Source: Salinibacterium sp. UTAS2018 (GTDB lineage: Bacteria; Actinomycetota; Actinomycetes; Actinomycetales; Microbacteriaceae). From it: DNA of 64,000 nucleotides. Where the stretch lies: the NCBI RefSeq assembly GCF_004118935.1, contig NZ_CP035375.1, forward strand, positions 2,108,001 through 2,172,000. Reading direction: 5' to 3'. Below are positions 1 to 64,000 of the stretch, in pieces; position 1 is the first letter of the stretch, and every line of letters begins with the position of its first letter. Made by a program: the position numbers and the translations under genes. Below the pieces are notes generated by a model. That model made no database searches, was not told the origin of the DNA, and worked only from the letters and a program-made list of their open reading frames with translations.

Positions 1-1
1 T

Positions 2-787
2 GCGCTTGAAGTGGAACAACTGATTAAGGATGGTTCTCGGTCCTTCCTGCTTACGGGGCCGCCAGGTACTAGTAAGTCTTGGTACGCGCGACAGCTTGCC
101 AGCAGAATCGTCAGTGGAAACGCTGCACAGATTCGGCTTGTGCAATTTCACGCATCGTATGGGTATGAGGACTTCATGGAGGGCTTCGTGCCCGAACTGG
201 TTCCTGGGCAACAACTTCCAAGTTTTGTGAGGCAATGGAAGGTCTTCGCGGAAGTCTGCAGGCTAGCGGAAAACGGCGAGATGGCTGTCTTGGTAATCGA
301 TGAATTCAGCCGTGGAGATGCGGGTCGCATCTTTGGTGAGGCTCTTACATATATGGAACCAGATTACCGGGATAAGCCTTTTCGACTGTCGTCGGGCAGA
401 ACTCTATCAATACCCGCAAATCTCGTCATCATCGCCACGATGAATCCTAATGACCGCTCAGTTTCAGCGATTGATGTGGCTATGCAACGACGTTTCGAAG
501 TTATACAGATGAAGCCGGATTCTAAAATTCTCAAGGATTTGCTCGCTATGAATGGAGTCAGTGATGAACTGGTCGATAGAGTTCTAGTTTTTTTCAATGT
601 GTGCCAAGAGGTAATGCCGCACGGAGGCCTGGGCCATGCGTACTTTATGGCGGTGAGAGACGAGGATAGCCTTCAGCGGCTCTGGGATTACAAACTCTCA
701 CCCTTGTTCGAGCAAGAGCTGAAATACGTTCCAGAAGATCTGGAGCGGATATCTCTGGCGTTCAACACCATGATCGCCGGATGGTAA
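2..787 (+). CDS. McrB-like AAA+ GTPase, 5' end cut by window edge
   Basis: This is the NTP-driven translocase of a modification-dependent (McrBC-type) restriction complex. The frame stays open to the first base, so the N-terminal DNA-recognition domain lies outside the window. The visible part has a Walker A variant (GPPGTSKS instead of GPPGTGKT), a Walker B segment (VLVIDEFSRGD), and the ATMNPNDRS motif that corresponds to the MNxxDRS signature of McrB-class GTPases, followed by an arginine-finger-like QRRF. It overlaps the McrC start by 7 bases, indicating translational coupling. Base composition is lower in GC than the genes after 4.4 kb, suggesting acquisition. Family assignment is firm. 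Whether it targets methylated or unmethylated DNA cannot be told without the missing N-terminus. Confidence 0.85.
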   Translation, partial: ALEVEQLIKDGSRSFLLTGPPGTSKSWYARQLASRIVSGNAAQIRLVQFHASYGYEDFMEGFVPELVPGQQLPSFVRQWKVFAEVCRLAENGEMAVLVIDEFSRGDAGRIFGEALTYMEPDYRDKPFRLSSGRTLSIPANLVIIATMNPNDRSVSAIDVAMQRRFEVIQMKPDSKILKDLLAMNGVSDELVDRVLVFFNVCQEVMPHGGLGHAYFMAVRDEDSLQRLWDYKLSPLFEQELKYVPEDLERISLAFNTMIAGW

Positions 788-2112
788 TGACTCGTCCCAT
801 CGAGTATTTAGACGTCGTCGAGCGCGGCGAGATTGTTGTCGAAGACGAGAGACATGTAAGTGCGCTCTTAGCGCTTGGGCCAGAGTTTGAGGAAAGACAA
901 TATTTTGCGATTCGGGTTCGTCGAGGGAAGTTCTTCCTAACAGCGGGCAAATACGTCGGGATTATTCCGATTGGTCGCTATTTAGTCCTTCGAGTCTCAA
1001 CCAAAGTTTCCACCACGCAGCTTATCCAGATTCTTACTCTGGCTGAACAGCCGCCGTTGCTCATCAGTTTGCTCGAACGCGCCTATGGGCAAGGCTCGGA
1101 TCTCAGCATGTTGGAGTTACTAGTTCGTGCGTTTCACCGTGAGTTGGCGACGTTGTTCCGACTCGGACCGATTCGTGAGTACACGAGGACACTGGGCGAA
1201 GGCCAGACGGTGCGCGGGCGTGCACTTCCAGGAGAGACTATTTCCAAGTTTTGGCCCAAAGCAAGTTTTGATCGAGTTATGTTCGAATATTTCGACTTCA
1301 GCCCTCAAAATCATCTGAATCAAGCGCTGGAATATGCGTTATGGCTCTCGCAACGGGTGTATCCGAAGGTATCTTCAAACCCAGATGCTGGTGTGATGCA
1401 AGACCTATCTGATGCACACCAAGTCTTCGGATCGATTCAACCCGATCGCAGTCGGGCGTTCCTGCCATCGCTGAGGCGCCACCTGCAAGAGAAACCTTCG
1501 GACGAGCCATTCGTGTCGTTCCGTCCACTGCTTACACTTTCGCTCATGCTCTTGGATGAAATAGGGGTGAACTTGGAGAGTGACTCCGCTGCCGATGTTG
1601 ACTTGGCGCCCATGGTCGTCGACATGGAAGAGGTGTTTCAAAACATGCTCTTTCACACGCTCGCAACCAGAGCGAAAATGTTTCAAGGATTTGAGTGTTG
1701 GGACACAGCTAAAAGTCACCAGAGGCCGCTGCTCAGTTCGCGCGATCGTAGCTTGCCCGATGGATTTAGATCAATAGCTTCGAATAGACCAGCGAAGCCA
1801 GATCTGACGTTCGCATTGAACGGAGTGCCGGTTATCGTGGGCGACGCCAAGTACAAATCGAGCCGCGACATTCACGACGTTTATCAAGCAGTGGCGCACG
1901 CCGGCGCCTATGGGGCGAGGGATATATTGCTTGTCTACCCCACCGAAGGAGCAGATAAAGTCATTGAATTTACGAGCCATGGTTATATTGGCGATGTAGG
2001 GGTGTTCGTCTGCAGGTTTCCGCTCGATTCGGTTGACCTAGAGTCCGAAGCAGACACGCTTATTTTAGCTATTCACGAGCTGGTTCCCAGCGCTGCGCGT
2101 GTGAACGGGTAG
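781..2112 (+). CDS. McrC-like 5-methylcytosine restriction system nuclease subunit
   Basis: McrC is the nuclease partner that joins the McrB hexamer and cuts DNA. The 443-residue protein has the usual size. An N-terminal beta-rich segment is followed by a helical middle, and the C-terminal PD-(D/E)XK core is visible around residues 340-360: KPDLTF, then VIVGDAKYKS, then a conserved Q in YQAVAHAGAYGA. The ATG at 781 overlaps the end of mcrB; an in-frame ATG at 787 is an alternative. The gene ends 8 bases from the convergent methyltransferase. Catalytic residues look intact, so the enzyme is probably active. Confidence 0.87.
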   Translation: MVMTRPIEYLDVVERGEIVVEDERHVSALLALGPEFEERQYFAIRVRRGKFFLTAGKYVGIIPIGRYLVLRVSTKVSTTQLIQILTLAEQPPLLISLLERAYGQGSDLSMLELLVRAFHRELATLFRLGPIREYTRTLGEGQTVRGRALPGETISKFWPKASFDRVMFEYFDFSPQNHLNQALEYALWLSQRVYPKVSSNPDAGVMQDLSDAHQVFGSIQPDRSRAFLPSLRRHLQEKPSDEPFVSFRPLLTLSLMLLDEIGVNLESDSAADVDLAPMVVDMEEVFQNMLFHTLATRAKMFQGFECWDTAKSHQRPLLSSRDRSLPDGFRSIASNRPAKPDLTFALNGVPVIVGDAKYKSSRDIHDVYQAVAHAGAYGARDILLVYPTEGADKVIEFTSHGYIGDVGVFVCRFPLDSVDLESEADTLILAIHELVPSAARVNG

Positions 2113-2120
2113 CTTCGAAA

Positions 2121-3137
2121 TTACAAGGCCGGCTTCCGAAAAACTGCCACATCTTCAAACTGGCCGAGCAAGATAACGCGATCGGTTCCCAGAGACTTAT
2201 TTACAGCGATTCGTTGCCAGTGTGAAGTACGCGGGGTAATCTTTCCTGAATTTTCATCGACTTTACAAAGAATCGCGACGATGTGCTGGTGGAGCTGGAA
2301 CCCGGCATCTTTGCAAGCCTTGACAGTATCTCCATATACGTCTGTCAGTTCTCCGGTCTTGCGATCCCGCTGATCTTTCGTCACGACCGCTAGGTAGCCT
2401 CCTGGTCGCAGGGAAGCGAACGCGCGGGCGTAAATTTGGCTCATTGATGCTCTAAATGTGTCTCCCTTTTGGTGGCCAATGTTTGTGACGTTGGAGGAGT
2501 AGCCTTTCGAGCGGGTACCAGCAGCTGCCTGCTCAGTGGACTCATTCCAATTGGCAAACCTGCGGACTAGCGCTTGAGACGCTGATCCGCTGGCAATTTT
2601 TTTCTTTATCCGCTCGAGCTCGTTGCCTTGATTGTGAATTGCGTCGTGATAGGGAGGCGAAAACGTGACGAGGTCTACTTCTCGGATGCCAAAGTCATCC
2701 TGTGCATCGCCAACATTGAGTGACCACTGGCCGAGCGCTCCTTGCGACTTTGCCAAATCTAAATTGGCTTTCTGGATCGCATAATACTCATGTTCGATCT
2801 CCACCCCGACATAATTACGATTTAGCCAGATCGATTCGACGCCAGTCGTCCCGATGCCACTCATCAAGTCGACAACAGTGTTGCCTTCCCGCGAATATGT
2901 TTCAACGATCCGCCGCGCGAGTTCAGGAAGCATCTTTGCGGGGTGCCCGAATGTAGCAGGCTCGTACCTGCCGCGTCGTTGCGTAGGGCTGACTTGTTGG
3001 CCCACCATCCATACGTTCATGTCGGGGGACCCAACGGTTGCGCTCTTGGCGTCGTCTGTCTGGTCCCTAGCTGTTGCCGGAGCTGTATCGGCTGTAGCAG
3101 GCGAGCTGGTTGCATCGTGAGGCATAAAACCGAACAT
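2121..3137 (-). CDS. DNA methyltransferase, SPPY-type (probable N4-cytosine or N6-adenine)
   Basis: An AdoMet-dependent amino-methyltransferase. A SAM-binding motif I (DLMSGIGTTG, residues 90-99) is preceded by a motif X-like HPAKM segment, and the catalytic motif IV reads SPPY at residues 160-163. SPPY is most common in N4-cytosine methyltransferases, although adenine specificity cannot be excluded. Motif I precedes motif IV, so the order differs from the usual beta-class arrangement. The variable stretch after motif IV (about residues 165-230) is the likely target-recognition part. The first 45 residues are low in complexity, and ATG 3125 is a possible shorter start. It converges on mcrC with 8 bases between stops and diverges from the nuclease-like gene at 3431. 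Probably the protective partner of the neighbouring nucleases. Confidence 0.8.
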   Translation of the reverse strand: MFGFMPHDATSSPATADTAPATARDQTDDAKSATVGSPDMNVWMVGQQVSPTQRRGRYEPATFGHPAKMLPELARRIVETYSREGNTVVDLMSGIGTTGVESIWLNRNYVGVEIEHEYYAIQKANLDLAKSQGALGQWSLNVGDAQDDFGIREVDLVTFSPPYHDAIHNQGNELERIKKKIASGSASQALVRRFANWNESTEQAAAGTRSKGYSSNVTNIGHQKGDTFRASMSQIYARAFASLRPGGYLAVVTKDQRDRKTGELTDVYGDTVKACKDAGFQLHQHIVAILCKVDENSGKITPRTSHWQRIAVNKSLGTDRVILLGQFEDVAVFRKPAL

Positions 3138-3430
3138 CCATCCACTGATTAGATCTGAACTTCTAGTCTAAAGAAGGATTATCAATAGCGGGGACGGCTG
3201 AGGAGGATTTGGGGAACGCGACCTGAGCTGCTTCCGTGTCTCCAGATGCTGATGATCAGCCAGGTGAGTATTCGCAGTCAAAATTCCTGTCCTGCTCGGC
3301 GACGCTAGTGGATCCGCGACAAACTTCTTCTAGCGAATGCGCTGTTTTTGTCGTTTCGTGATGTCCTGAGCCAATGAACACTGCTGTCGGCTGCAACAAT
3401 CGATCTATGCAAGTGGTCTGTGAGGTTTAG

Positions 3431-4348
3431 ATGGAACTTGACATTTACGGACCCCAGCGGCGGACTGACCCTAAACTATCGCGTCGCATACGCGCGCATC
3501 AGTCTTGGTACCGCGTCGAAGTGCTACGAGCACAGGAGTGGGGGGCGACGCCCCCTCCCAACGCTCGAGAAATGGGAAGCATCCTCAGCGCGAAATGGGC
3601 CGAAAAAGGGGTTAATTTCACCTCGCCGGAGGCGCTTGCGGCATATCGCGAACGCAGGCTGATCGGGTGGGGAGTCGAACCGTATCGTTGCGAGCATTAC
3701 CTCACGTCTAGCCAAACGCTCACTCTCAACCTATTCGCTCCCTTAGGCAACGATCTTGGATGGTTGACGCGCGTGCTATCTGCGTTGGGTATGGAAGAAG
3801 TCGGCCGCGCGGAAAATCTGCAGATTGAGTACCAACCTGCACTGAGGAGCGCGGGGCATTTGGATAGAACAATAGCCGACGCTTTTGTTGGAACGTCGCA
3901 CGGTGGCGTTGTCATTGAAACAAAGCTTGCCGACCAATTCAGTAAAAGAAAAGCATCCGAGGGTGCGCAGGGATTTTACGAACTAGCGAATTCGAAGATG
4001 CGGATTTGGCGCGGACGGCAGTCGAGTTTTGAAAAAGGAGCGCAGGACCAATTGTCTCGACTACATGCGCTCGGATCATTGATCTCTGACATTCCGGCCC
4101 ACGTACTTTTCGTGCACCATCCTCTGGACACGAAGTCACCTCTGGGGGCGGAGCGTTATCGCGACGTGATGGAAGATCCCGAATTGCTTCACGTCATTGA
4201 TTTGGGGCGTCTTATGGGTGTCCTTCGCGACACAGCTAGAAGCTCGCGACAGCGTTCTCAGGTGGATAGTTTGTATCTTCGTTACCTCGCTACCGGCCTG
4301 AGTGACGGGGTTTTTGAAGAAATGGAGGCGGTTCGTCTAAGTGGTTAA
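3431..4348 (+). CDS. Putative restriction endonuclease, PGN_0703-like PD-(D/E)XK
   Basis: A 305-residue protein resembling the PGN_0703 family of putative restriction endonucleases. The SSQTLTLNLFAPL segment (about residues 93-105) resembles that family's conserved SQ..NLF block. A PD-(D/E)XK-like core reads D145/D150 followed by V-I-E163-T-K165. There are no membrane segments. It lies next to the divergent methyltransferase and a McrBC pair, which supports a DNA-defence role. Low GC like the rest of this block. The family call is from recall of motifs, so moderate; a decayed or regulatory nuclease is possible. Confidence 0.55.
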   Translation: MELDIYGPQRRTDPKLSRRIRAHQSWYRVEVLRAQEWGATPPPNAREMGSILSAKWAEKGVNFTSPEALAAYRERRLIGWGVEPYRCEHYLTSSQTLTLNLFAPLGNDLGWLTRVLSALGMEEVGRAENLQIEYQPALRSAGHLDRTIADAFVGTSHGGVVIETKLADQFSKRKASEGAQGFYELANSKMRIWRGRQSSFEKGAQDQLSRLHALGSLISDIPAHVLFVHHPLDTKSPLGAERYRDVMEDPELLHVIDLGRLMGVLRDTARSSRQRSQVDSLYLRYLATGLSDGVFEEMEAVRLSG

Positions 4349-4444
4349 CAGAACGCCCTCGAAGGAATTCGAGAGGCGATTTCGCGTGACTACACACCCT
4401 CGGAGCCCTTCTATTCAGTGGACTGCAGTTGAAATGCCGCGTGG

Positions 4445-7400
4445 TCACACTTGCCCTGAGATTGGGACTCTAACACCCTCCACCAACGAGATAAACCGAC
4501 TCAACGTCGCGACCCCTTCCGCAGTCTGCGGCAGCGAGTCGAGCAGCGCTGGGGAGTAGACGAGGTAGGCCGCCCACTGGGCGCGCGAGATGGAGACGTT
4601 GAGGCGGTTGCGAGAGAGCAGAAAGTCGAGGCCGCGGGGCACATCGTCGGCGCTCGAGGCGGCGAGGCTCACGATCGAGATGACTGCTTCTCGTCCTTGG
4701 AACTTGTCGACGGTGCCGACGACCACGCGCGAATAGCCCGCAGCATCGAGGCGGCCGCGGATGAGTTCCACCTGCGCGTTGTACGGCGTCACCACGATGA
4801 TGCCGTCCTCATCGAGCGGCTTCGGGGAGCCGTCGGCCTGCGAAGTCCAGAGGGCTCCGAGGTGTTCGCGCACCAGCTCCACCACGCGATCGGCTTCCTC
4901 GCTTGCGAACGTCGAGTTATCGACATGAGCGGTCGGAACCGAGTGCAGGCCAGGGGCGACGCCGGCGAGCATCCGCCCCTCGGTTGACGCGTGCGAGCGC
5001 AGCAGGCCGTCATACGAGAGTTGCGAGACGGGGCGCGTGACGGCCTCATCCATGCGGCGGCTCTCCTCGAGGAAGTAGCCGAAGTCATCCGGAAGCACCG
5101 CCAGCTCGCCGATCACATGACCCAGCGCCGAACCATCAACCGGCGCCGGATGGATGCCCTGGCTCACCTGCGGAAGCTGCTGCGGGTCGCCAAGCAGCAA
5201 GATGCGTTTCGCGCTCGCCGCCACACCGATCGTGTTCGCGAGCGAAAACTGGCCCGCCTCATCGATCACGAGAAGGTCGAGCTGGTCGGCCTGCACTCGC
5301 TTGCGGTTCGTCAGATCCCACGCCGTGCCGCCGATGACGTAGCCCGAATTCTCGTGCTCGAGGGCGAAACCCGCGTGACCGTTGTAAGGCAGCTCGCTGA
5401 AGGGACCGTCGGCGTAATAGCCCGCGTCGAAGCCCGTTGGCACCGCTTTCGCGACTAGCTCCGGGTTCAGGTTCGCATCGAGCACCACCGCATCGAGAAC
5501 GTTCTCGACCACCTTGTGCGACTGCGCAGTGATGCCCACCTTCCAGTGATGTCTCTCGACAAGTTCGTGGATGACATGGGCGGCGAGATACGTCTTGCCC
5601 GTGCCGGGAGGGCCCTGCACCGCGAGGTAGCCGCTCTCTCGGGAGACCAGCGAGGCGATGACGGCACGCACGCCATCATCCGCACTCGTCATCGGTTCGA
5701 GCGCGCTCACCGTGGCGGGCGCCTTGTGCAGGAGAAGATCGGACATCGCGTCATCGGGCCACTCGGGAGCGGCCGCAACGACCGTCTCGCCCCAGGCCTC
5801 GATCGCGGCGACGATGCTGTCGGCGCGCGGGGGTGGCCCGGGCGTGATGTGAGTGGGCATTTCGTCCCACGCCGGAATCTCGTCGGGGCGGGTCTCGATC
5901 ACGAAGATGCCGTCGGCATCCTCGGCGGGGTCAGAGAAACGCACGGCGCGGGCGAGGCGTTGCCCGGTGCGATGGCCCGGCGGAACGTACGGAAGCGGGT
6001 TGCCGTAGACGAGAAACACGTCGCCACCCGGCCGCGGCGCGCTGCTGCCCGGCGCCCACTGGCCGCGCAGATACAGGTGCCGTCGTTCGTTGCGCTGGCG
6101 TCCCTCTTTATGCCAGTCAAGCGTGAGCATTGCGCTGTCGACCACGAAGATTCCGCGAGTGTCTTCCCACAGTTCGGAGGGCTGCTCAAGGCGGTCGTAG
6201 TGCTCCCACCAGAAACTCTTGACCTCACGGCGGTGATAATCGATGGCGGCAGCGGCCATGCGGTAGGCGCTCGCGGCAGTGTCATCATCTCGCTCCTCGG
6301 CGTCGTCGCCGAGGGCTTGCAGTTGAAGGTCGAGCGCGCTGGGCTCGAAAGCTTTGACGTCTAGCTCGGTCTCGTCGACGTCGACGGTCATGCCCTGCAC
6401 CTCGGGCAGCGCCCGCAGCCAATCGCGCAGCTTGAGCGTCGAGACGCAGTCGTACTCGTTGTAGCGGGCGATCGCATCCCGAATCTCGGTCGCACGTTCC
6501 ATGTTGCCGTTGGCGGCCGCGACGCTCGACTCCACGTACTCGCCAATCGAATCGGCGGCGTTCGTCACCCCGGCACGCTCCTCGTCGCCCATATAGAGCG
6601 GCTCGAGTTTCTTGATCGAATACGACGGCGTTCCGATGCGCAGCGCACCCCGCACGATCGGATACAGGTCAACGAGCACACCCTCGCGCAGCAGCTGATC
6701 GACAACATCCTCACCCTCGCCATGCCGCGCGGCAATGCTCAGCAGATGCGTCTTCTCATAGGCGGCGTAGTGATAAATGTGGAGGCCAGGATGCTGCTGC
6801 CGCTGCTCAGTGACGAACTTCAGGAACGACCGCAGCGCGATTCGTTCCTCATCAAGGGAGTGCGCCCAGAGGCAGTCGAAGTCGCCCGCGGCATCCACCC
6901 AACCGAAGAGGTAATCGAGGCCCCAGCGCGGCGTTCCGCCGATACCGGGCTCCGAATACATGGGGTCGCCCTCGAAGTCGAAGAAGAGGTCGCCGGCATT
7001 GGGCGCGGGCAGGCTAGCGATCGGCAGGGGGTCGACGACCACGACAGGCGGTTTCGCGTGGCTGTCCGCCGGGTCGACCGTGTGCTGCAGCTTGGCCTGA
7101 AGATGAAGCTTCGCGAAACTCGCCTTCGGGATCGCCAGGTCGTCGGGACGCTCCTCGGTTTCCGCGAGGTCTGTCAGGGTGCGGATGCCCGCCGCCAGGA
7201 ACTTCGTGCGCTGCCCGGCCCGCAATCCCGCGACCGTAAACAGGTCATCGGCTGCCTGTGATGGTTCCTTGCAGAACTTGCAGCGGCCATCCCGCGCATA
7301 CCGTTCGTCGTGCCAGTCGACCGGCTTACCTTCAGCGCGGTGCTCGGCGATGATCGCGTGCATGCGGGTGCGACGGCGCCGAAACACGGGGGCGATATCG

Positions 7401-7963
7401 GCCACGGCAGCGAGCTCGGAGGTGTCATTGCCGAGGATCAGTTCGACGGTGCCGTCGGCGGCAACGCCCAGCTTCAGAAGTTGCTCGTGATACGCCGCTA
7501 GCTGGAGCAGCGCGGTGACGCGCACGTGACGCGAGAGCTTCGAGTCGACCACCCGATAGCTGCCGTCGGGCTGCTTCACGAGAAAGTCGGCGTACCCAAT
7601 GAATGGCGACTCCGGGTCGGATTCATCAAAGAACACGCCCTGAAAAACGACGGGCGCGCCGGCCAGCAGAGCATCGCGCGTGCGTGCCGCGTAGTCGCGC
7701 AGCACCGCGGCATCCCGCCCCGGAGGCTTATCGAACTCGACCATCGCGTCACCGAACTCGTCGCGATAGCGATCCCGCAGCCGGGCCTCATGCGCGTTGC
7801 CGAGTTCGGCCGCCCGCATGAGCATCGCGTCGTCGTCGGGCAGCGGATCAGTCGAGAACCCCAACCGCTTGTCGAGCACGCGCAAAAAGCCGAACTCGCA
7901 GTTCGAGGCTTGGGTCAGATCGCTGGCGCTCGTGACGAGAGCGGTATCGGTGAGAAGGTACAT
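4445..7963 (-). CDS. TM0106-type RecB-like nuclease fused to superfamily 1 helicase
   Basis: A 1172-residue DNA repair-type fusion. The N-terminal RecB/Cas4-like PD-(D/E)XK domain shows GYADF then VVDSK near residue 138 and Q..AY downstream. Cysteines at SNCEF near the N-terminus and in RCKFC may be remnants or ligands of an iron-sulfur cluster. A YprB-like RNase H-fold follows, with DFEGDP near residue 330. The C-terminal UvrD/Dna2-type helicase has Walker A GPPGTGKT near residue 790, Walker B LLVIDEAG, GDPQQLPQV, GTVDKFQGRE, and SRNRLNVSISRA. The gene is GC-rich and is probably a core actinobacterial gene bordering the imported block. A TATTCT hexamer nine bases before the ATG suggests a very short leader. 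Confidence 0.85.
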   Translation of the reverse strand: MYLLTDTALVTSASDLTQASNCEFGFLRVLDKRLGFSTDPLPDDDAMLMRAAELGNAHEARLRDRYRDEFGDAMVEFDKPPGRDAAVLRDYAARTRDALLAGAPVVFQGVFFDESDPESPFIGYADFLVKQPDGSYRVVDSKLSRHVRVTALLQLAAYHEQLLKLGVAADGTVELILGNDTSELAAVADIAPVFRRRRTRMHAIIAEHRAEGKPVDWHDERYARDGRCKFCKEPSQAADDLFTVAGLRAGQRTKFLAAGIRTLTDLAETEERPDDLAIPKASFAKLHLQAKLQHTVDPADSHAKPPVVVVDPLPIASLPAPNAGDLFFDFEGDPMYSEPGIGGTPRWGLDYLFGWVDAAGDFDCLWAHSLDEERIALRSFLKFVTEQRQQHPGLHIYHYAAYEKTHLLSIAARHGEGEDVVDQLLREGVLVDLYPIVRGALRIGTPSYSIKKLEPLYMGDEERAGVTNAADSIGEYVESSVAAANGNMERATEIRDAIARYNEYDCVSTLKLRDWLRALPEVQGMTVDVDETELDVKAFEPSALDLQLQALGDDAEERDDDTAASAYRMAAAAIDYHRREVKSFWWEHYDRLEQPSELWEDTRGIFVVDSAMLTLDWHKEGRQRNERRHLYLRGQWAPGSSAPRPGGDVFLVYGNPLPYVPPGHRTGQRLARAVRFSDPAEDADGIFVIETRPDEIPAWDEMPTHITPGPPPRADSIVAAIEAWGETVVAAAPEWPDDAMSDLLLHKAPATVSALEPMTSADDGVRAVIASLVSRESGYLAVQGPPGTGKTYLAAHVIHELVERHHWKVGITAQSHKVVENVLDAVVLDANLNPELVAKAVPTGFDAGYYADGPFSELPYNGHAGFALEHENSGYVIGGTAWDLTNRKRVQADQLDLLVIDEAGQFSLANTIGVAASAKRILLLGDPQQLPQVSQGIHPAPVDGSALGHVIGELAVLPDDFGYFLEESRRMDEAVTRPVSQLSYDGLLRSHASTEGRMLAGVAPGLHSVPTAHVDNSTFASEEADRVVELVREHLGALWTSQADGSPKPLDEDGIIVVTPYNAQVELIRGRLDAAGYSRVVVGTVDKFQGREAVISIVSLAASSADDVPRGLDFLLSRNRLNVSISRAQWAAYLVYSPALLDSLPQTAEGVATLSRFISLVEGVRVPISGQV

Positions 7964-8106
7964 GTCTCAATCAGAATATGGCCGGCGAGCGACATCCTTG
8001 GTGACCCGTGCCGCAACCGCCCAAATCGAGCATCGCCAACGAAGCCAGCCAGTGAGCACCGCGAGCGAAGCCAGCTTCCACGCCAGCAGAGCCAGCGACC
8101 ACGCAA

Positions 8107-8112
8107 TAGGCT
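8107..8112 (+). promoter_or_regulatory. -10 element of a leaderless promoter
   Basis: TAGGCT ends exactly six bases before the ATG at 8119, and no Shine-Dalgarno sequence is present. This places the expected transcription start at or next to the start codon. The same geometry recurs at 9083, 20441, 24372, 28141 (minus) and 28246. Confidence 0.55.
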
Positions 8113-8118
8113 AGAAGC

Positions 8119-9027
8119 ATGACGGGAATCACCGCCCCACGGTCGAAGCACTTTTCTGCGCTCGCCCCGGAGCGTGAGCCGCGACTGGCGTTCCCCTCCC
8201 GCGGCAGTTCGCTGATCGGCCCCGTCGATGCTCCCGGATTGCATGTGATGAGCTACAACATCCGGCGTCGTCTGCCGAAGCTTTTGCCTCGCAACCCCGA
8301 CCTGTGGCGACACCGCCAGCCGCTGATGAGACGGCTACTGACAGCAGAACAACCGGCGCTCATCGGCGTGCAAGAAGCACTCTTCACGCAGAAGCAGTTT
8401 CTGCAGCGGGCGCTGGGGGAGCGCTATCGCGCGCTCGGGCATGGTCGCGAAAAGAACTCGGGCGGCGAAGGCTGCCCCATTTTTTATGACTCCCAGCGGC
8501 TGGAGATGGTGGAGTGGCGGCAGTCCGCGCTCTCCGAGACTCCAACAGTGGCGGGATCGGTGTCGTGGGGCAATCGCACCCCGCGCGTTGTCGTCGAGGC
8601 AATTTTTCGTGACCGGGCCACCGGCATCCACTTTCAGGCGGTGAACACTCACCTCGACCATCGCTCGCGCACCTCGCGCCTTCGCTCGGCCGACGCGCTG
8701 CGAAACATTGTGCAGGCGACGCCGCATCCCACGATCATGACCGGCGATTTCAACACGGATGCTGACACCCACCCGTATGCCGAACTCACCGGCAATGGGC
8801 TGCTCATCGACACCTGGAACTCTGCCGAAGCGCGCCTCACGCAGGAGTGGGGCACGTTCCCCAATTACGGCCCGCCGAAGCGCAACCGCAAACGGATTGA
8901 TTGGATTCTGGCCACGCCGGGAGTTATCGCCAAAAGAACCGGCATCAACGTCACGCGATACGAAGGCGGCTGGCCCTCGGATCACACGCCCGTGCAAGCC
9001 GTGGTGCGGTTCGCCGAGCCGCGCTAG
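8119..9027 (+). CDS. Endonuclease/exonuclease/phosphatase (EEP) family protein
   Basis: A 302-residue metal-dependent phosphodiesterase of the EEP superfamily. The EEP core begins about residue 35 with VMSYNIRR. GVQEAL carries the catalytic Glu, VNTHLDHRS follows, MTGDFNTD carries the Asp/Asn pair, and WPSDHTPV is the C-terminal Asp-His motif. All landmark residues are present, so it should be active. It lacks a signal peptide or membrane segment. Substrate (nucleic acid, sugar phosphate or phosphoester) is not predictable. It appears to be a single-gene leaderless transcript. Confidence 0.8.
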   Translation: MTGITAPRSKHFSALAPEREPRLAFPSRGSSLIGPVDAPGLHVMSYNIRRRLPKLLPRNPDLWRHRQPLMRRLLTAEQPALIGVQEALFTQKQFLQRALGERYRALGHGREKNSGGEGCPIFYDSQRLEMVEWRQSALSETPTVAGSVSWGNRTPRVVVEAIFRDRATGIHFQAVNTHLDHRSRTSRLRSADALRNIVQATPHPTIMTGDFNTDADTHPYAELTGNGLLIDTWNSAEARLTQEWGTFPNYGPPKRNRKRIDWILATPGVIAKRTGINVTRYEGGWPSDHTPVQAVVRFAEPR

Positions 9028-9082
9028 AGCGAGTCGCTAGAGCATCTCTACAAACGATTTACCAACTCGACCACGATTCACC

Positions 9083-9088
9083 TAATCT
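9083..9088 (+). promoter_or_regulatory. -10 element of a leaderless promoter
   Basis: TAATCT ends six bases before the GTG start at 9095; no ribosome-binding site is visible. It supports 9095 as the start codon. Confidence 0.5.
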
Positions 9089-9094
9089 GGCCGA

Positions 9095-9643
9095 GTGAAT
9101 CTGATCTTCCGCACCATCCTGCACCGTATTCTCAGCACGCGTCGTTCGCCGCTCGGCATCACCGATGTTGGGAGCATGACACTGCGAGTGTTGCCCACGG
9201 ATGTTGACCTGCTGCGCCACATGAACAACGGCCGCTACTTCTCGATCATGGATATCGGTCGTATGGACCTGCTGATCCGTGCCGGCGGCTGGCAGAAGCT
9301 CGAGCGCAAGGGCTACTACCCGGTCATGGCCAACGAAACGATTAGCTTTCGCAAGTCGCTCGATCTGTGGAAAGAATTTCAGCTTGAGAGCCGCGTTGTT
9401 GGCTATGACGAGAAGGCCGTCTTCGTTGAGCAGCGCTTCGTTGTCGACGGGCAGATTTACGCCCAGGCCATGACCCGCGCTCGCTTCCTCAAGCGCGGTG
9501 GCGGCACAGTCAGCGTCGCCGAACTGCTCGAAACCATCGGCTGGGATGCCGCCGCACCCGTCATGCCTGAGTGGGTTCAAGAGTGGGCTGATCATGTTGC
9601 GCTGCCTGTCAGTCGCGCAGACGCGCCCAGTACCTGGGAGTAA
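9095..9643 (+). CDS. Acyl-CoA thioesterase, 4HBT hot-dog family
   Basis: A 182-residue hot-dog thioesterase of the THEM6/4-hydroxybenzoyl-CoA thioesterase type. The signature LPTDVDLLRHMNNGRYF carries the catalytic Asp and the HMNNGRY block, followed by the long hot-dog helix and FRKSLDLWKEF. The family hydrolyses acyl-CoA or related thioesters in the cytosol, and the substrate is unknown. A short N-terminal extension (about residues 1-20) is basic and hydrophobic. A strong hairpin follows the gene, so it seems transcribed alone. Confidence 0.75.
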   Translation: MNLIFRTILHRILSTRRSPLGITDVGSMTLRVLPTDVDLLRHMNNGRYFSIMDIGRMDLLIRAGGWQKLERKGYYPVMANETISFRKSLDLWKEFQLESRVVGYDEKAVFVEQRFVVDGQIYAQAMTRARFLKRGGGTVSVAELLETIGWDAAAPVMPEWVQEWADHVALPVSRADAPSTWE

Positions 9644-9660
9644 GCGCCTCCAGTTTTTCT

Positions 9661-9711
9661 CAGCAGCCCCCGCACTCGGCCACGAACTCGGCCAGAGTGC
9701 GGGGGCTGCTG
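9661..9711 (+). terminator. Hairpin terminator after thioesterase gene
   Basis: Perfect 17-bp inverted repeat (arms 9661-9677 and 9695-9711) with a 17-nt loop, 17 bases after the stop codon. There is only a short T run downstream. It separates the thioesterase from the repressed sugar operon. Confidence 0.65.
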
Positions 9712-9735
9712 CGGTTTACGGCCGGCGCAAAAACA

Positions 9736-9747
9736 GCAAGCGCTTGC
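9736..9747 (+). promoter_or_regulatory. LacI-type operator-like palindrome (auxiliary)
   Basis: GCAAGCGCTTGC is a perfect 12-bp palindrome sharing the AGCGCT core with the three downstream operators. It lies 38 bases upstream of them (start to start) and may be an auxiliary site or a site for another LacI-family protein. Confidence 0.4.
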
Positions 9748-9773
9748 GGTGAACATCACGTTTCACGATTTGT

Positions 9774-9841
9774 GAGAGCGCTCTCTTGACATTCGTGAGA
9801 GCGCTCTCTTAGACTCAATCCGCAATCGTGAGAGCGCTCTC
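9774..9841 (+). promoter_or_regulatory. Triple LacI operator over a promoter of the sugar operon
   Basis: Three identical palindromes GAGAGCGCTCTC lie at 9774-9785, 9797-9808 and 9830-9841, each preceded by GT. A consensus -35 TTGACA (9786-9791) starts directly after the first copy, the second copy fills the spacer, and a -10-like TAGACT (9810-9815) follows it. A bound repressor would therefore block RNA polymerase directly. The LacI gene at the end of the operon (14770) is the obvious candidate regulator. The sequence pattern is direct observation; the regulator pairing is inference. Confidence 0.75.
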
Positions 9842-9898
9842 ATTCCTGATGGGGGAACTCTTTCGGCACCAATATCCCTCATTCACAAGGAAGTGACC

Positions 9899-11215
9899 GT
9901 GAAAACTCAACGACGCACCAAGATGGTTGCAGCCGTCGCCGGCGCAGCATCCATCGCCCTTCTCGCCACGGGTTGTTCAGCAGCAGGAGATGGCGGCGAC
10001 AGCGATGGCCCCATCACCCTCACCGTGACCACCTTCGGCACGATGGGTCTCGACGGACTGTACGCAGCGTACGAAGCCGAGAACCCCAACATCACCATCA
10101 AGCCCACCAACATCGACACCGGTGGAAACGCCCTCACCGACTGGAAGACCAAGCAGGCTGCTGGTGCCGGTCTCGCCGACGTGCAGGCTGTTGAAGAAGG
10201 ATGGCTCGGCCAGGTCATGCAGGTCTCCGACACGTTCGTTGACCTCCGCGAATACGGCGCCGACGACATCAAGGACCGCTGGGTCGACTGGAAGCTCGCT
10301 CAGGGCACCGACGCTGACGGCCGCATCATCGGGTACGGAACCGACATCGGCCCCGAGGGCCTCTGCTACAACGGAGACCTCCTCGAAGCCGCCGGCATGC
10401 CCGGTGATCGCGAAGGAGTCGCCGAGCTCTTCGGTGGCGACGACGCAACGTGGGATGAATTCTTCCAGGTCGGCAAGGACTACAACGAAGAAACCGGCGC
10501 AGCCTTCTATGACCACTCCGGCTTCGTGTGGAACGCCATGGTCAACCAGCTCGATGAGGGTTACTACACCGCAGGTGGAGAGCTCGACATCGAAGGCAAC
10601 GCTGACCTCAAGAGCCAGTGGGACAAGCTCGCCGACGGCGCAGCATCCGGTCTCTCGGCACAGCAGAGCGCGTGGGACTGGGGCGGGGGAAAGGCCTTCG
10701 TTGATGGCTCATTCGCCACGTTCATGTGCCCCGGCTGGATGCTCGGTGTCGTCAAGGGACAGGTTGAAGCAGCAGGCGGAGACGCCGACAGCGGCTGGGA
10801 CTTCGCCGACGTCTTCCCCGGTGGAGCAGCTAACTGGGGCGGCGCCTTCCTGACCGTACCCACTCAGTCAGAGCACCCTGAAGAGGCAGCAAAGCTCGCC
10901 GCTTACCTCACCTCGGCTGAGTCCGAAGTCGCGGCCTTCCAGGCTGCAGGAACGTTCCCCAGTGTTGTAGCAGCGCAGACGGATGACGGCGTCACCGGCG
11001 GCAGCGAACTCAGCACCTTCTTCAACGATGCTCCCATCGGCACGATCCTCGGATCTCGTGCAGAGGGCGTCACGGCTCAGTTCAAGGGCCCGAACGATGC
11101 AGTCGTTCAGGAGCAGGTCTTCGGCCCGGCTACCAAGGAGCTCGACTCGGGTGTTGACGGCAACACCGCGTGGAACAACGCGCTTGAGGTTCTGAAGAAC
11201 CTCGACCTCAACTAA
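9899..11215 (+). CDS. Sugar ABC transporter substrate-binding lipoprotein (CUT1)
   Basis: Extracellular sugar-binding lipoprotein of family 1. A basic N-terminus and hydrophobic segment end in a lipobox (LLATGC, Cys26 counting from GTG 9899), followed by an acidic Gly/Ser linker. The rest matches the two-lobe MalE-like fold. The GTG at 9899 has an AAGGA element at proper spacing; GTG 9893 is too close to it. It is the first gene of a five-gene order: binding protein, two permeases, beta-glucosidase, LacI. The encoded glucosidase suggests a beta-glucoside or cellobiose-type ligand, which is inference. No ATPase gene is present, so a shared MsiK-like ATPase elsewhere is likely. Confidence 0.87.
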   Translation: MKTQRRTKMVAAVAGAASIALLATGCSAAGDGGDSDGPITLTVTTFGTMGLDGLYAAYEAENPNITIKPTNIDTGGNALTDWKTKQAAGAGLADVQAVEEGWLGQVMQVSDTFVDLREYGADDIKDRWVDWKLAQGTDADGRIIGYGTDIGPEGLCYNGDLLEAAGMPGDREGVAELFGGDDATWDEFFQVGKDYNEETGAAFYDHSGFVWNAMVNQLDEGYYTAGGELDIEGNADLKSQWDKLADGAASGLSAQQSAWDWGGGKAFVDGSFATFMCPGWMLGVVKGQVEAAGGDADSGWDFADVFPGGAANWGGAFLTVPTQSEHPEEAAKLAAYLTSAESEVAAFQAAGTFPSVVAAQTDDGVTGGSELSTFFNDAPIGTILGSRAEGVTAQFKGPNDAVVQEQVFGPATKELDSGVDGNTAWNNALEVLKNLDLN

Positions 11216-11230
11216 TCACCTAGAAGCATC

Positions 11231-11265
11231 TGAGGCCCCCGGCGTCCCCTCTGCCGGGGGCCTCA
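11231..11265 (+). terminator. Attenuating hairpin between binding protein and permease genes
   Basis: 13-bp GC-rich stem (11231-11243 with 11253-11265, nine-base loop), 15 bases after the binding-protein stop and followed by a short T-rich stretch. It probably reduces read-through so that the binding protein exceeds the membrane subunits. Confidence 0.7.
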
Positions 11266-11287
11266 TTTCTTGAAAGCGACTCCCCAC

Positions 11288-12400
11288 ATGACGACCATGA
11301 CGAGCCCGCCCCGACCCGATGCCGGTCAGGCGAAGAAACGCTCCGCGGCTTCCAAAGCCCAGCTCACCAGACGGCAGCGTCTTAGTCGTCTCGATGTGAA
11401 AGCATCCCCCTACCTCTACATCGCCCCCTTCTTCGTGCTCTTCGCACTCATCGGGCTCTTCCCTCTCATCTACACCTTCGTTGTTTCCCTCAACGACTGG
11501 GACATCCTCAGCGGCCCCGGCGAATGGATCGGCTTCGACAACTACGTCGCCGAACTCAATGACCCCTACTTCTGGAACTCGCTCTTCAACACGATGAGCA
11601 TCTTCCTGCTGAGCGCGATCCCGCAGCTCGTTGCCGCCGTCTTTATCGCGGCCCTGCTCGACCAGAACATTCGGGCGAAAACGTTCTGGCGCATGAGCAT
11701 CCTTATCCCGTACATCGTCACTCCGGTCGCGGTCGCGATCATCTTCTCGAGTGCGTTCGGTGAGAAGTACGGCCTCATCAACAACATCCTGACCTCGTTC
11801 AACATTGAGCCCGTGATGTGGAAGAGCGAAGTGTTCGCCAGCCACTTCGCGATCGCCTCGATGGTGAACTGGCGCTGGACCGGCTACAACGCCCTCATCC
11901 TGCTCGCCGCGATGCAGGCTGTTCCCCGCGACATTTACGAATCAGCAGCCCTGGATGGAGCCGGCGCTGTGCGTCGCTTCTTCTCGATGACGCTGCCGAG
12001 CATCCGCCCCACCATGATCTTCGTGATCATCACGGCCACGATCGGTGGCCTGCAGATCTTCACCGAACCGAAGCTCTTCAACCCCACCAGTGCGAACCTG
12101 GGCGGTGCTCACCGCGAGTACCAAACCACGGTGCTCTACCTGTGGGACATGGCCTTCAACCGCGGCGACTTCGGTAAAGCCTCCGCCATCGCGTGGCTGC
12201 TGTTCATCATCATCGTCGGCTTTGGGCTACTGAACTTTGCCATCTCGCGCAGAATCGCCTCCACCGAAGTGAAGGTCATCTCCAAGCGTCGCGCTAAGAA
12301 ACTTGCGAAATACCGCGCCACCACCGCGGCGAACACCCCCGCCAATGCCAGCACTGGTGCACCGGCGGCAACCGTCGCAGACGAGGAGAAGCGCTCATGA
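11288..12400 (+). CDS. Sugar ABC transporter permease (MalF-like)
   Basis: Inner-membrane permease of a CUT1 importer. It has six predicted hydrophobic segments, starting with a helix about residues 40-65, and the cytoplasmic EAA-type loop around YESAALDGAGAVRRFFSMTLP, which contacts the ATPase. A Thr/Ala-rich tail follows residue 345. ATG 11288 is preferred over the TTG at 11270 but lacks a strong ribosome-binding site. It overlaps the next permease by four bases (ATGA). Confidence 0.85.
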   Translation: MTTMTSPPRPDAGQAKKRSAASKAQLTRRQRLSRLDVKASPYLYIAPFFVLFALIGLFPLIYTFVVSLNDWDILSGPGEWIGFDNYVAELNDPYFWNSLFNTMSIFLLSAIPQLVAAVFIAALLDQNIRAKTFWRMSILIPYIVTPVAVAIIFSSAFGEKYGLINNILTSFNIEPVMWKSEVFASHFAIASMVNWRWTGYNALILLAAMQAVPRDIYESAALDGAGAVRRFFSMTLPSIRPTMIFVIITATIGGLQIFTEPKLFNPTSANLGGAHREYQTTVLYLWDMAFNRGDFGKASAIAWLLFIIIVGFGLLNFAISRRIASTEVKVISKRRAKKLAKYRATTAANTPANASTGAPAATVADEEKRS

Positions 12401-13308
12401 GCACCACGAGCCCCACACGTGCCCCGAAGGAAACGACGGATGCGCGCACGCAAGTGAAGGAGAACCGCCGCGGCCGCACCCGTGCTCGCGGACTCGCCGA
12501 ACGCCCCGGCTTCTTCGTCTACGGAATTCTGCTCGCCCTCTTTCTCGGCGGCTCCTATCCGCTCTGGTGGTCGTACGTCGTCGGCTCAAGCGACAACACG
12601 GCGATCACCGAGACTTGGCCGCCGCTGCTGCCCGGCGGTCGGTTCTGGATCAACGTGGGTGAAGTGCTCTCGACCGTTCCGTTCTGGCAGTCGCTGCTGA
12701 ACAGCATTATCGTCTCGACGATCATCACCACCTCGGTCGTGTTCTTCTCGACGCTCGCGGGCTACGCCTTCGCCAAGCTGCGCTTCAAGGGCCGCGAAGG
12801 GCTCATGATATTTGTGATCGCTACCCTCGCTGTGCCGACTCAACTCGGAATCATCCCGCAATTCATGCTCATGAAAGAGCTCGGCTGGACCGGCACGCTC
12901 GGCGCGGTTGTCGTGCCGACTCTGGTGACAGCGTTCGGTGTGTTCTTCATGCGCCAATATTTGGTGGATGTCATTCCCGACGAACTCATCGAAGCGGCCC
13001 GGGTCGACGGGGCCAACATGTTCCGCACCTTCTGGAACGTCGGCATCCCGGCAGCGCGCCCGGCCATGGCGATCCTCGGTCTCTTCACGTTCATGACCGC
13101 GTGGACCGACTATCTCTGGCCGCTGCTGGTGGCGCCGCAAAACCCCACTCTGCAGGTGGCCCTCAGTCAACTGCAGAGCGCCAAATACGTCGACTATTCG
13201 GTCGTTCTTTCCGGCGCAGTATTGGCTACGCTGCCACTACTGATCGTCTTTGTACTCGCGGGGCGGCAACTCGTCTCGGGCATCATGTCTGGAGCAGTAA
13301 AAGGCTAA
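12397..13308 (+). CDS. Sugar ABC transporter permease (MalG-like)
   Basis: Second CUT1 permease, 303 residues with six hydrophobic segments and the EAA loop LIEAARVDGANMFRTFWNVGIP. The basic N-terminal 40 residues are cytoplasmic. Starts in an ATGA overlap with the MalF-like gene, and its stop shares a base with the glucosidase ATG. This gives a strictly coupled transport-hydrolysis unit. Confidence 0.87.
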   Translation: MSTTSPTRAPKETTDARTQVKENRRGRTRARGLAERPGFFVYGILLALFLGGSYPLWWSYVVGSSDNTAITETWPPLLPGGRFWINVGEVLSTVPFWQSLLNSIIVSTIITTSVVFFSTLAGYAFAKLRFKGREGLMIFVIATLAVPTQLGIIPQFMLMKELGWTGTLGAVVVPTLVTAFGVFFMRQYLVDVIPDELIEAARVDGANMFRTFWNVGIPAARPAMAILGLFTFMTAWTDYLWPLLVAPQNPTLQVALSQLQSAKYVDYSVVLSGAVLATLPLLIVFVLAGRQLVSGIMSGAVKG

Positions 13309-14729
13309 TGAAGAATCTCACTACCACCTGGCCCGACGGTTTTCTCTGGGGCTCCGCCACTGCGGCCGCCCAAATCGAAGGAGCAGCCCACGAAGGCGGC
13401 AAAGAGGATTCCATCTGGGATCACTATGCTCGCCAGCCTCTCGCCGTCGCCAATGGCGACACCCCGGAAGTTGCAGTCGACCACTACCACCGCATGAACG
13501 ATGACGTGCAGCTCATGAAAGAGCTCGGCCTCGACTCGTACCGTTTCTCCACGAGCTGGGCACGGGTTGTTCCGGGAGACCGCGAGCCGAATGCTGAAGG
13601 TCTCGACTTCTACAGCCGTCTCGTTGACTCGCTGCTGGAAGCCGGCATCCTGCCGTGGCTCACGCTGTATCACTGGGATCTGCCGCAGGCTCTTCAAGAG
13701 AAGGGCGGCTGGGCGAACCGCGAAACCGCGTACCGTTTCGCCGACTATGCCGAGGCCGTGTACAACGCTCTCGGCGATCGGGTCAGCCACTGGACGACCT
13801 TCAACGAGCCGCTGTGCTCCTCGCTGATTGGCTACATCGCGGGCGAGCACGCTCCCGGTCTCACCGACCCGAACCAGGGCCTCGCAGCGCTGCACCACCA
13901 GCACCTCGCGCACGGCCTCGCCGCTGAGCGACTGCGCAAGCTTGCCGCCGCCCAGGGCCGCGAGATCGAGCTCGGCATCACGCTCAACCTCACCAACGCC
14001 GTGCCGAACGACCCGAATGACCCCGTCGACCTCGACGCTGCACGCCGTATCGATGGCATCTGGAACCGCATGTTCCTTGAGCCCCTCGTGCTCGGTGCCT
14101 ACCCAGCCGACGTCATCGATGACATGCGCGAGTACGACTTCGAACAGTATGTGCAGGATGGCGACCTGGCGATCATCGCCGCCCCTATCGATTTCTTGGG
14201 AGTGAACCACTACCACGATGACAACGTGAGTGGGCATCCCGCTCCCGCAGATGCTGCGCCCGGACTTCGCCCCACCACTAAGCCCGGTCGCTCCATGTTC
14301 GTCGGCAGCGAGTTTGTGTCGATGCCCCCTCGCGACCTTCCCCGCACCGCGATGGATTGGGAGGTCAACCCGAGCGGTTTGCACCACCTTCTTGTTCGCT
14401 TGGGCAAGGAATACCCCACGCTGCCGCCGCTCTACGTCACCGAAAACGGTGCCTCGTACGACGACACCCGCGTGGGCGATTCCATAGGCGACACCGAGCG
14501 TGCCAGCTACATTGCCCAGCATATTCAGGCCGTAGCGGATGCCATTGCTGACGGTGCCGATGTGCGCGGCTACTTCGTGTGGTCGCTTCTCGACAACTAC
14601 GAATGGGCGTGGGGCTACAACAAGCGCTTTGGCATCGTGTACGTCGATTACGAGACGCAAGAACGCATCCCGAAACAGAGTGCCAAGGAGTACGCTGCCC
14701 TGATCGCGGCCACGAAAACCGCGGTCTAA
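13308..14729 (+). CDS. GH1 beta-glucosidase
   Basis: Cytosolic family 1 glycoside hydrolase of 473 residues, the usual family length. The acid/base Glu167 is in TTFNEP and the nucleophile Glu379 in YVTENG, both intact. GH1 enzymes release glucose (or galactose, or a 6-phospho-sugar) from beta-glycosides. The linked ABC importer rather than a PTS argues for non-phosphorylated substrates such as cellobiose or other short beta-glucosides. There is no signal peptide. The start overlaps the permease stop. Confidence 0.9.
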   Translation: MKNLTTTWPDGFLWGSATAAAQIEGAAHEGGKEDSIWDHYARQPLAVANGDTPEVAVDHYHRMNDDVQLMKELGLDSYRFSTSWARVVPGDREPNAEGLDFYSRLVDSLLEAGILPWLTLYHWDLPQALQEKGGWANRETAYRFADYAEAVYNALGDRVSHWTTFNEPLCSSLIGYIAGEHAPGLTDPNQGLAALHHQHLAHGLAAERLRKLAAAQGREIELGITLNLTNAVPNDPNDPVDLDAARRIDGIWNRMFLEPLVLGAYPADVIDDMREYDFEQYVQDGDLAIIAAPIDFLGVNHYHDDNVSGHPAPADAAPGLRPTTKPGRSMFVGSEFVSMPPRDLPRTAMDWEVNPSGLHHLLVRLGKEYPTLPPLYVTENGASYDDTRVGDSIGDTERASYIAQHIQAVADAIADGADVRGYFVWSLLDNYEWAWGYNKRFGIVYVDYETQERIPKQSAKEYAALIAATKTAV

Positions 14730-14769
14730 TCGCTACTCTTAGAGAAACGATCAGGCAGAGAGTGGATTC

Positions 14770-15789
14770 GTGAGCGATAACCTGCGCAGCGGTTCGATGC
14801 CGACACTCGAGATGGTGGCGGCAGAGGCGGGCGTTTCGCGCGCCACTGTATCGCGCGTGGTCAACGGTTCTCCCAAGGTGAGCCCGGATGTCGCGACCGT
14901 CGTTCAGGCCGCAATTGAGCAGCTCAACTATGTGCCCAATCGCGCTGCCCGCTCGCTCGTGAGCCGTCGCACGCAAGCCATCGCCATGGTGGTTCCGGAA
15001 TCGGCAGCCAAGGTCTTCGATGACCCCTTCTTCGCCGCCGTTGTCCAGGGCGTTGCGCAGTACCTCGAAGACACCGACTACACGCTCAACATGATCATCG
15101 AGTCGGGAGTGACGTCGCACAAGACTCGTCGCTATCTTCTGGGCGGCAACGTGGATGGCGCGCTCGTGGTCTCGCACCACACCGGCGACCACTCCTACTC
15201 TGAACTCAGCCATAACCTTCCGGTGGTCTTCGGTGGGCGCCCGCTCGGCGAAGTCGACGGCGACAACTATTACGTGGATGTCGACAACTTCGCCGGCGCC
15301 TGTTCTGCCGTTGAGCACCTGGTGGCGTCGGGTCGCACGCACCTCGCGACGATCGCGGGACCGCAAGACATGCCGCCGGGCGTTGACCGCCTCTCGGCCT
15401 TCCACGCCACGCTGACGAAGCACGGCCTCGCGAGCCATCTTGTCGAAGGGGGCGACTTCTCGCCGCCGTCGGGCGCTGACGCAATGCGTCGCCTTCTCGC
15501 GCGGGGCGAGCCGATCGACGGAATCTTTGCGGCCAACGACCAGATGGCGATTGGTGCCTACTCGGCCATCCGCGAAGCGGGGCTGTCAGTGCCCGGAGAC
15601 ATCGCCGTGGTTGGTTTCGACGACGACAACTATGGGAGCACCGCGACTCCGCCCCTCACGACGGTGCGCCAGCCCTCCGTCGAAATGGGCCGACGCATGG
15701 CCGAAAAGATTGTCGGGCTGATTGAAAAGCGCACCATTGAAACCGTGACGACGCTGAAGACCGAGCTCGTCATCCGCGACTCGGCCTAG
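14770..15789 (+). CDS. LacI-family transcriptional repressor
   Basis: A 339-residue regulator. The N-terminal helix-turn-helix (TLEMVAAEAGVSRATVSRVVNG) and hinge region (YVPNRAARSLVSRR) are canonical, followed by a periplasmic-binding-protein-like effector domain ending in TTVRQPSVEMGRRMAEKI. It begins 40 bases after the glucosidase gene, probably in the same transcript, and is likely to bind the three GAGAGCGCTCTC operators at 9774-9841, releasing them when a glucoside or its product binds. GTG start. Confidence 0.87.
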   Translation: MSDNLRSGSMPTLEMVAAEAGVSRATVSRVVNGSPKVSPDVATVVQAAIEQLNYVPNRAARSLVSRRTQAIAMVVPESAAKVFDDPFFAAVVQGVAQYLEDTDYTLNMIIESGVTSHKTRRYLLGGNVDGALVVSHHTGDHSYSELSHNLPVVFGGRPLGEVDGDNYYVDVDNFAGACSAVEHLVASGRTHLATIAGPQDMPPGVDRLSAFHATLTKHGLASHLVEGGDFSPPSGADAMRRLLARGEPIDGIFAANDQMAIGAYSAIREAGLSVPGDIAVVGFDDDNYGSTATPPLTTVRQPSVEMGRRMAEKIVGLIEKRTIETVTTLKTELVIRDSA

Positions 15790-15870
15790 GCCGCAGCAGG
15801 CAAAGACGCGCAACCGCGCCAGTCAGTGCGGTCGATCAGTTCAACCCCGCCGGGCAGCTGGCAGTGGCGG

Positions 15871-16764
15871 CTAGTCGACAGCGAACGACTGCACGACCTG
15901 CTCGAGCACGTCGCGGCACGCCACGATCGAGGGGCGGCTGACGCTCGACTCGCGCACCGACGTGAACACGGTGCGTCGCGGCAGTCCCGGCATGGGCCGC
16001 AGCTCGACGGTCGCAAGGCGGGTGCCCCACACGAGTCCCGGCAAGATGGCGGTGGCGTGGCCCGATTCCACGAGGCGGATGTGCGCCTGCAAGTCGGCGG
16101 TCTCGAAGCGCACGTCGGGTTCGATCCCCGCTCGGCGGCACTGCTGTTCTGCCCAGTGGCGGGAGGCGGTGCCGCGGGGTTCCATCACCCAGGGGCTGGA
16201 GGCGGCATCCGCGAGGCTCGTGATGCCGCTGCCGGTGGGCACGGCGAGCGAGAGTTTGTCGGCGTAAAGGGGAATCATGTCGAGGTCGGGATGCCGGGGC
16301 GCGGCGTGGCCGGGGTACTGTTCGGCGATCACGAGGTCGAACTCGCGGGTCCACGTTTCGAAGAGAGCACTTTCGGGCTCACGCTGGGTCATCTTGATTC
16401 GTAGTTGCGGGTGCTCAGCGGCAATGATGCTGAGCGCTTGGGGGATGATGCCAAGGGCCGCCGATTGGAAGACGGCGAGGCGCACAGTTCCTCGCACTTC
16501 GGTGAGGGACGAGTGGAGCTCGGCCTCCATCAGTTCGAGACGTTCGAGTAGCGCGACGGTGTGCTCGACGAGCAGCTCGGCTTCGGGGGTGAGCTGTACG
16601 CGGCGACCGGCCTTCACGAGCAGAGGAACGCGCGCTTCTTCCTCCAGAAGAGCCAATTGTTGAGAGACCGCGGAGGGCGTGTAACTGAGCGCGCTGGCCA
16701 CGGCAGCGATGGTGCCGCGCAGCTTGAGTTCTCGCAAAAGTCGTAGTCGTCGAACATCGAGCAT
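15871..16764 (-). CDS. LysR-family transcriptional regulator
   Basis: 297 residues with an N-terminal winged HTH (RLRLLRELKLRGTIAAVASALSYTPSAVSQQL, shown in part) and a C-terminal LysR substrate-binding domain. It converges on the lacI gene and is divergent from putA (122 bases between starts), the usual arrangement for a LysR protein controlling its neighbour. A role in proline catabolism is therefore plausible but unproven; it could also act elsewhere. Confidence 0.8.
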   Translation of the reverse strand: MLDVRRLRLLRELKLRGTIAAVASALSYTPSAVSQQLALLEEEARVPLLVKAGRRVQLTPEAELLVEHTVALLERLELMEAELHSSLTEVRGTVRLAVFQSAALGIIPQALSIIAAEHPQLRIKMTQREPESALFETWTREFDLVIAEQYPGHAAPRHPDLDMIPLYADKLSLAVPTGSGITSLADAASSPWVMEPRGTASRHWAEQQCRRAGIEPDVRFETADLQAHIRLVESGHATAILPGLVWGTRLATVELRPMPGLPRRTVFTSVRESSVSRPSIVACRDVLEQVVQSFAVD

Positions 16765-16885
16765 TTCTCCGCCAATCGTTAACTTATTCTAACCGAAACC
16801 ATGCGCTTTCCGTCGCTTTTGCTAAAGGCACTCCGGGGCGCACACTGAGAGTTCCAGCCACAATCCCGTTCGGAGGCCTATTCTC

Positions 16886-19800
16886 GTGAGCATGTCAAAT
16901 CTTGCCGACAACATTGATGCTTCACACCAGCAGATTGCCGACCAAACGGTAGCCACCGTTCGTCGTTGGCTGGCTGAAAGTGAAGAGTTTCCGACCGATG
17001 CGAGCGCCACGCGCCTCGCCGGTGTACTGAAAGATCCGAACGGACTCGAGTTCACTCTTGGCTTCATTGACACCGTGGTTCGCCCCGAAGATTTGCGTGT
17101 CGCCGGCCGCAACCTCGAGCGCCTCACCCACATCATCCCGGCGTTCCTGCCGTGGTACCTCCGCTTCGCCATTCTCGTCGGCGGTGGCTTCGCGCCCCTG
17201 CTGCCGTGGATCATCGTTCCCATCGCTCGCCGCGTGCTTCGCGGCATGGTCGGGCACCTCATCATTGACGCCACCCCGGCCAAGCTCGACAAGGCCCTCG
17301 TGCACTTGCGTCGTGAAGGCGTCAACCTGAACCTCAACCTGCTCGGTGAAGCCGTTCTTGGCGACGACGAGGCAGACAACCGCCTCGCCGGAACCCGTGC
17401 GCTTCTGCACCGGGATGACGTTGACTACGTCTCCATCAAGGTGTCGTCGGTCGTCTCCCAACTTTCCATGTGGGCCTTCGACGAGACCGTCGACCGTGTT
17501 GTCGACCGGCTCACCCCGCTCTACTTGGTCGCATTGCGCTCGCCGCAGAAGAAGTTCATCAACCTCGACATGGAAGAGTTCAAAGACCTCGACCTCACCA
17601 TCGCGGTCTTCGAGAAGCTTCTCGACCAGCCAGAACTGCTCGAACTTGAAGCGGGCATCGTGCTTCAGGCGTACCTGCCGGATGCCCTCACCGCGCTGCA
17701 GGAACTGACCCGCTGGTCAACGGCTCGTCGCGCTCGCGGCGGCGCCAACATCAAGGTTCGCGTTGTTAAGGGCGCCAACCTCGCGATGGAACACGTCGAC
17801 GCGGTAACTCACCACTGGCCGATGGCTACGTGGGGAACCAAGCAAGACAGCGACACTCACTACAAGCGCGTTCTCGACTGGGCATTCACCCCCGAGCACA
17901 TCGATGCTGTTCGCATTGGTGTTGCCGGCCACAACCTCTTCGACATCGCATTCGCGTGGCACCTCGCTCAAGAGCGTGGCGTCACTGAGGGCATCGAATT
18001 CGAAATGCTTCTCGGAATGGCTACCGGCCAGGCCGAAGCAGTTCGGAAGGATGTCGGCAGCCTGCTGCTGTACACGCCCGTCGTTCAGCCGAGCGAGTTC
18101 GACTCGGCCATCAGCTACCTCGTGCGCCGCCTCGAAGAGAACGCCAGCACCGAGAACTTCATGTCGGGCCTCTTCGAACTCTCCAGCAACGAGCACATTT
18201 TCGTGCGCGAGCAGGACCGCTTCTTGGCGTCGCTCGCGAACCTCGACGTACCGGCTCAGACCACCAACCGCGTTCAGGACCGCTCCACACCTGCCGCGAT
18301 CATCGGCGACCGTCCCTTCAACAACGTTCCCGATACCGACCCCGCCATTGGCGAAAACCGCACGTGGGGTCGCGCTATCTTGGCCCGCAGCGCAGAGTCG
18401 CAGCTCGGTATCGAGACCGTCACCGCTGGTGCTGTCACCACCACGGAACAGATGAAGGGCATCCTCGCATCCACCACGGCTGCCGGACGCCGCTGGGGTG
18501 CGATGCCCGCCGCCGAGCGCGCCGCAATCCTGCACCGTGCCGGTGACGCCCTCGAGAACTCACGTGCCCTCCTCATCGAGGTCATGGCCAACGAAGCAGG
18601 AAAGACCATTGCTGAGGGCGACGTTGAAGTAAGCGAAGCGATTGACTTCGCGCACTACTACGCCGAGCGCTCCCTCGACCTTGAAAAGATTGAAGACGCC
18701 ACCTTCGTGCCGTCAGGGCTGATCGTTGTTACCCCGCCGTGGAACTTCCCGGTCGCTATCCCCGCCGGTAGCGTGCTGTCGGCACTCGCCTCCGGCAGCG
18801 GCGTCATCATCAAGCCCGCGAAGCTGTCGCAGCGCAGCGCAGCGGTGATGATTGAAGCGCTCTGGGAAGCCGGAGTGCCCCGCGACGTTCTCACGTTCGT
18901 TGATCTGAAGGATCGTGAACTCGGTCGCGTCATGATTGCCGACCCCGCCGTTGACCGCGTGATCTTGACCGGTGCCTGGGAGACCGCAGCAATGTTCCGT
19001 TCGTGGCGCAATGACCTGCCGATTCTGGCAGAGACCAGCGGTAAGAACGCGATCATCGTGACGCCGAGCGCAGACCTCGACCTCGCCGTGGCTGACGTCA
19101 CCAAGAGCGCGTTTGGGCACGCGGGCCAGAAGTGCTCGGCTGCGTCTCTCGTGATCCTCGTCGGATCGGTCGGAACGAGCGAGCGCTTCGAGCGCCAGCT
19201 TGTTGACTCGGTACGCACGCTGCGCGTTGGCCTGCCCCAGGATCCGCTCACCACGATGGGCCCGATCGTTGAGCCCGCTCAGGGCAAGCTGCTCGGTGCC
19301 CTCACCACTCTCGCTCCCGGCGAGAGCTGGCTCGTGAAGCCCCGTCAGCTTGATGACGAAGGCAAGCAGTGGACCCCCGGCGTTCGCACGGGTGTTGTTC
19401 CCGGCAGCGAGTTCCACATGACCGAATACTTCGGTCCGGTGCTCGGCGTCATGCGCGCCAAGAACCTCACCGAAGCGATCGAGATGCAGAACGCCGTGGA
19501 TTACGGTCTGACGGCGGGCATCCACTCGCTCGACCCCACCGAGGTAGCGCGTTGGCTTGACGAAGTTCAGGCCGGTAACGCCTACGTCAACCGTGGAATC
19601 ACGGGTGCCATTGTTCGCCGCCAGCCCTTCGGTGGGTGGAAGCGTTCCGCTGTTGGCTGCCACGCCAAGGCCGGCGGACCCAACTACTTGATGACACTCG
19701 GACAGTGGAAGGCCGTCGAGCAGCCCGCTGCTCGTGACATTCAGGTCCGCGGTCTCAGTGACCAGGTTTCTGCGGTCGTCAAGAAGGCGCAGTCGGGCAT

Positions 19801-20362
19801 GGAATTCGACGAGTTCGACCGTGTTCGTCGCGCGGCCGAAAGCGACCAGCGCGCGTGGGAGACAGAGTTTGGCGTTAGCCGTGACGTCTCCGACCTCGGC
19901 GTTGAACGCAACGTCTTTCGCTACCGTCCGGTGCCCGTCACCGTTCGCCTGTCCGAGGGCGAGCCGATGGGCCACCTTGTGCGAATGATTGCCGGCGCCG
20001 CACGTATTGGTGCGACCGTTCACATCAGCTCTGCTATCCCGCTGCCGTCGCTGCTTACCGAATCGTTCGAGTCGGCAAACACGGGAGTCTCGGTTGGTGA
20101 AGTTGTTGTGGAGTCGGATGCTCGGTGGAACGAGCGTGCGGCCAAGGGTGAGTTGAAGACCAGCCGGGTGCGCCTCATCGGCGGTTCCGCTGTCGATCTC
20201 GCTGAAGCCGTTGACGGCAACCCCGACGTGGCTGTGTGGTCGGGAGAGCTCACGACCTCCGGTCGTGTTGAACTGCTGATCTTCGTGCAGGAGCAGTCAC
20301 TTTCGATCACGGCTCACCGCTTCGGAAACCCCGACCCGGCGATGGCCGCCCTCGAGGTCTAA
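16886..20362 (+). CDS. putA: Bifunctional proline dehydrogenase / L-glutamate-5-semialdehyde dehydrogenase
   Basis: PutA oxidises proline to glutamate in two steps: an FAD proline dehydrogenase followed by an NAD-dependent aldehyde dehydrogenase. The proline dehydrogenase barrel spans about residues 60-430 and includes an RVVKGAN block. The ALDH domain spans about 520-1000 with Glu716 (ILAETSGKN) and catalytic Cys750 (GHAGQKCSA). At 1158 residues it lacks the N-terminal ribbon-helix-helix of autoregulating PutA types, so control must come from another protein; the divergent LysR is a candidate. GTG 16886 has a GGAGG element nine bases upstream; ATG 16892 is an alternative. Confidence 0.92.
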   Translation: MSMSNLADNIDASHQQIADQTVATVRRWLAESEEFPTDASATRLAGVLKDPNGLEFTLGFIDTVVRPEDLRVAGRNLERLTHIIPAFLPWYLRFAILVGGGFAPLLPWIIVPIARRVLRGMVGHLIIDATPAKLDKALVHLRREGVNLNLNLLGEAVLGDDEADNRLAGTRALLHRDDVDYVSIKVSSVVSQLSMWAFDETVDRVVDRLTPLYLVALRSPQKKFINLDMEEFKDLDLTIAVFEKLLDQPELLELEAGIVLQAYLPDALTALQELTRWSTARRARGGANIKVRVVKGANLAMEHVDAVTHHWPMATWGTKQDSDTHYKRVLDWAFTPEHIDAVRIGVAGHNLFDIAFAWHLAQERGVTEGIEFEMLLGMATGQAEAVRKDVGSLLLYTPVVQPSEFDSAISYLVRRLEENASTENFMSGLFELSSNEHIFVREQDRFLASLANLDVPAQTTNRVQDRSTPAAIIGDRPFNNVPDTDPAIGENRTWGRAILARSAESQLGIETVTAGAVTTTEQMKGILASTTAAGRRWGAMPAAERAAILHRAGDALENSRALLIEVMANEAGKTIAEGDVEVSEAIDFAHYYAERSLDLEKIEDATFVPSGLIVVTPPWNFPVAIPAGSVLSALASGSGVIIKPAKLSQRSAAVMIEALWEAGVPRDVLTFVDLKDRELGRVMIADPAVDRVILTGAWETAAMFRSWRNDLPILAETSGKNAIIVTPSADLDLAVADVTKSAFGHAGQKCSAASLVILVGSVGTSERFERQLVDSVRTLRVGLPQDPLTTMGPIVEPAQGKLLGALTTLAPGESWLVKPRQLDDEGKQWTPGVRTGVVPGSEFHMTEYFGPVLGVMRAKNLTEAIEMQNAVDYGLTAGIHSLDPTEVARWLDEVQAGNAYVNRGITGAIVRRQPFGGWKRSAVGCHAKAGGPNYLMTLGQWKAVEQPAARDIQVRGLSDQVSAVVKKAQSGMEFDEFDRVRRAAESDQRAWETEFGVSRDVSDLGVERNVFRYRPVPVTVRLSEGEPMGHLVRMIAGAARIGATVHISSAIPLPSLLTESFESANTGVSVGEVVVESDARWNERAAKGELKTSRVRLIGGSAVDLAEAVDGNPDVAVWSGELTTSGRVELLIFVQEQSLSITAHRFGNPDPAMAALEV

Positions 20363-20384
20363 GGACTCTCAATAGCCAGCTCAC

Positions 20385-20428
20385 GATAGTGCGCGGGGAT
20401 TCGCTTCAGCGAGTCCTCGCGCACTGTC
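20385..20428 (+). terminator. Hairpin terminator after putA
   Basis: Near-perfect 21-bp inverted repeat (20385-20405 with 20408-20428; three mismatched or G-T positions) with a very short apex, 22 bases after the putA stop. Confidence 0.6.
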
Positions 20429-20440
20429 ATATCCGTCGTT

Positions 20441-20446
20441 TAGCCT
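20441..20446 (+). promoter_or_regulatory. -10 element of a leaderless promoter
   Basis: TAGCCT ends six bases before ATG 20453; no ribosome-binding site is present. Confidence 0.5.
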
Positions 20447-20452
20447 AAGAAC

Positions 20453-21265
20453 ATGATCCCTTCGATACCGCTCAATGATGGCCACAGCATTCCCCAGCTC
20501 GGTCTCGGAACGTGGCCGCTCAGCGATGCCGAAGTAGCCGTAGTCGTTCCCACCGCCATCGAGCTCGGGTATCGCCACATCGATACGGCCGTGCGCTACG
20601 GCAACGAAGCGGGCGTGGGCGAGGGCATCCGCCGCAGCGGTGTCGATCGCGACGAACTCTTCGTCACGACCAAACTCGATGGTGAATTTCAGGGCGACGA
20701 CCGTGCCATCGAGGGCCTGCGTGGCAGCCTCGAACGGCTCGACCTTGAGTATGTCGACCTGCTGCTCATCCACTGGCCACGGCCCGACCGCGGCGAGTTT
20801 CTTTCCACCTGGCGCACCTTCGAGAAGCTGCAGGCCGATGGCTTCGCGCGCTCTATTGGTGTCTCCAACTTTAAGCCCGCACACCTTGAGGTGCTGCTGG
20901 ATGCTGGTGCGACCGTTCCCGCCGTCAACCAGGTCGACCTGTCGCCGACCAACGCTCGCCTCACGGACCGGGCCTATCACGACTCCCGCGGAATCGTCAC
21001 GGAATCATGGAGCCCCATCAAGGGTGTGCTCGACCAGCCAGTTCTGCTCGAGATCGCCGAAAAGCACGAACGTTCAGCGGCTCAGGTTGCCCTGCGCTGG
21101 CACCTGCAGAACGGCCTTGTCGCGATCCCGAAGTCGGCCAACCCCGACAGGCTGGCCGACAACATTGCGGTCTTCGATTTCGAGCTCGACTCGCGCGACC
21201 TTGAAGCTATCGCCGCGCTCGATGTGCCGGGGTCAGGCGCAGACTCCGACGAGGTCGGTCACTAG
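20453..21265 (+). CDS. Aldo/keto reductase
   Basis: A 270-residue NADPH-dependent aldo-keto reductase of the 2,5-diketo-D-gluconate reductase-like subgroup. Catalytic landmarks are the Asp-Tyr pair in IDTAVRYGNEAGVG, the His of LLLIHWPRP, the family block GVSNFKPAHLEVLL, and the cofactor loop AIPKSANPDRLADN. Substrates are typically aldehydes or alpha-keto sugars, and none is indicated by context. It stands alone after the putA terminator. Confidence 0.85.
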   Translation: MIPSIPLNDGHSIPQLGLGTWPLSDAEVAVVVPTAIELGYRHIDTAVRYGNEAGVGEGIRRSGVDRDELFVTTKLDGEFQGDDRAIEGLRGSLERLDLEYVDLLLIHWPRPDRGEFLSTWRTFEKLQADGFARSIGVSNFKPAHLEVLLDAGATVPAVNQVDLSPTNARLTDRAYHDSRGIVTESWSPIKGVLDQPVLLEIAEKHERSAAQVALRWHLQNGLVAIPKSANPDRLADNIAVFDFELDSRDLEAIAALDVPGSGADSDEVGH

Positions 21266-21368
21266 GCGCCACGGCGCGACCGCGATCGCGCGGCGGTGTG
21301 CAGAGCAGCGGCGCAGTACCCCAGAGGGCACCGCGCCGCAGTATCACCTCGACCGCGGGTGGCTCGCG

Positions 21369-22400
21369 CTAGCTCGCGAGGGGCTCGTTTGTAACGACGA
21401 CCTTGCCGAGTGTGCGGCCGGTCTCGACGCTGGCGTGCGCGAGGCGCAGCTGCTCGGCGTTTAGCGGGCTGAAAGCCGAGGTCATGGTGCTGCGGATCGT
21501 GCCGGCGTCGATCATTTCGCCGACCGTGGTGAGGAGCTCGTGCTGCACCACCATGTCGGCTGTGGTGAAGACGGAACGCGTGAACATGAGCTCGGAGTGC
21601 CACGAGAGGCTCTTGCCGCCGAACAGGCCGAGGTCGACCAGACCGGGGTTGTCCGTGGCGACGATCTCACCGAAGGGGTTCAAGATCTCGACGAAGGCTT
21701 CAACCTGGCCTACGGTGTTGGTGCTGTAGATGTAGTCGATTCCTTCGGGGGCGACGCGCTTCACGTCTTCGGTGAGGTGTTCGCCGTGACGGACGACCTC
21801 ATCCGCTCCGAGCGAGCGAACCCACTCTTGGCTGGCGTCGCGGCCGGCGGAGGCAATGATGCGGATGCCGGGGGTGCGTGCCTTGAGAAGCTGGATGATC
21901 ATCGAGCCCACGCCGCCGGCACCGCCGACGACGAGCAAGGTTCCCGTGCTCTTGGCGGTGAGCTTGAGCTTGTCGAACAGGCCCTCCCACGCGGTGAGGG
22001 TCGTGAGGGGGAGTGCGGCGGCTTCGGCGAAGGTGGCCGACTTCGGCTTGGTACCGACGATGCGCTCGTCGACGGCCTGAAATTCAGCGTTGGAGCCTGA
22101 ACGGCCCATCGCTCCCGCGTAGTACACCTCGTCGCCGACGGCATACAGGGTGACATCGCTGCCCACTGCCGCGACGGTTCCAGCGGCGTCGAAGCCGAGG
22201 ACGGTCGGGACCCCACCCGGATCCATGTCGGAGCGAACCTTTACATCGGCGGGGTTTACAGAAACGGCGACGACCTTCACGAGGAGGTCGTGCGGCCCCA
22301 CGGCAGGAACCGGAAGAGTCACGCCTTCCAGGCTCGTGGGGTCGTCAATGGGCAAAGCATGCGAGTACGCTACGGCGTTCATGGTGTCGGTCATGGCCAT
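21369..22400 (-). CDS. Quinone reductase-like medium-chain dehydrogenase/reductase
   Basis: 343 residues, MDR superfamily, of the group annotated as zinc-binding alcohol dehydrogenase or NADPH:quinone reductase. The N-terminal GroES-like half includes SVNPADVKVR, and the Rossmann motif is VVGGAGGVGSM. The catalytic zinc-binding Cys and structural-zinc Cys cluster of true alcohol dehydrogenases are absent, favouring zinc-independent quinone or enone reduction. ATG 22400 has a GGAG element five bases upstream. Convergent with the aldo-keto reductase. Confidence 0.8.
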   Translation of the reverse strand: MAMTDTMNAVAYSHALPIDDPTSLEGVTLPVPAVGPHDLLVKVVAVSVNPADVKVRSDMDPGGVPTVLGFDAAGTVAAVGSDVTLYAVGDEVYYAGAMGRSGSNAEFQAVDERIVGTKPKSATFAEAAALPLTTLTAWEGLFDKLKLTAKSTGTLLVVGGAGGVGSMIIQLLKARTPGIRIIASAGRDASQEWVRSLGADEVVRHGEHLTEDVKRVAPEGIDYIYSTNTVGQVEAFVEILNPFGEIVATDNPGLVDLGLFGGKSLSWHSELMFTRSVFTTADMVVQHELLTTVGEMIDAGTIRSTMTSAFSPLNAEQLRLAHASVETGRTLGKVVVTNEPLAS

Positions 22401-22442
22401 AATGCTCCTGCATGACCCCTAGTTACCCGCAAGGGAGTGAGG

Positions 22443-23150
22443 TTACCCGACGGTAAGCGGCACCTCGCCGCGCACCGACTCGAGCGCGCCATCCACCATG
22501 TTTACGACCGCGTGCATGCGGGGGAGATGAACGAGATCGTGGGTCACGAGCAGCGTTGACGTGTTGCGTTCGTCGGTGAGGCGCAGGATGAGTTCGATGA
22601 TGCTCGCGCCGCGCTCCTGGTCGAGGGCACTGGTCGGTTCATCCACGAGCAGCACCTTCGGGTCGTTCATGAGCGCCCGCGCGATGTTGACGCGCTGGCG
22701 CTGACCGCCCGAAAGCTGATGCGGACGCTTGTGAGCCTGATCGGCCAGGCCGACGGCAGCCAGCAGTTCGCGAGCGTGGGCGGTAACCGCGGCTCGCTTG
22801 CCACGGCTGTGCGGGGCGCCGAGTTCGTTCATGACGGCGAGCTGTTCCAGCGCCGTCAGCGAGGGCAGCAAATTCGACTGCTGAAAGACGATGCCGATGC
22901 TGTCGCGGCGCAGCACTGTGGCTTCGGCGGCGGACAGTTGGGCAGCATCCACGTCATCGATCATGACCTGACCGGAGTCGGGGCGGATGAGCGTGGCGGC
23001 GACAGCCAGCAAGCTCGACTTGCCCGAACCGCTCGGGCCCGTGATGCCCGTGACAGTGCCAGGACGCGCACTGAGCGTGACGTGGTCGACGGCCGTGACG
23101 CGGCCTTCGCCGTCGGGGAAGGTGAGAGTGACGTTGTTGAGGTGGATCAT
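22443..23150 (-). CDS. ABC transporter ATP-binding protein (MacB/LolD type)
   Basis: 235-residue ATPase with Walker [11 protein letters not shown]-loop, signature LSGGQRQRVNIARAL, and Walker [13 protein letters not shown]. Together with the FtsX-like permease it forms an exporter or mechanotransmission system (antimicrobial resistance, lipid or peptide export). The start at 23150 overlaps the permease stop by four bases. Confidence 0.87.
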   Translation of the reverse strand: MIHLNNVTLTFPDGEGRVTAVDHVTLSARPGTVTGITGPSGSGKSSLLAVAATLIRPDSGQVMIDDVDAAQLSAAEATVLRRDSIGIVFQQSNLLPSLTALEQLAVMNELGAPHSRGKRAAVTAHARELLAAVGLADQAHKRPHQLSGGQRQRVNIARALMNDPKVLLVDEPTSALDQERGASIIELILRLTDERNTSTLLVTHDLVHLPRMHAVVNMVDGALESVRGEVPLTVG

Positions 23151-24220
23151 CGGGTGCTCCCCAGGGCGGTGAGTGGATCGGCGGTAGTAACGGAACGCAG
23201 GGCGAAAGCGGCACCGGCGAGGCCGAGCGCGATCATGATGACGCCCGGCAGCAGGGTAGTGAAGGGACTCAGGATGAACGGCAGCGCGCTGCCCATCAGC
23301 ACCCCGAGGAGAGCCGTGATGCCGATGCCGATTCCGACACCGATCAGCAGCACGATGAGCGCCTGGCCGAGGGCGTCGCGGATCAGCGATGACGTGGATG
23401 CTCCGAGCGCTTTCAGCATGGCGATGTCGGCCTTGCGCTGCATCGTCCACACGGTGAAGAACGCGCCGATCACGAGGGCCGAGATGCCGAACAGCATCGC
23501 GACCATCAGTAGCAGCGAACCGATCTCTGAACGGAACGAACTCACGGCGGTCAGCGACAGCAGAACAGAGTTGCTGAGGGTGTCAGCGTCAGCATTGATG
23601 GCGGACCAGTCGGCGTCGCCATTGACCGCAATGGCGGTCGCGTAGGCATCCGGGTTTCCGGTCGTGGCGGAGTAACCCTGCCAGTCTTCGAGCGTCATCT
23701 GAACGACGGGCGTGTGGTTGTACCACCAGTTGCCGCTGACCTTCTCGACCGTGTATTCGGTGCCGGCAACCGTGATGGTGTCGCCGGTGGAAACGTCGAG
23801 GGCGGTGGCGGCATCTTCCGAGAGGCCGACCTTGCCGTCGCCGCTCGGGGCGGTCTCGTCGAAGCCGGCAACGACTCCGAAGATGGCGATGGAGGTGCTC
23901 GACTCGGGGGACTCCGCCTTGGTCTGGGAGACGCCGATGGGGTTAGCGGAGTCGACGCCGGCGGCATCCGCCCAGGTCGTTGCCTGCTTCTCGGTGACGT
24001 TCGAGTCGGAGAAGCTCGCCTCATCCGCCCCCTTGCTGCTCGGGGTGGCAAAAACGAGCTGATCGGCGGGCAGCGACAGAACACCAGAAATGTTCTGGGC
24101 AGCGAGCCCACCGGTGAGGCCGCTCAGAAATCCGACGAGCAAAGTGATGAGCGCTACGACGGTGCCAATGAGCACAAATCGTCCGCGAGCAAAGCGCAGA
24201 TCGCGCCACGCAACAAACAT
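23147..24220 (-). CDS. FtsX/MacB-like ABC transporter permease
   Basis: 357 residues: one N-terminal transmembrane helix (about residues 15-40), a large extracytoplasmic MacB periplasmic core-like domain (about 40-225), then three C-terminal helices of the FtsX domain. AAGGACT precedes ATG 24220. Downstream it is coupled to the ATPase. It faces a two-component system on the opposite strand, an arrangement typical of cell-envelope stress-responsive exporters. Confidence 0.83.
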   Translation of the reverse strand: MFVAWRDLRFARGRFVLIGTVVALITLLVGFLSGLTGGLAAQNISGVLSLPADQLVFATPSSKGADEASFSDSNVTEKQATTWADAAGVDSANPIGVSQTKAESPESSTSIAIFGVVAGFDETAPSGDGKVGLSEDAATALDVSTGDTITVAGTEYTVEKVSGNWWYNHTPVVQMTLEDWQGYSATTGNPDAYATAIAVNGDADWSAINADADTLSNSVLLSLTAVSSFRSEIGSLLLMVAMLFGISALVIGAFFTVWTMQRKADIAMLKALGASTSSLIRDALGQALIVLLIGVGIGIGITALLGVLMGSALPFILSPFTTLLPGVIMIALGLAGAAFALRSVTTADPLTALGSTR

Positions 24221-24371
24221 GGGGAGTCCTTTCGGCGTCGACGACTGGCGACAGTAACCAGACTCCTCCGTTTGCGGTCGCGATACATCGGCCGAGATAA
24301 CGCACTTGCAGACGCTAAGGACGGAGCCCACAATCATCATTTCGGTGGATAGAAGGGGTCGTGCGCGGCAG

Positions 24372-24377
24372 TAGGGT
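24372..24377 (+). promoter_or_regulatory. -10 element of a leaderless promoter
   Basis: TAGGGT ends six bases before ATG 24384 of the histidine kinase, with no Shine-Dalgarno sequence. Confidence 0.45.
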
Positions 24378-24383
24378 CGAAGA

Positions 24384-25676
24384 ATGAGCCACACTGCGTT
24401 GACCCCTGTCTTTGTGGGGTTGCGCACCAGTTTGCACATTCTCTTTGTCGCGTTAACGGTGCTCGTTGTTGTGCGGGCTCTCGTGGACGGCAACCCCTAC
24501 ACGGTGGCGGTGGTCGCGCTCGCGGTAGTGCTGCTCGCCACCTATGGTTTTGGCGGGTATTTGGCCCGGCATGCGATGAGCTCCGGCGCGAGTGCGCAGT
24601 CAGCAACCGCGTATGTGTGGGCTGCCGTGTTGTCGGCCGAGTGGCTTGTGCTGGTGTGGTTGAGCCCGGATGCCGCCTACCTCGTGTTCCCCCTGTTCTT
24701 TCTTTATCTGCATCTGTTGCCGCGCGGCTGGCGCACGCTCGCAGTGCTGGGCTCGACGCTGCTGGCTATTGCCGCTCTCGGTCTCCACAGCGAGTGGACG
24801 GTCGGCGGAGTCGTCGGACCTCTGGTCGGCGCAGGCGTCGCAATCGTGATTGGACTCGGCTACAAGTCGCTCGCGGCCGAGGCGGCGGATCGCGAACTGT
24901 TGGTGAAGCAACTGCTCGAGACGCGTGACCAGCTCGCGCAGACCGAACGCGAATCCGGGGTGCTGGCGGAGCGATCGCGACTCGCGCGCGAGATTCACGA
25001 CACCGTCGCGCAGGGGCTGTCGAGCATCCAGATGCTGCTGCATGCTGCCGAGCGCGCTGACCCGGATGCCGCTGGCCTCGAGCATGTGCGTCTGGCCCGC
25101 GAGACTGCCGCCGCCAACCTTGCCGACACCCGTAACTTCATTCGCGAGCTTGCCCCGGCTGCCCTCGTGGAACAGGGGATCGGTGCTGCGCTGCGCCGGC
25201 TCGCCGACACCCAGTGGCAAAGCCCCGACCGCGAAGTGCGGGTGCGAGTGGCGGATGCTCTCGACCTGCCGATGCCCGTGCAAACGGCGCTGTTGCGCAT
25301 TGCGCAGGGAGCCATGGCGAATGTCGTGCAGCACTCCGAAGCAACGCAGGCGACCATCTCGATCGAACGCGATCATTCGCACGTGCGGCTGACGATCGCC
25401 GACAACGGTCGTGGGTTCGACCCGGCGGAGGTTCAGGATGCTTCGGCGCGAGGGGTCTCGGATTCGTTCGGCCTCACGGCGACGCGTGAGCGGGTCGAGC
25501 AGCTCGATGGCACGCTGACGGTAACGTCGAAGCCAGACGAAGGTACTACGGTCACGGTCGATTTGACCGTGGTGCCCAGTGTGGTGGCGAACGGCGTCGG
25601 TGCTTCTGCCGCCATCGCTGATGGTGGGGCCGACGCTGCTGCTTCCAATACGACCGAGCAGGAGGAGAGCGCATGA
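24384..25676 (+). CDS. Sensor histidine kinase (HisKA_3 / LiaS-NarX type)
   Basis: 430 residues. Four to five hydrophobic helices (residues 12-165) with very short loops make an intramembrane-sensing input. The phosphoacceptor is His205 in AREIHDTVAQG, and the ATPase domain shows NVVQHSEA (N box) and IADNGRGFDP (G1). A low-complexity Ala-rich tail follows residue 400. It overlaps its response regulator by four bases and is divergent from the MacB-like ABC genes, which are the likely target. Confidence 0.87.
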   Translation: MSHTALTPVFVGLRTSLHILFVALTVLVVVRALVDGNPYTVAVVALAVVLLATYGFGGYLARHAMSSGASAQSATAYVWAAVLSAEWLVLVWLSPDAAYLVFPLFFLYLHLLPRGWRTLAVLGSTLLAIAALGLHSEWTVGGVVGPLVGAGVAIVIGLGYKSLAAEAADRELLVKQLLETRDQLAQTERESGVLAERSRLAREIHDTVAQGLSSIQMLLHAAERADPDAAGLEHVRLARETAAANLADTRNFIRELAPAALVEQGIGAALRRLADTQWQSPDREVRVRVADALDLPMPVQTALLRIAQGAMANVVQHSEATQATISIERDHSHVRLTIADNGRGFDPAEVQDASARGVSDSFGLTATRERVEQLDGTLTVTSKPDEGTTVTVDLTVVPSVVANGVGASAAIADGGADAAASNTTEQEESA

Positions 25677-26293
25677 TTCGGGTAGCGATTGCTGACGATC
25701 ATCCCGTGGTGCGCGCGGGATTGCGGGCTCTGCTGGAGCACGAAGACGACCTCACGGTGGTCGGCGAGGCGGCGACACCCGATGAGGCGTTCGCGCTCGT
25801 GCAGTCGGTGAACCCGAGTGTGGTGCTGATGGATCTGCAATTTGGCGAGCAGGAGACCGGTGCCGATGTCACGCGCCGCATCCGCGCTCTGGATGCGGCG
25901 CCCTACGTGTTGGTGCTGACCAACTACGACACCGATGGTGACATTCTCGGCGCGGTCGAAGCCGGCGCGAGTGGCTACTTACTCAAGGATGCTCCGCCCC
26001 ATGAGTTGATCGCTGCTGTGCGTGCTGCGGCCGCTGGCGAGAGTGCGTTGGCGCCAGTGATTGCCGGGCGATTGCTGGATCGGATGCGGGCTCCGCAAGT
26101 GAGCCTGAGCAAGCGCGAGATCGAGGTGCTGGAGTGGGTTGCTGCCGGGATGTCGAACGCGGCGATCGCGGGCGAAATGTTTGTTTCGCAGACGACCGTG
26201 AAGTCGCACCTTGTGCACATCTTCTCGAAACTGAACGTGTCATCGCGCACCGCTGCGGTCTCGAAGGCGCGCGAGCTTGGGGTGCTGCGCTAG
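25673..26293 (+). CDS. LuxR/NarL-family response regulator
   Basis: 206 residues: receiver domain with acidic pocket ADDH and phosphoacceptor Asp54 (VVLMDLQF), Thr/Lys switch residues (LTNYD, LLKDA), and a C-terminal LuxR HTH (LSKREIEVLEWVAAGMSNAAIA). ATGA overlap with the kinase gene ensures paired synthesis. Likely controls the ABC operon at 22443-24220. Confidence 0.9.
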   Translation: MIRVAIADDHPVVRAGLRALLEHEDDLTVVGEAATPDEAFALVQSVNPSVVLMDLQFGEQETGADVTRRIRALDAAPYVLVLTNYDTDGDILGAVEAGASGYLLKDAPPHELIAAVRAAAAGESALAPVIAGRLLDRMRAPQVSLSKREIEVLEWVAAGMSNAAIAGEMFVSQTTVKSHLVHIFSKLNVSSRTAAVSKARELGVLR

Positions 26294-26363
26294 TTCGCAG
26301 TCGCTCGAGCGCACCCTCTAGTCGCAGTAGCTAGTTCGCTGTGCTGCGGATGTTGCGGCGCTG

Positions 26364-26759
26364 CTACTTCTTGAGCGCGATAGTGATGAAGCGCAGGGCT
26401 TCGTCACCGCTGATGCCGAGTTCTGCCGCGCGAGTGGCGTACGCCTTGGCATCGAGTTGCAGCAGGGCGGCGGCGTCGCCGGGCTGAGCTTTAACGACGG
26501 TGCCGTTGCGGCCGCGCGAGAGCAGAAAGCCATCGGCCTCAAGTTCGCGGTAGGCGCGGGCGACCGTGTTGGGCGCGATGCCGAGGTCGCTAGCAAGCTG
26601 ACGAACGGTCGCGAGCTTCGTGCCAGCGAGCAAATCGCCACTCGCAATTTGGGCGATAGCTTGAGCTTTGATCTGCTCGAAGGGCGGGATCGACGCCGAG
26701 GTATCGATCTCGAAAGTAACGGGACTTTCGGTCGGAGTGCGACGCCAGGAATCAGCCAT
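26364..26759 (-). CDS. GntR-family regulator, short YtrA-like
   Basis: 131 residues: a winged-HTH (residues 25-95; VRQLASDLGIAPNTVARAYRELEADGFL shown in part) and a short C-terminal helical tail with no large effector domain, as in the YtrA subfamily. YtrA-type regulators usually control ABC transporters; none is adjacent. The longer reading frame upstream lacks coding character, so ATG 26759 is chosen. It follows pfkB on the same strand with 41 bases between, so the two may be cotranscribed. Confidence 0.82.
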   Translation of the reverse strand: MADSWRRTPTESPVTFEIDTSASIPPFEQIKAQAIAQIASGDLLAGTKLATVRQLASDLGIAPNTVARAYRELEADGFLLSRGRNGTVVKAQPGDAAALLQLDAKAYATRAAELGISGDEALRFITIALKK

Positions 26760-26800
26760 GGTTGATTCTCTCATACGGGGTTTGGCTGCATCCGGCCTGT

Positions 26801-27781
26801 TCACAACTCGTAGCGAGTGGCCACCGGCAAGAGCTTTTCGAGAGCCTCTACCTCGGCTATCGCGCACATTTCGGTGGCTGGTTTCGCTGCGGTGGCGCTG
26901 CCGGCGCATACAGCGGAACGGAACGCGGACTCCGGATCGCGCCCCTGCGACAGCCGCCACACGAAAGCGCCCAGAAAAGCATCGCCGGCACCGACGGCAC
27001 TCTGAACCTGCACGTGGGGTACCGGCAAACGGATGACGCCCGCTGTCGACGCGAGCACGGCACCCTGGTCGCCCAGAGTGAGAGCCACGAGTTGGGCCGA
27101 GCCGCGCGCGACGAGTTCGGCGGCGGCATCCACTTCACTCTGTTCGGTTGTCAGCTCTCTGCCGACGAGTTCGCTCAGTTCGCGCAGGCTCGGCTTCACG
27201 AGGTAGACGCCTTCGGCGAGGGCCGCGGTCAGCGCTTCGCCCGAGGTGTCGATAATCGAACGTGCGCCGCGTTGGTGAGCTAGGCGCGCGACCTGAGCGT
27301 AAAAATCAGCCGGTACTCCGGGCGGCAGGCTTCCGCTCGCGACAACGTAGCCGCCGGGAACGATAGCTTCCTCTAAGGCCGCGAGGCAGCGGCGCCACTC
27401 GGCTTCAGTGAACTCGGGGCCCTGCAACACGAAACGAAACTGGGCGCCTGAGGCACCCTCGTCAACGGTGAAGCTCTCGCGCGTAGTGCCAGCAATCGGC
27501 ACGACGAGGCTGGGCACGTTTTCGGCCTCGAGCAACTGGCGGTAGGTCGCACCGGTGAGGCCGCCGGCCGCATAAATGGCCAGGGCATCCCCACCGAGGC
27601 TCTGGATGGTGCGTGCCACATTCACGCCGCCCCCGCCGGGATCAATCCGGCTGGATCCGCAGCGCATCTTGTGGTCTGTGATGACCTGCGCGGTCGACGT
27701 GCTGATGTCGAGCGCGGGGTTCACCGTCAGGGTCACGATCGGCCGGGCCCTCGGAGCAAGCGGGAAAGTAGCGGATGCCAT
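26801..27781 (-). CDS. pfkB: PfkB-family phosphofructokinase (Pfk-2-like)
   Basis: A ribokinase/PfkB sugar kinase of about 326 residues. The sequence tracks E. coli Pfk-2 closely: PGGGGVNVARTIQSLGG, GSLPPGVP, IDTSGEALTAAL, a KPSLRELSELVGRELT stretch, and catalytic GAGDAFLGAF. Expected reaction is ATP-dependent phosphorylation of fructose-6-phosphate; 1-phosphofructokinase or tagatose-6-phosphate kinase activity is a close alternative. ATG 27781 is favoured over 27790 because TAAAAT lies seven bases before it. No fructose PTS genes are nearby. Confidence 0.8.
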   Translation of the reverse strand: MASATFPLAPRARPIVTLTVNPALDISTSTAQVITDHKMRCGSSRIDPGGGGVNVARTIQSLGGDALAIYAAGGLTGATYRQLLEAENVPSLVVPIAGTTRESFTVDEGASGAQFRFVLQGPEFTEAEWRRCLAALEEAIVPGGYVVASGSLPPGVPADFYAQVARLAHQRGARSIIDTSGEALTAALAEGVYLVKPSLRELSELVGRELTTEQSEVDAAAELVARGSAQLVALTLGDQGAVLASTAGVIRLPVPHVQVQSAVGAGDAFLGAFVWRLSQGRDPESAFRSAVCAGSATAAKPATEMCAIAEVEALEKLLPVATRYEL

Positions 27782-27822
27782 GGTCCCCATTTTATGGCGT
27801 TGTGCTGTCGCTTCGGCGGGCG

Positions 27823-28134
27823 TTAACTCTCGGTTGAGGGCTTATGCATTCCGAGTTCGTTGAGGGGCGCGTCGTCGACGGGCACCGGTGTGTGCTCGAT
27901 GGGACAGTTAAGGATTGTCTCCGGTGTCGAATGGTCAATGAAGTGCTCAGACATTGGCCGCCCGCAGACAGGGCAGACGGCATCCGCCACCTTGGCGACG
28001 ACAGCGTCGTAAGGGCCCAGCGCCGGTGTTCCCAGAATCGGGAAGAGTTTTTCGTTCAGCCAGTCGATGAATTTGACGTAGCCGTCCAGACCAGACTCTT
28101 CGCCTTCGTCTTTGGTGTGCTCGTGTTCGCTCAT
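27823..28134 (-). CDS. Small acidic protein with a CPVCG motif, function unknown
   Basis: 103 residues, strongly acidic, beginning with a charged stretch (SEHEHTKDEGEE) and containing a CPVCGRPMSEHFIDH segment. Cys-x2-Cys followed by His residues could bind a metal, although only one clear Cys pair plus a later NCPIEH Cys exist. No membrane segment or known domain recognised. The minus-strand -10 TAGCCT sits six bases before the ATG, and the gene is divergent from another unknown leaderless gene. Confidence 0.65.
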   Translation of the reverse strand: MSEHEHTKDEGEESGLDGYVKFIDWLNEKLFPILGTPALGPYDAVVAKVADAVCPVCGRPMSEHFIDHSTPETILNCPIEHTPVPVDDAPLNELGMHKPSTES

Positions 28135-28140
28135 ATTTTC

Positions 28141-28146
28141 AGGCTA
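28141..28146 (-). promoter_or_regulatory. -10 element of a leaderless promoter (minus strand)
   Basis: Reads TAGCCT on the minus strand, six bases before ATG 28134. It repeats the TAGCCT-N6-ATG arrangement seen for the divergent gene at 28258. Confidence 0.5.
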
Positions 28147-28245
28147 GACCCGAGGGAGTGAGAATGTAAGGGGCGCGGACAGCCCGTTGTCGTGCGCGCT
28201 CGCGGCTGAACAACCGTCACTCTTCACATCGCAACGCGTGACACC

Positions 28246-28251
28246 TAGCCT
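28246..28251 (+). promoter_or_regulatory. -10 element of a leaderless promoter
   Basis: TAGCCT ends six bases before ATG 28258; no ribosome-binding site. Confidence 0.5.
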
Positions 28252-28257
28252 GATCCC

Positions 28258-29361
28258 ATGACGATGAATGCTCAGACTGTGCTTGCTGGCCCGCGCGGTC
28301 GCCGACTCTGCCTCGCGATCGTGCGCCAGGCTCCACGAGAGGAGTTCCCTGAAGTTGCGGTGTTCGACGGGCTGCTCGGTTGGGCAGCCGATCAGCGCGA
28401 TAAGGCCCGCGGCCAAGGGGGAGCGATCTTCGGTTGGGGCATCCCCGATCCGCTTCCTGACCCGACCGTCGAGGAGATCGTTGAGGCGCTCGAAGCGATC
28501 CCGCTGAGTTCGCTGCCCACGCTCAGCTCTGCGGATCTCCTTGAGGCGCTCGCGGACTCGGTTGACAGCGCCCGGTACTGGCAGGAGCCCGACGGTACCG
28601 ACGAGCTGCTGGCGGATGCCCGGCTCAGGCCGGCGCTCGAGCGCATTGCTGAGCAGGTGGTTGCTTGGCCTGCGACCGCGTGGTGGAATGAACCCCTCGC
28701 GGCCGAGCAGTGGGCGGTGCAGTTCCGGGATGCTTACCTTCAGCGATCAGCCCTGACGGAGCCAGCGCTGCTCTTCGAGCAGTGGAGCGCCGCAGCGATC
28801 GAAGAGGAGCAGTCTTTTCGGCAACTCTTCTCGGATGATCCCACCGCGGAAACATCGGGCACCTGGTGGTCGCGGCCGCCCGGCGCGCTGGCGATGTCAA
28901 CGAGCGCACGGGGAGAGTCCGGTCCTGTCGGCGTGTGGCTCATCGAAGACCGCATGGATGAAGAGCCGGCGGATGTGCGGCGAGTGGAGTGGGCGCACGC
29001 TGCGCGGATATTCGAGATCGTGGACGCCGAGTCGTGGGCCCAGTTGTGCCGCTCCTATCCGTTCGACGTGAGCGAGAGTCGCCGTCATGTCTGGTACCTG
29101 ACGACGGGACGCGTCGGCAAGTGGATGACTCCCGACTGGTCGCTAGTTGCCCGCGACTTCGACGCGGTGCACCTCTCGGTCGCGGCCTACCTTTCGGCGG
29201 CGGGAACGGCTATCCCGGTGAACAGCGACACCGCGAGCGTCATCGCGGGCTGGAACCCTGATGCGACCTATTGGCTGACCGATGTCGAGTTCGGCGAGCG
29301 TGCGGAGTCGAGTTGGGTGCGCGATGAGGAAACACGGCGGTGGCGCCCGCTCCCCGAGTAG
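28258..29361 (+). CDS. Hypothetical protein, Trp-rich, function unknown
   Basis: 367 residues, acidic and notably rich in Trp (for example WGIP, WWNEP, WWSRPPG, WMTPDWS, WLTDVEF). No signal peptide, membrane helix or nucleotide-binding motif is visible. The C-terminal half (about residues 225-365) contains a segment, HVWYLTTGRVGKWMTPDWS, that looks like a conserved globular domain. Coding character and leaderless start support a real gene. I do not recognise the family. Confidence 0.65.
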   Translation: MTMNAQTVLAGPRGRRLCLAIVRQAPREEFPEVAVFDGLLGWAADQRDKARGQGGAIFGWGIPDPLPDPTVEEIVEALEAIPLSSLPTLSSADLLEALADSVDSARYWQEPDGTDELLADARLRPALERIAEQVVAWPATAWWNEPLAAEQWAVQFRDAYLQRSALTEPALLFEQWSAAAIEEEQSFRQLFSDDPTAETSGTWWSRPPGALAMSTSARGESGPVGVWLIEDRMDEEPADVRRVEWAHAARIFEIVDAESWAQLCRSYPFDVSESRRHVWYLTTGRVGKWMTPDWSLVARDFDAVHLSVAAYLSAAGTAIPVNSDTASVIAGWNPDATYWLTDVEFGERAESSWVRDEETRRWRPLPE

Positions 29362-29397
29362 CTACTCCTGCGCGTAGCTGCCCGATAGGCGTAGAGT

Positions 29398-29431
29398 GTT
29401 CGTATAAAGAAACTTACTTCGTCTAGCGAAA
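29398..29431 (+). promoter_or_regulatory. Weak tandem IclR-type operator upstream of the CoA-transferase operon
   Basis: Two 15-bp units start 19 bp apart: GTTCG-TATAA-AGAAA (29398-29412) and CTTCG-TCTAG-CGAAA (29417-29431). Each deviates from the GTTCG-N5-CGAAC form in one or two arm positions. Position, about 50 bases before the first start codon, fits a PcaR-type regulator. Confidence 0.5.
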
Positions 29432-29479
29432 ACTAGGGTACTGCGAACTGCGCAGCAATCCCTACTGCAGGGAGAGAGC

Positions 29480-30238
29480 ATGATCGACAAAGTTGTCCCG
29501 TCTCTGGCGGATGCCGTTGCCGGGATCGAAGACGGCGCCACCATCATGATTGGCGGCTTCGGTCACGCCGGTCAGCCTCACGAACTCATCGACGCGCTCG
29601 TCGCTCAGGGCGCGAGCGACCTCACCGTCGTCAGTAATAACGCCGGGAACGGCGACGGCGGACTCGCCGCCTTGCTCTCCGCTGGCCGCGTGCGCAAGAT
29701 CGTGTGTTCCTTTCCCCGCCAAGCCGATTCGTGGGTCTTCGACGCGCTTTATCGCGAGGGAAAGATCGAGCTCGAGTTGGTGCCGCAGGGAAACCTGGCC
29801 GAACGAATCCGTGCAGCGGGGGCTGGCATCGGCGCATTCTTCACGCCAACCGGTGTCGGAACCGAGCTGGCCGAGGGCAAAGAGACTCGGGAAATCAACG
29901 GGCGTACCTATGCGCTCGACTACCCGATCCATGCTGACTTCGCTGTGATCAGTGCGCTCAAAGCCGACCGCTGGGGAAACCTGGTTTACCGCCAGACGGC
30001 TCGCAACTTCGGCCCGATCATGGCCTCCGCCGCCACGACCAGCATCGTTCAGGTCGACGAGGTCGTACCGCTCGGAGAACTCGATCCCGAGACCGTGGTC
30101 ACGCCGAGCATCTACGTGAACCGGGTAGTCGTGGTGGGGGAGCGACGCTGGCTCGCCAATAACGAATTTATTGGTGGTGTCGACCTCGAAGGGCAGCCAC
30201 TCGACGCGGAGCTCGCAGCCACAGGAGGCACGAAATGA
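29480..30238 (+). CDS. 3-oxoacid / 3-oxoadipate CoA-transferase subunit A
   Basis: Alpha subunit of a family I CoA-transferase, which moves CoA from succinyl-CoA to 3-oxoadipate or acetoacetate. 252 residues with the glycine-rich MIGGFGHAGQPHELI segment and GAFFTPTGVGTELAEG. GGGAGAG precedes the ATG. It overlaps the B subunit by four bases. Pairing with a PcaF-like thiolase and a PcaR-like IclR favours 3-oxoadipate (beta-ketoadipate pathway; pcaI), but scoA-type activity cannot be excluded. Confidence 0.85.
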   Translation: MIDKVVPSLADAVAGIEDGATIMIGGFGHAGQPHELIDALVAQGASDLTVVSNNAGNGDGGLAALLSAGRVRKIVCSFPRQADSWVFDALYREGKIELELVPQGNLAERIRAAGAGIGAFFTPTGVGTELAEGKETREINGRTYALDYPIHADFAVISALKADRWGNLVYRQTARNFGPIMASAATTSIVQVDEVVPLGELDPETVVTPSIYVNRVVVVGERRWLANNEFIGGVDLEGQPLDAELAATGGTK

Positions 30239-30924
30239 CCACCACGCTCAGTCGCATCGAGCTCGCGCAGCAGATCGCCGCGGCCATCCCCGACGGCTCC
30301 TTCGTGAATCTGGGCATCGGCGCCCCGACCCTCGTCGCCAACTACTTGCCTGCCGACCTCGAAATCATTCTTCACACCGAGAACGGCATGCTCGGGATGG
30401 GGCCTGCCCCCGAGGCTGACCGTGTTGACCCCGACCTGATTAATGCGGGAAAGCAGGCTGTCACTGCATTACCCGGAGCGGCGTATTTTCATCAGGCTGA
30501 CTCCTTCGCCATGATGCGCGGCGGTCACCTTGACGTCTGTGTTCTCGGTGCCTTTCAGGTCGCGGAGAACGGTGACCTCGCGAACTGGTCAACGGGAGCA
30601 CCGGGCGCCATCCCCGCTGTCGGTGGAGCAATGGACCTCGCGATCGGCGCCAAACAGGTTTACGTGATGACTGACCTCCTCACCAAGAAGGGCGAGTCGA
30701 AGCTCGTTGCGGCGTGCAGCTACCCGCTCACCGGCGTGGGTTGTGTGTCGCGGGTGTACACCGATCACGCGGTATTCGACGTCACGCCCGACGGGTTTGC
30801 AGTGCGCGAACTCTATGGCGACAACACTCTGGAAATTCTCACCAGCCTCACCGGGCTCACTCTCGTTGACGCCACGGCAAGTGCGACGACGAGTGCTGCC
30901 GCGAACGACGCAGAAGGACACTGA
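30235..30924 (+). CDS. 3-oxoacid / 3-oxoadipate CoA-transferase subunit B
   Basis: Beta subunit of the same enzyme. The catalytic Glu lies in HTENGMLGMGP, which forms the glutamyl-CoA thioester. 229 residues, ending in an Ala/Thr/Ser-rich tail. Starts inside the subunit A stop (ATGA). Confidence 0.87.
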   Translation: MTTTLSRIELAQQIAAAIPDGSFVNLGIGAPTLVANYLPADLEIILHTENGMLGMGPAPEADRVDPDLINAGKQAVTALPGAAYFHQADSFAMMRGGHLDVCVLGAFQVAENGDLANWSTGAPGAIPAVGGAMDLAIGAKQVYVMTDLLTKKGESKLVAACSYPLTGVGCVSRVYTDHAVFDVTPDGFAVRELYGDNTLEILTSLTGLTLVDATASATTSAAANDAEGH

Positions 30925-30926
30925 TC

Positions 30927-32093
30927 ATGACGAATACCTATATTTACGACGCTGTCCGCACCCCCTTCGCGCGCCACGGGAAAGCGTTCGCCGACGTGCG
31001 ACCGGATGACCTCGCGGCCGTGGTCATGAAGGCGGCGATTCAGCGCACTGACCTCGATCCGGCGCGCGTGGATGACGTCATCTTTGGTGACGCCAACCAG
31101 GCGGGCGAAGACAACCGAAACGTCGCGCGGTTCGGGGCCCTCTTGGCCGGATTCCCCACTTCCGTTTCGGGAGTGACCGTCAACCGCCTGTGTGGCTCTG
31201 CAGTGGAATCCGTGATTCAAGGCAGCCGCGCGATCGAAGCGGGCGACGCCAGCATCATCCTGGCGGGCGGAGTCGAGTCAATGACTCGGGCGCCGTTCAT
31301 TGTCGAGAAGTCGTCGCGGCCGTTTCCGCTGGCTAACGAGACGATCTGGAACTCCTCGATCGGGTGGCGCATGGTCAACCCAGCGCTGCGCGAGGACTGG
31401 ACGATCTCGAACGGGCAGAGCGCCGAAAAGCTGGCCTTAATGCACGACCTCAGCCGTACCCGGCAAGACGAGTTCGCCGCGCGCAGCCACCGGCTGGCCG
31501 CTGAAGCCTGGGCCGCGGGGCACTACGACGGAGAAATTGTTCAGGTGCCTGGCCACGAGTTGGCGCGCGACGAGGGAATTCGAGATGACACCACGGTGGA
31601 GACGCTGAGCGCTCTTCGCCCGGCATTTGCCAAGGACGGCACCGTGACGGCCGGCAACTCGTCCTCGCTCAATGACGGTGCATCCGCCGTGCTACTGGGA
31701 GCAGAAGGTGCGCTCGATATCGAACCGTTGGCCCGCATCACAGGCCGTGGCGTCGCCGGCAGCGATCCCGACGTATTCGGAATCGCCCCCGTGGAAGCCG
31801 CCAACCGAGCACTCGCTCGCGCCGGACGAACCTGGGCGGATGTCGACATCGTCGAGCTGAACGAAGCATTCGCCTCCCAGTCGCTGGCCTGTATCGCGCT
31901 GTGGCCCGAGCTGGACCCAGAACGCGTGAACATTCACGGCGGGGCCATCGCTATGGGGCACCCGCTCGGGGCATCCGGCGGTCGCATCATTGGCCATGCG
32001 GCCCACGAGTTGAAGCGTCGCGGCGGCGGAGTAGCCGTTGTCGCCATCTGCATCGGTGTCGGTCAAGGTTTGGCCGTTGTTCTCGAGCGCTAA
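30927..32093 (+). CDS. pcaF: Acetyl-CoA acyltransferase, 3-oxoadipyl-CoA thiolase-like
   Basis: Thiolase of 388 residues. Catalytic residues are the nucleophilic Cys in VNRLCGSA, the His of GGAIAMGHPLGASG and the second Cys in AICIGVGQG. It cleaves a 3-oxoacyl-CoA to acetyl-CoA plus a shortened acyl-CoA; with the CoA-transferase the likely reaction is 3-oxoadipyl-CoA to succinyl-CoA plus acetyl-CoA. Three bases separate it from the B-subunit stop. Gene symbol assumes the beta-ketoadipate role. Confidence 0.83.
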   Translation: MTNTYIYDAVRTPFARHGKAFADVRPDDLAAVVMKAAIQRTDLDPARVDDVIFGDANQAGEDNRNVARFGALLAGFPTSVSGVTVNRLCGSAVESVIQGSRAIEAGDASIILAGGVESMTRAPFIVEKSSRPFPLANETIWNSSIGWRMVNPALREDWTISNGQSAEKLALMHDLSRTRQDEFAARSHRLAAEAWAAGHYDGEIVQVPGHELARDEGIRDDTTVETLSALRPAFAKDGTVTAGNSSSLNDGASAVLLGAEGALDIEPLARITGRGVAGSDPDVFGIAPVEAANRALARAGRTWADVDIVELNEAFASQSLACIALWPELDPERVNIHGGAIAMGHPLGASGGRIIGHAAHELKRRGGGVAVVAICIGVGQGLAVVLER

Positions 32094-32161
32094 GACCCCA
32101 CCACGAACCGTGACGTTGCTGGCGGCGCTAGGTTCCTCGGTAGAGTTCTCGAGGAGGTGCG

Positions 32162-32968
32162 ATGAAAGACACTGAAGTGAGCCCAACGTCAGACGCAGAA
32201 GCACCAGCGGAAGACTTCGTTCAGTCTCTCGCACGCGGAATCGCGGTGCTGCGGGTGTTCGACGCCGACAATGCGCAGCAGACGCTGAGCGAAGTCGCCC
32301 GTAACGCGGGCATCCCTGCCGCTGCGGCCCGGCGATTTCTTCGCACGCTCGAATCCCTCGGCTATGTGCGCTCATCAGGGCGTCAGTTTGCGCTGACCCC
32401 CAAGGTTCTCGAGATCGGCTTTGGCTATCTCTCTTCGCTCTCGCTTCACGACGTGGTTCAACCCCACCTCGAAGCGCTCTCGCGCGCCACGGGAGAATCC
32501 GCCTCTGTGGCCGTGCTTCTCGACGAAGAGATCGTCTACGTCGCCCGCGTTCCTACCCGCCACATCATGAACGTGCGCATTACGATCGGCACGCGCTTTC
32601 CCGCCTTCGCCACGAGCATGGGGCGCGTTCTTCTCGCAGGCATTCCGGCGACGGAGCGCGAACAGCTGCTGGCCAGCGCCACCATGCCGGCACTCACCCC
32701 GACCACCATCACGGATGCTCGACTGCTCGAAGCCGAGATCGAGCGAGTCGCCGCGCAAGGGTGGTCGATCGTGGATGGCGAGCTTGAGGCAGGGCTGCTC
32801 TCGGTGGCCGTTCCCATTCGTGATGGCGACGGCACGGTAACGGCTGCGCTCAACATTTCCACAAGTGCTACCCGGGACTCGGTGGAGTACCTGCGTGCGC
32901 ACCACCTGCCGCTCGCGCTCGCGACGGCGGATGACATCCAGAGAGATCTACGCCGGATCTCTGTCTGA
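32162..32968 (+). CDS. IclR-family regulator, PcaR/PobR-like
   Basis: 268 residues. The start of the DNA-binding domain (FVQSLARGIAVLRVF) is typical of the PcaR/PcaU/PobR branch, followed by the HTH (SEVARNAGIPAAAARRFLRTLESLGYV, shown in part) and the IclR effector domain (VYVARVPTRHIMNVRI onward). A GAGGAGG ribosome-binding site precedes the ATG. It lies 68 bases after the thiolase gene on the same strand and probably controls the CoA-transferase/thiolase operon; it could also read the similar operators in the island. Confidence 0.85.
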   Translation: MKDTEVSPTSDAEAPAEDFVQSLARGIAVLRVFDADNAQQTLSEVARNAGIPAAAARRFLRTLESLGYVRSSGRQFALTPKVLEIGFGYLSSLSLHDVVQPHLEALSRATGESASVAVLLDEEIVYVARVPTRHIMNVRITIGTRFPAFATSMGRVLLAGIPATEREQLLASATMPALTPTTITDARLLEAEIERVAAQGWSIVDGELEAGLLSVAVPIRDGDGTVTAALNISTSATRDSVEYLRAHHLPLALATADDIQRDLRRISV

Positions 32969-33002
32969 GCGCACTGACTGCACCGAGCGCACTGACTGCA
33001 CC
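32967..33002 (+). repeat. Two perfect copies of an 18-bp tandem duplication
   Basis: The 18-bp unit GAGCGCACTGACTGCACC occurs at 32967-32984 and 32985-33002, with a partial third start (GAGCG). The repeat begins at the iclR stop codon and fills the gap between two convergent genes. Confidence 0.8.
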
Positions 33003-33010
33003 GAGCGTGC

Positions 33011-34246
33011 TCAGCGTCGCGCGAGCTGATCTTCGACGTAGACGGGCTTGCGCAGCAGGATTCCGCCGACCGATGCGATGACCGCTGACGCGATCAACAT
33101 GATGAACACGGCAACCCACCCGCCCGTTGTTTCGCGCAGCACACCCACGAGCAGCGGTCCGAGTGAGGCGATGGTGTAGCCGACGCCTTGAACAAAACCG
33201 CTGAGGGCGACCGAGCCGCGCATCGTGCGTGAGCGAAGGTTGATGAGCACGAGGCACACCGGGAACAGCAGCGCGCCCAAGCCGATGCAGACTACCCAGA
33301 GGGTGGTCGCGAAGCCGGGGGCCAGCAGCAGGCCGAGGTCGCCGACAATGAAGAATACGACGCCCAGTTGCACGAGGGGGCTGACGTTCTTGAGCCTCGC
33401 CGCCAGCACCGGGATGAAGAGCGCCGCGGGCAACCCCATGGCGGCATAGAGAGCGAGCAGCGCTCCTGACTCCGCTGCTGTGGTGTCTGTTGTTTGAGCG
33501 AGAATATCGGGCAGCCACGTCAGCACGCCATAGACGTTGAACGACGAGATGGCGAAAACGATGGCCACGGTCCACGCCACGGACGATTGCCAGATCGGGC
33601 GCCCCCTCAGCGGCAGTGCTTGAGGAAGTTCGGCGGTGTCATTCGCTGAGGTGTCCCGTTTCTCGCGCGAGCGCTGCACCAGAAGCGTTATCCACGGCAC
33701 GAGACTGGCAAACGCCAGAATCGACCACATTCCCAGCGACAAACGCCAGTCGGTTGCGTGAGCGACGGGAACGGCGACGAGAGCGGGTATGGCAGCGCTC
33801 GCCGAGGCCAGCGTCGCGTAGAGCGCCGTCACCATCCCGATGCGGTCGGGAAAATAACGCTTCACGAGGGGTGGCAGCAGCACGTTGCCAATTCCCATTC
33901 CCACGAGCGCGAGCGCACTGCCGACCAGAAGGATGGCGTAGCCGCCCGCAGCGGCGCGCAGCAAGTGGCCGACAATCATGAAGCCAATGGCGAGGATGAG
34001 GAACCGTTCCAGCCCGAGTCTGCGCGCGATGGGGGCGCTGAAAATAGCGGAGATGGCGAAGGCCATCGGCGGGATCATCCCGAGCAGACCGAGCGCCACG
34101 TTGTCGAGGGGAATGTCGACGGCGATCTCACGCGTAATGGGAGAGATAGCGGAGACGGCCGTGCGCAGGTTGAGCGCGACCAGAAGAATGCCGACAAGGG
34201 CGATGGTGCGCCCCGCCCACAGGGGGAGCGGATGGGAGTGCGGCAT
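33011..34246 (-). CDS. MFS transporter, CynX/NimT-like
   Basis: 411 residues with about twelve hydrophobic helices and a central basic loop (QRSREKRDTS, around residue 200). The first helix region (VGILLVALNLRTAVSAISP) resembles the CynX/NimT (cyanate/2-nitroimidazole) branch of the major facilitator superfamily. Substrate unknown. It follows the M24 gene on the same strand with 72 bases between, so it probably belongs to that transcription unit. Confidence 0.8.
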   Translation of the reverse strand: MPHSHPLPLWAGRTIALVGILLVALNLRTAVSAISPITREIAVDIPLDNVALGLLGMIPPMAFAISAIFSAPIARRLGLERFLILAIGFMIVGHLLRAAAGGYAILLVGSALALVGMGIGNVLLPPLVKRYFPDRIGMVTALYATLASASAAIPALVAVPVAHATDWRLSLGMWSILAFASLVPWITLLVQRSREKRDTSANDTAELPQALPLRGRPIWQSSVAWTVAIVFAISSFNVYGVLTWLPDILAQTTDTTAAESGALLALYAAMGLPAALFIPVLAARLKNVSPLVQLGVVFFIVGDLGLLLAPGFATTLWVVCIGLGALLFPVCLVLINLRSRTMRGSVALSGFVQGVGYTIASLGPLLVGVLRETTGGWVAVFIMLIASAVIASVGGILLRKPVYVEDQLARR

Positions 34247-34318
34247 GGCGTTGCTTTCGGTCCTGGTGCACCTGAACGTCTGGGCGCCGGCTGGCGCAGT
34301 TCCGCAGCGAGCGGACGC

Positions 34319-35533
34319 CTAGTTGGCGACGAGGTCGTTGGCGTGAGTGTTGATGCTCGTCGTGCCGGTTTCGGTCATGAGGAAGACGTCTTCGACGCGC
34401 ACGCCAACGCGACCGGGCCAGAACACCGACGGCTCGATCGTGAAGAGCATTCCGGGTTCGAGAGGGGTGTTGTCCTCTTCGGAGATGTAAGGCAGTTCGT
34501 GCACATCAAGGCCGATGCAGTGGCCGGTGCGGTGACGGAACCAGTCGCCGTAGCCGCCCTCTTCGATCACGGCGCGAGTTGCGCGGTGCACATCGCCACC
34601 GGTCGCTCCGGGAACAGCAGCTTGGCGCCCAGCTTCCTGCGCGGCGATAACGAGGTCGTACACGCGCTCGTACTCTTCGTTGGGAGTTCCGATGTGGATG
34701 GTGCGGCCGAAGTCAGAGCAGTAGCCCTGCGTAATCGCACCGAAGTCGAAGCTCACACCGGCACCCGACTTGAGGGAATCGTTGGAGACTCGCACGCTGG
34801 CATCGCGGCCCAGTTCAGGGCCCATGGCCCACACGCCGGTGTCGAACGAGGCACCGAGGGAGCCGTGCTGACGCATCCGGAGATCGATCTCAGACGAGAG
34901 TTCGAGCTCGGTGATTCCGGAAACGACCATCTTCTCGACGTCGGCGAAAACGTCGTCGACGATCTTGGCCGACTGGCGCATGAGGGCGATTTCCTGGTCG
35001 TCCTTGATGCGGCGGATCTGGTTGATGATGGTGTCGGCGATCACGAAGTCAGCATCCGGCTTGTGGTTGCGCAACTCGATGGTGGTTTCTGCCCAGCTGC
35101 GCCCGCTCAGGGCGATTCGGTTGACGGCATCCGCTTCGTGTCCGCAGCTTTCTTGGCCGGGACGAGCGCCCATGGCGACAGTGTTGGCTTTGCTCGTGTA
35201 GCTGTCGAATGCCTTGCGGAAGATCTCGCCTCCGTCGTCTTTTTCGTTCGCGGTCATGACCTCGCCGGCAATGCCGTCGGGGAGGTCGAACTCTTGAAAG
35301 TGACGGGTGAGAACGAAGAGCGGGTCGTTGCCGGGGGAGATGAACGCTCCCGAGATCCAGTGGTTGGTATAGCCGATGTTTCCGAACGACGGAAGGCGGC
35401 GACCGAGACCGGTGAAGTATTCAAGATCCGATTGCGAAGCGGGGAGAAAGACGACATCGATGTTTGATTCATCGAGTTTGGTCCAGAGCTTCGACAGGCG
35501 CTGGGTGTAGTCGAATTCGATCTTTTCCATCAT
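34319..35533 (-). CDS. M24-family metallopeptidase (Xaa-Pro peptidase/creatinase-like)
   Basis: 404 residues with the pita-bread fold C-terminal half carrying all five metal ligands: Asp in SFDFG, Asp in CSDFGRT, His in TGHCIG, Glu in FTIEPSV, Glu in VRVEDVF. The N-terminal creatinase-like domain (about residues 1-165) is present. Such enzymes cut Xaa-Pro bonds or, in creatinase, the C-N bond of creatine. The first ATG of a Met-Met pair (35533) is chosen; the longer upstream frame is non-coding. A tandem IclR-type operator lies 86 bases upstream. Peptide hydrolysis fits the nearby dipeptide importer. Confidence 0.85.
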   Translation of the reverse strand: MMEKIEFDYTQRLSKLWTKLDESNIDVVFLPASQSDLEYFTGLGRRLPSFGNIGYTNHWISGAFISPGNDPLFVLTRHFQEFDLPDGIAGEVMTANEKDDGGEIFRKAFDSYTSKANTVAMGARPGQESCGHEADAVNRIALSGRSWAETTIELRNHKPDADFVIADTIINQIRRIKDDQEIALMRQSAKIVDDVFADVEKMVVSGITELELSSEIDLRMRQHGSLGASFDTGVWAMGPELGRDASVRVSNDSLKSGAGVSFDFGAITQGYCSDFGRTIHIGTPNEEYERVYDLVIAAQEAGRQAAVPGATGGDVHRATRAVIEEGGYGDWFRHRTGHCIGLDVHELPYISEEDNTPLEPGMLFTIEPSVFWPGRVGVRVEDVFLMTETGTTSINTHANDLVAN

Positions 35534-35618
35534 GAACGTAATGCTCGTTTCTGTTCGCTTAACACAGCGGTCCGAACTGAACTGAGCGGCCGCTTGTCCT
35601 TTTTCACTGTAGCGGAAG

Positions 35619-35652
35619 TTTCGAAATTTGAACACTAGTTCGCTAGCCGAAC
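35619..35652 (-). promoter_or_regulatory. Tandem IclR-type operator upstream of the M24 gene
   Basis: On the minus strand, unit 1 is GTTCG-GCTAG-CGAAC (35652-35638, a perfect inverted repeat) and unit 2 is GTTCA-AATTT-CGAAA (35633-35619), starting 19 bp later. Same layout as at 43796, 52096, 52172 and 55163. Confidence 0.7.
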
Positions 35653-35781
35653 AATTGAGCTGGCGAGATAGTGCAGGAATAGATTCTTTGAGTCGGGCGG
35701 TTGCCTCGATACACCCGAGGAGGGGCGGCGTCGTGAGCACACATGCCGCATGATCGCCGCCCCACCCGCAGGCCAGGTCTG

Positions 35782-37413
35782 CTAGGAAATGGAAGCGTCG
35801 AGAATGTCGACGTCCGAACGGTCGCCGAGCAACTCCCAGCGCTGAAGCGAGAACGGCACGTTTCCGTTGAGCCACACGTAGTCGTGGAAGTCGCGCGTCG
35901 AGAAAGCGTCCTTCTGCTGGTTGATGGCATCCGTCATTAGGCGAATGAGAAGCATCTTGCCCACGTGGTACGACATGGCGAGCCCCGGCGTCGCGATGTA
36001 CATCGACGATTCATCGAGAGCGGTCTCGCGGTCCATGGGAACCAGATCAACGAAGAACTGCGTCGAGTCATGAACGCTGAACTCACCCGTTGCCAGGCTC
36101 ACATCAGCGATGACCCGCAGGCTGCGCAGACGGTTGAAGTTGTGGATGACCTCTTCGGAGTGTGGCGAATCGGTGAAGAGCCCCGCCAGCATCATCATTT
36201 CCTCGTTGTAGAACGCGATTCCCTCGTTCGCCGCGGAGTCGTAGTACCGGCGACGGAGCGGGTTCTCGTGACGGGAGGCCAGCGCGAGCTGCTGGTAGTG
36301 CGCACCCTCGTGAACGATGCCCAGCCGCGGATCGCGTGCGTTCGCCGCGTAGAAGTAGGGCAGCCCAGGAGTCGGGTCTGGCGAGTAAGAAATGCCGTCC
36401 ATGTCGACTCGCTGCTCGCTCGTGAGATCATCGGTCACTCCCAGCCAGCGCAAGGGCTCGACATACGCGGGCAGGGCGCCGACGAGGTAGTGGCGCAGGT
36501 TGTCGGGTTGGCTCAGAAGGTTTTCGGACTCATAGAAGTCGCGAACCTGCTGCTCTTGCTCTGCCTCGCGAGCAACCTGTGCTTCGACGTTCTCCGAGAG
36601 CGTGTCAGCGGCAAGATTGCGATAGCGGTTGGTGACGATCGTTTCGGAGACCACTGCGCGCTGGTAGTCCTGACGGGCGGCGCGAACCATGTCCTCTGGT
36701 TCGGCGGCGACGAGTGCCACGTTGCGCAGGAACCAAACGAACTTCTCGCGACCTACGGCCTGATCTGGTGCCATGGAGTCAGCATTCGCTTCCAGCCAGT
36801 CGCGGAACGCGGTGAGAGCTTCGGCGGCGGCGGGCGTAGCGCTGCGTAGCTGCTCGAGCACGGCAGCATCGACATAGCCCTCGAGCTTCTCGACGGTGTC
36901 GGCGAACTGGGCTCCGGCATCCGACAGCATTTCGGCAGCAACTTTCGCAAGGGTGCTGACGCCGGCCCGGGCGAGGTTCTCTTGAGCCGTGGCGACCTGC
37001 GAAGGAATCGCCTCGGCGACGGTCACCAAGGCCTGCTGGCGTTCGGCAGAGAAAGGAGGCACTTGAAGCAAGCGGTCGAAGAACGGGCCGAGGATCTGAC
37101 TCGTGAGGAAGACGGCGTCTTTCTCCCAGTTGCGCAGCGTGTCAATGTCCCAGGTGACGCGAGCTAGGGAGGAGCCGACCAAGCGGTAGTCGACCTGTAC
37201 GGGAACGGGCTCTGAGCTGACGTCGATAGCCGCCCAGCGGGCGTGGAACTCGGCGTAGCGGCTGCGGATGTCGTCGATAGCGGCAACGCTGAACTGCGGC
37301 ACCCAGTCGGCGCCGCGGTCGACGCGGGGAATGTCATCGCCCGTGTGGAACGCTATCGCGTGACGCCACTGCCATATTTCGGCGCCCAGTTGTTGTACGG
37401 CGTCGTGTCCCAT
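35782..37413 (-). CDS. DUF885-family protein, probable HEXXH metallopeptidase
   Basis: 543 residues of the DUF885 family. The zinc motif HEGAH (His368-Glu369-His372) and a downstream Glu397 in NEGIAFYNEEMM have the spacing of gluzincin-type ligands, so a peptidase role is credible. No signal peptide, therefore cytosolic. A strong AAAGGAG site lies before ATG 37413; 36 extra upstream residues in the open frame are not coding-like. It sits downstream of oppF on the same strand, consistent with processing imported peptides. The family is poorly characterised. Confidence 0.75.
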   Translation of the reverse strand: MGHDAVQQLGAEIWQWRHAIAFHTGDDIPRVDRGADWVPQFSVAAIDDIRSRYAEFHARWAAIDVSSEPVPVQVDYRLVGSSLARVTWDIDTLRNWEKDAVFLTSQILGPFFDRLLQVPPFSAERQQALVTVAEAIPSQVATAQENLARAGVSTLAKVAAEMLSDAGAQFADTVEKLEGYVDAAVLEQLRSATPAAAEALTAFRDWLEANADSMAPDQAVGREKFVWFLRNVALVAAEPEDMVRAARQDYQRAVVSETIVTNRYRNLAADTLSENVEAQVAREAEQEQQVRDFYESENLLSQPDNLRHYLVGALPAYVEPLRWLGVTDDLTSEQRVDMDGISYSPDPTPGLPYFYAANARDPRLGIVHEGAHYQQLALASRHENPLRRRYYDSAANEGIAFYNEEMMMLAGLFTDSPHSEEVIHNFNRLRSLRVIADVSLATGEFSVHDSTQFFVDLVPMDRETALDESSMYIATPGLAMSYHVGKMLLIRLMTDAINQQKDAFSTRDFHDYVWLNGNVPFSLQRWELLGDRSDVDILDASIS

Positions 37414-37486
37414 GTGATCTCCTTTGACGAGCTCACCCGCGGGAAGCGTTGTGAGCGTAGATGTTTGATGTGTAGATGAAGAGGTG

Positions 37487-37524
37487 CTGTTGGGGCCCTG
37501 CCAGGAGGGACACAACCCCAACAG
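37487..37524 (-). terminator. Hairpin just after the oppF-like gene
   Basis: Inverted repeat with arms 37487-37495 and 37516-37524 (nine pairs) and an inner CCCT/AGGG pairing, starting three bases after the oppF stop on the minus strand. Probably lowers transcription into the DUF885 gene. Confidence 0.5.
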
Positions 37525-37526
37525 GT

Positions 37527-38519
37527 CTAGTGCGGCTCAGCAACCCGTGTTGCAAGAAGTTCCAGTCGCACGGCGGGGCCACCGGCGGGCTGATGCCAGC
37601 AGGCGGCGGCGCGTGAATCGTCAATCATGACGAGCGACGGATCTTCGGTCGAGCAGCGGTCCATGGCGACCGGGCAGCGCGGGTGGAACCGGCATCCGGT
37701 CGGCGGGGCGGCGGGGTCGGGAACTTCGCCGTCCGGGGCAACAGGCGCAGCGGCATCCTCTTCGAGGCTCGGGATGGCTCGCACGAGGGCATCGGTATAC
37801 GGGTGCAGCCGAGATTCCCACAGCTCGTCGGTTGGCGCCGTTTCTACGATCCGACCGAGGTACATCACGGCGACTTTGTCGGCGATGTGGCGCACCACCG
37901 AAAGGTCGTGCGAGATGAAGAGCAGGCCCATTCCGCGCTCTTTGGCGAGCCCCACGAGGAGGTTCGCAATCTGAGCTTGAGTCGAGGCATCGAGCGCCGA
38001 CACGGCCTCATCCGCCACAATCACCGATGGCTGGGGCGCGAGAGCCCGAGCAATGGCAATTCGTTGGCGTTGGCCACCCGAGAACTCGTGAGGGTAGCGG
38101 TCGGCTACAGCTGCGGAGAGTCCTACCGCTTCGAGCAGCACTACCGCAGCGGCGCGGGCCGACGAATCGCTGGAGGTGTCAGTGAGGCCGTCGGCGATCT
38201 GGCGCCAGATGCGGCGGCGAGGGTTCAGCGAAGAATAGGGGTCTTGGAAAACCATCTGCAGCCCGCGGTCTGCCTTGGGGCGTGCGCGGCGACCCACCGG
38301 ACTCACCGGGATGCCGTTGAGAGTGACAGAGCCGGAGGTCAGCTTCTGCAGGCCAACGATGCCGCGGCCGAGAGTGGACTTTCCGCATCCGGACTCTCCG
38401 ACGAGTCCGACGATTTCGCCCGGTCCCACTTCAAGCGAAGCTCCGGCGACGGCGCGAACGGGGCGACGGCCCGGGGTTTTGTAATCGACAATGACGTCTC
38501 GTACTTCAAGAAGCGACAT
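37527..38519 (-). CDS. Dipeptide/oligopeptide ABC transporter ATP-binding protein (OppF/DppF-like)
   Basis: 330 residues: Walker A GESGCGKST, signature FSGGQRQRIAIARAL, Walker B VIVADEAVSALD, and a C-terminal oligopeptide/dipeptide (oligo_HPY) extension with a Cys-rich segment (CRFHPRCPVAMDRC). It overlaps the oppD-like gene by 14 bases. Powers import together with the second ATPase. Confidence 0.88.
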   Translation of the reverse strand: MSLLEVRDVIVDYKTPGRRPVRAVAGASLEVGPGEIVGLVGESGCGKSTLGRGIVGLQKLTSGSVTLNGIPVSPVGRRARPKADRGLQMVFQDPYSSLNPRRRIWRQIADGLTDTSSDSSARAAAVVLLEAVGLSAAVADRYPHEFSGGQRQRIAIARALAPQPSVIVADEAVSALDASTQAQIANLLVGLAKERGMGLLFISHDLSVVRHIADKVAVMYLGRIVETAPTDELWESRLHPYTDALVRAIPSLEEDAAAPVAPDGEVPDPAAPPTGCRFHPRCPVAMDRCSTEDPSLVMIDDSRAAACWHQPAGGPAVRLELLATRVAEPH

Positions 38520-39528
38520 GCTGATCCTTCCGAGGAGCGAGTGAGATATCGAGGGGGATAGCGCCCTCGGGTAGCGAGCCGAAAGGGTCGACGGCGCACG
38601 CAGCGAAGTGTCCCGGTTCTAGCTCGCGGAGTTCGGGTACATCGGTGCGGCACGACTCGACGGCGAACGTGCAGCGCGGGTTGAAGGCGCAGCCGCTCGG
38701 GCGACGATCAGGCGTCGATGGCTCACCGGGAATGGGAACGAGCGCCTTGCCGAGCGCAGCGCCCTCGGGTAGCGCTTCGATAAGAGCGCGAGTGTACGGG
38801 TGGCGAGTGGAATTGAGAACTTCGCCGATGGCGCCGCTCTCGGCCAGACGGCCTCCGTACATCACGTACAGGCGATCGGCGATGACGTTCATAACGGCGA
38901 GGTCGTGGGTGATGAACACCACGGCCATTCCCGTCTCCTTGCGCAGTCGGTCAAGAAGATCGAGGATGCCGGCCTGCACGGTAACGTCGAGCGCGGTGGT
39001 GATCTCATCGGCGATCAATAGCTTCGGGTCGCACGCCAAAGCCATGGCAATGGCGATGCGTTGGCGCATTCCGCCCGAGAATCGGTGGGGGAACGCGGTC
39101 AGTGCCGACGTGGGGTCGGGAATGCGCACCATCTCGAGCAGTTCAGCGGCACGTGCCCAGGCGGCCTTGCGACCGAGACCCTTATGAACCCTCAGGTGCT
39201 CAGTGAGCTGCGTTCCGATATTGAGCATCGGATGCAACGACGTCATGGGGTCTTGAAACACCATGGCCACTTCGGTGCCGCGAACGGATTGCAGCTGCTT
39301 CGGTGTCATGGACAGCACATCGACACCGTTGACGCGCACCTCTCCGGTGCTGGTCGCGCCCGCCGGGAGGAAGCCAAGGGAGGTCATCGCGGTCACGGTT
39401 TTACCGCTGCCGCTCTCGCCGGCGATGCCGACGATCTCGCCGGCGTTCACGGTGATGCTGACACCTTCAACAAGGTTGCGACCACCGCGGATCAGGATGG
39501 AAAGGTTATCTACTTCGAGAAGGCTCAT
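38506..39528 (-). CDS. Dipeptide/oligopeptide ABC transporter ATP-binding protein (OppD/DppD-like)
   Basis: 340 residues: Walker A GESGSGKTV, signature FSGGMRQRIAIAMAL, Walker B LLIADEITTALD, and the oligo_HPY tail with CAFNPRCTFAVESC. It follows the oppC-like gene by ten bases. Confidence 0.88.
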   Translation of the reverse strand: MSLLEVDNLSILIRGGRNLVEGVSITVNAGEIVGIAGESGSGKTVTAMTSLGFLPAGATSTGEVRVNGVDVLSMTPKQLQSVRGTEVAMVFQDPMTSLHPMLNIGTQLTEHLRVHKGLGRKAAWARAAELLEMVRIPDPTSALTAFPHRFSGGMRQRIAIAMALACDPKLLIADEITTALDVTVQAGILDLLDRLRKETGMAVVFITHDLAVMNVIADRLYVMYGGRLAESGAIGEVLNSTRHPYTRALIEALPEGAALGKALVPIPGEPSTPDRRPSGCAFNPRCTFAVESCRTDVPELRELEPGHFAACAVDPFGSLPEGAIPLDISLAPRKDQHVAS

Positions 39529-39538
39529 TTGTCATTCC

Positions 39539-40456
39539 TCACAGTTCGCTCGTGGCGACAGAGCGCGCCGAGCGTGGGTCGAGGGCATCTCTCATGGCGT
39601 CGCCGAGGAAGTTGAAGCCGAGTACGACGGTAAAGATTGCAAGCCCGGGGAACAGGGCTACCCAGTAGTTGTAGAACACCGCAGCGCCGGAGGAGACCAT
39701 TGAGCCCCACTCGGGCTCCGGGGGTACAGCGCCGAGGCCCAGGAACGAGAGCCCGGAGAGGAGGAGCACAGCGTTACCCAGTTCAAGCGATGCGAGCACG
39801 AGTACGGGCCCGGCGACGTTGGGCATTACTTCTTTGACGAGTGCTTTAGCGCTCGAGTCACCCAAGAGTCGGCTCGCGGCCAAGTAGTTCGTTTCACGAA
39901 GACTCAGCACGAGTGAGCGAGTCACCCGGGCGTAGGCCGGCCACGAGACGATGACGATCGCGAGCACCGCGTTCGTCAGCGATGGGCCGAGCGAGGCGGC
40001 GACAGCCATCGCGAGGATGATCGCGGGGAAGGCGAAGAAGAGGTCAACAACACGCATGAGCGCTGCATCCACCACACCACCGACGTAGCCAGCGATAGCA
40101 CCGACTGTTGCGCCGACGATCACCGAGAGAGTGACCAAGAGAACGGCGAGCGGCAAGCTGACGCGAGCTCCATAGATGACGCGCGAGAGGATGTCTCGAC
40201 CGACGACATCGGTGCCAAACGGGTGATCACCCGACGGCGGAAGGTACCGGTCGAAGTCTTGAGCGAGCGGATCGTGGGGTGCAACCCAGGGAGCAAATAT
40301 CGCGATGACAGTCCACGAAACGATAACGAAGATGCCGACGACCGCGAGGGGCCTGCGCCACGCGGCCGGAAGCCGCTTGCGCGCGGGCAGCCAGCGACTG
40401 CGCTTGATCGGAATGCCGTCGGGGGCGAGGGTGGGGTCTGTAGTTGAAGTTGTCAT
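39539..40456 (-). CDS. Dipeptide/oligopeptide ABC transporter permease (OppC/DppC-like)
   Basis: 305 residues with an N-terminal OppC-type helix after a basic leader, five further helices, the HPFGTDVVGRDILSRVIYGAR block diagnostic of DppC/OppC (shown in part), and an EAA loop around LAASRLLGDSSAKALVKEV. It overlaps the oppB-like gene by four bases. Confidence 0.9.
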   Translation of the reverse strand: MTTSTTDPTLAPDGIPIKRSRWLPARKRLPAAWRRPLAVVGIFVIVSWTVIAIFAPWVAPHDPLAQDFDRYLPPSGDHPFGTDVVGRDILSRVIYGARVSLPLAVLLVTLSVIVGATVGAIAGYVGGVVDAALMRVVDLFFAFPAIILAMAVAASLGPSLTNAVLAIVIVSWPAYARVTRSLVLSLRETNYLAASRLLGDSSAKALVKEVMPNVAGPVLVLASLELGNAVLLLSGLSFLGLGAVPPEPEWGSMVSSGAAVFYNYWVALFPGLAIFTVVLGFNFLGDAMRDALDPRSARSVATSEL

Positions 40457-41469
40457 GCTCTGCGAATCCTCGGGTCGATGACGCCATATAAGAAGTCGAC
40501 GATCAGGTTGACGGTGATGTACACGAGGGCGACGAACAGGGTGACGCCGACGATCGCAGGAAGGTCGAGGTTGCTTGCGCTCCGGAAGGCGTAGGCGCCG
40601 ATGCCCGGCCAGCCAAAGATCTGCTCGACGAGTACGGTTCCAGCGAGAAGCGACGCGAACGCGGTTCCCAGCACGGTGATCACGGGCACTAGCGCGCCGC
40701 GCAATACGTGACGGAGCACGACGGTGTGTCGAGGCAAGCCCTTCGCTTCGGCGGCGCGCACGTATTCGTTTCCGAGTACCTCGAGCATCGAGGATCGGGT
40801 GAAGCGCAGAAGAAGGCCGATCATGGGGGCCGAGAGCACGAGCGCGGGAAGAATTAGGTGGGTGAACGCACTCACGAACAACGGCCAGTTGCCGGCCGCA
40901 AGGGCATCGAAGGTGTACATGCCGGTGATCTGAGGGGGCGGAGTCTCACCGGGGTTCAGTCGACCCGAGGAGGGGAAGATGCGATTGACGGTTGAGAACA
41001 GGTACACCGCGATGAGGGCGAGCCAGAAAATGGGGATCGAGACGCCGCCAAGGCTGACGACGCGAAGCACCTGGTCAACGATGCCATTGGCGCGCAGCGA
41101 GGCAATGATTCCGAAGCCCACTCCCATCACGATGGCGATGAGGGTGGCGGCGATGGCGAGTTCAGCGGATGCGGGGCCGAACTGAGCGAGGTCAGACAGA
41201 ACCGGGTTCTGAGTTCGAATCGATGTACCCAGGTCTCCGCGAAGGAGGTTGCCTAGGTAGATGAAGAACTGCATGTATAGCGGCTGGTCGAGCCCGTAGC
41301 GGGTGCGCATTGCGGCGACGATTTCGGGGTCAGCAGCCGCGCGCTCGCCGAGTCGCGAGGTGGCGGCATCGCCGGGGAGAAGTGCGGTGAGGATGAAGGA
41401 AACGAAGATGATTCCGACGGAGAGAATTGCGGCCGAACCGAGTCGGCTAAGGATGAAGCGAAACAACAT
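40453..41469 (-). CDS. Dipeptide/oligopeptide ABC transporter permease (OppB/DppB-like)
   Basis: 338 residues with six helices and the family N-terminus FRFILSRLGSAAILSVGIIF, the GDLGTS.R block and a C-terminal EAA loop (YVRAAEAKGLPRHTVVLRH). ATG 41469 has a GAGGGAGG element upstream; the longer open frame is not supported. An attenuating hairpin separates it from the upstream binding-protein gene. Confidence 0.88.
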   Translation of the reverse strand: MLFRFILSRLGSAAILSVGIIFVSFILTALLPGDAATSRLGERAAADPEIVAAMRTRYGLDQPLYMQFFIYLGNLLRGDLGTSIRTQNPVLSDLAQFGPASAELAIAATLIAIVMGVGFGIIASLRANGIVDQVLRVVSLGGVSIPIFWLALIAVYLFSTVNRIFPSSGRLNPGETPPPQITGMYTFDALAAGNWPLFVSAFTHLILPALVLSAPMIGLLLRFTRSSMLEVLGNEYVRAAEAKGLPRHTVVLRHVLRGALVPVITVLGTAFASLLAGTVLVEQIFGWPGIGAYAFRSASNLDLPAIVGVTLFVALVYITVNLIVDFLYGVIDPRIRRA

Positions 41470-41515
41470 GAGGGCCTCCCTCTCGCGTCGCAGAATGCGT
41501 CGTGCGGTTAGTGGA

Positions 41516-41554
41516 GTGCTGGTTGGCGGTTCGAGAAGAACCGCCAACCAGCAC
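41516..41554 (-). terminator. Perfect 17-bp hairpin between binding protein and permease genes
   Basis: Arms 41516-41532 and 41538-41554 pair perfectly around a five-base loop, nine bases after the binding-protein stop on the minus strand, with no U run following. It probably stabilises the upstream mRNA or attenuates the downstream ABC genes. Confidence 0.7.
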
Positions 41555-41562
41555 GATCCTGA

Positions 41563-43149
41563 TTACTTTCCGATGTAGGTCAGGTCAATTCCGAACACTG
41601 CGGAGAATACTGCTCCCTCAATGTCCTTGCCTGCGACTACAGACGCTGCGGGCTGGAACAGTGGAGCGAAGACGCCCACCTCGTTCATAGCCAGCTGGTA
41701 CTCGCGGAAGATAGCTTCGCGCTCTGCCTCGTCGGTGGTAATCGCAGCCTGGTCAGAGAGCTCGACGAGCTCGGGGTGCGAGCCGCCGGTCCAACCGGCG
41801 CGGAGACCGACGATGTTGTCCGGAGCGAAGACGAGGTAGTCGGCCGGGTCCGGGTAGTCCGGGTTCCAGAGCCAGAGACCCATTTCTTCGGTTCCGCCAC
41901 GGTAGGAGTCAAGCGCCGTCGAGATGGGCGACGGAGCGAGAGTGATCTCGAGTCCGACTTCCTTCAGGTTGGCCTGAATACGCTCTGCAACAGCTCCGAA
42001 GCTGATTCCGGCTACCGAGAAGTCGCTCGGGTACTCGAGTTCGATTGGGTCGATGTCGCCGAGTTCAGCTACCGCTGCCTTGGCCTTGTCGAGGTCACGA
42101 ACGGTGACGTCGGCGGGCTTGAGTGCACCGAAGAAGACGCTCGGCACTACGCCGGCAACCTGTTCGGAGCCGTCGCCAGCGATTTCGAGCAGACCGTCGT
42201 AGTCGAGGCCGTACTTAACAGCATCACGGAAGGCCTGGGTCGAGGTGATCTCCGAGATCTCCGGGTTCGCGTTAGAGAACAGGAAGAAGATCGTGGGCGA
42301 GATGCCACTTTCGATTACGAGGTCAGGGTTCGACTCGATTGCGGGAAGCTGGTCAGAGCCGAGGTCGAGCGCGATGTCGATCGTTCCGCTCTGAACATCC
42401 ATCAACTGGTTCTCAGCCGTGGCGTTCTTGAGCACGATCTTCTCGTACGCTGCCGGCTCTCCCCAGTAGTTGGGGTTCGCCACGATGACAGTCTCTGTCT
42501 CCGTGTTGAAGGTTTCGATGATGTACGGACCGCTACCGGCCGACGTTGTGTTGAGGAATTCCTCAGCGGTGTCGGTCGTGCTGGCGTCTTCAGCATCGGT
42601 TCCACCGTTGGCCTTGACGACCTCGGAGTTCACGATACCGAGCGTCTGGGCGGTGATGATCGCCGGGATAGCGGTGTTCGGCTTCTCGGAGGTGATCACG
42701 ACGGTGCTCTCGTCGGGGGCTGTCACAGACAGACCCTCCATCAAGAAGGAACCGTTGCCCTGGATGTTCTTGACGCGGTCAAAGGAGAAGACAACGTCGG
42801 CCGAGGTGAGCGGCGTTCCATCGGAGAAGACGACGTCATCGCGAAGCGCGAAGGTGTATTCGGTAGCGCCTTCGTTGACTTCGTAGCTTTCGGCGACCAT
42901 CGGGATGGGCGTGGTTGCATCGCCCTTAGCGAAGGTCAACAGGGTGTCGTACACCGCTCGGCCGAAGATTCCGCCGGTCGTTTCGAAGCTGCGAGCGGGG
43001 TCAGCAGTGGCAAGGTCAAATGACTTGCCCAATACCAAGGTGTCTTTTACTGTGTCGGGGGCCGCTGTGTCTGCCGGAGTACAACCGGTAAGCACGAGAG
43101 CGCCCGCGATGACAGCGGCAACAAAAGCGCCGCCACGTGAGATTCTCAT
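41563..43149 (-). CDS. ABC transporter substrate-binding lipoprotein (SBP family 5, peptide/opine type)
   Basis: 528 residues. N-terminal signal with lipobox VLTGC (Cys23 from ATG 43149), then a family 5 extracellular solute-binding fold: YTFALRDDVVFSDGTPLTSADVVFSFDRV (shown in part) is its hallmark near residue 105. AAGGA at nine bases favours ATG 43149 over 43158. Ligands of this family include di/oligopeptides, opines, glutathione and nickel complexes. It leads the Opp-type operon after a SnoaL-like gene. Confidence 0.87.
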   Translation of the reverse strand: MRISRGGAFVAAVIAGALVLTGCTPADTAAPDTVKDTLVLGKSFDLATADPARSFETTGGIFGRAVYDTLLTFAKGDATTPIPMVAESYEVNEGATEYTFALRDDVVFSDGTPLTSADVVFSFDRVKNIQGNGSFLMEGLSVTAPDESTVVITSEKPNTAIPAIITAQTLGIVNSEVVKANGGTDAEDASTTDTAEEFLNTTSAGSGPYIIETFNTETETVIVANPNYWGEPAAYEKIVLKNATAENQLMDVQSGTIDIALDLGSDQLPAIESNPDLVIESGISPTIFFLFSNANPEISEITSTQAFRDAVKYGLDYDGLLEIAGDGSEQVAGVVPSVFFGALKPADVTVRDLDKAKAAVAELGDIDPIELEYPSDFSVAGISFGAVAERIQANLKEVGLEITLAPSPISTALDSYRGGTEEMGLWLWNPDYPDPADYLVFAPDNIVGLRAGWTGGSHPELVELSDQAAITTDEAEREAIFREYQLAMNEVGVFAPLFQPAASVVAGKDIEGAVFSAVFGIDLTYIGK

Positions 43150-43207
43150 CAGGGTCATTCCTTTCAGTTCCGTTGGTGTTGCAGGGTGTGGTGCAGTCTG
43201 TGTTTCT

Positions 43208-43615
43208 TTAGTGCGCCGCCGAAGCCACAAGTACGTCTTCGTGGTTGTGAGCGACCCGCCATCCTTCTGGGGTCCGACGCCAAACACCCGTGTTGCGGAT
43301 GCGCTCGTCTGGCGTGTCTCCTTCGAAACGAACCACGAGCATGTGGCGAAGTACAGCGACATCGCCCCACACATCGATGACCTGATCGAAAGCCTCGAGC
43401 GATTCAACTTGTGGTTGATCGTCTCCGGTCGGTCGGGTGGCTCGCACGGCGTTCAGGCCTTCGAGGCCGAACACCAACGCTTCGTGCTCCGAGTCCCAGA
43501 TGGTGCAGTCGGGGTGGATGTGGCGATCGATACGCGGGCGATCCTGCGTTTCGAACCCGCTATACATTTCGTTCTGCCCGTGCCAGATTTCGGCTTTGTC
43601 GGTTTCGATCGTCAT
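43208..43615 (-). CDS. SnoaL/NTF2-like protein (copy 1)
   Basis: 135 residues of the NTF2/SnoaL-like cone fold, small cytosolic proteins that serve as isomerases, hydrolases or ligand-binding subunits. It is clearly paralogous to the protein at 45190: both share DKAEIW/DAAEIW, MY.GFET, DCTIWDS, GL.GLNA.RA.RP, DVWGD.AVLRH and FEGDTPDE..RNTGVW. It starts the importer operon, with a GAGGGGGA site before ATG 43615. Function unknown; the tight linkage to the importer suggests action on, or binding of, the transported compound. Confidence 0.75.
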   Translation of the reverse strand: MTIETDKAEIWHGQNEMYSGFETQDRPRIDRHIHPDCTIWDSEHEALVFGLEGLNAVRATRPTGDDQPQVESLEAFDQVIDVWGDVAVLRHMLVVRFEGDTPDERIRNTGVWRRTPEGWRVAHNHEDVLVASAAH

Positions 43616-43946
43616 GTGATCCCCCTCGCCAGATGGTTATCTGCCAGCGGTGCGGTTAGTGCCGTGAGGTGAAGAACAAGAGGAGGCGGTGAGTCTGCGA
43701 CGCGAGAGCGAACACGACTTTCGTTGTGGGAATGTCGGTTCAGATCTAGGGTAAGACTCGAGCGTCGACCTCTTGAATCGAGAGCCTACACGCAAGTTAC
43801 ATCATAGAACAAGTGTTCGTGTTGCGAACAAATCTCGATTTCGATCGCGGAAACACCGCGGAAATCTGCGGTACATGCGCCCGAAACGCGAGTCAGGCCT
43901 AGCGTGGCTCCGTGCGATCCGCGACCCGCTGAGACACTCGAGCGGG
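43616..43946 (-). promoter_or_regulatory. 331-bp intergenic control region of the dipeptide importer operon
   Basis: There is no open frame with coding character. On the minus strand a -35-like TTGTTC (43812-43807), 18-base spacer and -10 TAGGCT (43788-43783) form a plausible promoter about 170 bases before the first gene. The tandem operator at 43796-43829 overlaps the -35. The rest holds nothing else I can identify. Confidence 0.5.
43796..43829 (-). promoter_or_regulatory. Tandem IclR-type operator upstream of the importer operon
   Basis: Minus strand: unit 1 GTTCG-CAACA-CGAAC (43829-43815, perfect inverted repeat) and unit 2 GTTCT-ATGAT-GTAAC (43810-43796), 19 bp later. Overlap with the -35 of the inferred promoter suggests repression. 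Confidence 0.7.
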
Positions 43947-45092
43947 TTAGTCCGCGAAGCGTTCTGGGGAGAAGGGTGAGAGGTCTCGTTCTACGGGAAT
44001 GCCCGTGGCGAGGTCGGCGAGAATGCGCCCCATGAGCGGTCCAGCCGTAAACCCCATGTGCGGGTAGATGCCGACGAAGACCCCGGGGGCCGCGTCGTAC
44101 TCTCCGATGATCGGGAGCAGGTCAGGCGTCGCGTTTCCGATGCCAGCCCACGTGCGAACGACGTGAGCATTCGCGATCGCCGGTGCCACTTTCATGGCGA
44201 CGCGCAGATTGTCCCGGAGCGAATCGGGATTCACTACCCACTCGCCTTCAGCGTTGCGTCGCGCCGGCCAGCCTCCGCCAATCAGGAGCGCGCCGGTGTG
44301 TGCCTGCTTCAGGGTCAGCTTGTCACCGGCGTAGTACACGAGGTGCTTCACCAGGGGCTTGACCGGTTCGGTGGCGCTCACCTGCACGGGCTCGCTCGTG
44401 ACGGGAATGTCGAGGCCGAGCATCCGGCCAATGGAATTCATGCCATCACCGGCTGCCAGCACGATCGACCGAGCACGGATGGTGGTTGCCCCGGCTTCGA
44501 GCTCGTAGCCGTCGCTGGTGCGCGTGATGCTTGTCACGGGCGCACCCAGCGCAAAGCGAGCGCCGTGGTTTTCGGCGGCGCGAGCGAAGGCGGGCGCGGC
44601 AAGAAGGGGGTTGGCTTTGCCCTCGGTGGGCATGTACGAGCCTCCGGACATATCGGGGGAGACCCAGGGGGCAAGTTCTTGCAGTTCAGCTTGGCTGAGC
44701 ATGCGGGAGTTGTAGCCGGCCTCCTGCTCGATCGCGACCTTGCGCGCAATGTCATCGAGTTGGCCCTGAGTAGCGCCGATCAGGATGCCGCCGTTTCGAG
44801 TGACTTCAAGGTCGACTCCGAGCTCGGCGGAGAGCGCATCCCAAAGCTCGAGGGAATCGGTGAGAAACCGCAGGGCGGGGAGGAAACTGCGTGCCCAGTC
44901 TTCGCCACGTTCCATGAACGACGGATGCTGGATCATCCCGTGAAGGCTGCCAGCGTTACGACCGGAGGCCTCGGTGTTGAGGTCTTTGCCGTCGACCAGC
45001 ACGACATCGACGCCGCGCTTGGCTAGTTCGTAGGCGGTCGCAGCGCCGGTAATTCCGCCACCGATGACGGCAACTTCTGCATTCTGTTTCAC
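43947..45092 (-). CDS. DAO-family FAD oxidoreductase, OoxB/HcnC/SoxB-like
   Basis: 381 residues. N-terminal FAD motif VAVIGGGITGAATAYELA followed by TEASGRNAGSLH, a segment typical of the beta subunits of opine oxidase, hydrogen cyanide synthase and heteromeric D-hydroxyproline dehydrogenase. The C-terminal FAD segment is GIYPHMGFTAGP. Such proteins oxidise the C-N bond of glycine, N-substituted amino acids or D-amino acids, usually with an OoxA/HcnB partner; a candidate is encoded at 60707. It follows the second SnoaL-like gene on the same strand. Independent amino-acid oxidase activity is the alternative. Confidence 0.8.
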   Translation of the reverse strand: MKQNAEVAVIGGGITGAATAYELAKRGVDVVLVDGKDLNTEASGRNAGSLHGMIQHPSFMERGEDWARSFLPALRFLTDSLELWDALSAELGVDLEVTRNGGILIGATQGQLDDIARKVAIEQEAGYNSRMLSQAELQELAPWVSPDMSGGSYMPTEGKANPLLAAPAFARAAENHGARFALGAPVTSITRTSDGYELEAGATTIRARSIVLAAGDGMNSIGRMLGLDIPVTSEPVQVSATEPVKPLVKHLVYYAGDKLTLKQAHTGALLIGGGWPARRNAEGEWVVNPDSLRDNLRVAMKVAPAIANAHVVRTWAGIGNATPDLLPIIGEYDAAPGVFVGIYPHMGFTAGPLMGRILADLATGIPVERDLSPFSPERFAD

Positions 45093-45143
45093 TGTGTCTA
45101 TCCCCGATCAACCCGTGAGTTCTGTGTCTACTATGCAGCCTGG

Positions 45144-45169
45144 GTGCTGCGCTCACGGGAGCGCAGCAC
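45144..45169 (-). terminator. Hairpin between SnoaL copy 2 and the FAD oxidase gene
   Basis: Perfect 11-bp stem (45144-45154 with 45159-45169) and four-base loop, 21 bases after the SnoaL copy 2 stop on the minus strand. Likely an intra-operon attenuator or mRNA stabiliser. Confidence 0.55.
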
Positions 45170-45189
45170 CATGAAGGCGGAGGGGGAGG

Positions 45190-45585
45190 TTATTCCCACG
45201 AACGCTGTTCTTGATTGTGGATGAGGCGCCATCCCTCGGGTTCACGCTGCCACACGCCGGTGTTGCGCAGAAGCTCGTCGGGGGTGTCGCCCTCGAATAC
45301 GACGGTGGCGTAGTGGCGAAGGACCGCGATATCTCCCCACACGTCGGTGACGGGGTCGTGCGCGGTAAGGGAGAGGACCTTGGGCTGGTCGTCGTCGGCG
45401 GGACGTGCCGCGCGAATAGCGTTGAGTCCGTCGAGGCCGATCACCATGGACCAGTTACCTGAATCCCAGATCGTGCAATCGGCGTGGATGTACTGATCGG
45501 TGCGAGCGCGGTTGCTGGTTTCAAATCCGACGTACATGTCTTGCTGGTTCGCCCAAATCTCTGCGGCATCGGTTTCGTTCGACAT
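45190..45585 (-). CDS. SnoaL/NTF2-like protein (copy 2)
   Basis: 131 residues, paralogue of the protein at 43208 over its whole length. AAAGGAGAGG lies ten bases before ATG 45585; the longer frame to 45657 adds non-homologous residues and is rejected. It is paired with the FAD oxidase, whereas copy 1 is paired with the importer, and is divergent from the aldehyde dehydrogenase gene. Function unknown. Confidence 0.75.
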   Translation of the reverse strand: MSNETDAAEIWANQQDMYVGFETSNRARTDQYIHADCTIWDSGNWSMVIGLDGLNAIRAARPADDDQPKVLSLTAHDPVTDVWGDIAVLRHYATVVFEGDTPDELLRNTGVWQREPEGWRLIHNQEQRSWE

Positions 45586-45632
45586 TCGTTGTGCCTCTCC
45601 TTTAGATGATGTGCAATCATGAATGAGAATAA

Positions 45633-45662
45633 CCGCTATTCGCCCTCTCGTGCGCAAAGCGG
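45633..45662. promoter_or_regulatory. Inverted repeat in the SnoaL2/ALDH divergent promoter region
   Basis: CCGCT (45633-45637) and AGCGG (45658-45662) flank a 20-bp spacer; the extended arms CCGCTAT and AGCGGATAG echo the ATAGCGGATA sequence near 48104. Possible binding site for the local regulator. Confidence 0.35.
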
Positions 45663-45714
45663 ATAGATGACAGAATTGATGTGAACACCACCCACGCTCC
45701 AGGAAGGCGCCGCC

Positions 45715-47208
45715 ATGGTTGAACCACTAGCCCCCCGAACACACTCACTGCTCAGCGACCACAAGGTTCCGCTGGGAATCTTCATCGGGGGTGCCTGGGA
45801 AGAAACCGGCCGCGAGTTCTCGGTAGTTAACCCGTCGACCGGCAGCGTTATCGCCAGCGTGAGCGACGGAGACGCCTCGGATGCCGTACGCGCGCTCGAC
45901 GCCGCCGTCGCCGCGCAAGATGACTGGCGCGCGATGGCGCCTCGTGCTCGCGCAAACCTCTTCCACGCGGCACACCGTCTTCTCGAATCCCGGGCGGATG
46001 CCTTTGCCGACATCATGACGCTCGAGAGCGGAAAGCCGCGAGCAGAGTCCGTGGGCGAATTCGCGCTCTCGATCGGGTTCTTCCAGTGGTACGCCGAGCA
46101 GATCGCCCACATCCACGGCACATACTCGTCGTCGTCGAACGGCGGATTCCGCGTGATGACCACGAAGCAGCCCGTGGGGCCCGCTCTGCTCATCACCCCG
46201 TGGAACTTTCCCATGCTCATGAACGCGCGCAAGGGTGGGGCGGCGCTCGCCGCAGGATGCACCGTGGTGTTCAAGTCGGCAAGCGAGACTCCGCTGACCG
46301 CGGCTCTGTTTGTGGCGACGCTCGAGGAAGCAGGTTTTCCCGCTGGCGTGGTGAACCTCATCCACACGAGCAATTCGGCATCGATCTCGGCGCCGCTGCT
46401 TGCCGACCCGCGACTGCGCAAGGTGAGCTTCACCGGATCGACCGGGGTGGGAAGCACGCTGCTCGAACAGGCCGCTCGCAACATCGTCAACACCTCGATG
46501 GAGCTGGGAGGCGATGGACCGTTTGTTGTACTGGATGACGCGGACGTCGATCTTGCTGTGAGGGAAGCCGTCAATTGCAAGTTCCGCAACGCTGGCCAAG
46601 CCTGCGTCGCCGCCAACCGAATCATTTTGCACCGCGACATCGCCGAGGAATTCACCGAGAAGTTCGTGGCTGCAGCAGGCAAGCTTGAAGTGGGCGACGG
46701 CTTCGATGCGAGCGTCGTGGTTGGGCCGTTGATCAACGCTCGCCAGCGTGACCGCACCGGGCATCTCGTTGAAGACTTCCAAAGTGCCGCTGGCGCGACG
46801 CTGCTGCTTGGCGGCAAGGCGATTGATCGTGACGGTTTCTTCTTCGAGCCGACGGTAATGAGCTTCCCCGACAAGAAGCACGACTTCTGCAACGACGAAA
46901 TCTTTGCGCCGGTCGCCGCGCTCTACACCGTTGACTCTGTTGCCGAGGCGCTTGAATTTGCCAACGACACCCACTACGGCCTGGCGGCATACCTCTTCAC
47001 CCGTGACATTTCGCGGGCGGTCGCGCTGTCAGAACGACTCGACTTCGGAATGGTCGGGGTCAACCGCGGAATCATGGCCGAACCAGCGGCTCCGTTCGGC
47101 GGAGTGAAGTCATCGGGACTGGGCCGCGAGGGTGGCCACGAGGGCCTCGAGGACTTCCTGGAGACGAAGTACATCGCGCTGACAGTTGATGAGTCGAGCT
47201 TCGAATAG
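45715..47208 (+). CDS. NAD(P)-dependent aldehyde dehydrogenase (succinate/2-oxoglutarate semialdehyde type)
   Basis: 497 residues with a complete ALDH active site: Asn164 (TPWNFP), Glu263 (MELGGD) and catalytic Cys297 (NAGQACVA). It resembles GabD-type semialdehyde dehydrogenases. In the context of a DapA-family lyase it could oxidise 2-oxoglutarate semialdehyde, succinate semialdehyde or another carboxylated aldehyde. AGGAAGG precedes ATG 45715. A perfect terminator follows. Confidence 0.87.
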   Translation: MVEPLAPRTHSLLSDHKVPLGIFIGGAWEETGREFSVVNPSTGSVIASVSDGDASDAVRALDAAVAAQDDWRAMAPRARANLFHAAHRLLESRADAFADIMTLESGKPRAESVGEFALSIGFFQWYAEQIAHIHGTYSSSSNGGFRVMTTKQPVGPALLITPWNFPMLMNARKGGAALAAGCTVVFKSASETPLTAALFVATLEEAGFPAGVVNLIHTSNSASISAPLLADPRLRKVSFTGSTGVGSTLLEQAARNIVNTSMELGGDGPFVVLDDADVDLAVREAVNCKFRNAGQACVAANRIILHRDIAEEFTEKFVAAAGKLEVGDGFDASVVVGPLINARQRDRTGHLVEDFQSAAGATLLLGGKAIDRDGFFFEPTVMSFPDKKHDFCNDEIFAPVAALYTVDSVAEALEFANDTHYGLAAYLFTRDISRAVALSERLDFGMVGVNRGIMAEPAAPFGGVKSSGLGREGGHEGLEDFLETKYIALTVDESSFE

Positions 47209-47226
47209 TCAGCACTCTTCGTAATT

Positions 47227-47269
47227 AACAAGTAAAGGGCCGAGATGAAATCTCGGCCCTTTACTTGTT
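47227..47269. terminator. Bidirectional terminator between ALDH and iclR genes
   Basis: Perfect 19-bp inverted repeat (47227-47245 with 47251-47269), five-base loop, A/T-rich outer stem giving U runs in both directions. It serves the convergent ALDH and IclR genes. Confidence 0.9.
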
Positions 47270-47277
47270 GTTGGTTA

Positions 47278-48060
47278 TTAGCGCTTGATGTCGCGTGAGA
47301 TCTGCTCGGTCACTTCGAGCAAGCGTGGCAAGAACTTTGACTCGAGCTCTTTCATCGAGGCGCGGGACGCCGGCACGGAGATGTTGACGGCCGCCCATAT
47401 CTTTCCAGCAGCGTCATAGACCGGGGCGGCGACAGCGCGAACTCCGTGCTCGAACTCCTCGTCGTTGATGGTCCAGCCCTGTTCTCCCGCCGTCGCGATG
47501 AGGGCTCGAAGTTCACCTTCATCGGTGATGGTCTTGTTGGTGAGTGCGGGGCGAGGGTAGGTCGCGAAAAAGTCGTCGAGCTCTGCAGGGGAGAGCGCCG
47601 ACAGCAAAAGCCGACCGGTCGATGTGGCAAAAGCGGGGAGTCGGCGACCCACTCCGATGTTCACAGTCATGATTCGGTCTGCGGCGGCACGCGCGACGTA
47701 GACAATCTCACCGCGATCGTACGTGCACGCAGAGCAGGACTCATTGAGTTCTTTGCTGAGTTCCTCCATGTAGTGCTGAGTTACCTCAACCGTCGTTGAC
47801 GACGAGAGGTAGGCGTAGCCGAGTTCGAGAACACGCGGGCGGAGGTAGTAGCGCTTGTCGTCGACTCCGAGGTAGCCCAATGACTCGAGGGTAAGGAGGA
47901 AGCGACGGGTGGCTGCGCGGCTCTGATTGGTGGCGCGAGCGACGTCGGCCATAGAGAGGCGATCATGCCGATCGCTGAATGCCCGAATGACGCGGAGGCC
48001 GCGATCGAGGGACTGGACGAAATCAGCCGCTCCGTTCGCTGGGCTTTCTGGATCGCTCAC
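47278..48060 (-). CDS. IclR-family regulator, PcaR-like
   Basis: 260 residues. N-terminal FVQSLDRGLRVIRAF and HTH (MADVARATNQSRAATRRFLLTLESLGYL, shown in part) place it, like the protein at 32162, in the PcaR/PobR branch. The C-terminal effector domain includes IVYVARAAADRIMTVNIGVGRRLPAFATS (in part). It is divergent from the DapA-like gene and central to the island, so it is the main candidate for binding the tandem GTTCG-N5-CGAAC operators and/or the repeats at 48103-48140. Confidence 0.87.
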   Translation of the reverse strand: MSDPESPANGAADFVQSLDRGLRVIRAFSDRHDRLSMADVARATNQSRAATRRFLLTLESLGYLGVDDKRYYLRPRVLELGYAYLSSSTTVEVTQHYMEELSKELNESCSACTYDRGEIVYVARAAADRIMTVNIGVGRRLPAFATSTGRLLLSALSPAELDDFFATYPRPALTNKTITDEGELRALIATAGEQGWTINDEEFEHGVRAVAAPVYDAAGKIWAAVNISVPASRASMKELESKFLPRLLEVTEQISRDIKR

Positions 48061-48102
48061 TTTTTGTCCCTACCTGAATCTTAATCGACAAGAAAACTAG
48101 CA

Positions 48103-48140
48103 TATAGCGGATACGGACCATTTGTGTGCGCTATACGGAC
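48103..48140. promoter_or_regulatory. Operator-like repeats in the iclR/dapA-like divergent region
   Basis: A perfect 7-bp inverted repeat TATAGCG (48103-48109) / CGCTATA (48129-48135) and a direct repeat ATACGGAC at 48111-48118 and 48133-48140, 22 bp or about two helical turns apart. Likely autoregulatory site of the IclR protein. Confidence 0.5.
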
Positions 48141-48249
48141 AACTCGACCGCATAGTGAAGCACTTTGCGTCGATTTTGGCTCCGTGGCGCGGAACTCCCG
48201 TATGCTGTAAATGTTCATTACACGCACACTCGTGCGCAGAGAGGAAACT

Positions 48250-49182
48250 GTGGTCGCCGAACTCCGAGGTAGTTATACCGTCGCCGTAACCCCATTCACC
48301 GCCGACGGCTCGTCAATCGACGTCCCCGCGCTCAAGCGATTCCTTGATTGGCAGCTCGAAGAAAAGGTCCCCGGCATCATCATGCTCGGCACGACCGGCG
48401 AGTTTGTTGCCATCACCGATGACGAGCGTCAGCAGGTCGTCGAGGAGACCGTCAAGCATATCGATGGTCGCATTCCTGTCGTCGTTGGCTCAATGGCCGC
48501 CAGCACGAAGGAAGCGGTTCGTCGCAGTGCTCAGGCTGAAGAGTTGGGCGCCGATGGCCTCATGATTCTTCCTCCCTTCTACTACACGCCGACGGATGAC
48601 GAGATCTTCCGTCACTACAAGGCGATCAGTGAAGCCGTGCAGATTCCGATCATGTTGTACAACAACCCGGTCACCTCGAATGTCGACATGAGCGCCAAGC
48701 TGGTTGCTCGACTCGCCCGCGCTTTTGAGAACGTGCGCTACATCAAGGAATCGAGCCAAGAGCTCGGCCGGGTACGCGACGTGCTCGAAGCCAGCGACGG
48801 CCTCATCAATGTCTTCGCGGGAGAGCGCGTTGTCGACTCCTACCTTCTGGGTGCGGTCGGCTACGTCAACCCGTACGGAAACTACATTCCTCGCGCATCC
48901 GCTGGCTTTGTGCAGCTCGCCGCTGAGGGGCGCTACGAAGAAGCGCGCACGATCCAGCGACTCATTGATGAACTTGACGAGATCATCGCCGAGGGGCACC
49001 CCACGTACGGTCACCAGTGCTACTCGAAGGAGTTGGCTGCTCGCGCAGGCTACCCCGTGGGTACCGTTCGCCCGCCGCTCACGACGTTCGCGCAACTGGG
49101 CGACGAGGGTGAAGAGCGTGTCAGCCGCATTCTCCCGATCATGGAACGGATCGCGCAGCAGTCCACTCACCTGGGCCTGTGA
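48250..49182 (+). CDS. DapA-family lyase/dehydratase (DHDPS/NAL superfamily)
   Basis: 310-residue class I aldolase-fold enzyme. GTTGE (47-51), Tyr137 (IMLYNNP) and the Schiff-base Lys166 (YIKESSQ) are in place. Relatives include dihydrodipicolinate synthase, 5-dehydro-4-deoxyglucarate dehydratase, pyrroline-4-hydroxy-2-carboxylate deaminase and N-acetylneuraminate lyase. Location among catabolic genes argues against a lysine-biosynthetic role. GTG 48250 has GAGGAAA just upstream; the longer frame from 48211 is less likely. Seven bases separate it from the next gene. Confidence 0.8.
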   Translation: MVAELRGSYTVAVTPFTADGSSIDVPALKRFLDWQLEEKVPGIIMLGTTGEFVAITDDERQQVVEETVKHIDGRIPVVVGSMAASTKEAVRRSAQAEELGADGLMILPPFYYTPTDDEIFRHYKAISEAVQIPIMLYNNPVTSNVDMSAKLVARLARAFENVRYIKESSQELGRVRDVLEASDGLINVFAGERVVDSYLLGAVGYVNPYGNYIPRASAGFVQLAAEGRYEEARTIQRLIDELDEIIAEGHPTYGHQCYSKELAARAGYPVGTVRPPLTTFAQLGDEGEERVSRILPIMERIAQQSTHLGL

Positions 49183-49189
49183 TCGACGC

Positions 49190-50173
49190 GTGAATACGAG
49201 CCTCGAGCACGACGGCGAAGCGCCGACCATAGCGCTTATCGGCGTCGGCACAATCGGTATCGGTTGGGCCGTAGTGTTCGCAACGAGTGGCTGCCGTGTT
49301 CGCGTGTACGACTATGAGCCCGCGATGCTTGATCGCGTCATCCCCGCTGTGGAGTTCCGCCTCAACAATCTTGCTGAGGCGGGACTCATCAGCGAATCTC
49401 CCGCGACCGTTCTGGAGCGCATCGTCGTAGCGACATCCCGCGAGGATGTAATTGTGGGTGCCGTGCACGTTCAGGAGAGTGTCACTGAGTCTGTCGAGGT
49501 GAAGAGGGATCTCTTTGCTTGGCTTGATGAGGCGACCGGGCGCGGCGTCACGCTGGCAAGCTCAACGTCGACGATTCCGTCGTCACAGTTCACCGCAGAG
49601 CTTGCCGGGCGCGATCGCTGTCTGGTCGTGCATCCGGCAAACCCGCCCTATCTACTGCGCGTGGCCGAAGTCGTGCCCTCGGAATACACGAGTGATGCAA
49701 CGGTGGCAATAACCGCTGCCCTCCTCAGCTCAGTGCGAATCTCTCCGATCGTCGTGAAGAACGAGATCGAGGGCTTCGTCTTCAATCGGCTGCAAGGGGC
49801 GCTGCTGCGCGAGGCGTATTTTCTCGTCGGCGAGGGTGTCGTTACCCCGCGCGATGTCGACACTCTCGTGCGCGAAGGTCTCGGCAGGCGCTGGTCGATT
49901 ACGGGCCCCTTTGCGACTTCCGAGCTCAACACCCGCGGCGGTACGGCTCAGCATGCCGAAGTCATCGGCGCCGTCTATGCCCGCATCGGAAGCGCTCGCG
50001 GCACCGGTGACCCTTGGATTCCCCAGACCATTGCTTATGTCATGGATGAGATGAATGAGCTCCTTCCCGGTGACAACTGGGAAGCGAACGTACTCCGTCG
50101 CGAGCTCGCCATGATCAAGCTCGAGGGCCTGCGCCACCAAGGCGATGTGCCGAGCGTCATTCTCGAAAGCTAG
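49190..50173 (+). CDS. 3-hydroxyacyl-CoA dehydrogenase-family protein, CRYL1/L-gulonate 3-dehydrogenase-like
   Basis: 327 residues. Rossmann motif LIGVGTIGIGWAVVFA, then HPANPPYLLRVAEVVP, VVKNEIEGFVFNRLQ and EGVVTPRDVDTLVREGLGRRW (in part), a pattern close to lambda-crystallin/L-gulonate 3-dehydrogenase and L-carnitine dehydrogenase rather than fatty-acid enzymes. It probably oxidises a 3-hydroxy acid with NAD. GTG start, cotranscribed with the DapA-like gene. Confidence 0.8.
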   Translation: MNTSLEHDGEAPTIALIGVGTIGIGWAVVFATSGCRVRVYDYEPAMLDRVIPAVEFRLNNLAEAGLISESPATVLERIVVATSREDVIVGAVHVQESVTESVEVKRDLFAWLDEATGRGVTLASSTSTIPSSQFTAELAGRDRCLVVHPANPPYLLRVAEVVPSEYTSDATVAITAALLSSVRISPIVVKNEIEGFVFNRLQGALLREAYFLVGEGVVTPRDVDTLVREGLGRRWSITGPFATSELNTRGGTAQHAEVIGAVYARIGSARGTGDPWIPQTIAYVMDEMNELLPGDNWEANVLRRELAMIKLEGLRHQGDVPSVILES

Positions 50174-50221
50174 CGCCCTCACCGCACGACTAGCTACGAA
50201 GAGGGCGCCTCGCTGCTGCTG

Positions 50222-51013
50222 CTACGACGTGGTGTTGGTCTTGAGGATGCGCGAGAGGAACTGCTGCGTGCGTTCCTCCTTGGGGTGACCGAGAACATCT
50301 GCCGGCTTTCCCATCTCGATGATCGAGCCGCCATCCATGAAAACAACGCGGTCCGCGACGTCGTTGGCAAAGTCGATCTCATGAGTAACAACCATCATCG
50401 TGAGGCCTTCGGTCGCGAGCCGGCGCATGATCGAGAGCACTTCGCCAACTGTCTCGGGGTCGAGAGCAGAGGTCGGCTCGTCGAAGAGCATCACTTTCGG
50501 CCGCATGGCCAGTGCGCGAGCTATAGCTGCACGCTGTTGCTGTCCGCCGGAAAGCTGACGAGGGTAGGTGTTCTCCTTGCCTTCGAGTCGCACCCACTCC
50601 AGCAGCTGTAGGGCGTGCTTCGTGGCGTCGGCGCGGCTCGTTCCAAGCACCTGCATGGGTGCCTCGATGATGTTCTCGAGCACCGTCATGTGCCCGAAGA
50701 GATTGAAGCTCTGGAACACCATGCCGATGTCAACGCGTTGGCTTGCGAGTTCGGCGGGCGAGAGTTCGACGAGATGGCCGCGAGACTCGCGCACGCCGAC
50801 CGGGTCGCCCTCGAGGCGCACGACCCCACCGTCCGGCTTCTCGAGGTGGTTCACGCAGCGCAGTAGCGTGCTCTTTCCCGAGCCGGAAGGGCCAATGATG
50901 CAGACGACTTCACCGGGAAAAACATCAAGGTCTACTTCACGCAAGACCTGAAGCTTGCCGTAGTGCTTCGACAGGCGCTGAATCTCGATGATGGGTTCTG
51001 TATCGGTGTTCAT
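50222..51013 (-). CDS. Polar amino acid ABC transporter ATP-binding protein (HisP/GlnQ type)
   Basis: 263 residues: Walker [10 protein letters not shown], signature [15 protein letters not shown], Walker [15 protein letters not shown]. HisP-like length and the [16 protein letters not shown] segment mark the polar amino acid/opine importer family. Overlaps the permease stop by one base. Confidence 0.9.
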
Positions 51014-52023
51014 CAGCGCACGGGCTCCTGGGTAGCAAATTCTTGACGGGCGGATGGGCCAAACAAGTTCTTGAATTTGGTGAGGTACGAGTCGGGCACG
51101 TTGCGGTTGGCACCCTTGGCGTAGTGCTTCTCGATGTAGTGCTGACCGATCGAAAGAACGGTGGTGAGGAAGAGGTACCAGATGCAGGCCACGACGAGCA
51201 GGGGAATGGTTTCGAAGGTACGGGCGTAAATGACCTGCACGGTATAGAGGAGTTCGCTAATGGCGACGATGCTCACGAGGCTGGTTCCTTTGAGCATCGA
51301 GATGACCTGGTTGCCCGTCGGGGGAACGATGACGCGCATGGCCTGGGGGAGCACGATGCGGTTCATGGCGCGGCGGCGCGACATGCCTAACGCTGCTGCT
51401 GCCTCGGTCTGGCCATGATCGACCGATTGGATGCCGGCGCGGAAGATCTCCGACATGTAGGCGCCCTCATTGAGCCCGAGACCGAGCATCGCGGCAACCA
51501 TTGCCGTGACGACAGAGTTGGTTTCGACTTCGAGAAACTGGGGACCGAAGGGGATGCCGAAGCTCAGCGTCGGGAGGAAGCTTGCGAGGTTGTACCAGAA
51601 CAGCAATTGCACGAGCAGAGGTGTTCCGCGAAAGAGCCAAATGTAGCCGTCGGCTGTCACGTTCAACAGGAGGCTATTGGAGATCTTCATGAGCGCGAGT
51701 AGGAGGCCGATGACGCAGCCGAGCACCATCGCGACAACCGTGAGGAAGAGGGTGAGGCCTACGCCGCTGATGACTTTCTCGCTAAAGAGGTAGGACCAGA
51801 CGACATCCCATCGCATGGCGTCGGCGGTGAGAAACTTCGAAATGATTTCGAGAATGACGAGAACGACGAAGATGCGCAGCGCCCAGCCGCCGATGGTGGA
51901 GAGAGTGGACCGCCCGCTTCGAGCAGCCTTGACTTTCTTGCCCGAGGGGAGGATGCCGAGTTGCAGCTGAGTGGTGAGGGGGCCCCGCTCGGGTTCCCTC
52001 TCTACGGTCTCTTTCGTTCCCAT
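51013..52023 (-). CDS. Polar amino acid ABC transporter permease (HisMQ/GlnP type)
   Basis: 336 residues. A basic N-terminal extension of about 50 residues precedes one additional helix, then the five-helix HEQRO-type core with [16 protein letters not shown] and the EAA loop [23 protein letters not shown] (in part). A single permease gene implies a homodimer. ATG 52023 is preferred over GTG 52056. Its own tandem operator lies at 52096-52129. Confidence 0.87.
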
Positions 52024-52095
52024 GGGGCGTCCCGTCTTGTCGATTCTCGGTCGCACGTGACGTGGTGACCGGCAATTTATCCATCATAGGGGTTT

Positions 52096-52129
52096 GTGCG
52101 CTTAGTGACCAAGTGTTCGAAAACTTTAC
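52096..52129 (-). promoter_or_regulatory. Tandem IclR-type operator upstream of the amino-acid importer genes
   Basis: Minus strand: GTAAA-GTTTT-CGAAC (52129-52115) and GGTCA-CTAAG-CGCAC (52110-52096), units 19 bp apart. Left arms are weak; the CGAAC-ACTT junction equals that at 43.8 kb, and CGCAC is an arm variant also seen at 55192. Confidence 0.5.
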
Positions 52130-52171
52130 ACAATCGTAGCCAGAAGCGTGTCCCGGGTTATTGACACCTCC

Positions 52172-52205
52172 GCACGCTTGGTGAACACTTGCACGCTAAG
52201 CGAAC
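52172..52205 (+). promoter_or_regulatory. Tandem IclR-type operator upstream of the amino-acid binding protein
   Basis: GCACG-CTTGG-TGAAC (52172-52186) and GCACG-CTAAG-CGAAC (52191-52205), again 19 bp apart. The two 16-bp blocks starting at 52172 and 52191 agree at 13 positions. Confidence 0.55.
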
Positions 52206-52237
52206 AATTCTTGTTACAGCGAAGGAGCCCCACAGTT

Positions 52238-53179
52238 ATGAAGAAGCTCACCCCCCAAACGCACCGCCGCATTGTGGCCGTCGCCGCATCCGCCGCGCTT
52301 GCCGTTTCCCTGGTCGCCTGCTCGAGTGATTCCGATTCCGATACGGATGCCGGAAACAGCTCAGAGGGCACCGAAGTCGCTGGCGTCATGATCACCAAGG
52401 ATGCGGACCTCGCGGCAATGCTGCCCGAAGCTGTCGCAGAATCCGGCAAGTTGACGGCCATCCAATACGACAACGCTCCGGCAGACACCTTCCTTGACGA
52501 GAACGACGAACTCGCCGGCTGGGGCCCCGACCTTGCTCGCGCCACGGCTGCCGTGCTCGGCCTTGAGTACGACGCCGAGGTTTCGGGAGCCTTCGACACC
52601 TTCATCCCCGGTATCGAGAACGGGCGTTACGACACCTCCTGGGCGTCGATCATCGTGACCGAAGAACGTCTCGCGGTCGTCGACATTGTTGCCGTGCACG
52701 AGAGCACCACCGGCGTCATCACGAAAGAAGGCTCTGGTCTCAGCATCGGCGCCCCCGACGAGCTCTGTGGGCTGCGTATTGGAGCGCTCGCGGGTTCCGC
52801 GTTCCTAATCCAGCTCGACGAAATCATTGCCACGTGCGAGAGCGCTGGCGCAGAAGCGCCTTCCGTTGACTCGTTCCCGCAGCAGGGTGCGGCGTTGCTC
52901 GCCGTATCCTCCGACCGCATCGATGCCTTCATGACCGCAAAGGGCCAGCTCTCCTGGCTGCTGCGTGATGGTGGCAGCGCTGATGGATTCGAGATTCAGG
53001 CGCTCGACTACCAGCCGAACCTCGAAGGTGTTGCTGTGGGTAAGGACTCCGGAATGACCGAGGTGATCACCGCCGCGGTCAACAAGCTGATCGAAGACGG
53101 CTCCTACGAGAAGATTCTCGGCTTCTGGGACATCGACTTCGGCTTGGTTGACGAAGCAGTAGCGAACCCCGCGCTGTAA
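52238..53179 (+). CDS. Amino acid ABC transporter substrate-binding lipoprotein (SBP family 3)
   Basis: 313 residues. Signal peptide with lipobox SLVAC (Cys28), acidic Ser/Asp linker, then a family 3 binding fold: GWGPDLARATAAVLGLEYD and YDTSWASIIVTEERL are typical positions for amino-acid contacts. GAAGGAG precedes ATG 52238. Divergent from its permease and ATPase genes across a 214-bp region with two tandem operators. Ligand may be an amino acid or opine. Confidence 0.88.
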   Translation: MKKLTPQTHRRIVAVAASAALAVSLVACSSDSDSDTDAGNSSEGTEVAGVMITKDADLAAMLPEAVAESGKLTAIQYDNAPADTFLDENDELAGWGPDLARATAAVLGLEYDAEVSGAFDTFIPGIENGRYDTSWASIIVTEERLAVVDIVAVHESTTGVITKEGSGLSIGAPDELCGLRIGALAGSAFLIQLDEIIATCESAGAEAPSVDSFPQQGAALLAVSSDRIDAFMTAKGQLSWLLRDGGSADGFEIQALDYQPNLEGVAVGKDSGMTEVITAAVNKLIEDGSYEKILGFWDIDFGLVDEAVANPAL

Positions 53180-53208
53180 GGAACTCTCGCTCGAATACGC
53201 CACACACA

Positions 53209-53254
53209 CGAAGGTCCCCGCACCGCGACAACTGTCGCAGTGCGGGGACCTTCG
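53209..53254. terminator. Bidirectional terminator after the amino-acid binding protein gene
   Basis: Perfect 15-bp stem (53209-53223 with 53240-53254) and an inner GCGACA/TGTCGC pairing, between the convergent binding-protein and old-yellow-enzyme genes. Confidence 0.85.
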
Positions 53255-53280
53255 CTGTTAAGCGTGACGAAGGTGGCCGA

Positions 53281-54348
53281 CTAGCCCCGGGCGGCGGCGT
53301 ACTGATTCGGCCAGCGCGGCTCGGCCCCGAGCTGTTCGGCCGCGACGTTGACCCAGTGCGGGTCGCGCAGCACGGCCCGACCGAGCATGACAGCGTCGGC
53401 CTGGCCGGAGCGAATGATCGTCTCGGCCTGAGTGGCGTCGGTGATGAGGCCGACGGCAGAGGTGGTGATTCCGGAGCCAGCCTTCACCTGGGCAGCGAAC
53501 GGCACCTGGTACCCCGCACCGATCGGGATCGACGTGCGCACAATGCCCCCCGTTGAACAATCGATGAGGTCGACGCCAAGATCTTTCAACACGACAGAAA
53601 GCCGTACCGTGTCGTCGATATCCCAGCCGCCCTCAGCCCAGTCGGTCGCTGACACGCGCACGAAGAGGGGGCGACCGGGCGCCCAGACTTCGCGCACCGC
53701 CGTCACGACTTCGCGGAGCATCCGGGTGCGCCCGTCGAAGTCGCCGCCGTAGCCATCGGTGCGCTGATTCGAGAGCGGTGACAGGAACTGATTGAGAAGG
53801 TAGCCGTGGGCCGCGTGGAGTTCAACAACGTCGAATCCGCAATCGAGTGCTCGTTGGGCTGCCGAAACGAAGTCGCCGGTGATCCGCTCGATCTCGGGGA
53901 TCGTGAGCTCGTGGGGTTCGGGAAGTGTCGAGAACGCAATCGGCGACGGGGCGAGCGTCGACCATCCGCCCTCAGCGGGATCGATGTAACCGGTGCCCGA
54001 CCACGGCGTGGAGGTCGATGCCTTGCGGCCGGAATGCACAAGCTGCACTCCGATGTGAGTGCCCTGTTCGTGAACAAAGTCGACGATGGGTTTCCAGCCG
54101 GCCGCCTGCTCGTCGTTCCAGAGGCCAGTGTCGTGGGGAGACAAGCGGCCTTCGGGGCTGACCGAGGTTGCCTCGGTCAGGATGAGACCGGTTCCTCCCA
54201 TCGCAAACTGTCCGAGATGAATGAGGTGCCAGTTGAGCGGCACGCCATCCGCTCCCGCAGAGTATTGGCACATGGGCGAGACCCACGCGCGGTTCGAGAA
54301 GGTGACGTCTCCGATGGTGAGGGGGCTGAAGAGCTCTGAGGCGCTCAT
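53281..54348 (-). CDS. NADH:flavin oxidoreductase, YqjM-like old yellow enzyme
   Basis: 355-residue FMN barrel. The N-terminal ELFSPLTIGDVTFSNRAWVSPMCQYSA (in part) has the MCQYS variant of the thermophilic-like/YqjM class, the substrate-binding HAAHGYLLNQFLSP carries the catalytic His pair region, and GYGGDFDGRTRMLREV follows. It reduces activated C=C bonds (enoates, nitro compounds) with NAD(P)H. ATG 54348 lies in an ATGA overlap with the SDR gene. Confidence 0.87.
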   Translation of the reverse strand: MSASELFSPLTIGDVTFSNRAWVSPMCQYSAGADGVPLNWHLIHLGQFAMGGTGLILTEATSVSPEGRLSPHDTGLWNDEQAAGWKPIVDFVHEQGTHIGVQLVHSGRKASTSTPWSGTGYIDPAEGGWSTLAPSPIAFSTLPEPHELTIPEIERITGDFVSAAQRALDCGFDVVELHAAHGYLLNQFLSPLSNQRTDGYGGDFDGRTRMLREVVTAVREVWAPGRPLFVRVSATDWAEGGWDIDDTVRLSVVLKDLGVDLIDCSTGGIVRTSIPIGAGYQVPFAAQVKAGSGITTSAVGLITDATQAETIIRSGQADAVMLGRAVLRDPHWVNVAAEQLGAEPRWPNQYAAARG

Positions 54349-55103
54349 CGAACGTAGCTCGCGCCGTTGACGTCGAGCGTGGCGCCGGTGAGGTGACGCA
54401 GGCGCCCCTCGCACAGCATGCCCACCAGAGTCGCGATGTCCGTCGGGGGAACCCATTCCTTCATCGCGAGGCTCTCGGTGATGCGGTCGACTCCGCCAGA
54501 ACTCAGTGCCGCGGTCTGGCTCATCTCGGTCTGAACGACGCCAGGAGCGATGAGGTACGCGAGCACGTTCTCTGCGGCGTAGGCGCGAGCGACAGTCTTG
54601 AGCATGGCGGCGTAGGCCGCTTTCGACGCCGAGTATCCGACGAGGCGCGAGCTGGAGGCTCCGCGCTGGGCAGCCCAGCTGGAGATGCCGACGATGACGC
54701 CGCCGCCGTTCTCGAGATGGTGTTGGGTGGCAAGACGGGTCAGGTCGGATGGTGCGCGAGTGTTGACCTGAAGGGCGAGATCCCAGGCGGCGTTCCATTC
54801 CGCTTCCGGGGCATCGAACTCCACCTCGGGCATCACGGCGGCGTTGCACACCACGGCGTCCACACGGCCGTGCCAGTCGACGGCGGTCTTCCAAAGCTGA
54901 GCCGCCGCCGCTGGGTCGGAGAAGTCTGCCGAGACGAGAAGTCTCTCGGTGGCGGATGCGGTGGCCTCTTCTGCGCCGGCAGCAGAGGTGTTGTATTGGG
55001 CGATCACGTGCGCGCCGCGCTCACTCAGTTCACGAGCGATGCTGGCCCCGATGCCGCGCGAGGCGCCGGTCACGAGAATATTCTTGCCTGCGAGATAATC
55101 CAT
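54345..55103 (-). CDS. Short-chain dehydrogenase/reductase (FabG-like)
   Basis: 252 residues: cofactor motif TGASRGIG (near residue 12), NAAV in place of the usual NNAG, catalytic Ser (GISSWAA), Tyr and Lys (YSASK). Typical classical SDR oxidising or reducing a hydroxyl/keto group with NAD(P). GGAGGAAA precedes ATG 55103. It is divergent from the aminotransferase operon and shares its control region, so it probably acts in the same pathway. Confidence 0.85.
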   Translation of the reverse strand: MDYLAGKNILVTGASRGIGASIARELSERGAHVIAQYNTSAAGAEEATASATERLLVSADFSDPAAAAQLWKTAVDWHGRVDAVVCNAAVMPEVEFDAPEAEWNAAWDLALQVNTRAPSDLTRLATQHHLENGGGVIVGISSWAAQRGASSSRLVGYSASKAAYAAMLKTVARAYAAENVLAYLIAPGVVQTEMSQTAALSSGGVDRITESLAMKEWVPPTDIATLVGMLCEGRLRHLTGATLDVNGASYVR

Positions 55104-55162
55104 GGTTTCCTCCGCGGAAGCTTTAATCGTCAACTATCGCGATTCCGTCGTTGATTTGGTAG

Positions 55163-55196
55163 GTTCATATTACGAACTTAAGTTCTTAGAACGCAC
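55163..55196 (+). promoter_or_regulatory. Tandem IclR-type operator in the SDR/aminotransferase divergent region
   Basis: GTTCA-TATTA-CGAAC (55163-55177) and GTTCT-TAGAA-CGCAC (55182-55196), starting 19 bp apart, in the 134-bp gap between the divergent starts. It could control both directions. Confidence 0.7.
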
Positions 55197-55237
55197 TTTA
55201 TTGCTTTTGAGCATAGCAAACCATAGGGAGTCAACCC

Positions 55238-56629
55238 ATGTCGCACCAGTCCACGGCTTCCCTCCAGGAGATGGATCGTCACAACCTGTTTCACCCGTTC
55301 ACGGCGCTGAAGTCGTTCGACGCAACAGGACCAGCCTTGACGATCGTGAGCGGATCAGGATCCACCCTGACGGACTCCACTGGCGGAACATACCTCGACG
55401 CCATGGCGGGATTGTGGTGCGTCAATATCGGCTACTCTCGCCCCGAAATGGCCGAAGCGCTCGCCAAGCAGGCCAATACTCTCCCGTACTATCACGCGTT
55501 CTCCGGAATGGGCACCGACCTTCCTGCCCGCCTCGCGAAACGCCTCACCGACATGGCGCCTGTACCGGTATCTCGCGTGTTCTTTGGCAACAGCGGCTCC
55601 GATGCCAATGACACTCAAGCCAAGCTCGTCTGGTACTACAACAACGTGCGCGGACTGCCCAACAAGAAGAAGATCATCTCCCGCACCCGGGGCTATCACG
55701 GGGTCACCGTACTGAGCGCGGGATTGACCGGGCTCACGAACCTGCACGATGGCTTTGACCTGCCGCTGCCGATGATTCGCCACGTACGCCCGCCGCACCG
55801 TCTGTGGGAAGCGGAACCCGGCATGACCGACGCCGACTTCGTTGCCGTTCTTGCTCGGGAACTCGAAGAGCTCATCCTCGCCGAAGGCCCCGACACCGTT
55901 GCCGCCTTCATCGCGGAGCCGATGCAGGCTGCCGGCGGAGTCATCATCCCGCCCGCCGGATACTTCGAGGCGATTCAGGCTGTGTTGAACAAGTACGACG
56001 TCCTTCTCATCGCGGATGAAGTTGTGTGTGGCTTCGGGCGTCTCGGCGTCGACTTCGGAACAACCGCCTTCGGAATGAAGCCCGACCTCATCACCGTGGC
56101 CAAGGGCATCACGTCGGCCTACGTTCCCCTCTCGGCCTGCCTCGTGACTCCGAAAGTCTGGGACGTCGTGATGGCCGGACAGGACCTCTACGGAGGATTC
56201 GGGCACGGCTACACCTACTCCGCCCACCCGCTTGCCGCCGCAGCCGCCCTCACCAACCTCGACATCATCGAGAACGAGAACCTCACCGAGCGTGCCGCTA
56301 CGGTGGGCGCGCACATGCACCGTCGCCTCCAAGAAGAGTTCGCCGGGCATCCGAACGTCGGAGAAATCCGCGGACAAGGTCTCGTCGGTGCAGTGGAGTT
56401 CGTGCAGAGCACCGCACCCATGAAGGCCTTCGACCCCGGCATGGCATTCGCTGCCAAGGTCACCAAGCGCAGCCTGGCGCACGGCGTTATCACTCGTGCC
56501 CTTCCTGCCGCCGACACGATCTCGTTCTCCCCGCCGTTCACCACCACGGAAGAAGAAATCGACGCCATGGTCGCGGGAACCCGACGGGCACTCGACGACG
56601 TAGTGAAAGAAGAAGGACTGATTGGCTAA
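55238..56629 (+). CDS. Class III (omega) aminotransferase
   Basis: 463-residue fold-type I PLP enzyme of the aspartate aminotransferase family class III group (beta-alanine:pyruvate/taurine:pyruvate type). The PLP-contacting Asp260 is in LIADEVVCGFGRLG, and Lys289 in TVAKGITSAYVPL forms the internal aldimine. Such enzymes usually act on terminal or beta/omega amino groups. First gene of a coupled operon with AcoX-like, GcvPA/PB-like and iron-sulfur flavoprotein genes. Overlaps the next gene by eight bases. Confidence 0.87.
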   Translation: MSHQSTASLQEMDRHNLFHPFTALKSFDATGPALTIVSGSGSTLTDSTGGTYLDAMAGLWCVNIGYSRPEMAEALAKQANTLPYYHAFSGMGTDLPARLAKRLTDMAPVPVSRVFFGNSGSDANDTQAKLVWYYNNVRGLPNKKKIISRTRGYHGVTVLSAGLTGLTNLHDGFDLPLPMIRHVRPPHRLWEAEPGMTDADFVAVLARELEELILAEGPDTVAAFIAEPMQAAGGVIIPPAGYFEAIQAVLNKYDVLLIADEVVCGFGRLGVDFGTTAFGMKPDLITVAKGITSAYVPLSACLVTPKVWDVVMAGQDLYGGFGHGYTYSAHPLAAAAALTNLDIIENENLTERAATVGAHMHRRLQEEFAGHPNVGEIRGQGLVGAVEFVQSTAPMKAFDPGMAFAAKVTKRSLAHGVITRALPAADTISFSPPFTTTEEEIDAMVAGTRRALDDVVKEEGLIG

Positions 56630-57749
56630 AACCCTTTCCACGGTGGTGCGGGTTGGCGTTATCGTCAACCCGATCGCCGGTATGGGTGGAGCGGTCGCAC
56701 TTCACGGAACCGATGGCGATGCTTCTGAACAGGCGCGCGCCCTCGGCGCGTTGCCGGGAGCTGAGGAACGGATGCAGCGGGCGCTCGCCGTGCTGCGACG
56801 CGAGCATCCGGCCGCGATCGACATCGTGGCCGCGGCCGGTGCAATGGGCGAGAACAGTGTTCGCGCCAGCGGGCTGACCGTGGCACGCACCGTCGGAGTC
56901 GCGAGCAACACCACTTCGGCGGCCGACACTCGTGCTGCTGCGATCTCGATGCGAGATGCCGACGTTGACCTCGTGCTTTTCGCGGGTGGCGACGGAACAG
57001 CGGCCGATATCGTGGCTGAGCTCGGAACAGCAATTACGGTGCTCGGCACTCCCAGCGGAGTGAAGATGCACTCGGGAGTCTTCGCGCGCACTCCGGAGCG
57101 CGCCGGTGAGATCGCCGCCGAATATCTCGCCGCCGGCGAGCGTCGCGTTTCGTTCGAGACTGAAGTTCTGGATGTCGCCCCGGGGGAGCATGACATCAGC
57201 GACATTGCGGTGGCACGAGTTCCGCACGCGACGGCCGGAGTTCAAGGCCCGAAGGTGGCCCGTCCCGACAGCTCGGAGGCCGACATCCCGGCGCTCGGTG
57301 CCGACATCGCGGCCAGCATGACGGCGGGCACCAGTTACATTCTTGGCCCGGGCACGACCGTGGGCAGCATCCTTAGTGCATTAGGGCTCGAGGGCACGCG
57401 CAACGGTTGTGACATCGTCGCCAATGGGGCACTCGTCACGGTCGACGCTTCGGAAGAGACGTTGTTCGAGCATGTCTCCACCCACCCCGGCAGCGTTCTC
57501 ATCCTTGGCGTTGTCGGCGGGCAAGGGTTCTTGCTTGGCCGCGGCAATCAGCAGATCAGTCCGCGAGTCCTCTCTCTGATCGACGAGGAGAACATCGTGA
57601 TCGTCGCCGCGCAAAACAAGATCGATGCCTTGCAACCCCCTCAACTTCACGTCGACCTCGGTCGGGCTGAGCCATACCTTGCACTGCACGGGTATCGCCG
57701 CATCCGCACGTCGCCGACACGCAGCACTGTCCTCAGAATCACCAACTAG
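56622..57749 (+). CDS. NAD-kinase-fold protein, AcoX-like
   Basis: 375 residues. N-terminal VGVIVNPIAGMGG and FAGGDGTAADIV carry the GGDGT motif of the NAD/diacylglycerol kinase superfamily; overall it resembles AcoX proteins encoded beside acetoin dehydrogenase. AcoX has no established biochemical role; it may phosphorylate a small molecule or nucleotide. TTG 56622 follows an AGAAGGA site at good spacing; GTG 56643 is an alternative. It sits between the aminotransferase and the P-protein genes, all on one transcript. Confidence 0.75.
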   Translation: MAKTLSTVVRVGVIVNPIAGMGGAVALHGTDGDASEQARALGALPGAEERMQRALAVLRREHPAAIDIVAAAGAMGENSVRASGLTVARTVGVASNTTSAADTRAAAISMRDADVDLVLFAGGDGTAADIVAELGTAITVLGTPSGVKMHSGVFARTPERAGEIAAEYLAAGERRVSFETEVLDVAPGEHDISDIAVARVPHATAGVQGPKVARPDSSEADIPALGADIAASMTAGTSYILGPGTTVGSILSALGLEGTRNGCDIVANGALVTVDASEETLFEHVSTHPGSVLILGVVGGQGFLLGRGNQQISPRVLSLIDEENIVIVAAQNKIDALQPPQLHVDLGRAEPYLALHGYRRIRTSPTRSTVLRITN

Positions 57750-57771
57750 TTCCCGCTGGAAGGAAGCGAAA

Positions 57772-59178
57772 ATGACTCCGCTCACCCCTCATCCCTATAT
57801 GGGAAACTCAACCGAGGCCATTCACGAGAGAATGCTCGCCGCGGTTGGCGCCTCGTCGATTGAGGAGCTGTTCGAGCAGATTCCTGCCGAGCACTACGGC
57901 ACGCAGGGCGAGACCCTGCCCGACGGGATTCTGTCGGAGGCAACGCTCGAGCTCCACGTCGATGGCATTCTGCGGGCGAACAAGAACACTCGCGACAACC
58001 TAAGTTTCTTGGGTGCCGGTAGCTGGCAGCATCATGTTCCGGCGGTCTGCGATGAAATTGCGGGACGAAGCGAATTTCTTACCTCGGTGTGGGGAACTCC
58101 ATCGTCTGACCACGGACGCAACCAGGCGTGGTTCGAATTCTCGTCTCAGCTTGGCGAACTCCTCGACCTCGAGTTCGTGGGCCTCCCGGTCTACAGCTGG
58201 GGATCGGCGGGTGGCAACGCATTGCGCATGGCGGCTCGCCTCACGGGACGCAACCGGGTCATTGTCACGAAGGCCATCGATCCCGAGCGTCGTGCCGTTA
58301 TCGAAAGCTACTGCGGTACTCAGGGGTCATCGCGAGCCCTCGAGATTATCGACCTCGATTACGATGCCGAGACCGGCCACACCGATCTCGACCAGCTCGC
58401 CGCGCAGCTTGATGACACCATTGCTGCCGTCTACATCGACACCCCCAACCACCTTGGAGTTTTCGAAGCTCAAGCGGCCGAAATCACCGCGCGGGCGCAC
58501 GCTGTTGGCGCGGAGATGATCGTGGGAACCGATCCGCTCAGCCTCGGAATTGTCGCATCGCCCGCCAGCTATGGTGCGGACATCGTGATCGGCTCCACAC
58601 AGCCTCTCGGCGTTCCTCTTAATGCGGGTGGTGGAGTCGGCGGTTTCATCGCGACCCGTGACGAAGAACGGTACGCCCGCGAGTTTCCCACGCTGCAGGT
58701 CAGCATCACAGAAACGCTGGTTCCCGGTGAGCGTGCCTTCGGCTTGACGCTCTTTGGCCAGAGCTCCTACGGTGCACGCGAAGAAGGTAACGACTGGACG
58801 GGTAACTCGGTCTACCTGTGGGCAATTCGCAACACCGTCTACATGGCGCTCATGGGTCCTGCGGGATTCACTGAAGTGGGAAGCACCATCATCTCGAACG
58901 CCCACGAAACCGCGAAGCGTATCTCCGGTATCGACGGCGTCACCGTGCGCTTTGATTCCGGCTTCTTCAAAGAGTTCGTCGTGGACTTCACCGGCACCGG
59001 GCTGACCGTCGCCGACATCAACGAGAAGCTGCTCGCCGAGGGTATCTTCGGCGGGAAAGACCTCAGCGGTGATTTCCCTGAGCTCGGCCAGAGCGCGCTC
59101 TACTGTGTGACAGAAGTGCACACAGAGGACGACATCGAGCGATTGATCAGCTCTCTAGGAAAGGCGGTCACGCGATGA
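57772..59178 (+). CDS. Divergent glycine dehydrogenase (decarboxylating) subunit 1-like, GcvPA-type
   Basis: 468 residues matching the non-catalytic alpha half of two-subunit P-protein: NSTEAIHERMLAAVGASSIEELFEQIP, NLSFLGAGSWQHHVPAV and RSEFLTSVWG align with GcvPA. However the canonical YTPYQPE-Q loop is replaced by WGTPSSDHGRNQ, and the (M/L)YDGATA segment by PVYSWGSAGGNA. These regions line the glycine/lipoamide site in known P-proteins, so a different substrate is likely. GGAAGG precedes ATG 57772. Overlaps the partner gene by four bases. Confidence 0.75.
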   Translation: MTPLTPHPYMGNSTEAIHERMLAAVGASSIEELFEQIPAEHYGTQGETLPDGILSEATLELHVDGILRANKNTRDNLSFLGAGSWQHHVPAVCDEIAGRSEFLTSVWGTPSSDHGRNQAWFEFSSQLGELLDLEFVGLPVYSWGSAGGNALRMAARLTGRNRVIVTKAIDPERRAVIESYCGTQGSSRALEIIDLDYDAETGHTDLDQLAAQLDDTIAAVYIDTPNHLGVFEAQAAEITARAHAVGAEMIVGTDPLSLGIVASPASYGADIVIGSTQPLGVPLNAGGGVGGFIATRDEERYAREFPTLQVSITETLVPGERAFGLTLFGQSSYGAREEGNDWTGNSVYLWAIRNTVYMALMGPAGFTEVGSTIISNAHETAKRISGIDGVTVRFDSGFFKEFVVDFTGTGLTVADINEKLLAEGIFGGKDLSGDFPELGQSALYCVTEVHTEDDIERLISSLGKAVTR

Positions 59179-60707
59179 CCCGCAGCGAAATTCGTCCCTT
59201 CCACGCCGCACGCTGGAGCGAACCCGTCATCATGGAAATGGGTTCCCCCGGCCGTCGTGGAACAGTACCGCCCACCTCGTGGGCGAGCGCGGATGCCGCC
59301 GGGCTCGTTCCTGCCGGGTTGCATCGCACCGAAGCGCCGGGCCTTCCCGAGATGTCGGAACCCGATGTTCTTCGTCACTACCTTCACCTCTCCCAGCAGA
59401 CGATGGGAATGGTGGGCATCAGCCTGTTCGGTACCTGCACCATGAAGTACAACCCCCGCATCAGTGAGCGCATCATCGCCCGCCCGTATGTTGCGGATGT
59501 GCATCCGGCCCAAGATCCGTCGACGATGCAGGGTGTTCTTCAGATCGTGGATGAGTTCTCTCAGGCGCTCACGTCGCTCTCGGGAATGCCGGCCTTCACC
59601 TTCCAACCCGGCGGTGGAGCCGCAGCGGCATTCACCCACGCGGCCGTCACTCGCGCGTACCACGCCTCGCGCGGCGAGCTCGGGCAGCGCACTGAAATCA
59701 TCACCACTGCTCAGTCGCACCCGTCGAGCCCCGCCACGGCTTCCGCCGCGGGCTTCGACATCATCACCCTTCCGGTTGAAGAGGATGGATATCCGTCGGT
59801 TGAGGCGCTGCGGGCCGCGGTCAGTGATCGCACAGCAGCCCTCATGGTCAACAACCCCGACGATATGGGCATCTACAACCCCCAGATTAAGGAGTGGGTC
59901 GACATCGTTCATGAAGCGGGCGGGCTCTGCTTCTACGATCACGCCAACTTCAACGGCGTGATGACTCGTTTGCGCGCTGCCGAGCTGGGTTTCGATGCGT
60001 GCATGTTCATGCTGCACAAGACCTTCGGCGTTACCAAGGGCGGCGGCGGCCCGGCTGTCGGCGCCTACGGATGCTCCGAGGCTCTAGCGCCATTCTTGCC
60101 GGGGCCGCGCATCGAGAAGGTCGACGACACGTACACTCTCGTCGAGTCGCCGTCGAGCCTGGGCCGCATCCGGGAATACCTCGGAAACGTGCCGCAGGTT
60201 ATTGCGGCGTACACCTGGCTCAAGGCGATGGGTGGCAATGGCTTGCGCGAAGCCGCCGACCTGTCGGTGCTCACTAACAACTACATGGAGAAGCGCATCC
60301 TCGAGATTCCTGGAATCACGAAGGCGTTCCCCGAAATGACCAAGCGTCGGCTCGAGATGACGCGCTTTAGTCTGGGCGACATCACCGCCGAGACGGGCGT
60401 GACGGCGGTAGACATTCAGAACCGGATGACTGACTTCGGCATCGATGCTTACTGGTTGAGCCACGAACCGTGGATTGTTCCCGAGCCCTTCACCCCGGAA
60501 GCCGGCGAAGCGTGGTCGATTGAAGATATCGACTACTGGATCGATGTGCTCGCTCACGTCGTGGACGAAGCTCGCAGTGATGCCGAGCTCGTGAAGACCT
60601 CACCCCATAATCAGGTCGTGGCGCGTCCGAACGGAGCGGGGCTTGATGACCCCGAGCGTTGGGCAACAACGTGGCGCGCTTATCAGCGAAAAAACGGTAA
60701 CCACTAG
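59175..60707 (+). CDS. Divergent glycine dehydrogenase (decarboxylating) subunit 2-like, GcvPB-type
   Basis: 510 residues, the PLP-bearing beta half. FGTCTMKYNPRISERI is a P-protein hallmark; His281-Lys282 in MLHKTFGVTKGGGGP gives the Schiff-base lysine and glycine-rich loop; FYDHANFNGVM matches the YDGANLNA region. The canonical QPAAGAHGE block reads QPGGGAAAA and the AHGTNPA block reads SHPSSPA, so residues near the cofactor differ from true glycine decarboxylases. A decarboxylase or C-C lyase acting on another amino acid is plausible. gcvH and gcvT are not in the window. Confidence 0.77.
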   Translation: MTRSEIRPFHAARWSEPVIMEMGSPGRRGTVPPTSWASADAAGLVPAGLHRTEAPGLPEMSEPDVLRHYLHLSQQTMGMVGISLFGTCTMKYNPRISERIIARPYVADVHPAQDPSTMQGVLQIVDEFSQALTSLSGMPAFTFQPGGGAAAAFTHAAVTRAYHASRGELGQRTEIITTAQSHPSSPATASAAGFDIITLPVEEDGYPSVEALRAAVSDRTAALMVNNPDDMGIYNPQIKEWVDIVHEAGGLCFYDHANFNGVMTRLRAAELGFDACMFMLHKTFGVTKGGGGPAVGAYGCSEALAPFLPGPRIEKVDDTYTLVESPSSLGRIREYLGNVPQVIAAYTWLKAMGGNGLREAADLSVLTNNYMEKRILEIPGITKAFPEMTKRRLEMTRFSLGDITAETGVTAVDIQNRMTDFGIDAYWLSHEPWIVPEPFTPEAGEAWSIEDIDYWIDVLAHVVDEARSDAELVKTSPHNQVVARPNGAGLDDPERWATTWRAYQRKNGNH

Positions 60708-62440
60708 TGCGAATTCATAGCAAGGGGTTCGGCGACGCTCCCCGCGCGATCACCGTCAACTACAACGGGGAAACGGTCGAGGGCCAAGCCGGTGACACGG
60801 TAGCCTCGGCGCTGATTGCGGCGGGCGATCCCGCATTGCGGGTAGCCCGAGAAGGCGACAAGCGCGGGGTCTTCTGCGGAATGGGTGTGTGCGCTGAGTG
60901 CACGGTCATGATCGAGGGCAAGGGCGAGAGTCTCGCGTGCATGACTCCGGCAATGGATGGCATGGTTGTCGACTCTGCTGAGCCGCGGCTCGATCTGCCC
61001 AGCTTGGATGAGGGTGCGAGCCTTCCGGAGTCGACGCTAACGCCCGACGTTGTCGTGATCGGTGCTGGCCCATCGGGGCTTGCCGCCGCAGCGGTGGCGG
61101 CCGAGGGCGGGCTCGATGTCATCCTGCTCGATGAGCGCGGCAAACTGGGTGGCCAGTATTACAAGCAGCCTGCGCCAGACTTCGACCTTGATGAGCAGCG
61201 CCTCGATGGCCAATATCAGCGCGGGCGGGCTCTGATTGAGCGCGCCCGGGCTTCGGGCGTGCGCATCCTCGACCGTGCCAAGGTCTGGGGAGCGTTTGCT
61301 CCCGATCACATCGTTGCCGCGAGTCCGGTAGAACGGTGGGTGATTCGGGCCAAGCGCGTCGTTCTCGCGACCGGCGCGTACGAGCGTGGTGTTCCGATGC
61401 CAGGCTGGACCCTGCCCGGAGTCATGACGACGGGAGCCGCCCAAACGCTCTCTCGGTCGTATCAGGTCTCGCCGGGTCAGCGCGTGTTGGTGGCCGGAAA
61501 CGGACCGCTGAACATGCAGGTCGCGGCGGAGCTGGCGGCGGCAGGAGCGCGCGTTGTCGCGCTTGTTGAATTGGCTCGTCCGGCACAGGTGACCAACGCT
61601 CTTTCGGTGGCGACGATGGCGTTCTCGTCTCCCGGACTCATTGCCGATGGGGCAAAGTACGGCCTTGCCCTCGCGCGAGCTCGCGTTCCGATGATTACGG
61701 GGAGCGCGGTCGTACGTATGACCGGCGATGAAAACGGAGTGACCGGGGCGGTCGTTGCGCAGTTGCGCGCCGACGGAACCCCCATCGCGGACACCGAGCG
61801 CAGCTTCGACGTCGACGCAGTGTGCATGGGGTACGGCTTCTTGCCATCGAATGAGATCGCGCGGATGCTCGGCTGTCGCCACTCCTGGGACGATTCCCTC
61901 AAGACGCTCGTGGTGGAGCGCGACGCTGACGGTCGCACTTCGGTGCCGGAGGCGTTTGTGATTGGTGACTCTGCTCAAGTGCACGGTGCAAAGGTTGCGC
62001 AAGCGCGGGGCATCATCGCCGGTTCCTCGATTGTCGCCGAGCTCGGTGGAGCGTCATCGAGTGCTCACGCCAGTGAACTCAGTGCTGCTCGCCGAAACTT
62101 GGCGCGCAACCTGAGGTTCCAGAACTCCCTCAACCGAGTCTTCGCTGCGCCAGTACTCACGATCGAGCTGGCGACCCCCGAAACGACGGTATGCCGCTGT
62201 GAGAGTCTCAGCCTTGAGACGGTAGCGCGCGGCGTCGACGAACTGACGTCGAGCGCCGGTGCCAGCAAGCGAGTATCGCGAGTGGGCATGGGCAAGTGTC
62301 AGGGGCGTTATTGCGGTCCGGTTGTGGTGGCTCTTTCCGCAGAGCGAAGCGGTAATCCTGTGGATGAACGGTCGGGGTTTGCCCCGCAGGTTCCGTTCAA
62401 GCCGACCCCTATTTCTGTCATCGCGTCACCCGAACAGTAG
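60707..62440 (+). CDS. Iron-sulfur FAD oxidoreductase, fused HcnA-HcnB / OoxA-like subunit
   Basis: 577 residues. An N-terminal [2Fe-2S] domain has Cys57, Cys62, Cys65 and Cys78 (CGMGVCAEC...C). It is joined to a pyridine nucleotide-disulfide-type flavoprotein (VVVIGAGPSGLAAAA from about residue 113; VLVAGNGPLNMQVA for the second nucleotide) and a C-terminal BFD-like site (VCRCE and KCQGRYC). This combines HcnA and HcnB, or OoxA with its small subunit, in one chain. It lacks the folate-binding C-terminus of SoxA. Partner beta subunits in this family are DAO-type flavoproteins such as that at 43947. GTG start overlaps the gcvPB stop by one base. Confidence 0.82.
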   Translation: MRIHSKGFGDAPRAITVNYNGETVEGQAGDTVASALIAAGDPALRVAREGDKRGVFCGMGVCAECTVMIEGKGESLACMTPAMDGMVVDSAEPRLDLPSLDEGASLPESTLTPDVVVIGAGPSGLAAAAVAAEGGLDVILLDERGKLGGQYYKQPAPDFDLDEQRLDGQYQRGRALIERARASGVRILDRAKVWGAFAPDHIVAASPVERWVIRAKRVVLATGAYERGVPMPGWTLPGVMTTGAAQTLSRSYQVSPGQRVLVAGNGPLNMQVAAELAAAGARVVALVELARPAQVTNALSVATMAFSSPGLIADGAKYGLALARARVPMITGSAVVRMTGDENGVTGAVVAQLRADGTPIADTERSFDVDAVCMGYGFLPSNEIARMLGCRHSWDDSLKTLVVERDADGRTSVPEAFVIGDSAQVHGAKVAQARGIIAGSSIVAELGGASSSAHASELSAARRNLARNLRFQNSLNRVFAAPVLTIELATPETTVCRCESLSLETVARGVDELTSSAGASKRVSRVGMGKCQGRYCGPVVVALSAERSGNPVDERSGFAPQVPFKPTPISVIASPEQ

Positions 62441-62452
62441 AAAGAGGCACGC

Positions 62453-63433
62453 GTGAGAGTTGTTGTCATTGGAGCGACGGGACACGTCGGCGGCTATCTG
62501 ATTCCCGAGCTTGTAGGGTCGGGCCACGATGTTGTCGCGGTGAGTCGCACAGCAACTCCGCGCTACCGCCAGCACGAGGCGTGGGATTCGGTTGAGCATG
62601 TCATGGTCGACCGCGAGGCTGGCGAAACGGCCGGCAGCTTCGCTGACGACATTGCGGCGCTGAACGCCGATGTCGTCATCGACATGATCTGCTTCACTCC
62701 GGAGTCAGCCGCGCACCTCGTCGAGGGGCTTCGAGGGCGCGTTCAGCGCTTCATCATGTGCAGCACAATTTGGGTGAAGGGTCGCTTGTCGGCGGTGCCC
62801 GCGGATGAAGACGTCGTGAGTGAGCCCTGGGGCGATTACGGCGTCCTCAAGGCGGCGATTGAAGAACTCTTACGCCTGGAGTCGCTGCGGCCTGACGGGC
62901 TCCCGAGCACCGTCATCCGCCCGGGCCAGATTTGTGGGCCAGGCTGGGCCGTCATCAACCCCCAGGGGCACGGCGGCCTTGACGTGTGGGAGACGCTCGC
63001 CGCCGGCGAACCGCTAGCGCTGCCGAACTTCGGGCTCGAAACGCTTCACCACGTTCACGCGAGTGATGTCGCGCAAGTGTTTCAGTTGGCTCTGGAGCGA
63101 GAAACCGCTCCGGCCTTCGACGTCTTCAACGCCGTTGCGGCGCGTGCCAGTAACCTTCGCGGGTTGGCGGCGGCGATCTCTCAGCGCTTCGGTCACGAAA
63201 TCACCTATGACTTTCTCCCGTTCGAGAGCTTTCGCGAACGAGTGACACCCAAGCAAGCATCCACGTCGTTCGAGCACATCACTCGAAGCCATGTCATGAG
63301 TATCGAACGCGCGCAGACCGAATTGGGCTATCGCCCGCGCTTCACATCAGAAGAAGCCGTGGCATCATCCGTTGGCTGGCTGTGCGCAACGGGTGGGCTA
63401 TCAGCAAAGGCCGCCGAGCGGTGGCTGAGTTAA
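62453..63433 (+). CDS. NAD-dependent epimerase/dehydratase family protein
   Basis: 326 residues, extended SDR fold. Cofactor motif VVIGATGHVGGYLIPEL at the N-terminus, ICFTP and STIWVKG strands, an atypical YGVLKAAIEE block in place of the YxxxK catalytic motif (Y and K in YGVLK), and VIRPGQICGPG. Substrate unknown. A GTG start with AGAAAGAGG upstream, 12 bases after the iron-sulfur flavoprotein; last gene of the coupled operon. Confidence 0.75.
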   Translation: MRVVVIGATGHVGGYLIPELVGSGHDVVAVSRTATPRYRQHEAWDSVEHVMVDREAGETAGSFADDIAALNADVVIDMICFTPESAAHLVEGLRGRVQRFIMCSTIWVKGRLSAVPADEDVVSEPWGDYGVLKAAIEELLRLESLRPDGLPSTVIRPGQICGPGWAVINPQGHGGLDVWETLAAGEPLALPNFGLETLHHVHASDVAQVFQLALERETAPAFDVFNAVAARASNLRGLAAAISQRFGHEITYDFLPFESFRERVTPKQASTSFEHITRSHVMSIERAQTELGYRPRFTSEEAVASSVGWLCATGGLSAKAAERWLS

Positions 63434-63476
63434 CCACTGCTCGACGGCCTCCCAGGACTGCGGGCGACTCGCGCGC

Positions 63477-64000
63477 TTAGGGAATGCTGTTCCAGTACTT
63501 TGCGCGGTTGTACTGCCACGCCCACTCAAGCTCGCCACCGAGCTCCGAGGCTGCGCGCAGTGCAAAGTTGGGCTCGCGCAAGAACTGGCGCGCGACGAAC
63601 ACGATGTCGGTGTCGCCGGTGACGATGGCGGCTTCTGCCTGTTGGGGCGACGTGATGAGGCCGGCAACACCAACGGGCAGGTCAACCTCGGCGCGGATCT
63701 TTCGTGCCAACGGCTGCTGGTAGCCCGGTCCCGGAACGATGTGCTGACCGGGGTTGTTGCCGCCGGAGGAGACGCTGATGAGGTCGACGCCCTCAAGGCT
63801 ACGAATAACCGCGATCGTGTCATCGACGGTCACGCCGCCGTCAACCCACTCGGTGGCCGAGAGGCGCACGACAAGGGGCATGTCGGTGGGGATGACTTCG
63901 CGCACGGCGGCAACGACTTCGCGAAGGATGCGGGTGCGTCCGGCCTCATCGGTGCCATATTCGTCGGTGCGAGTGTTCGAGGTCGGCGACAAGAACTGCC
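63477..64000 (-). CDS. NADH:flavin oxidoreductase (old yellow enzyme), 5' part beyond window
   Basis: C-terminal part of a second YqjM-like FMN reductase; the frame continues through the window end (QFLSPTSNTRTDEYG at the edge), so the N-terminal half is missing. LVVRLSATEWVDGGV, ISVSSGGNNPG and the phosphate-binding VGVAGLIT are recognisable. It converges on the epimerase gene with 43 bases between. Not a close copy of the enzyme at 53281. Confidence 0.85.
   Translation of the reverse strand, partial: QFLSPTSNTRTDEYGTDEAGRTRILREVVAAVREVIPTDMPLVVRLSATEWVDGGVTVDDTIAVIRSLEGVDLISVSSGGNNPGQHIVPGPGYQQPLARKIRAEVDLPVGVAGLITSPQQAEAAIVTGDTDIVFVARQFLREPNFALRAASELGGELEWAWQYNRAKYWNSIP

Follow-up and report, generated by a model that had tools for sequence, protein, structure and literature searches.

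A recurrent AcoX-GcvPA-GcvPB gene unit whose diverged P-protein pair probably serves a function other than glycine cleavage

We describe a recurrent gene unit, AcoX-GcvPA-GcvPB, whose two P-protein subunits (PA and PB hereafter) are assigned to a function other than glycine cleavage, a conclusion that is well supported. Sequence comparison further leads us to a tentative reading, held at somewhat less than even confidence, in which the pair would be an H-protein-independent amino-acid decarboxylase that passes its amine product to an aminotransferase and an aldehyde dehydrogenase. We regard the chances as evenly balanced that the pair represents a second line of P-proteins, namely a lipoate-free heterodimer that acts on a non-glycine amino acid, is paired near-invariably with AcoX, and has spread horizontally through Actinomycetota, Pseudomonadota and, in part, haloarchaea.

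The unit lies in a window of 64,000 nucleotides from Salinibacterium sp. UTAS2018, within a run of six same-strand genes (Table 1). The preliminary description of this DNA had reported gaps of at most 22 bases in this run, and all six open reading frames were found as it had located them, with overlaps of 8 bases or less. The aminotransferase and AcoX-like genes overlap by 8 bases, GcvPA and GcvPB by 4 bases, and GcvPB and the HcnAB-like gene by 1 base; the likely GcvPA start at 57772 leaves a gap of 22 bases behind the AcoX-like gene, and 12 bases separate the HcnAB-like gene from the epimerase gene. The family assignments given earlier for the six products are also upheld (PF00202; PF01513 with PF20143; PF02347; PRK04366; Fer2_4 with Pyr_redox_2; PF01370). 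The AcoX-like protein scores above the cut-off for both of its domains (63.3 bits for PF01513 and 37.6 bits for PF20143), and a fold search with it, directed at an NAD kinase-type fold, gave a weak result.

Table 1. Genes of the six-gene run and of the surrounding island (positions in the window; locus counts refer to 90 related loci)
Feature	Positions	Strand	Details
DAO-family FAD oxidoreductase, HcnC/OoxB-like	43947..45092	-	PF01266 216 bits; family in 47/90 loci
Aldehyde dehydrogenase (ALDH), succinate-semialdehyde-dehydrogenase-like	45715..47208	+	PF00171 513 bits; 34/90 loci
IclR regulator, PcaR/PcaU/PobR subfamily	47278..48060	-	TIGR02431 299 bits (cut-off 285); IclR in 44/90 loci
DapA-family lyase/hydrolase	48211..49182	+	PF00701 186 bits; family in 49/90 loci
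3-hydroxyacyl-CoA/carnitine-dehydrogenase-like enzyme (3HAD)	49190..50173	+	PF02737 144 bits; putative GTG start; 49/90 loci
Old Yellow Enzyme family flavoprotein	53281..54336	-	PF00724 255 bits; 20/90 loci
Short-chain dehydrogenase (SDR), divergent from operon	54345..55133	-	PF13561 132 bits; SDRs (common family) in 55/90 loci
Class III (omega) aminotransferase (AT3)	55238..56629	+	463 aa; PF00202 290 bits
AcoX-like / 'ATP-NAD kinase family' protein	56622..57749	+	375 aa; TTG start; GGDGT motif kept
GcvPA-like subunit	57772..59178	+	468 aa; PF02347 163 bits; likely ATG at 57772
GcvPB-like subunit	59175..60707	+	510 aa; PLP lysine K282
HcnAB/OoxA-like oxidoreductase	60707..62440	+	577 aa; Fer2_4 (PF13510) then FAD/NAD-binding (Pyr_redox_2, PF07992)
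NAD-dependent epimerase/dehydratase	62453..63433	+	326 aa; PF01370 56.8 bits; outside conserved core

The pair belongs to the same two-subunit P-protein family as canonical split GcvPA/GcvPB, and its best PDB match is the Thermus thermophilus enzyme (1wyt). Identity to eight split P-protein pairs is 29-33% for PA and 32-39% for PB, and falls to 24 and 26%, respectively, against the fused GcvP of the host. The preliminary description had looked to a phylogeny to decide whether the pair belongs among canonical glycine decarboxylases. In our 53-row PB tree, which holds nine canonical P-proteins, with L104 on a long branch, the pair falls outside all nine: clade I, to which the pair belongs, and its sister clade II are split from them at 100/100, and the stem measures 1.84 changes per column. 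Support for clade I itself is 100/99, and the rows of clade I, of clade II and of the canonical group each lie on one side of a branch.

Residue comparison was made against eight canonical rows, with L097, which is canonical by motif, left out. Clade I PB keeps the PLP lysine K282, D255 and H182 of the canonical enzyme in 97/97 rows, and the motif H281-K282-T283 around the lysine is likewise present in all 97. Invariant positions of the canonical rows are lost at 28 columns in PA and 47 in PB, among them those of the modelled H-docking motif and of two active-site tyrosines. A His of PB is changed to Lys288 in 97/97 clade I rows; the predicted PB model (pLDDT 65) is too poor for a reading of the putative pocket around K288, H430, E431 and W433. 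In PA, REQHIRR...KATSNIC has become QSSYGAR...NDWTG and YTPYQPE has become VWG-TPS. The R, E, Q, H and I of REQHIRR(D/E)KATSNIC, present in 8/8 canonical rows, are replaced in at least 98 of the 99 clade I PA rows. With human GLDC numbering placed on this motif, the R373 position is Arg in 8/8 canonical and 6/99 clade I rows, and the K376 position is variable even among canonical rows (K in 5/8). Both tyrosines of YTPYQPE, an active-site pair corresponding to GLDC Y161 and Y164, occur in 8/8 canonical rows; the first is found in 0/99 clade I rows (V in 88, E in 8, I in 3) and in 8/8 clade II rows, and the second is a gap in all 99 clade I and all 8 clade II rows. The functions given to these motifs, among them the role of the PA motif at the H-protein interface, are drawn from a modelling study of human GLDC and not from a structure of clade I (PMC7259800).

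Gene content was counted by all-ORF BLAST over 90 related clade I loci, 81 of them with room upstream of PB; the loci L107, L108, L110, L111, L112 and L121, whose contigs equal those of named records exactly in length, are excluded from these counts but still included in the residue column counts (97- and 99-row alignments). Close relatives are numerous in this set of 90, and consequently the counts are not independent. PA is present in 81/81 and AcoX in 80/81 of the loci with room upstream, and AcoX and PA lie at most 600 bp apart in 84 of 87. This proximity, together with co-occurrence in sampled Actinomycetota, led us to reject a chance gene set, and the recurrent unit is AcoX-GcvPA-GcvPB. 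The other members of the run are less constant (class III aminotransferase family in 53/90 loci, HcnAB family in 47/90, epimerase in 2/90). The proposal of six genes conserved as one unit is therefore rejected; what stands of it is the three-gene core, often accompanied by the aminotransferase. The accompanying view of a P-protein repurposed in a catabolic setting is retained on the strength of the tree, the loss of the modelled H-docking motif and the host's separate canonical system.

The kinase follows the pair closely. AcoX adjoins PA and PB in 9/9 clade II loci, and its GGDGT motif is invariant in 30 rows. Among 396 Actinomycetota genomes including the host, with three to five first-look AcoX candidates scored per genome, AcoX matches (E<=1e-30) occurred solely in the host and in the same five genomes as PA/PB of clade I or II. 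This co-occurrence weakens the earlier suggestion of a link between AcoX and lipoyl-dependent complexes.

In the window the core sits inside a larger island that extends from mid-window to past the window end, and elsewhere, in Actinomycetota and Pseudomonadota, it is often found within a catabolic island with genes for aldehyde dehydrogenase, IclR, DapA-family, 3HAD and HcnAB/HcnC-like oxidases. The wider island also carries CoA-transferase and thiolase genes. A plasmid of Paracoccus aminophilus bears acoX, gcvPA/PB and the aminotransferase together, and the core is also present on a plasmid of Rhodococcus jostii RHA1. Conservation relative to the window's proteins is similar for PB (median identity 65%, 90 loci) and AT3 (median 64%, range 28-94, with 50 of the 51 loci measured at 45% or above), and distances track those of PB for AT3 (rho 0.58), ALDH (rho 0.55) and 3HAD (rho 0.57; median identity 45%). 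No AT3 was detected in 37 of the 90 loci searched, 18 of these being at least 19 kb long, and neither AT3 nor ALDH was found in nine clade II loci, so that their coupling to the core is at most a feature of clade I. Both findings weigh against the route set out below. The window's ALDH scores 479 bits against TIGR01780, below the cut-off of 646.

These neighbours are consistent with a route in which the diverged heterodimer would act as a stand-alone PLP decarboxylase of a non-glycine amino acid, without a lipoyl H-protein. The neighbouring class III aminotransferase would convert the amine to an aldehyde, the succinate-semialdehyde-dehydrogenase-like enzyme would oxidize the aldehyde to an acid, and the 3HAD, CoA-transferase and thiolase of the island might drain the acid. 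In a single Gemmobacter plasmid locus, where the fourth gene following PB encodes a copper amine oxidase and no AT3 match was found in the 29.5-kb stretch, the oxidase may replace the aminotransferase. A possible role for the AcoX-like kinase is phosphorylation, either of the substrate or of a cofactor that the PA/PB pair uses. We infer the decarboxylation, the order of the steps and the role of the kinase; decarboxylation followed by transamination and oxidation would be more economical than the order proposed in the preliminary description, where transamination or oxidation came before decarboxylation. Substrate candidates suggested by neighbour families (hydroxyproline-like, aromatic or peptide-derived) have no decisive support, and the beta-ketoadipate end products that the IclR/PcaR regulator might indicate are a lead only.

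One alternative to this route is that PA and PB are still a glycine decarboxylase, which would borrow the chromosomal H-protein, T-protein and lipoamide dehydrogenase and feed one-carbon units to the island. Both subunits clear the NCBIfam cut-offs for glycine dehydrogenase (PRK00451, 425 bits against 364, for PA; PRK04366, 491 against 441, for PB), which counts against our preferred explanation, and the PLP-site residues are kept. A gcvH gene is available in the host, and a Deinococcus locus (L097) has a canonical-type pair near a class III aminotransferase gene, with neither gcvH nor gcvT alongside; a canonical P-protein thus does not strictly require these two genes in its own locus. On the other hand, nearly all 99 PA rows lack the two active-site tyrosines as well as the modelled H-docking motif, the pair forms a separate clade on a long stem, and all-ORF BLAST found gcvH in 0/90 and gcvT in 1/90 clade I loci, compared with 7/8 and 6/8 canonical comparison loci (L097 left out). 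The host, moreover, already has its own gcvT-gcvH-gcvP set about 0.65 Mb from the operon; this holds the sole gcvH match in the genome, in agreement with the earlier observation that the operon lacks gcvH and gcvT. We consider continued glycine cleavage very unlikely.

Two further explanations depart from glycine cleavage in other ways. The pair could decarboxylate or cleave an amino acid and hand the PLP-bound fragment to another acceptor, whether some small molecule or a protein distinct from GcvH, that AcoX would prime by phosphorylation, for example in a decarboxylative condensation. A canonical P-protein requires an acceptor, and AcoX is a more constant partner than the aminotransferase; but we know of no precedent, and no conserved carrier protein was recognised among clustered neighbours (ORFs of at least 110 aa; clusters c27 and c34, whose ORFs were taken to lie antisense to PA and PB, were set aside), although a carrier below this size could have escaped. 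We hold such a transfer to be rather unlikely. Only a little less doubtful in our judgement is the idea that the pair catalyses a different kind of PLP chemistry (retro-aldol, elimination or alpha-carbon transamination) on an intermediate produced by the HcnABC-like oxidase and the DapA-family protein, a pathway logic that would resemble hydroxyproline breakdown. The frequency of the DapA (49/90), HcnAB and DAO (47/90 each) families speaks for it, as do the near-PB conservation of the DapA-family protein (against the window's copy, a median of 63% identity over 43 loci), the block of HcnA, DapA and 3HAD after PB in 13 loci, mostly of Acidimicrobiia and with AT3 in 1/13 (a pattern that also counts against our preferred route), and a substrate pocket remodelled by the change of His to Lys288. 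Against it, HcnA distances track PB weakly (rho 0.23, paralogues pooled), and the characterised P-protein relatives, to our knowledge, all decarboxylate.

Two other parts of the run have recognisable counterparts. The AcoX protein encoded in acetoin operons (of the predicted ATP-NAD kinase family) shares PF01513, PF20143 and GGDGT with the protein described here and is likewise the operon partner of a cofactor-dependent enzyme, the partner here being a PLP P-protein pair in place of acetoin dehydrogenase. The HcnAB-like protein joins Fer2_4 and FAD domains in one gene, as do amine oxidoreductases of the HcnABC, opine oxidase and heterotetrameric sarcosine oxidase type, and it may form one enzyme with the DAO-family product of the same island; unlike the sarcosine oxidase type, it showed no aminomethyltransferase domain in a domain search.

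Seven annotated plasmid records label the pair gcvPA/gcvPB, 'aminomethyl-transferring glycine dehydrogenase', a naming through which metabolic models would assign such genomes a glycine decarboxylase without sequence support. For the diverged pair this name is probably wrong and the substrate probably another amino acid, because the sequences are far diverged, the kinase is a near-constant neighbour and the genes often lie among breakdown genes. The gene combination had been thought to match no described pathway, and we too found no publication on the AcoX-GcvPA-GcvPB set in the open-licence literature, among the matches listed. If correct, our reading would add a new activity to the well-studied P-protein family, offer a test case for the loss of dependence on the lipoyl H-protein, and place the AcoX kinase, which has no known substrate, in a second biochemical context where one might be sought. 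Genes of the AcoX-like kinase family also occur near pdxB in Pseudomonadota, and the family may therefore serve PLP chemistry more widely.

A check of the open reading frames in the window bore out the six same-strand genes and the tight spacing claimed in the preliminary description, with GcvPA starting at 57772. Pfam and NCBIfam place the products in the families of an omega (class III) aminotransferase (AT3), an AcoX-like kinase, GcvPA (PA), GcvPB (PB), a Fer2_4+FAD protein (HcnA) and an epimerase. The window covers positions 2108001-2172000 of a single-contig genome of 2,995,446 bases, which outside the window carries its own gcvT-gcvH-gcvP set, whose GcvP is a fused protein of 974 aa sharing 24% identity with window PA and 26% with window PB. 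Close relatives of the window AcoX protein include Rhodoglobus and Salinibacterium names, an indication of Microbacteriaceae. Our literature search of open-licence papers found no paper on the AcoX-PA-PB gene set.

Loci with window-type PA/PB (clade I) were counted in a set of 90, many of them close kin, consisting of the best 80 of 370 candidates from a scan of genome contigs together with 8 plasmid and 2 genome loci, with 6 duplicates removed. In this set PA was present in all 81 loci with more than 3.5 kb 5' of PB and AcoX in 80 of them, the sole exception being a Natronosalvus locus with AcoX on the same plasmid ~54 kb away, and AcoX and PA are at most 600 bp apart in 84 of the 87 loci having both. 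AcoX also adjoins PA/PB in 9/9 loci of the sister clade II. Among 396 Actinomycetota genomes, AcoX-family matches (E<=1e-30) occur in the host and five others, the same five that have PB of clade I or II; among 397 Pseudomonadota genomes, including a centre genome picked because it has the module, the AcoX family occurs in 45 and the PB clade in 4, each time with AcoX within ~3 kb. Thus the PA/PB pair accompanies AcoX, which has further contexts too.

Bit scores of PB matches taken at E<=1e-110 in the 396 Actinomycetota genomes, host included, leave a clean gap: 894-967 for the host and four genomes, 616 for one, and at most 405 for the rest. Genomes scoring ~600 bits represent clade II, which is found in the host's family; its one case in Pseudomonadota was assigned by score alone (631 bits). 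In a tree of 53 PB rows (36 clade I, 8 clade II, 9 canonical glycine-cleavage proteins), each group falls on one side of a branch with support of 100/99 to 100/100. The branch leading to clades I and II measures 1.84 changes per column, in a tree of PB only with a small canonical sample and one locus (L104) on a long branch. In keeping with the earlier proposal of a repurposed P-protein, PB lies outside the nine canonical rows. Window PB matched 159 plasmid records; identity is 52-64% for 8 of the 40 listed and no more than 39% for the other 32. Since AcoX occurs in 3 of 26 other genomes of the window's genus and the PB clade on 8 plasmid records among the matches listed, the core module is sporadic and probably mobile. 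In one genome of that genus (G024), PA/PB/AcoX modules of clade I and clade II occur together (L106, L107). Two clade II modules lie directly 3' of a Pfam-checked GH42 beta-galactosidase gene (L109:7096-9303, L115:12062-14719), and some other clade II loci have similar-sized genes in that position.

The surroundings of clade I often form a catabolic island. Of the clade I loci, 62 are 19 kb or longer; among these we found AT3 in 44, SDR in 41, IclR in 38, DAO-family genes in 37, DapA, HcnA and 3HAD in 34 each, ALDH in 30 and OYE in 18. AT3, IclR, DapA, HcnA and 3HAD were not found in any of 8 canonical gcv loci (mean 8.3 kb) or of 10 loci with AcoX and no PB (mean 12.9 kb), both shorter than the clade I loci. 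In the 9 loci of clade II, which average 19.6 kb, we found neither AT3 nor ALDH and a single DapA, so the island is a feature of clade I. Compared with the window proteins, median identity is 65% for PB, 64% for AT3, 63% for DapA and 59% for PA, and lower for HcnA and 3HAD (45%), ALDH and IclR (42%) and AcoX (41%). Distance matrices correlate with that of PB at 0.69 (PA), 0.58 (AT3), 0.57 (3HAD), 0.55 (ALDH), 0.51 (AcoX) and 0.23 (HcnA); none of 200 permutations reached the values of PA, AT3, ALDH, AcoX and HcnA, to which shared species history contributes. Among the 90 loci (best 80 of 370 candidates plus 10), CoA-transferase genes occur in 13 and DUF885 genes in 7; the latter, with the peptidase and transporter listed below, hint at a substrate that may reach the cell in peptide or amide form.

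Features of the catabolic island in and beyond the window
Feature	Position	Content
Island 5' of operon		DAO, ALDH, IclR (PcaR type), DapA, 3HAD, ABC genes, OYE, SDR
pcaI-pcaJ-thiolase-PcaR-like set	29480-32968	beta-ketoadipate type CoA transferase, thiolase, regulator
Peptidase group	34319-37521	M24 peptidase and DUF885 protein beside dipeptide-type ABC transporter
Island beyond window end		OYE, DapA, fused FAD protein, amino-acid ABC transporter, SDR, 3HAD

That PA/PB still performs canonical glycine cleavage appears improbable. Among the 90 clade I loci (best 80 of 370 candidates plus 10) gcvH is found in none and gcvT in one. Comparison of 8 canonical rows with 99 PA and 97 PB rows of clade I (duplicates and same-genome pieces included) shows that 28 columns in PA and 47 in PB are lost among those invariant in at least 7/8 canonical rows. 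REQHI of PA, present in 8/8 canonical rows, has mostly become QSSYG in clade I; the R directly after it is kept in 6/99 rows (8/8 canonical), and SNI becomes DWT. YTPYQPE is replaced by VWG-TPS, its first Tyr being retained in clade II. We take the human GLDC residues R373 and K376 to fall in the stretch around the REQHI motif; just 5 of the 8 canonical rows have K at the K376 position. PMC7259800 models this stretch in human GLDC as the interface with the H-protein, where R373 and K376 form salt bridges. YTPYQPE contains the GLDC active-site residues Y161 and Y164. His182, Asp255 and Lys282 of PB are retained in 97/97 clade I rows, and position 288 is Lys in all 97, versus His in canonical rows. 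Use of an alternative acceptor by PA/PB is unlikely, and PLP chemistry of another kind is a slightly better candidate, still doubtful.

The most economical reading, which we hold tentatively, is that PA/PB would convert an amino acid to an amine and CO2, AT3 would convert the amine to an aldehyde and ALDH would oxidize the aldehyde to an acid, a sequence likened to the GABA route; the lack of AT3 and ALDH in clade II lowered our confidence in it. Also against this order, AT3 is missing in 37 of the 90 loci (best 80 of 370 candidates plus 10), 18 of these being at least 19 kb long, and 13 loci, mostly from Acidimicrobiia, have an HcnA-DapA-3HAD block 3' of PB, with AT3 in only one. On a Gemmobacter plasmid AcoX-PA-PB is followed by a permease, SDR, acyl-CoA ligase and copper amine oxidase, with no AT3 match on that stretch; in this single case the oxidase could possibly stand in for AT3 in the decarboxylation route.

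On a plasmid of Deinococcus sp. QL22 (L097), a gcvPA/gcvPB pair retaining canonical motifs precedes genes for a MOSC-domain protein and a class III aminotransferase, and the 8.4-kb stretch contains neither gcvH nor gcvT. This locus was set aside from the 8 canonical comparison loci, and its pair is perhaps another departure from glycine cleavage.

PMC10943186 reports acoX to be critical for acetoin dehydrogenase activity. From 41 Pseudomonadota loci that have the AcoX family but not the PB clade, ten were hand-picked, and in seven (L122, L123, L125, L126, L128, L129, L131) pdxB, encoding 4-phosphoerythronate dehydrogenase of vitamin B6 synthesis, lies within ~5 kb of the AcoX-family gene, by NCBIfam calls of which four are above the curated cut-off and three fall short of it, including one for a gene truncated at the stretch end. 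This proximity makes a link of the AcoX-type kinase family to PLP possible. In three of the seven loci pdxB is the immediate neighbour of the AcoX-family gene.
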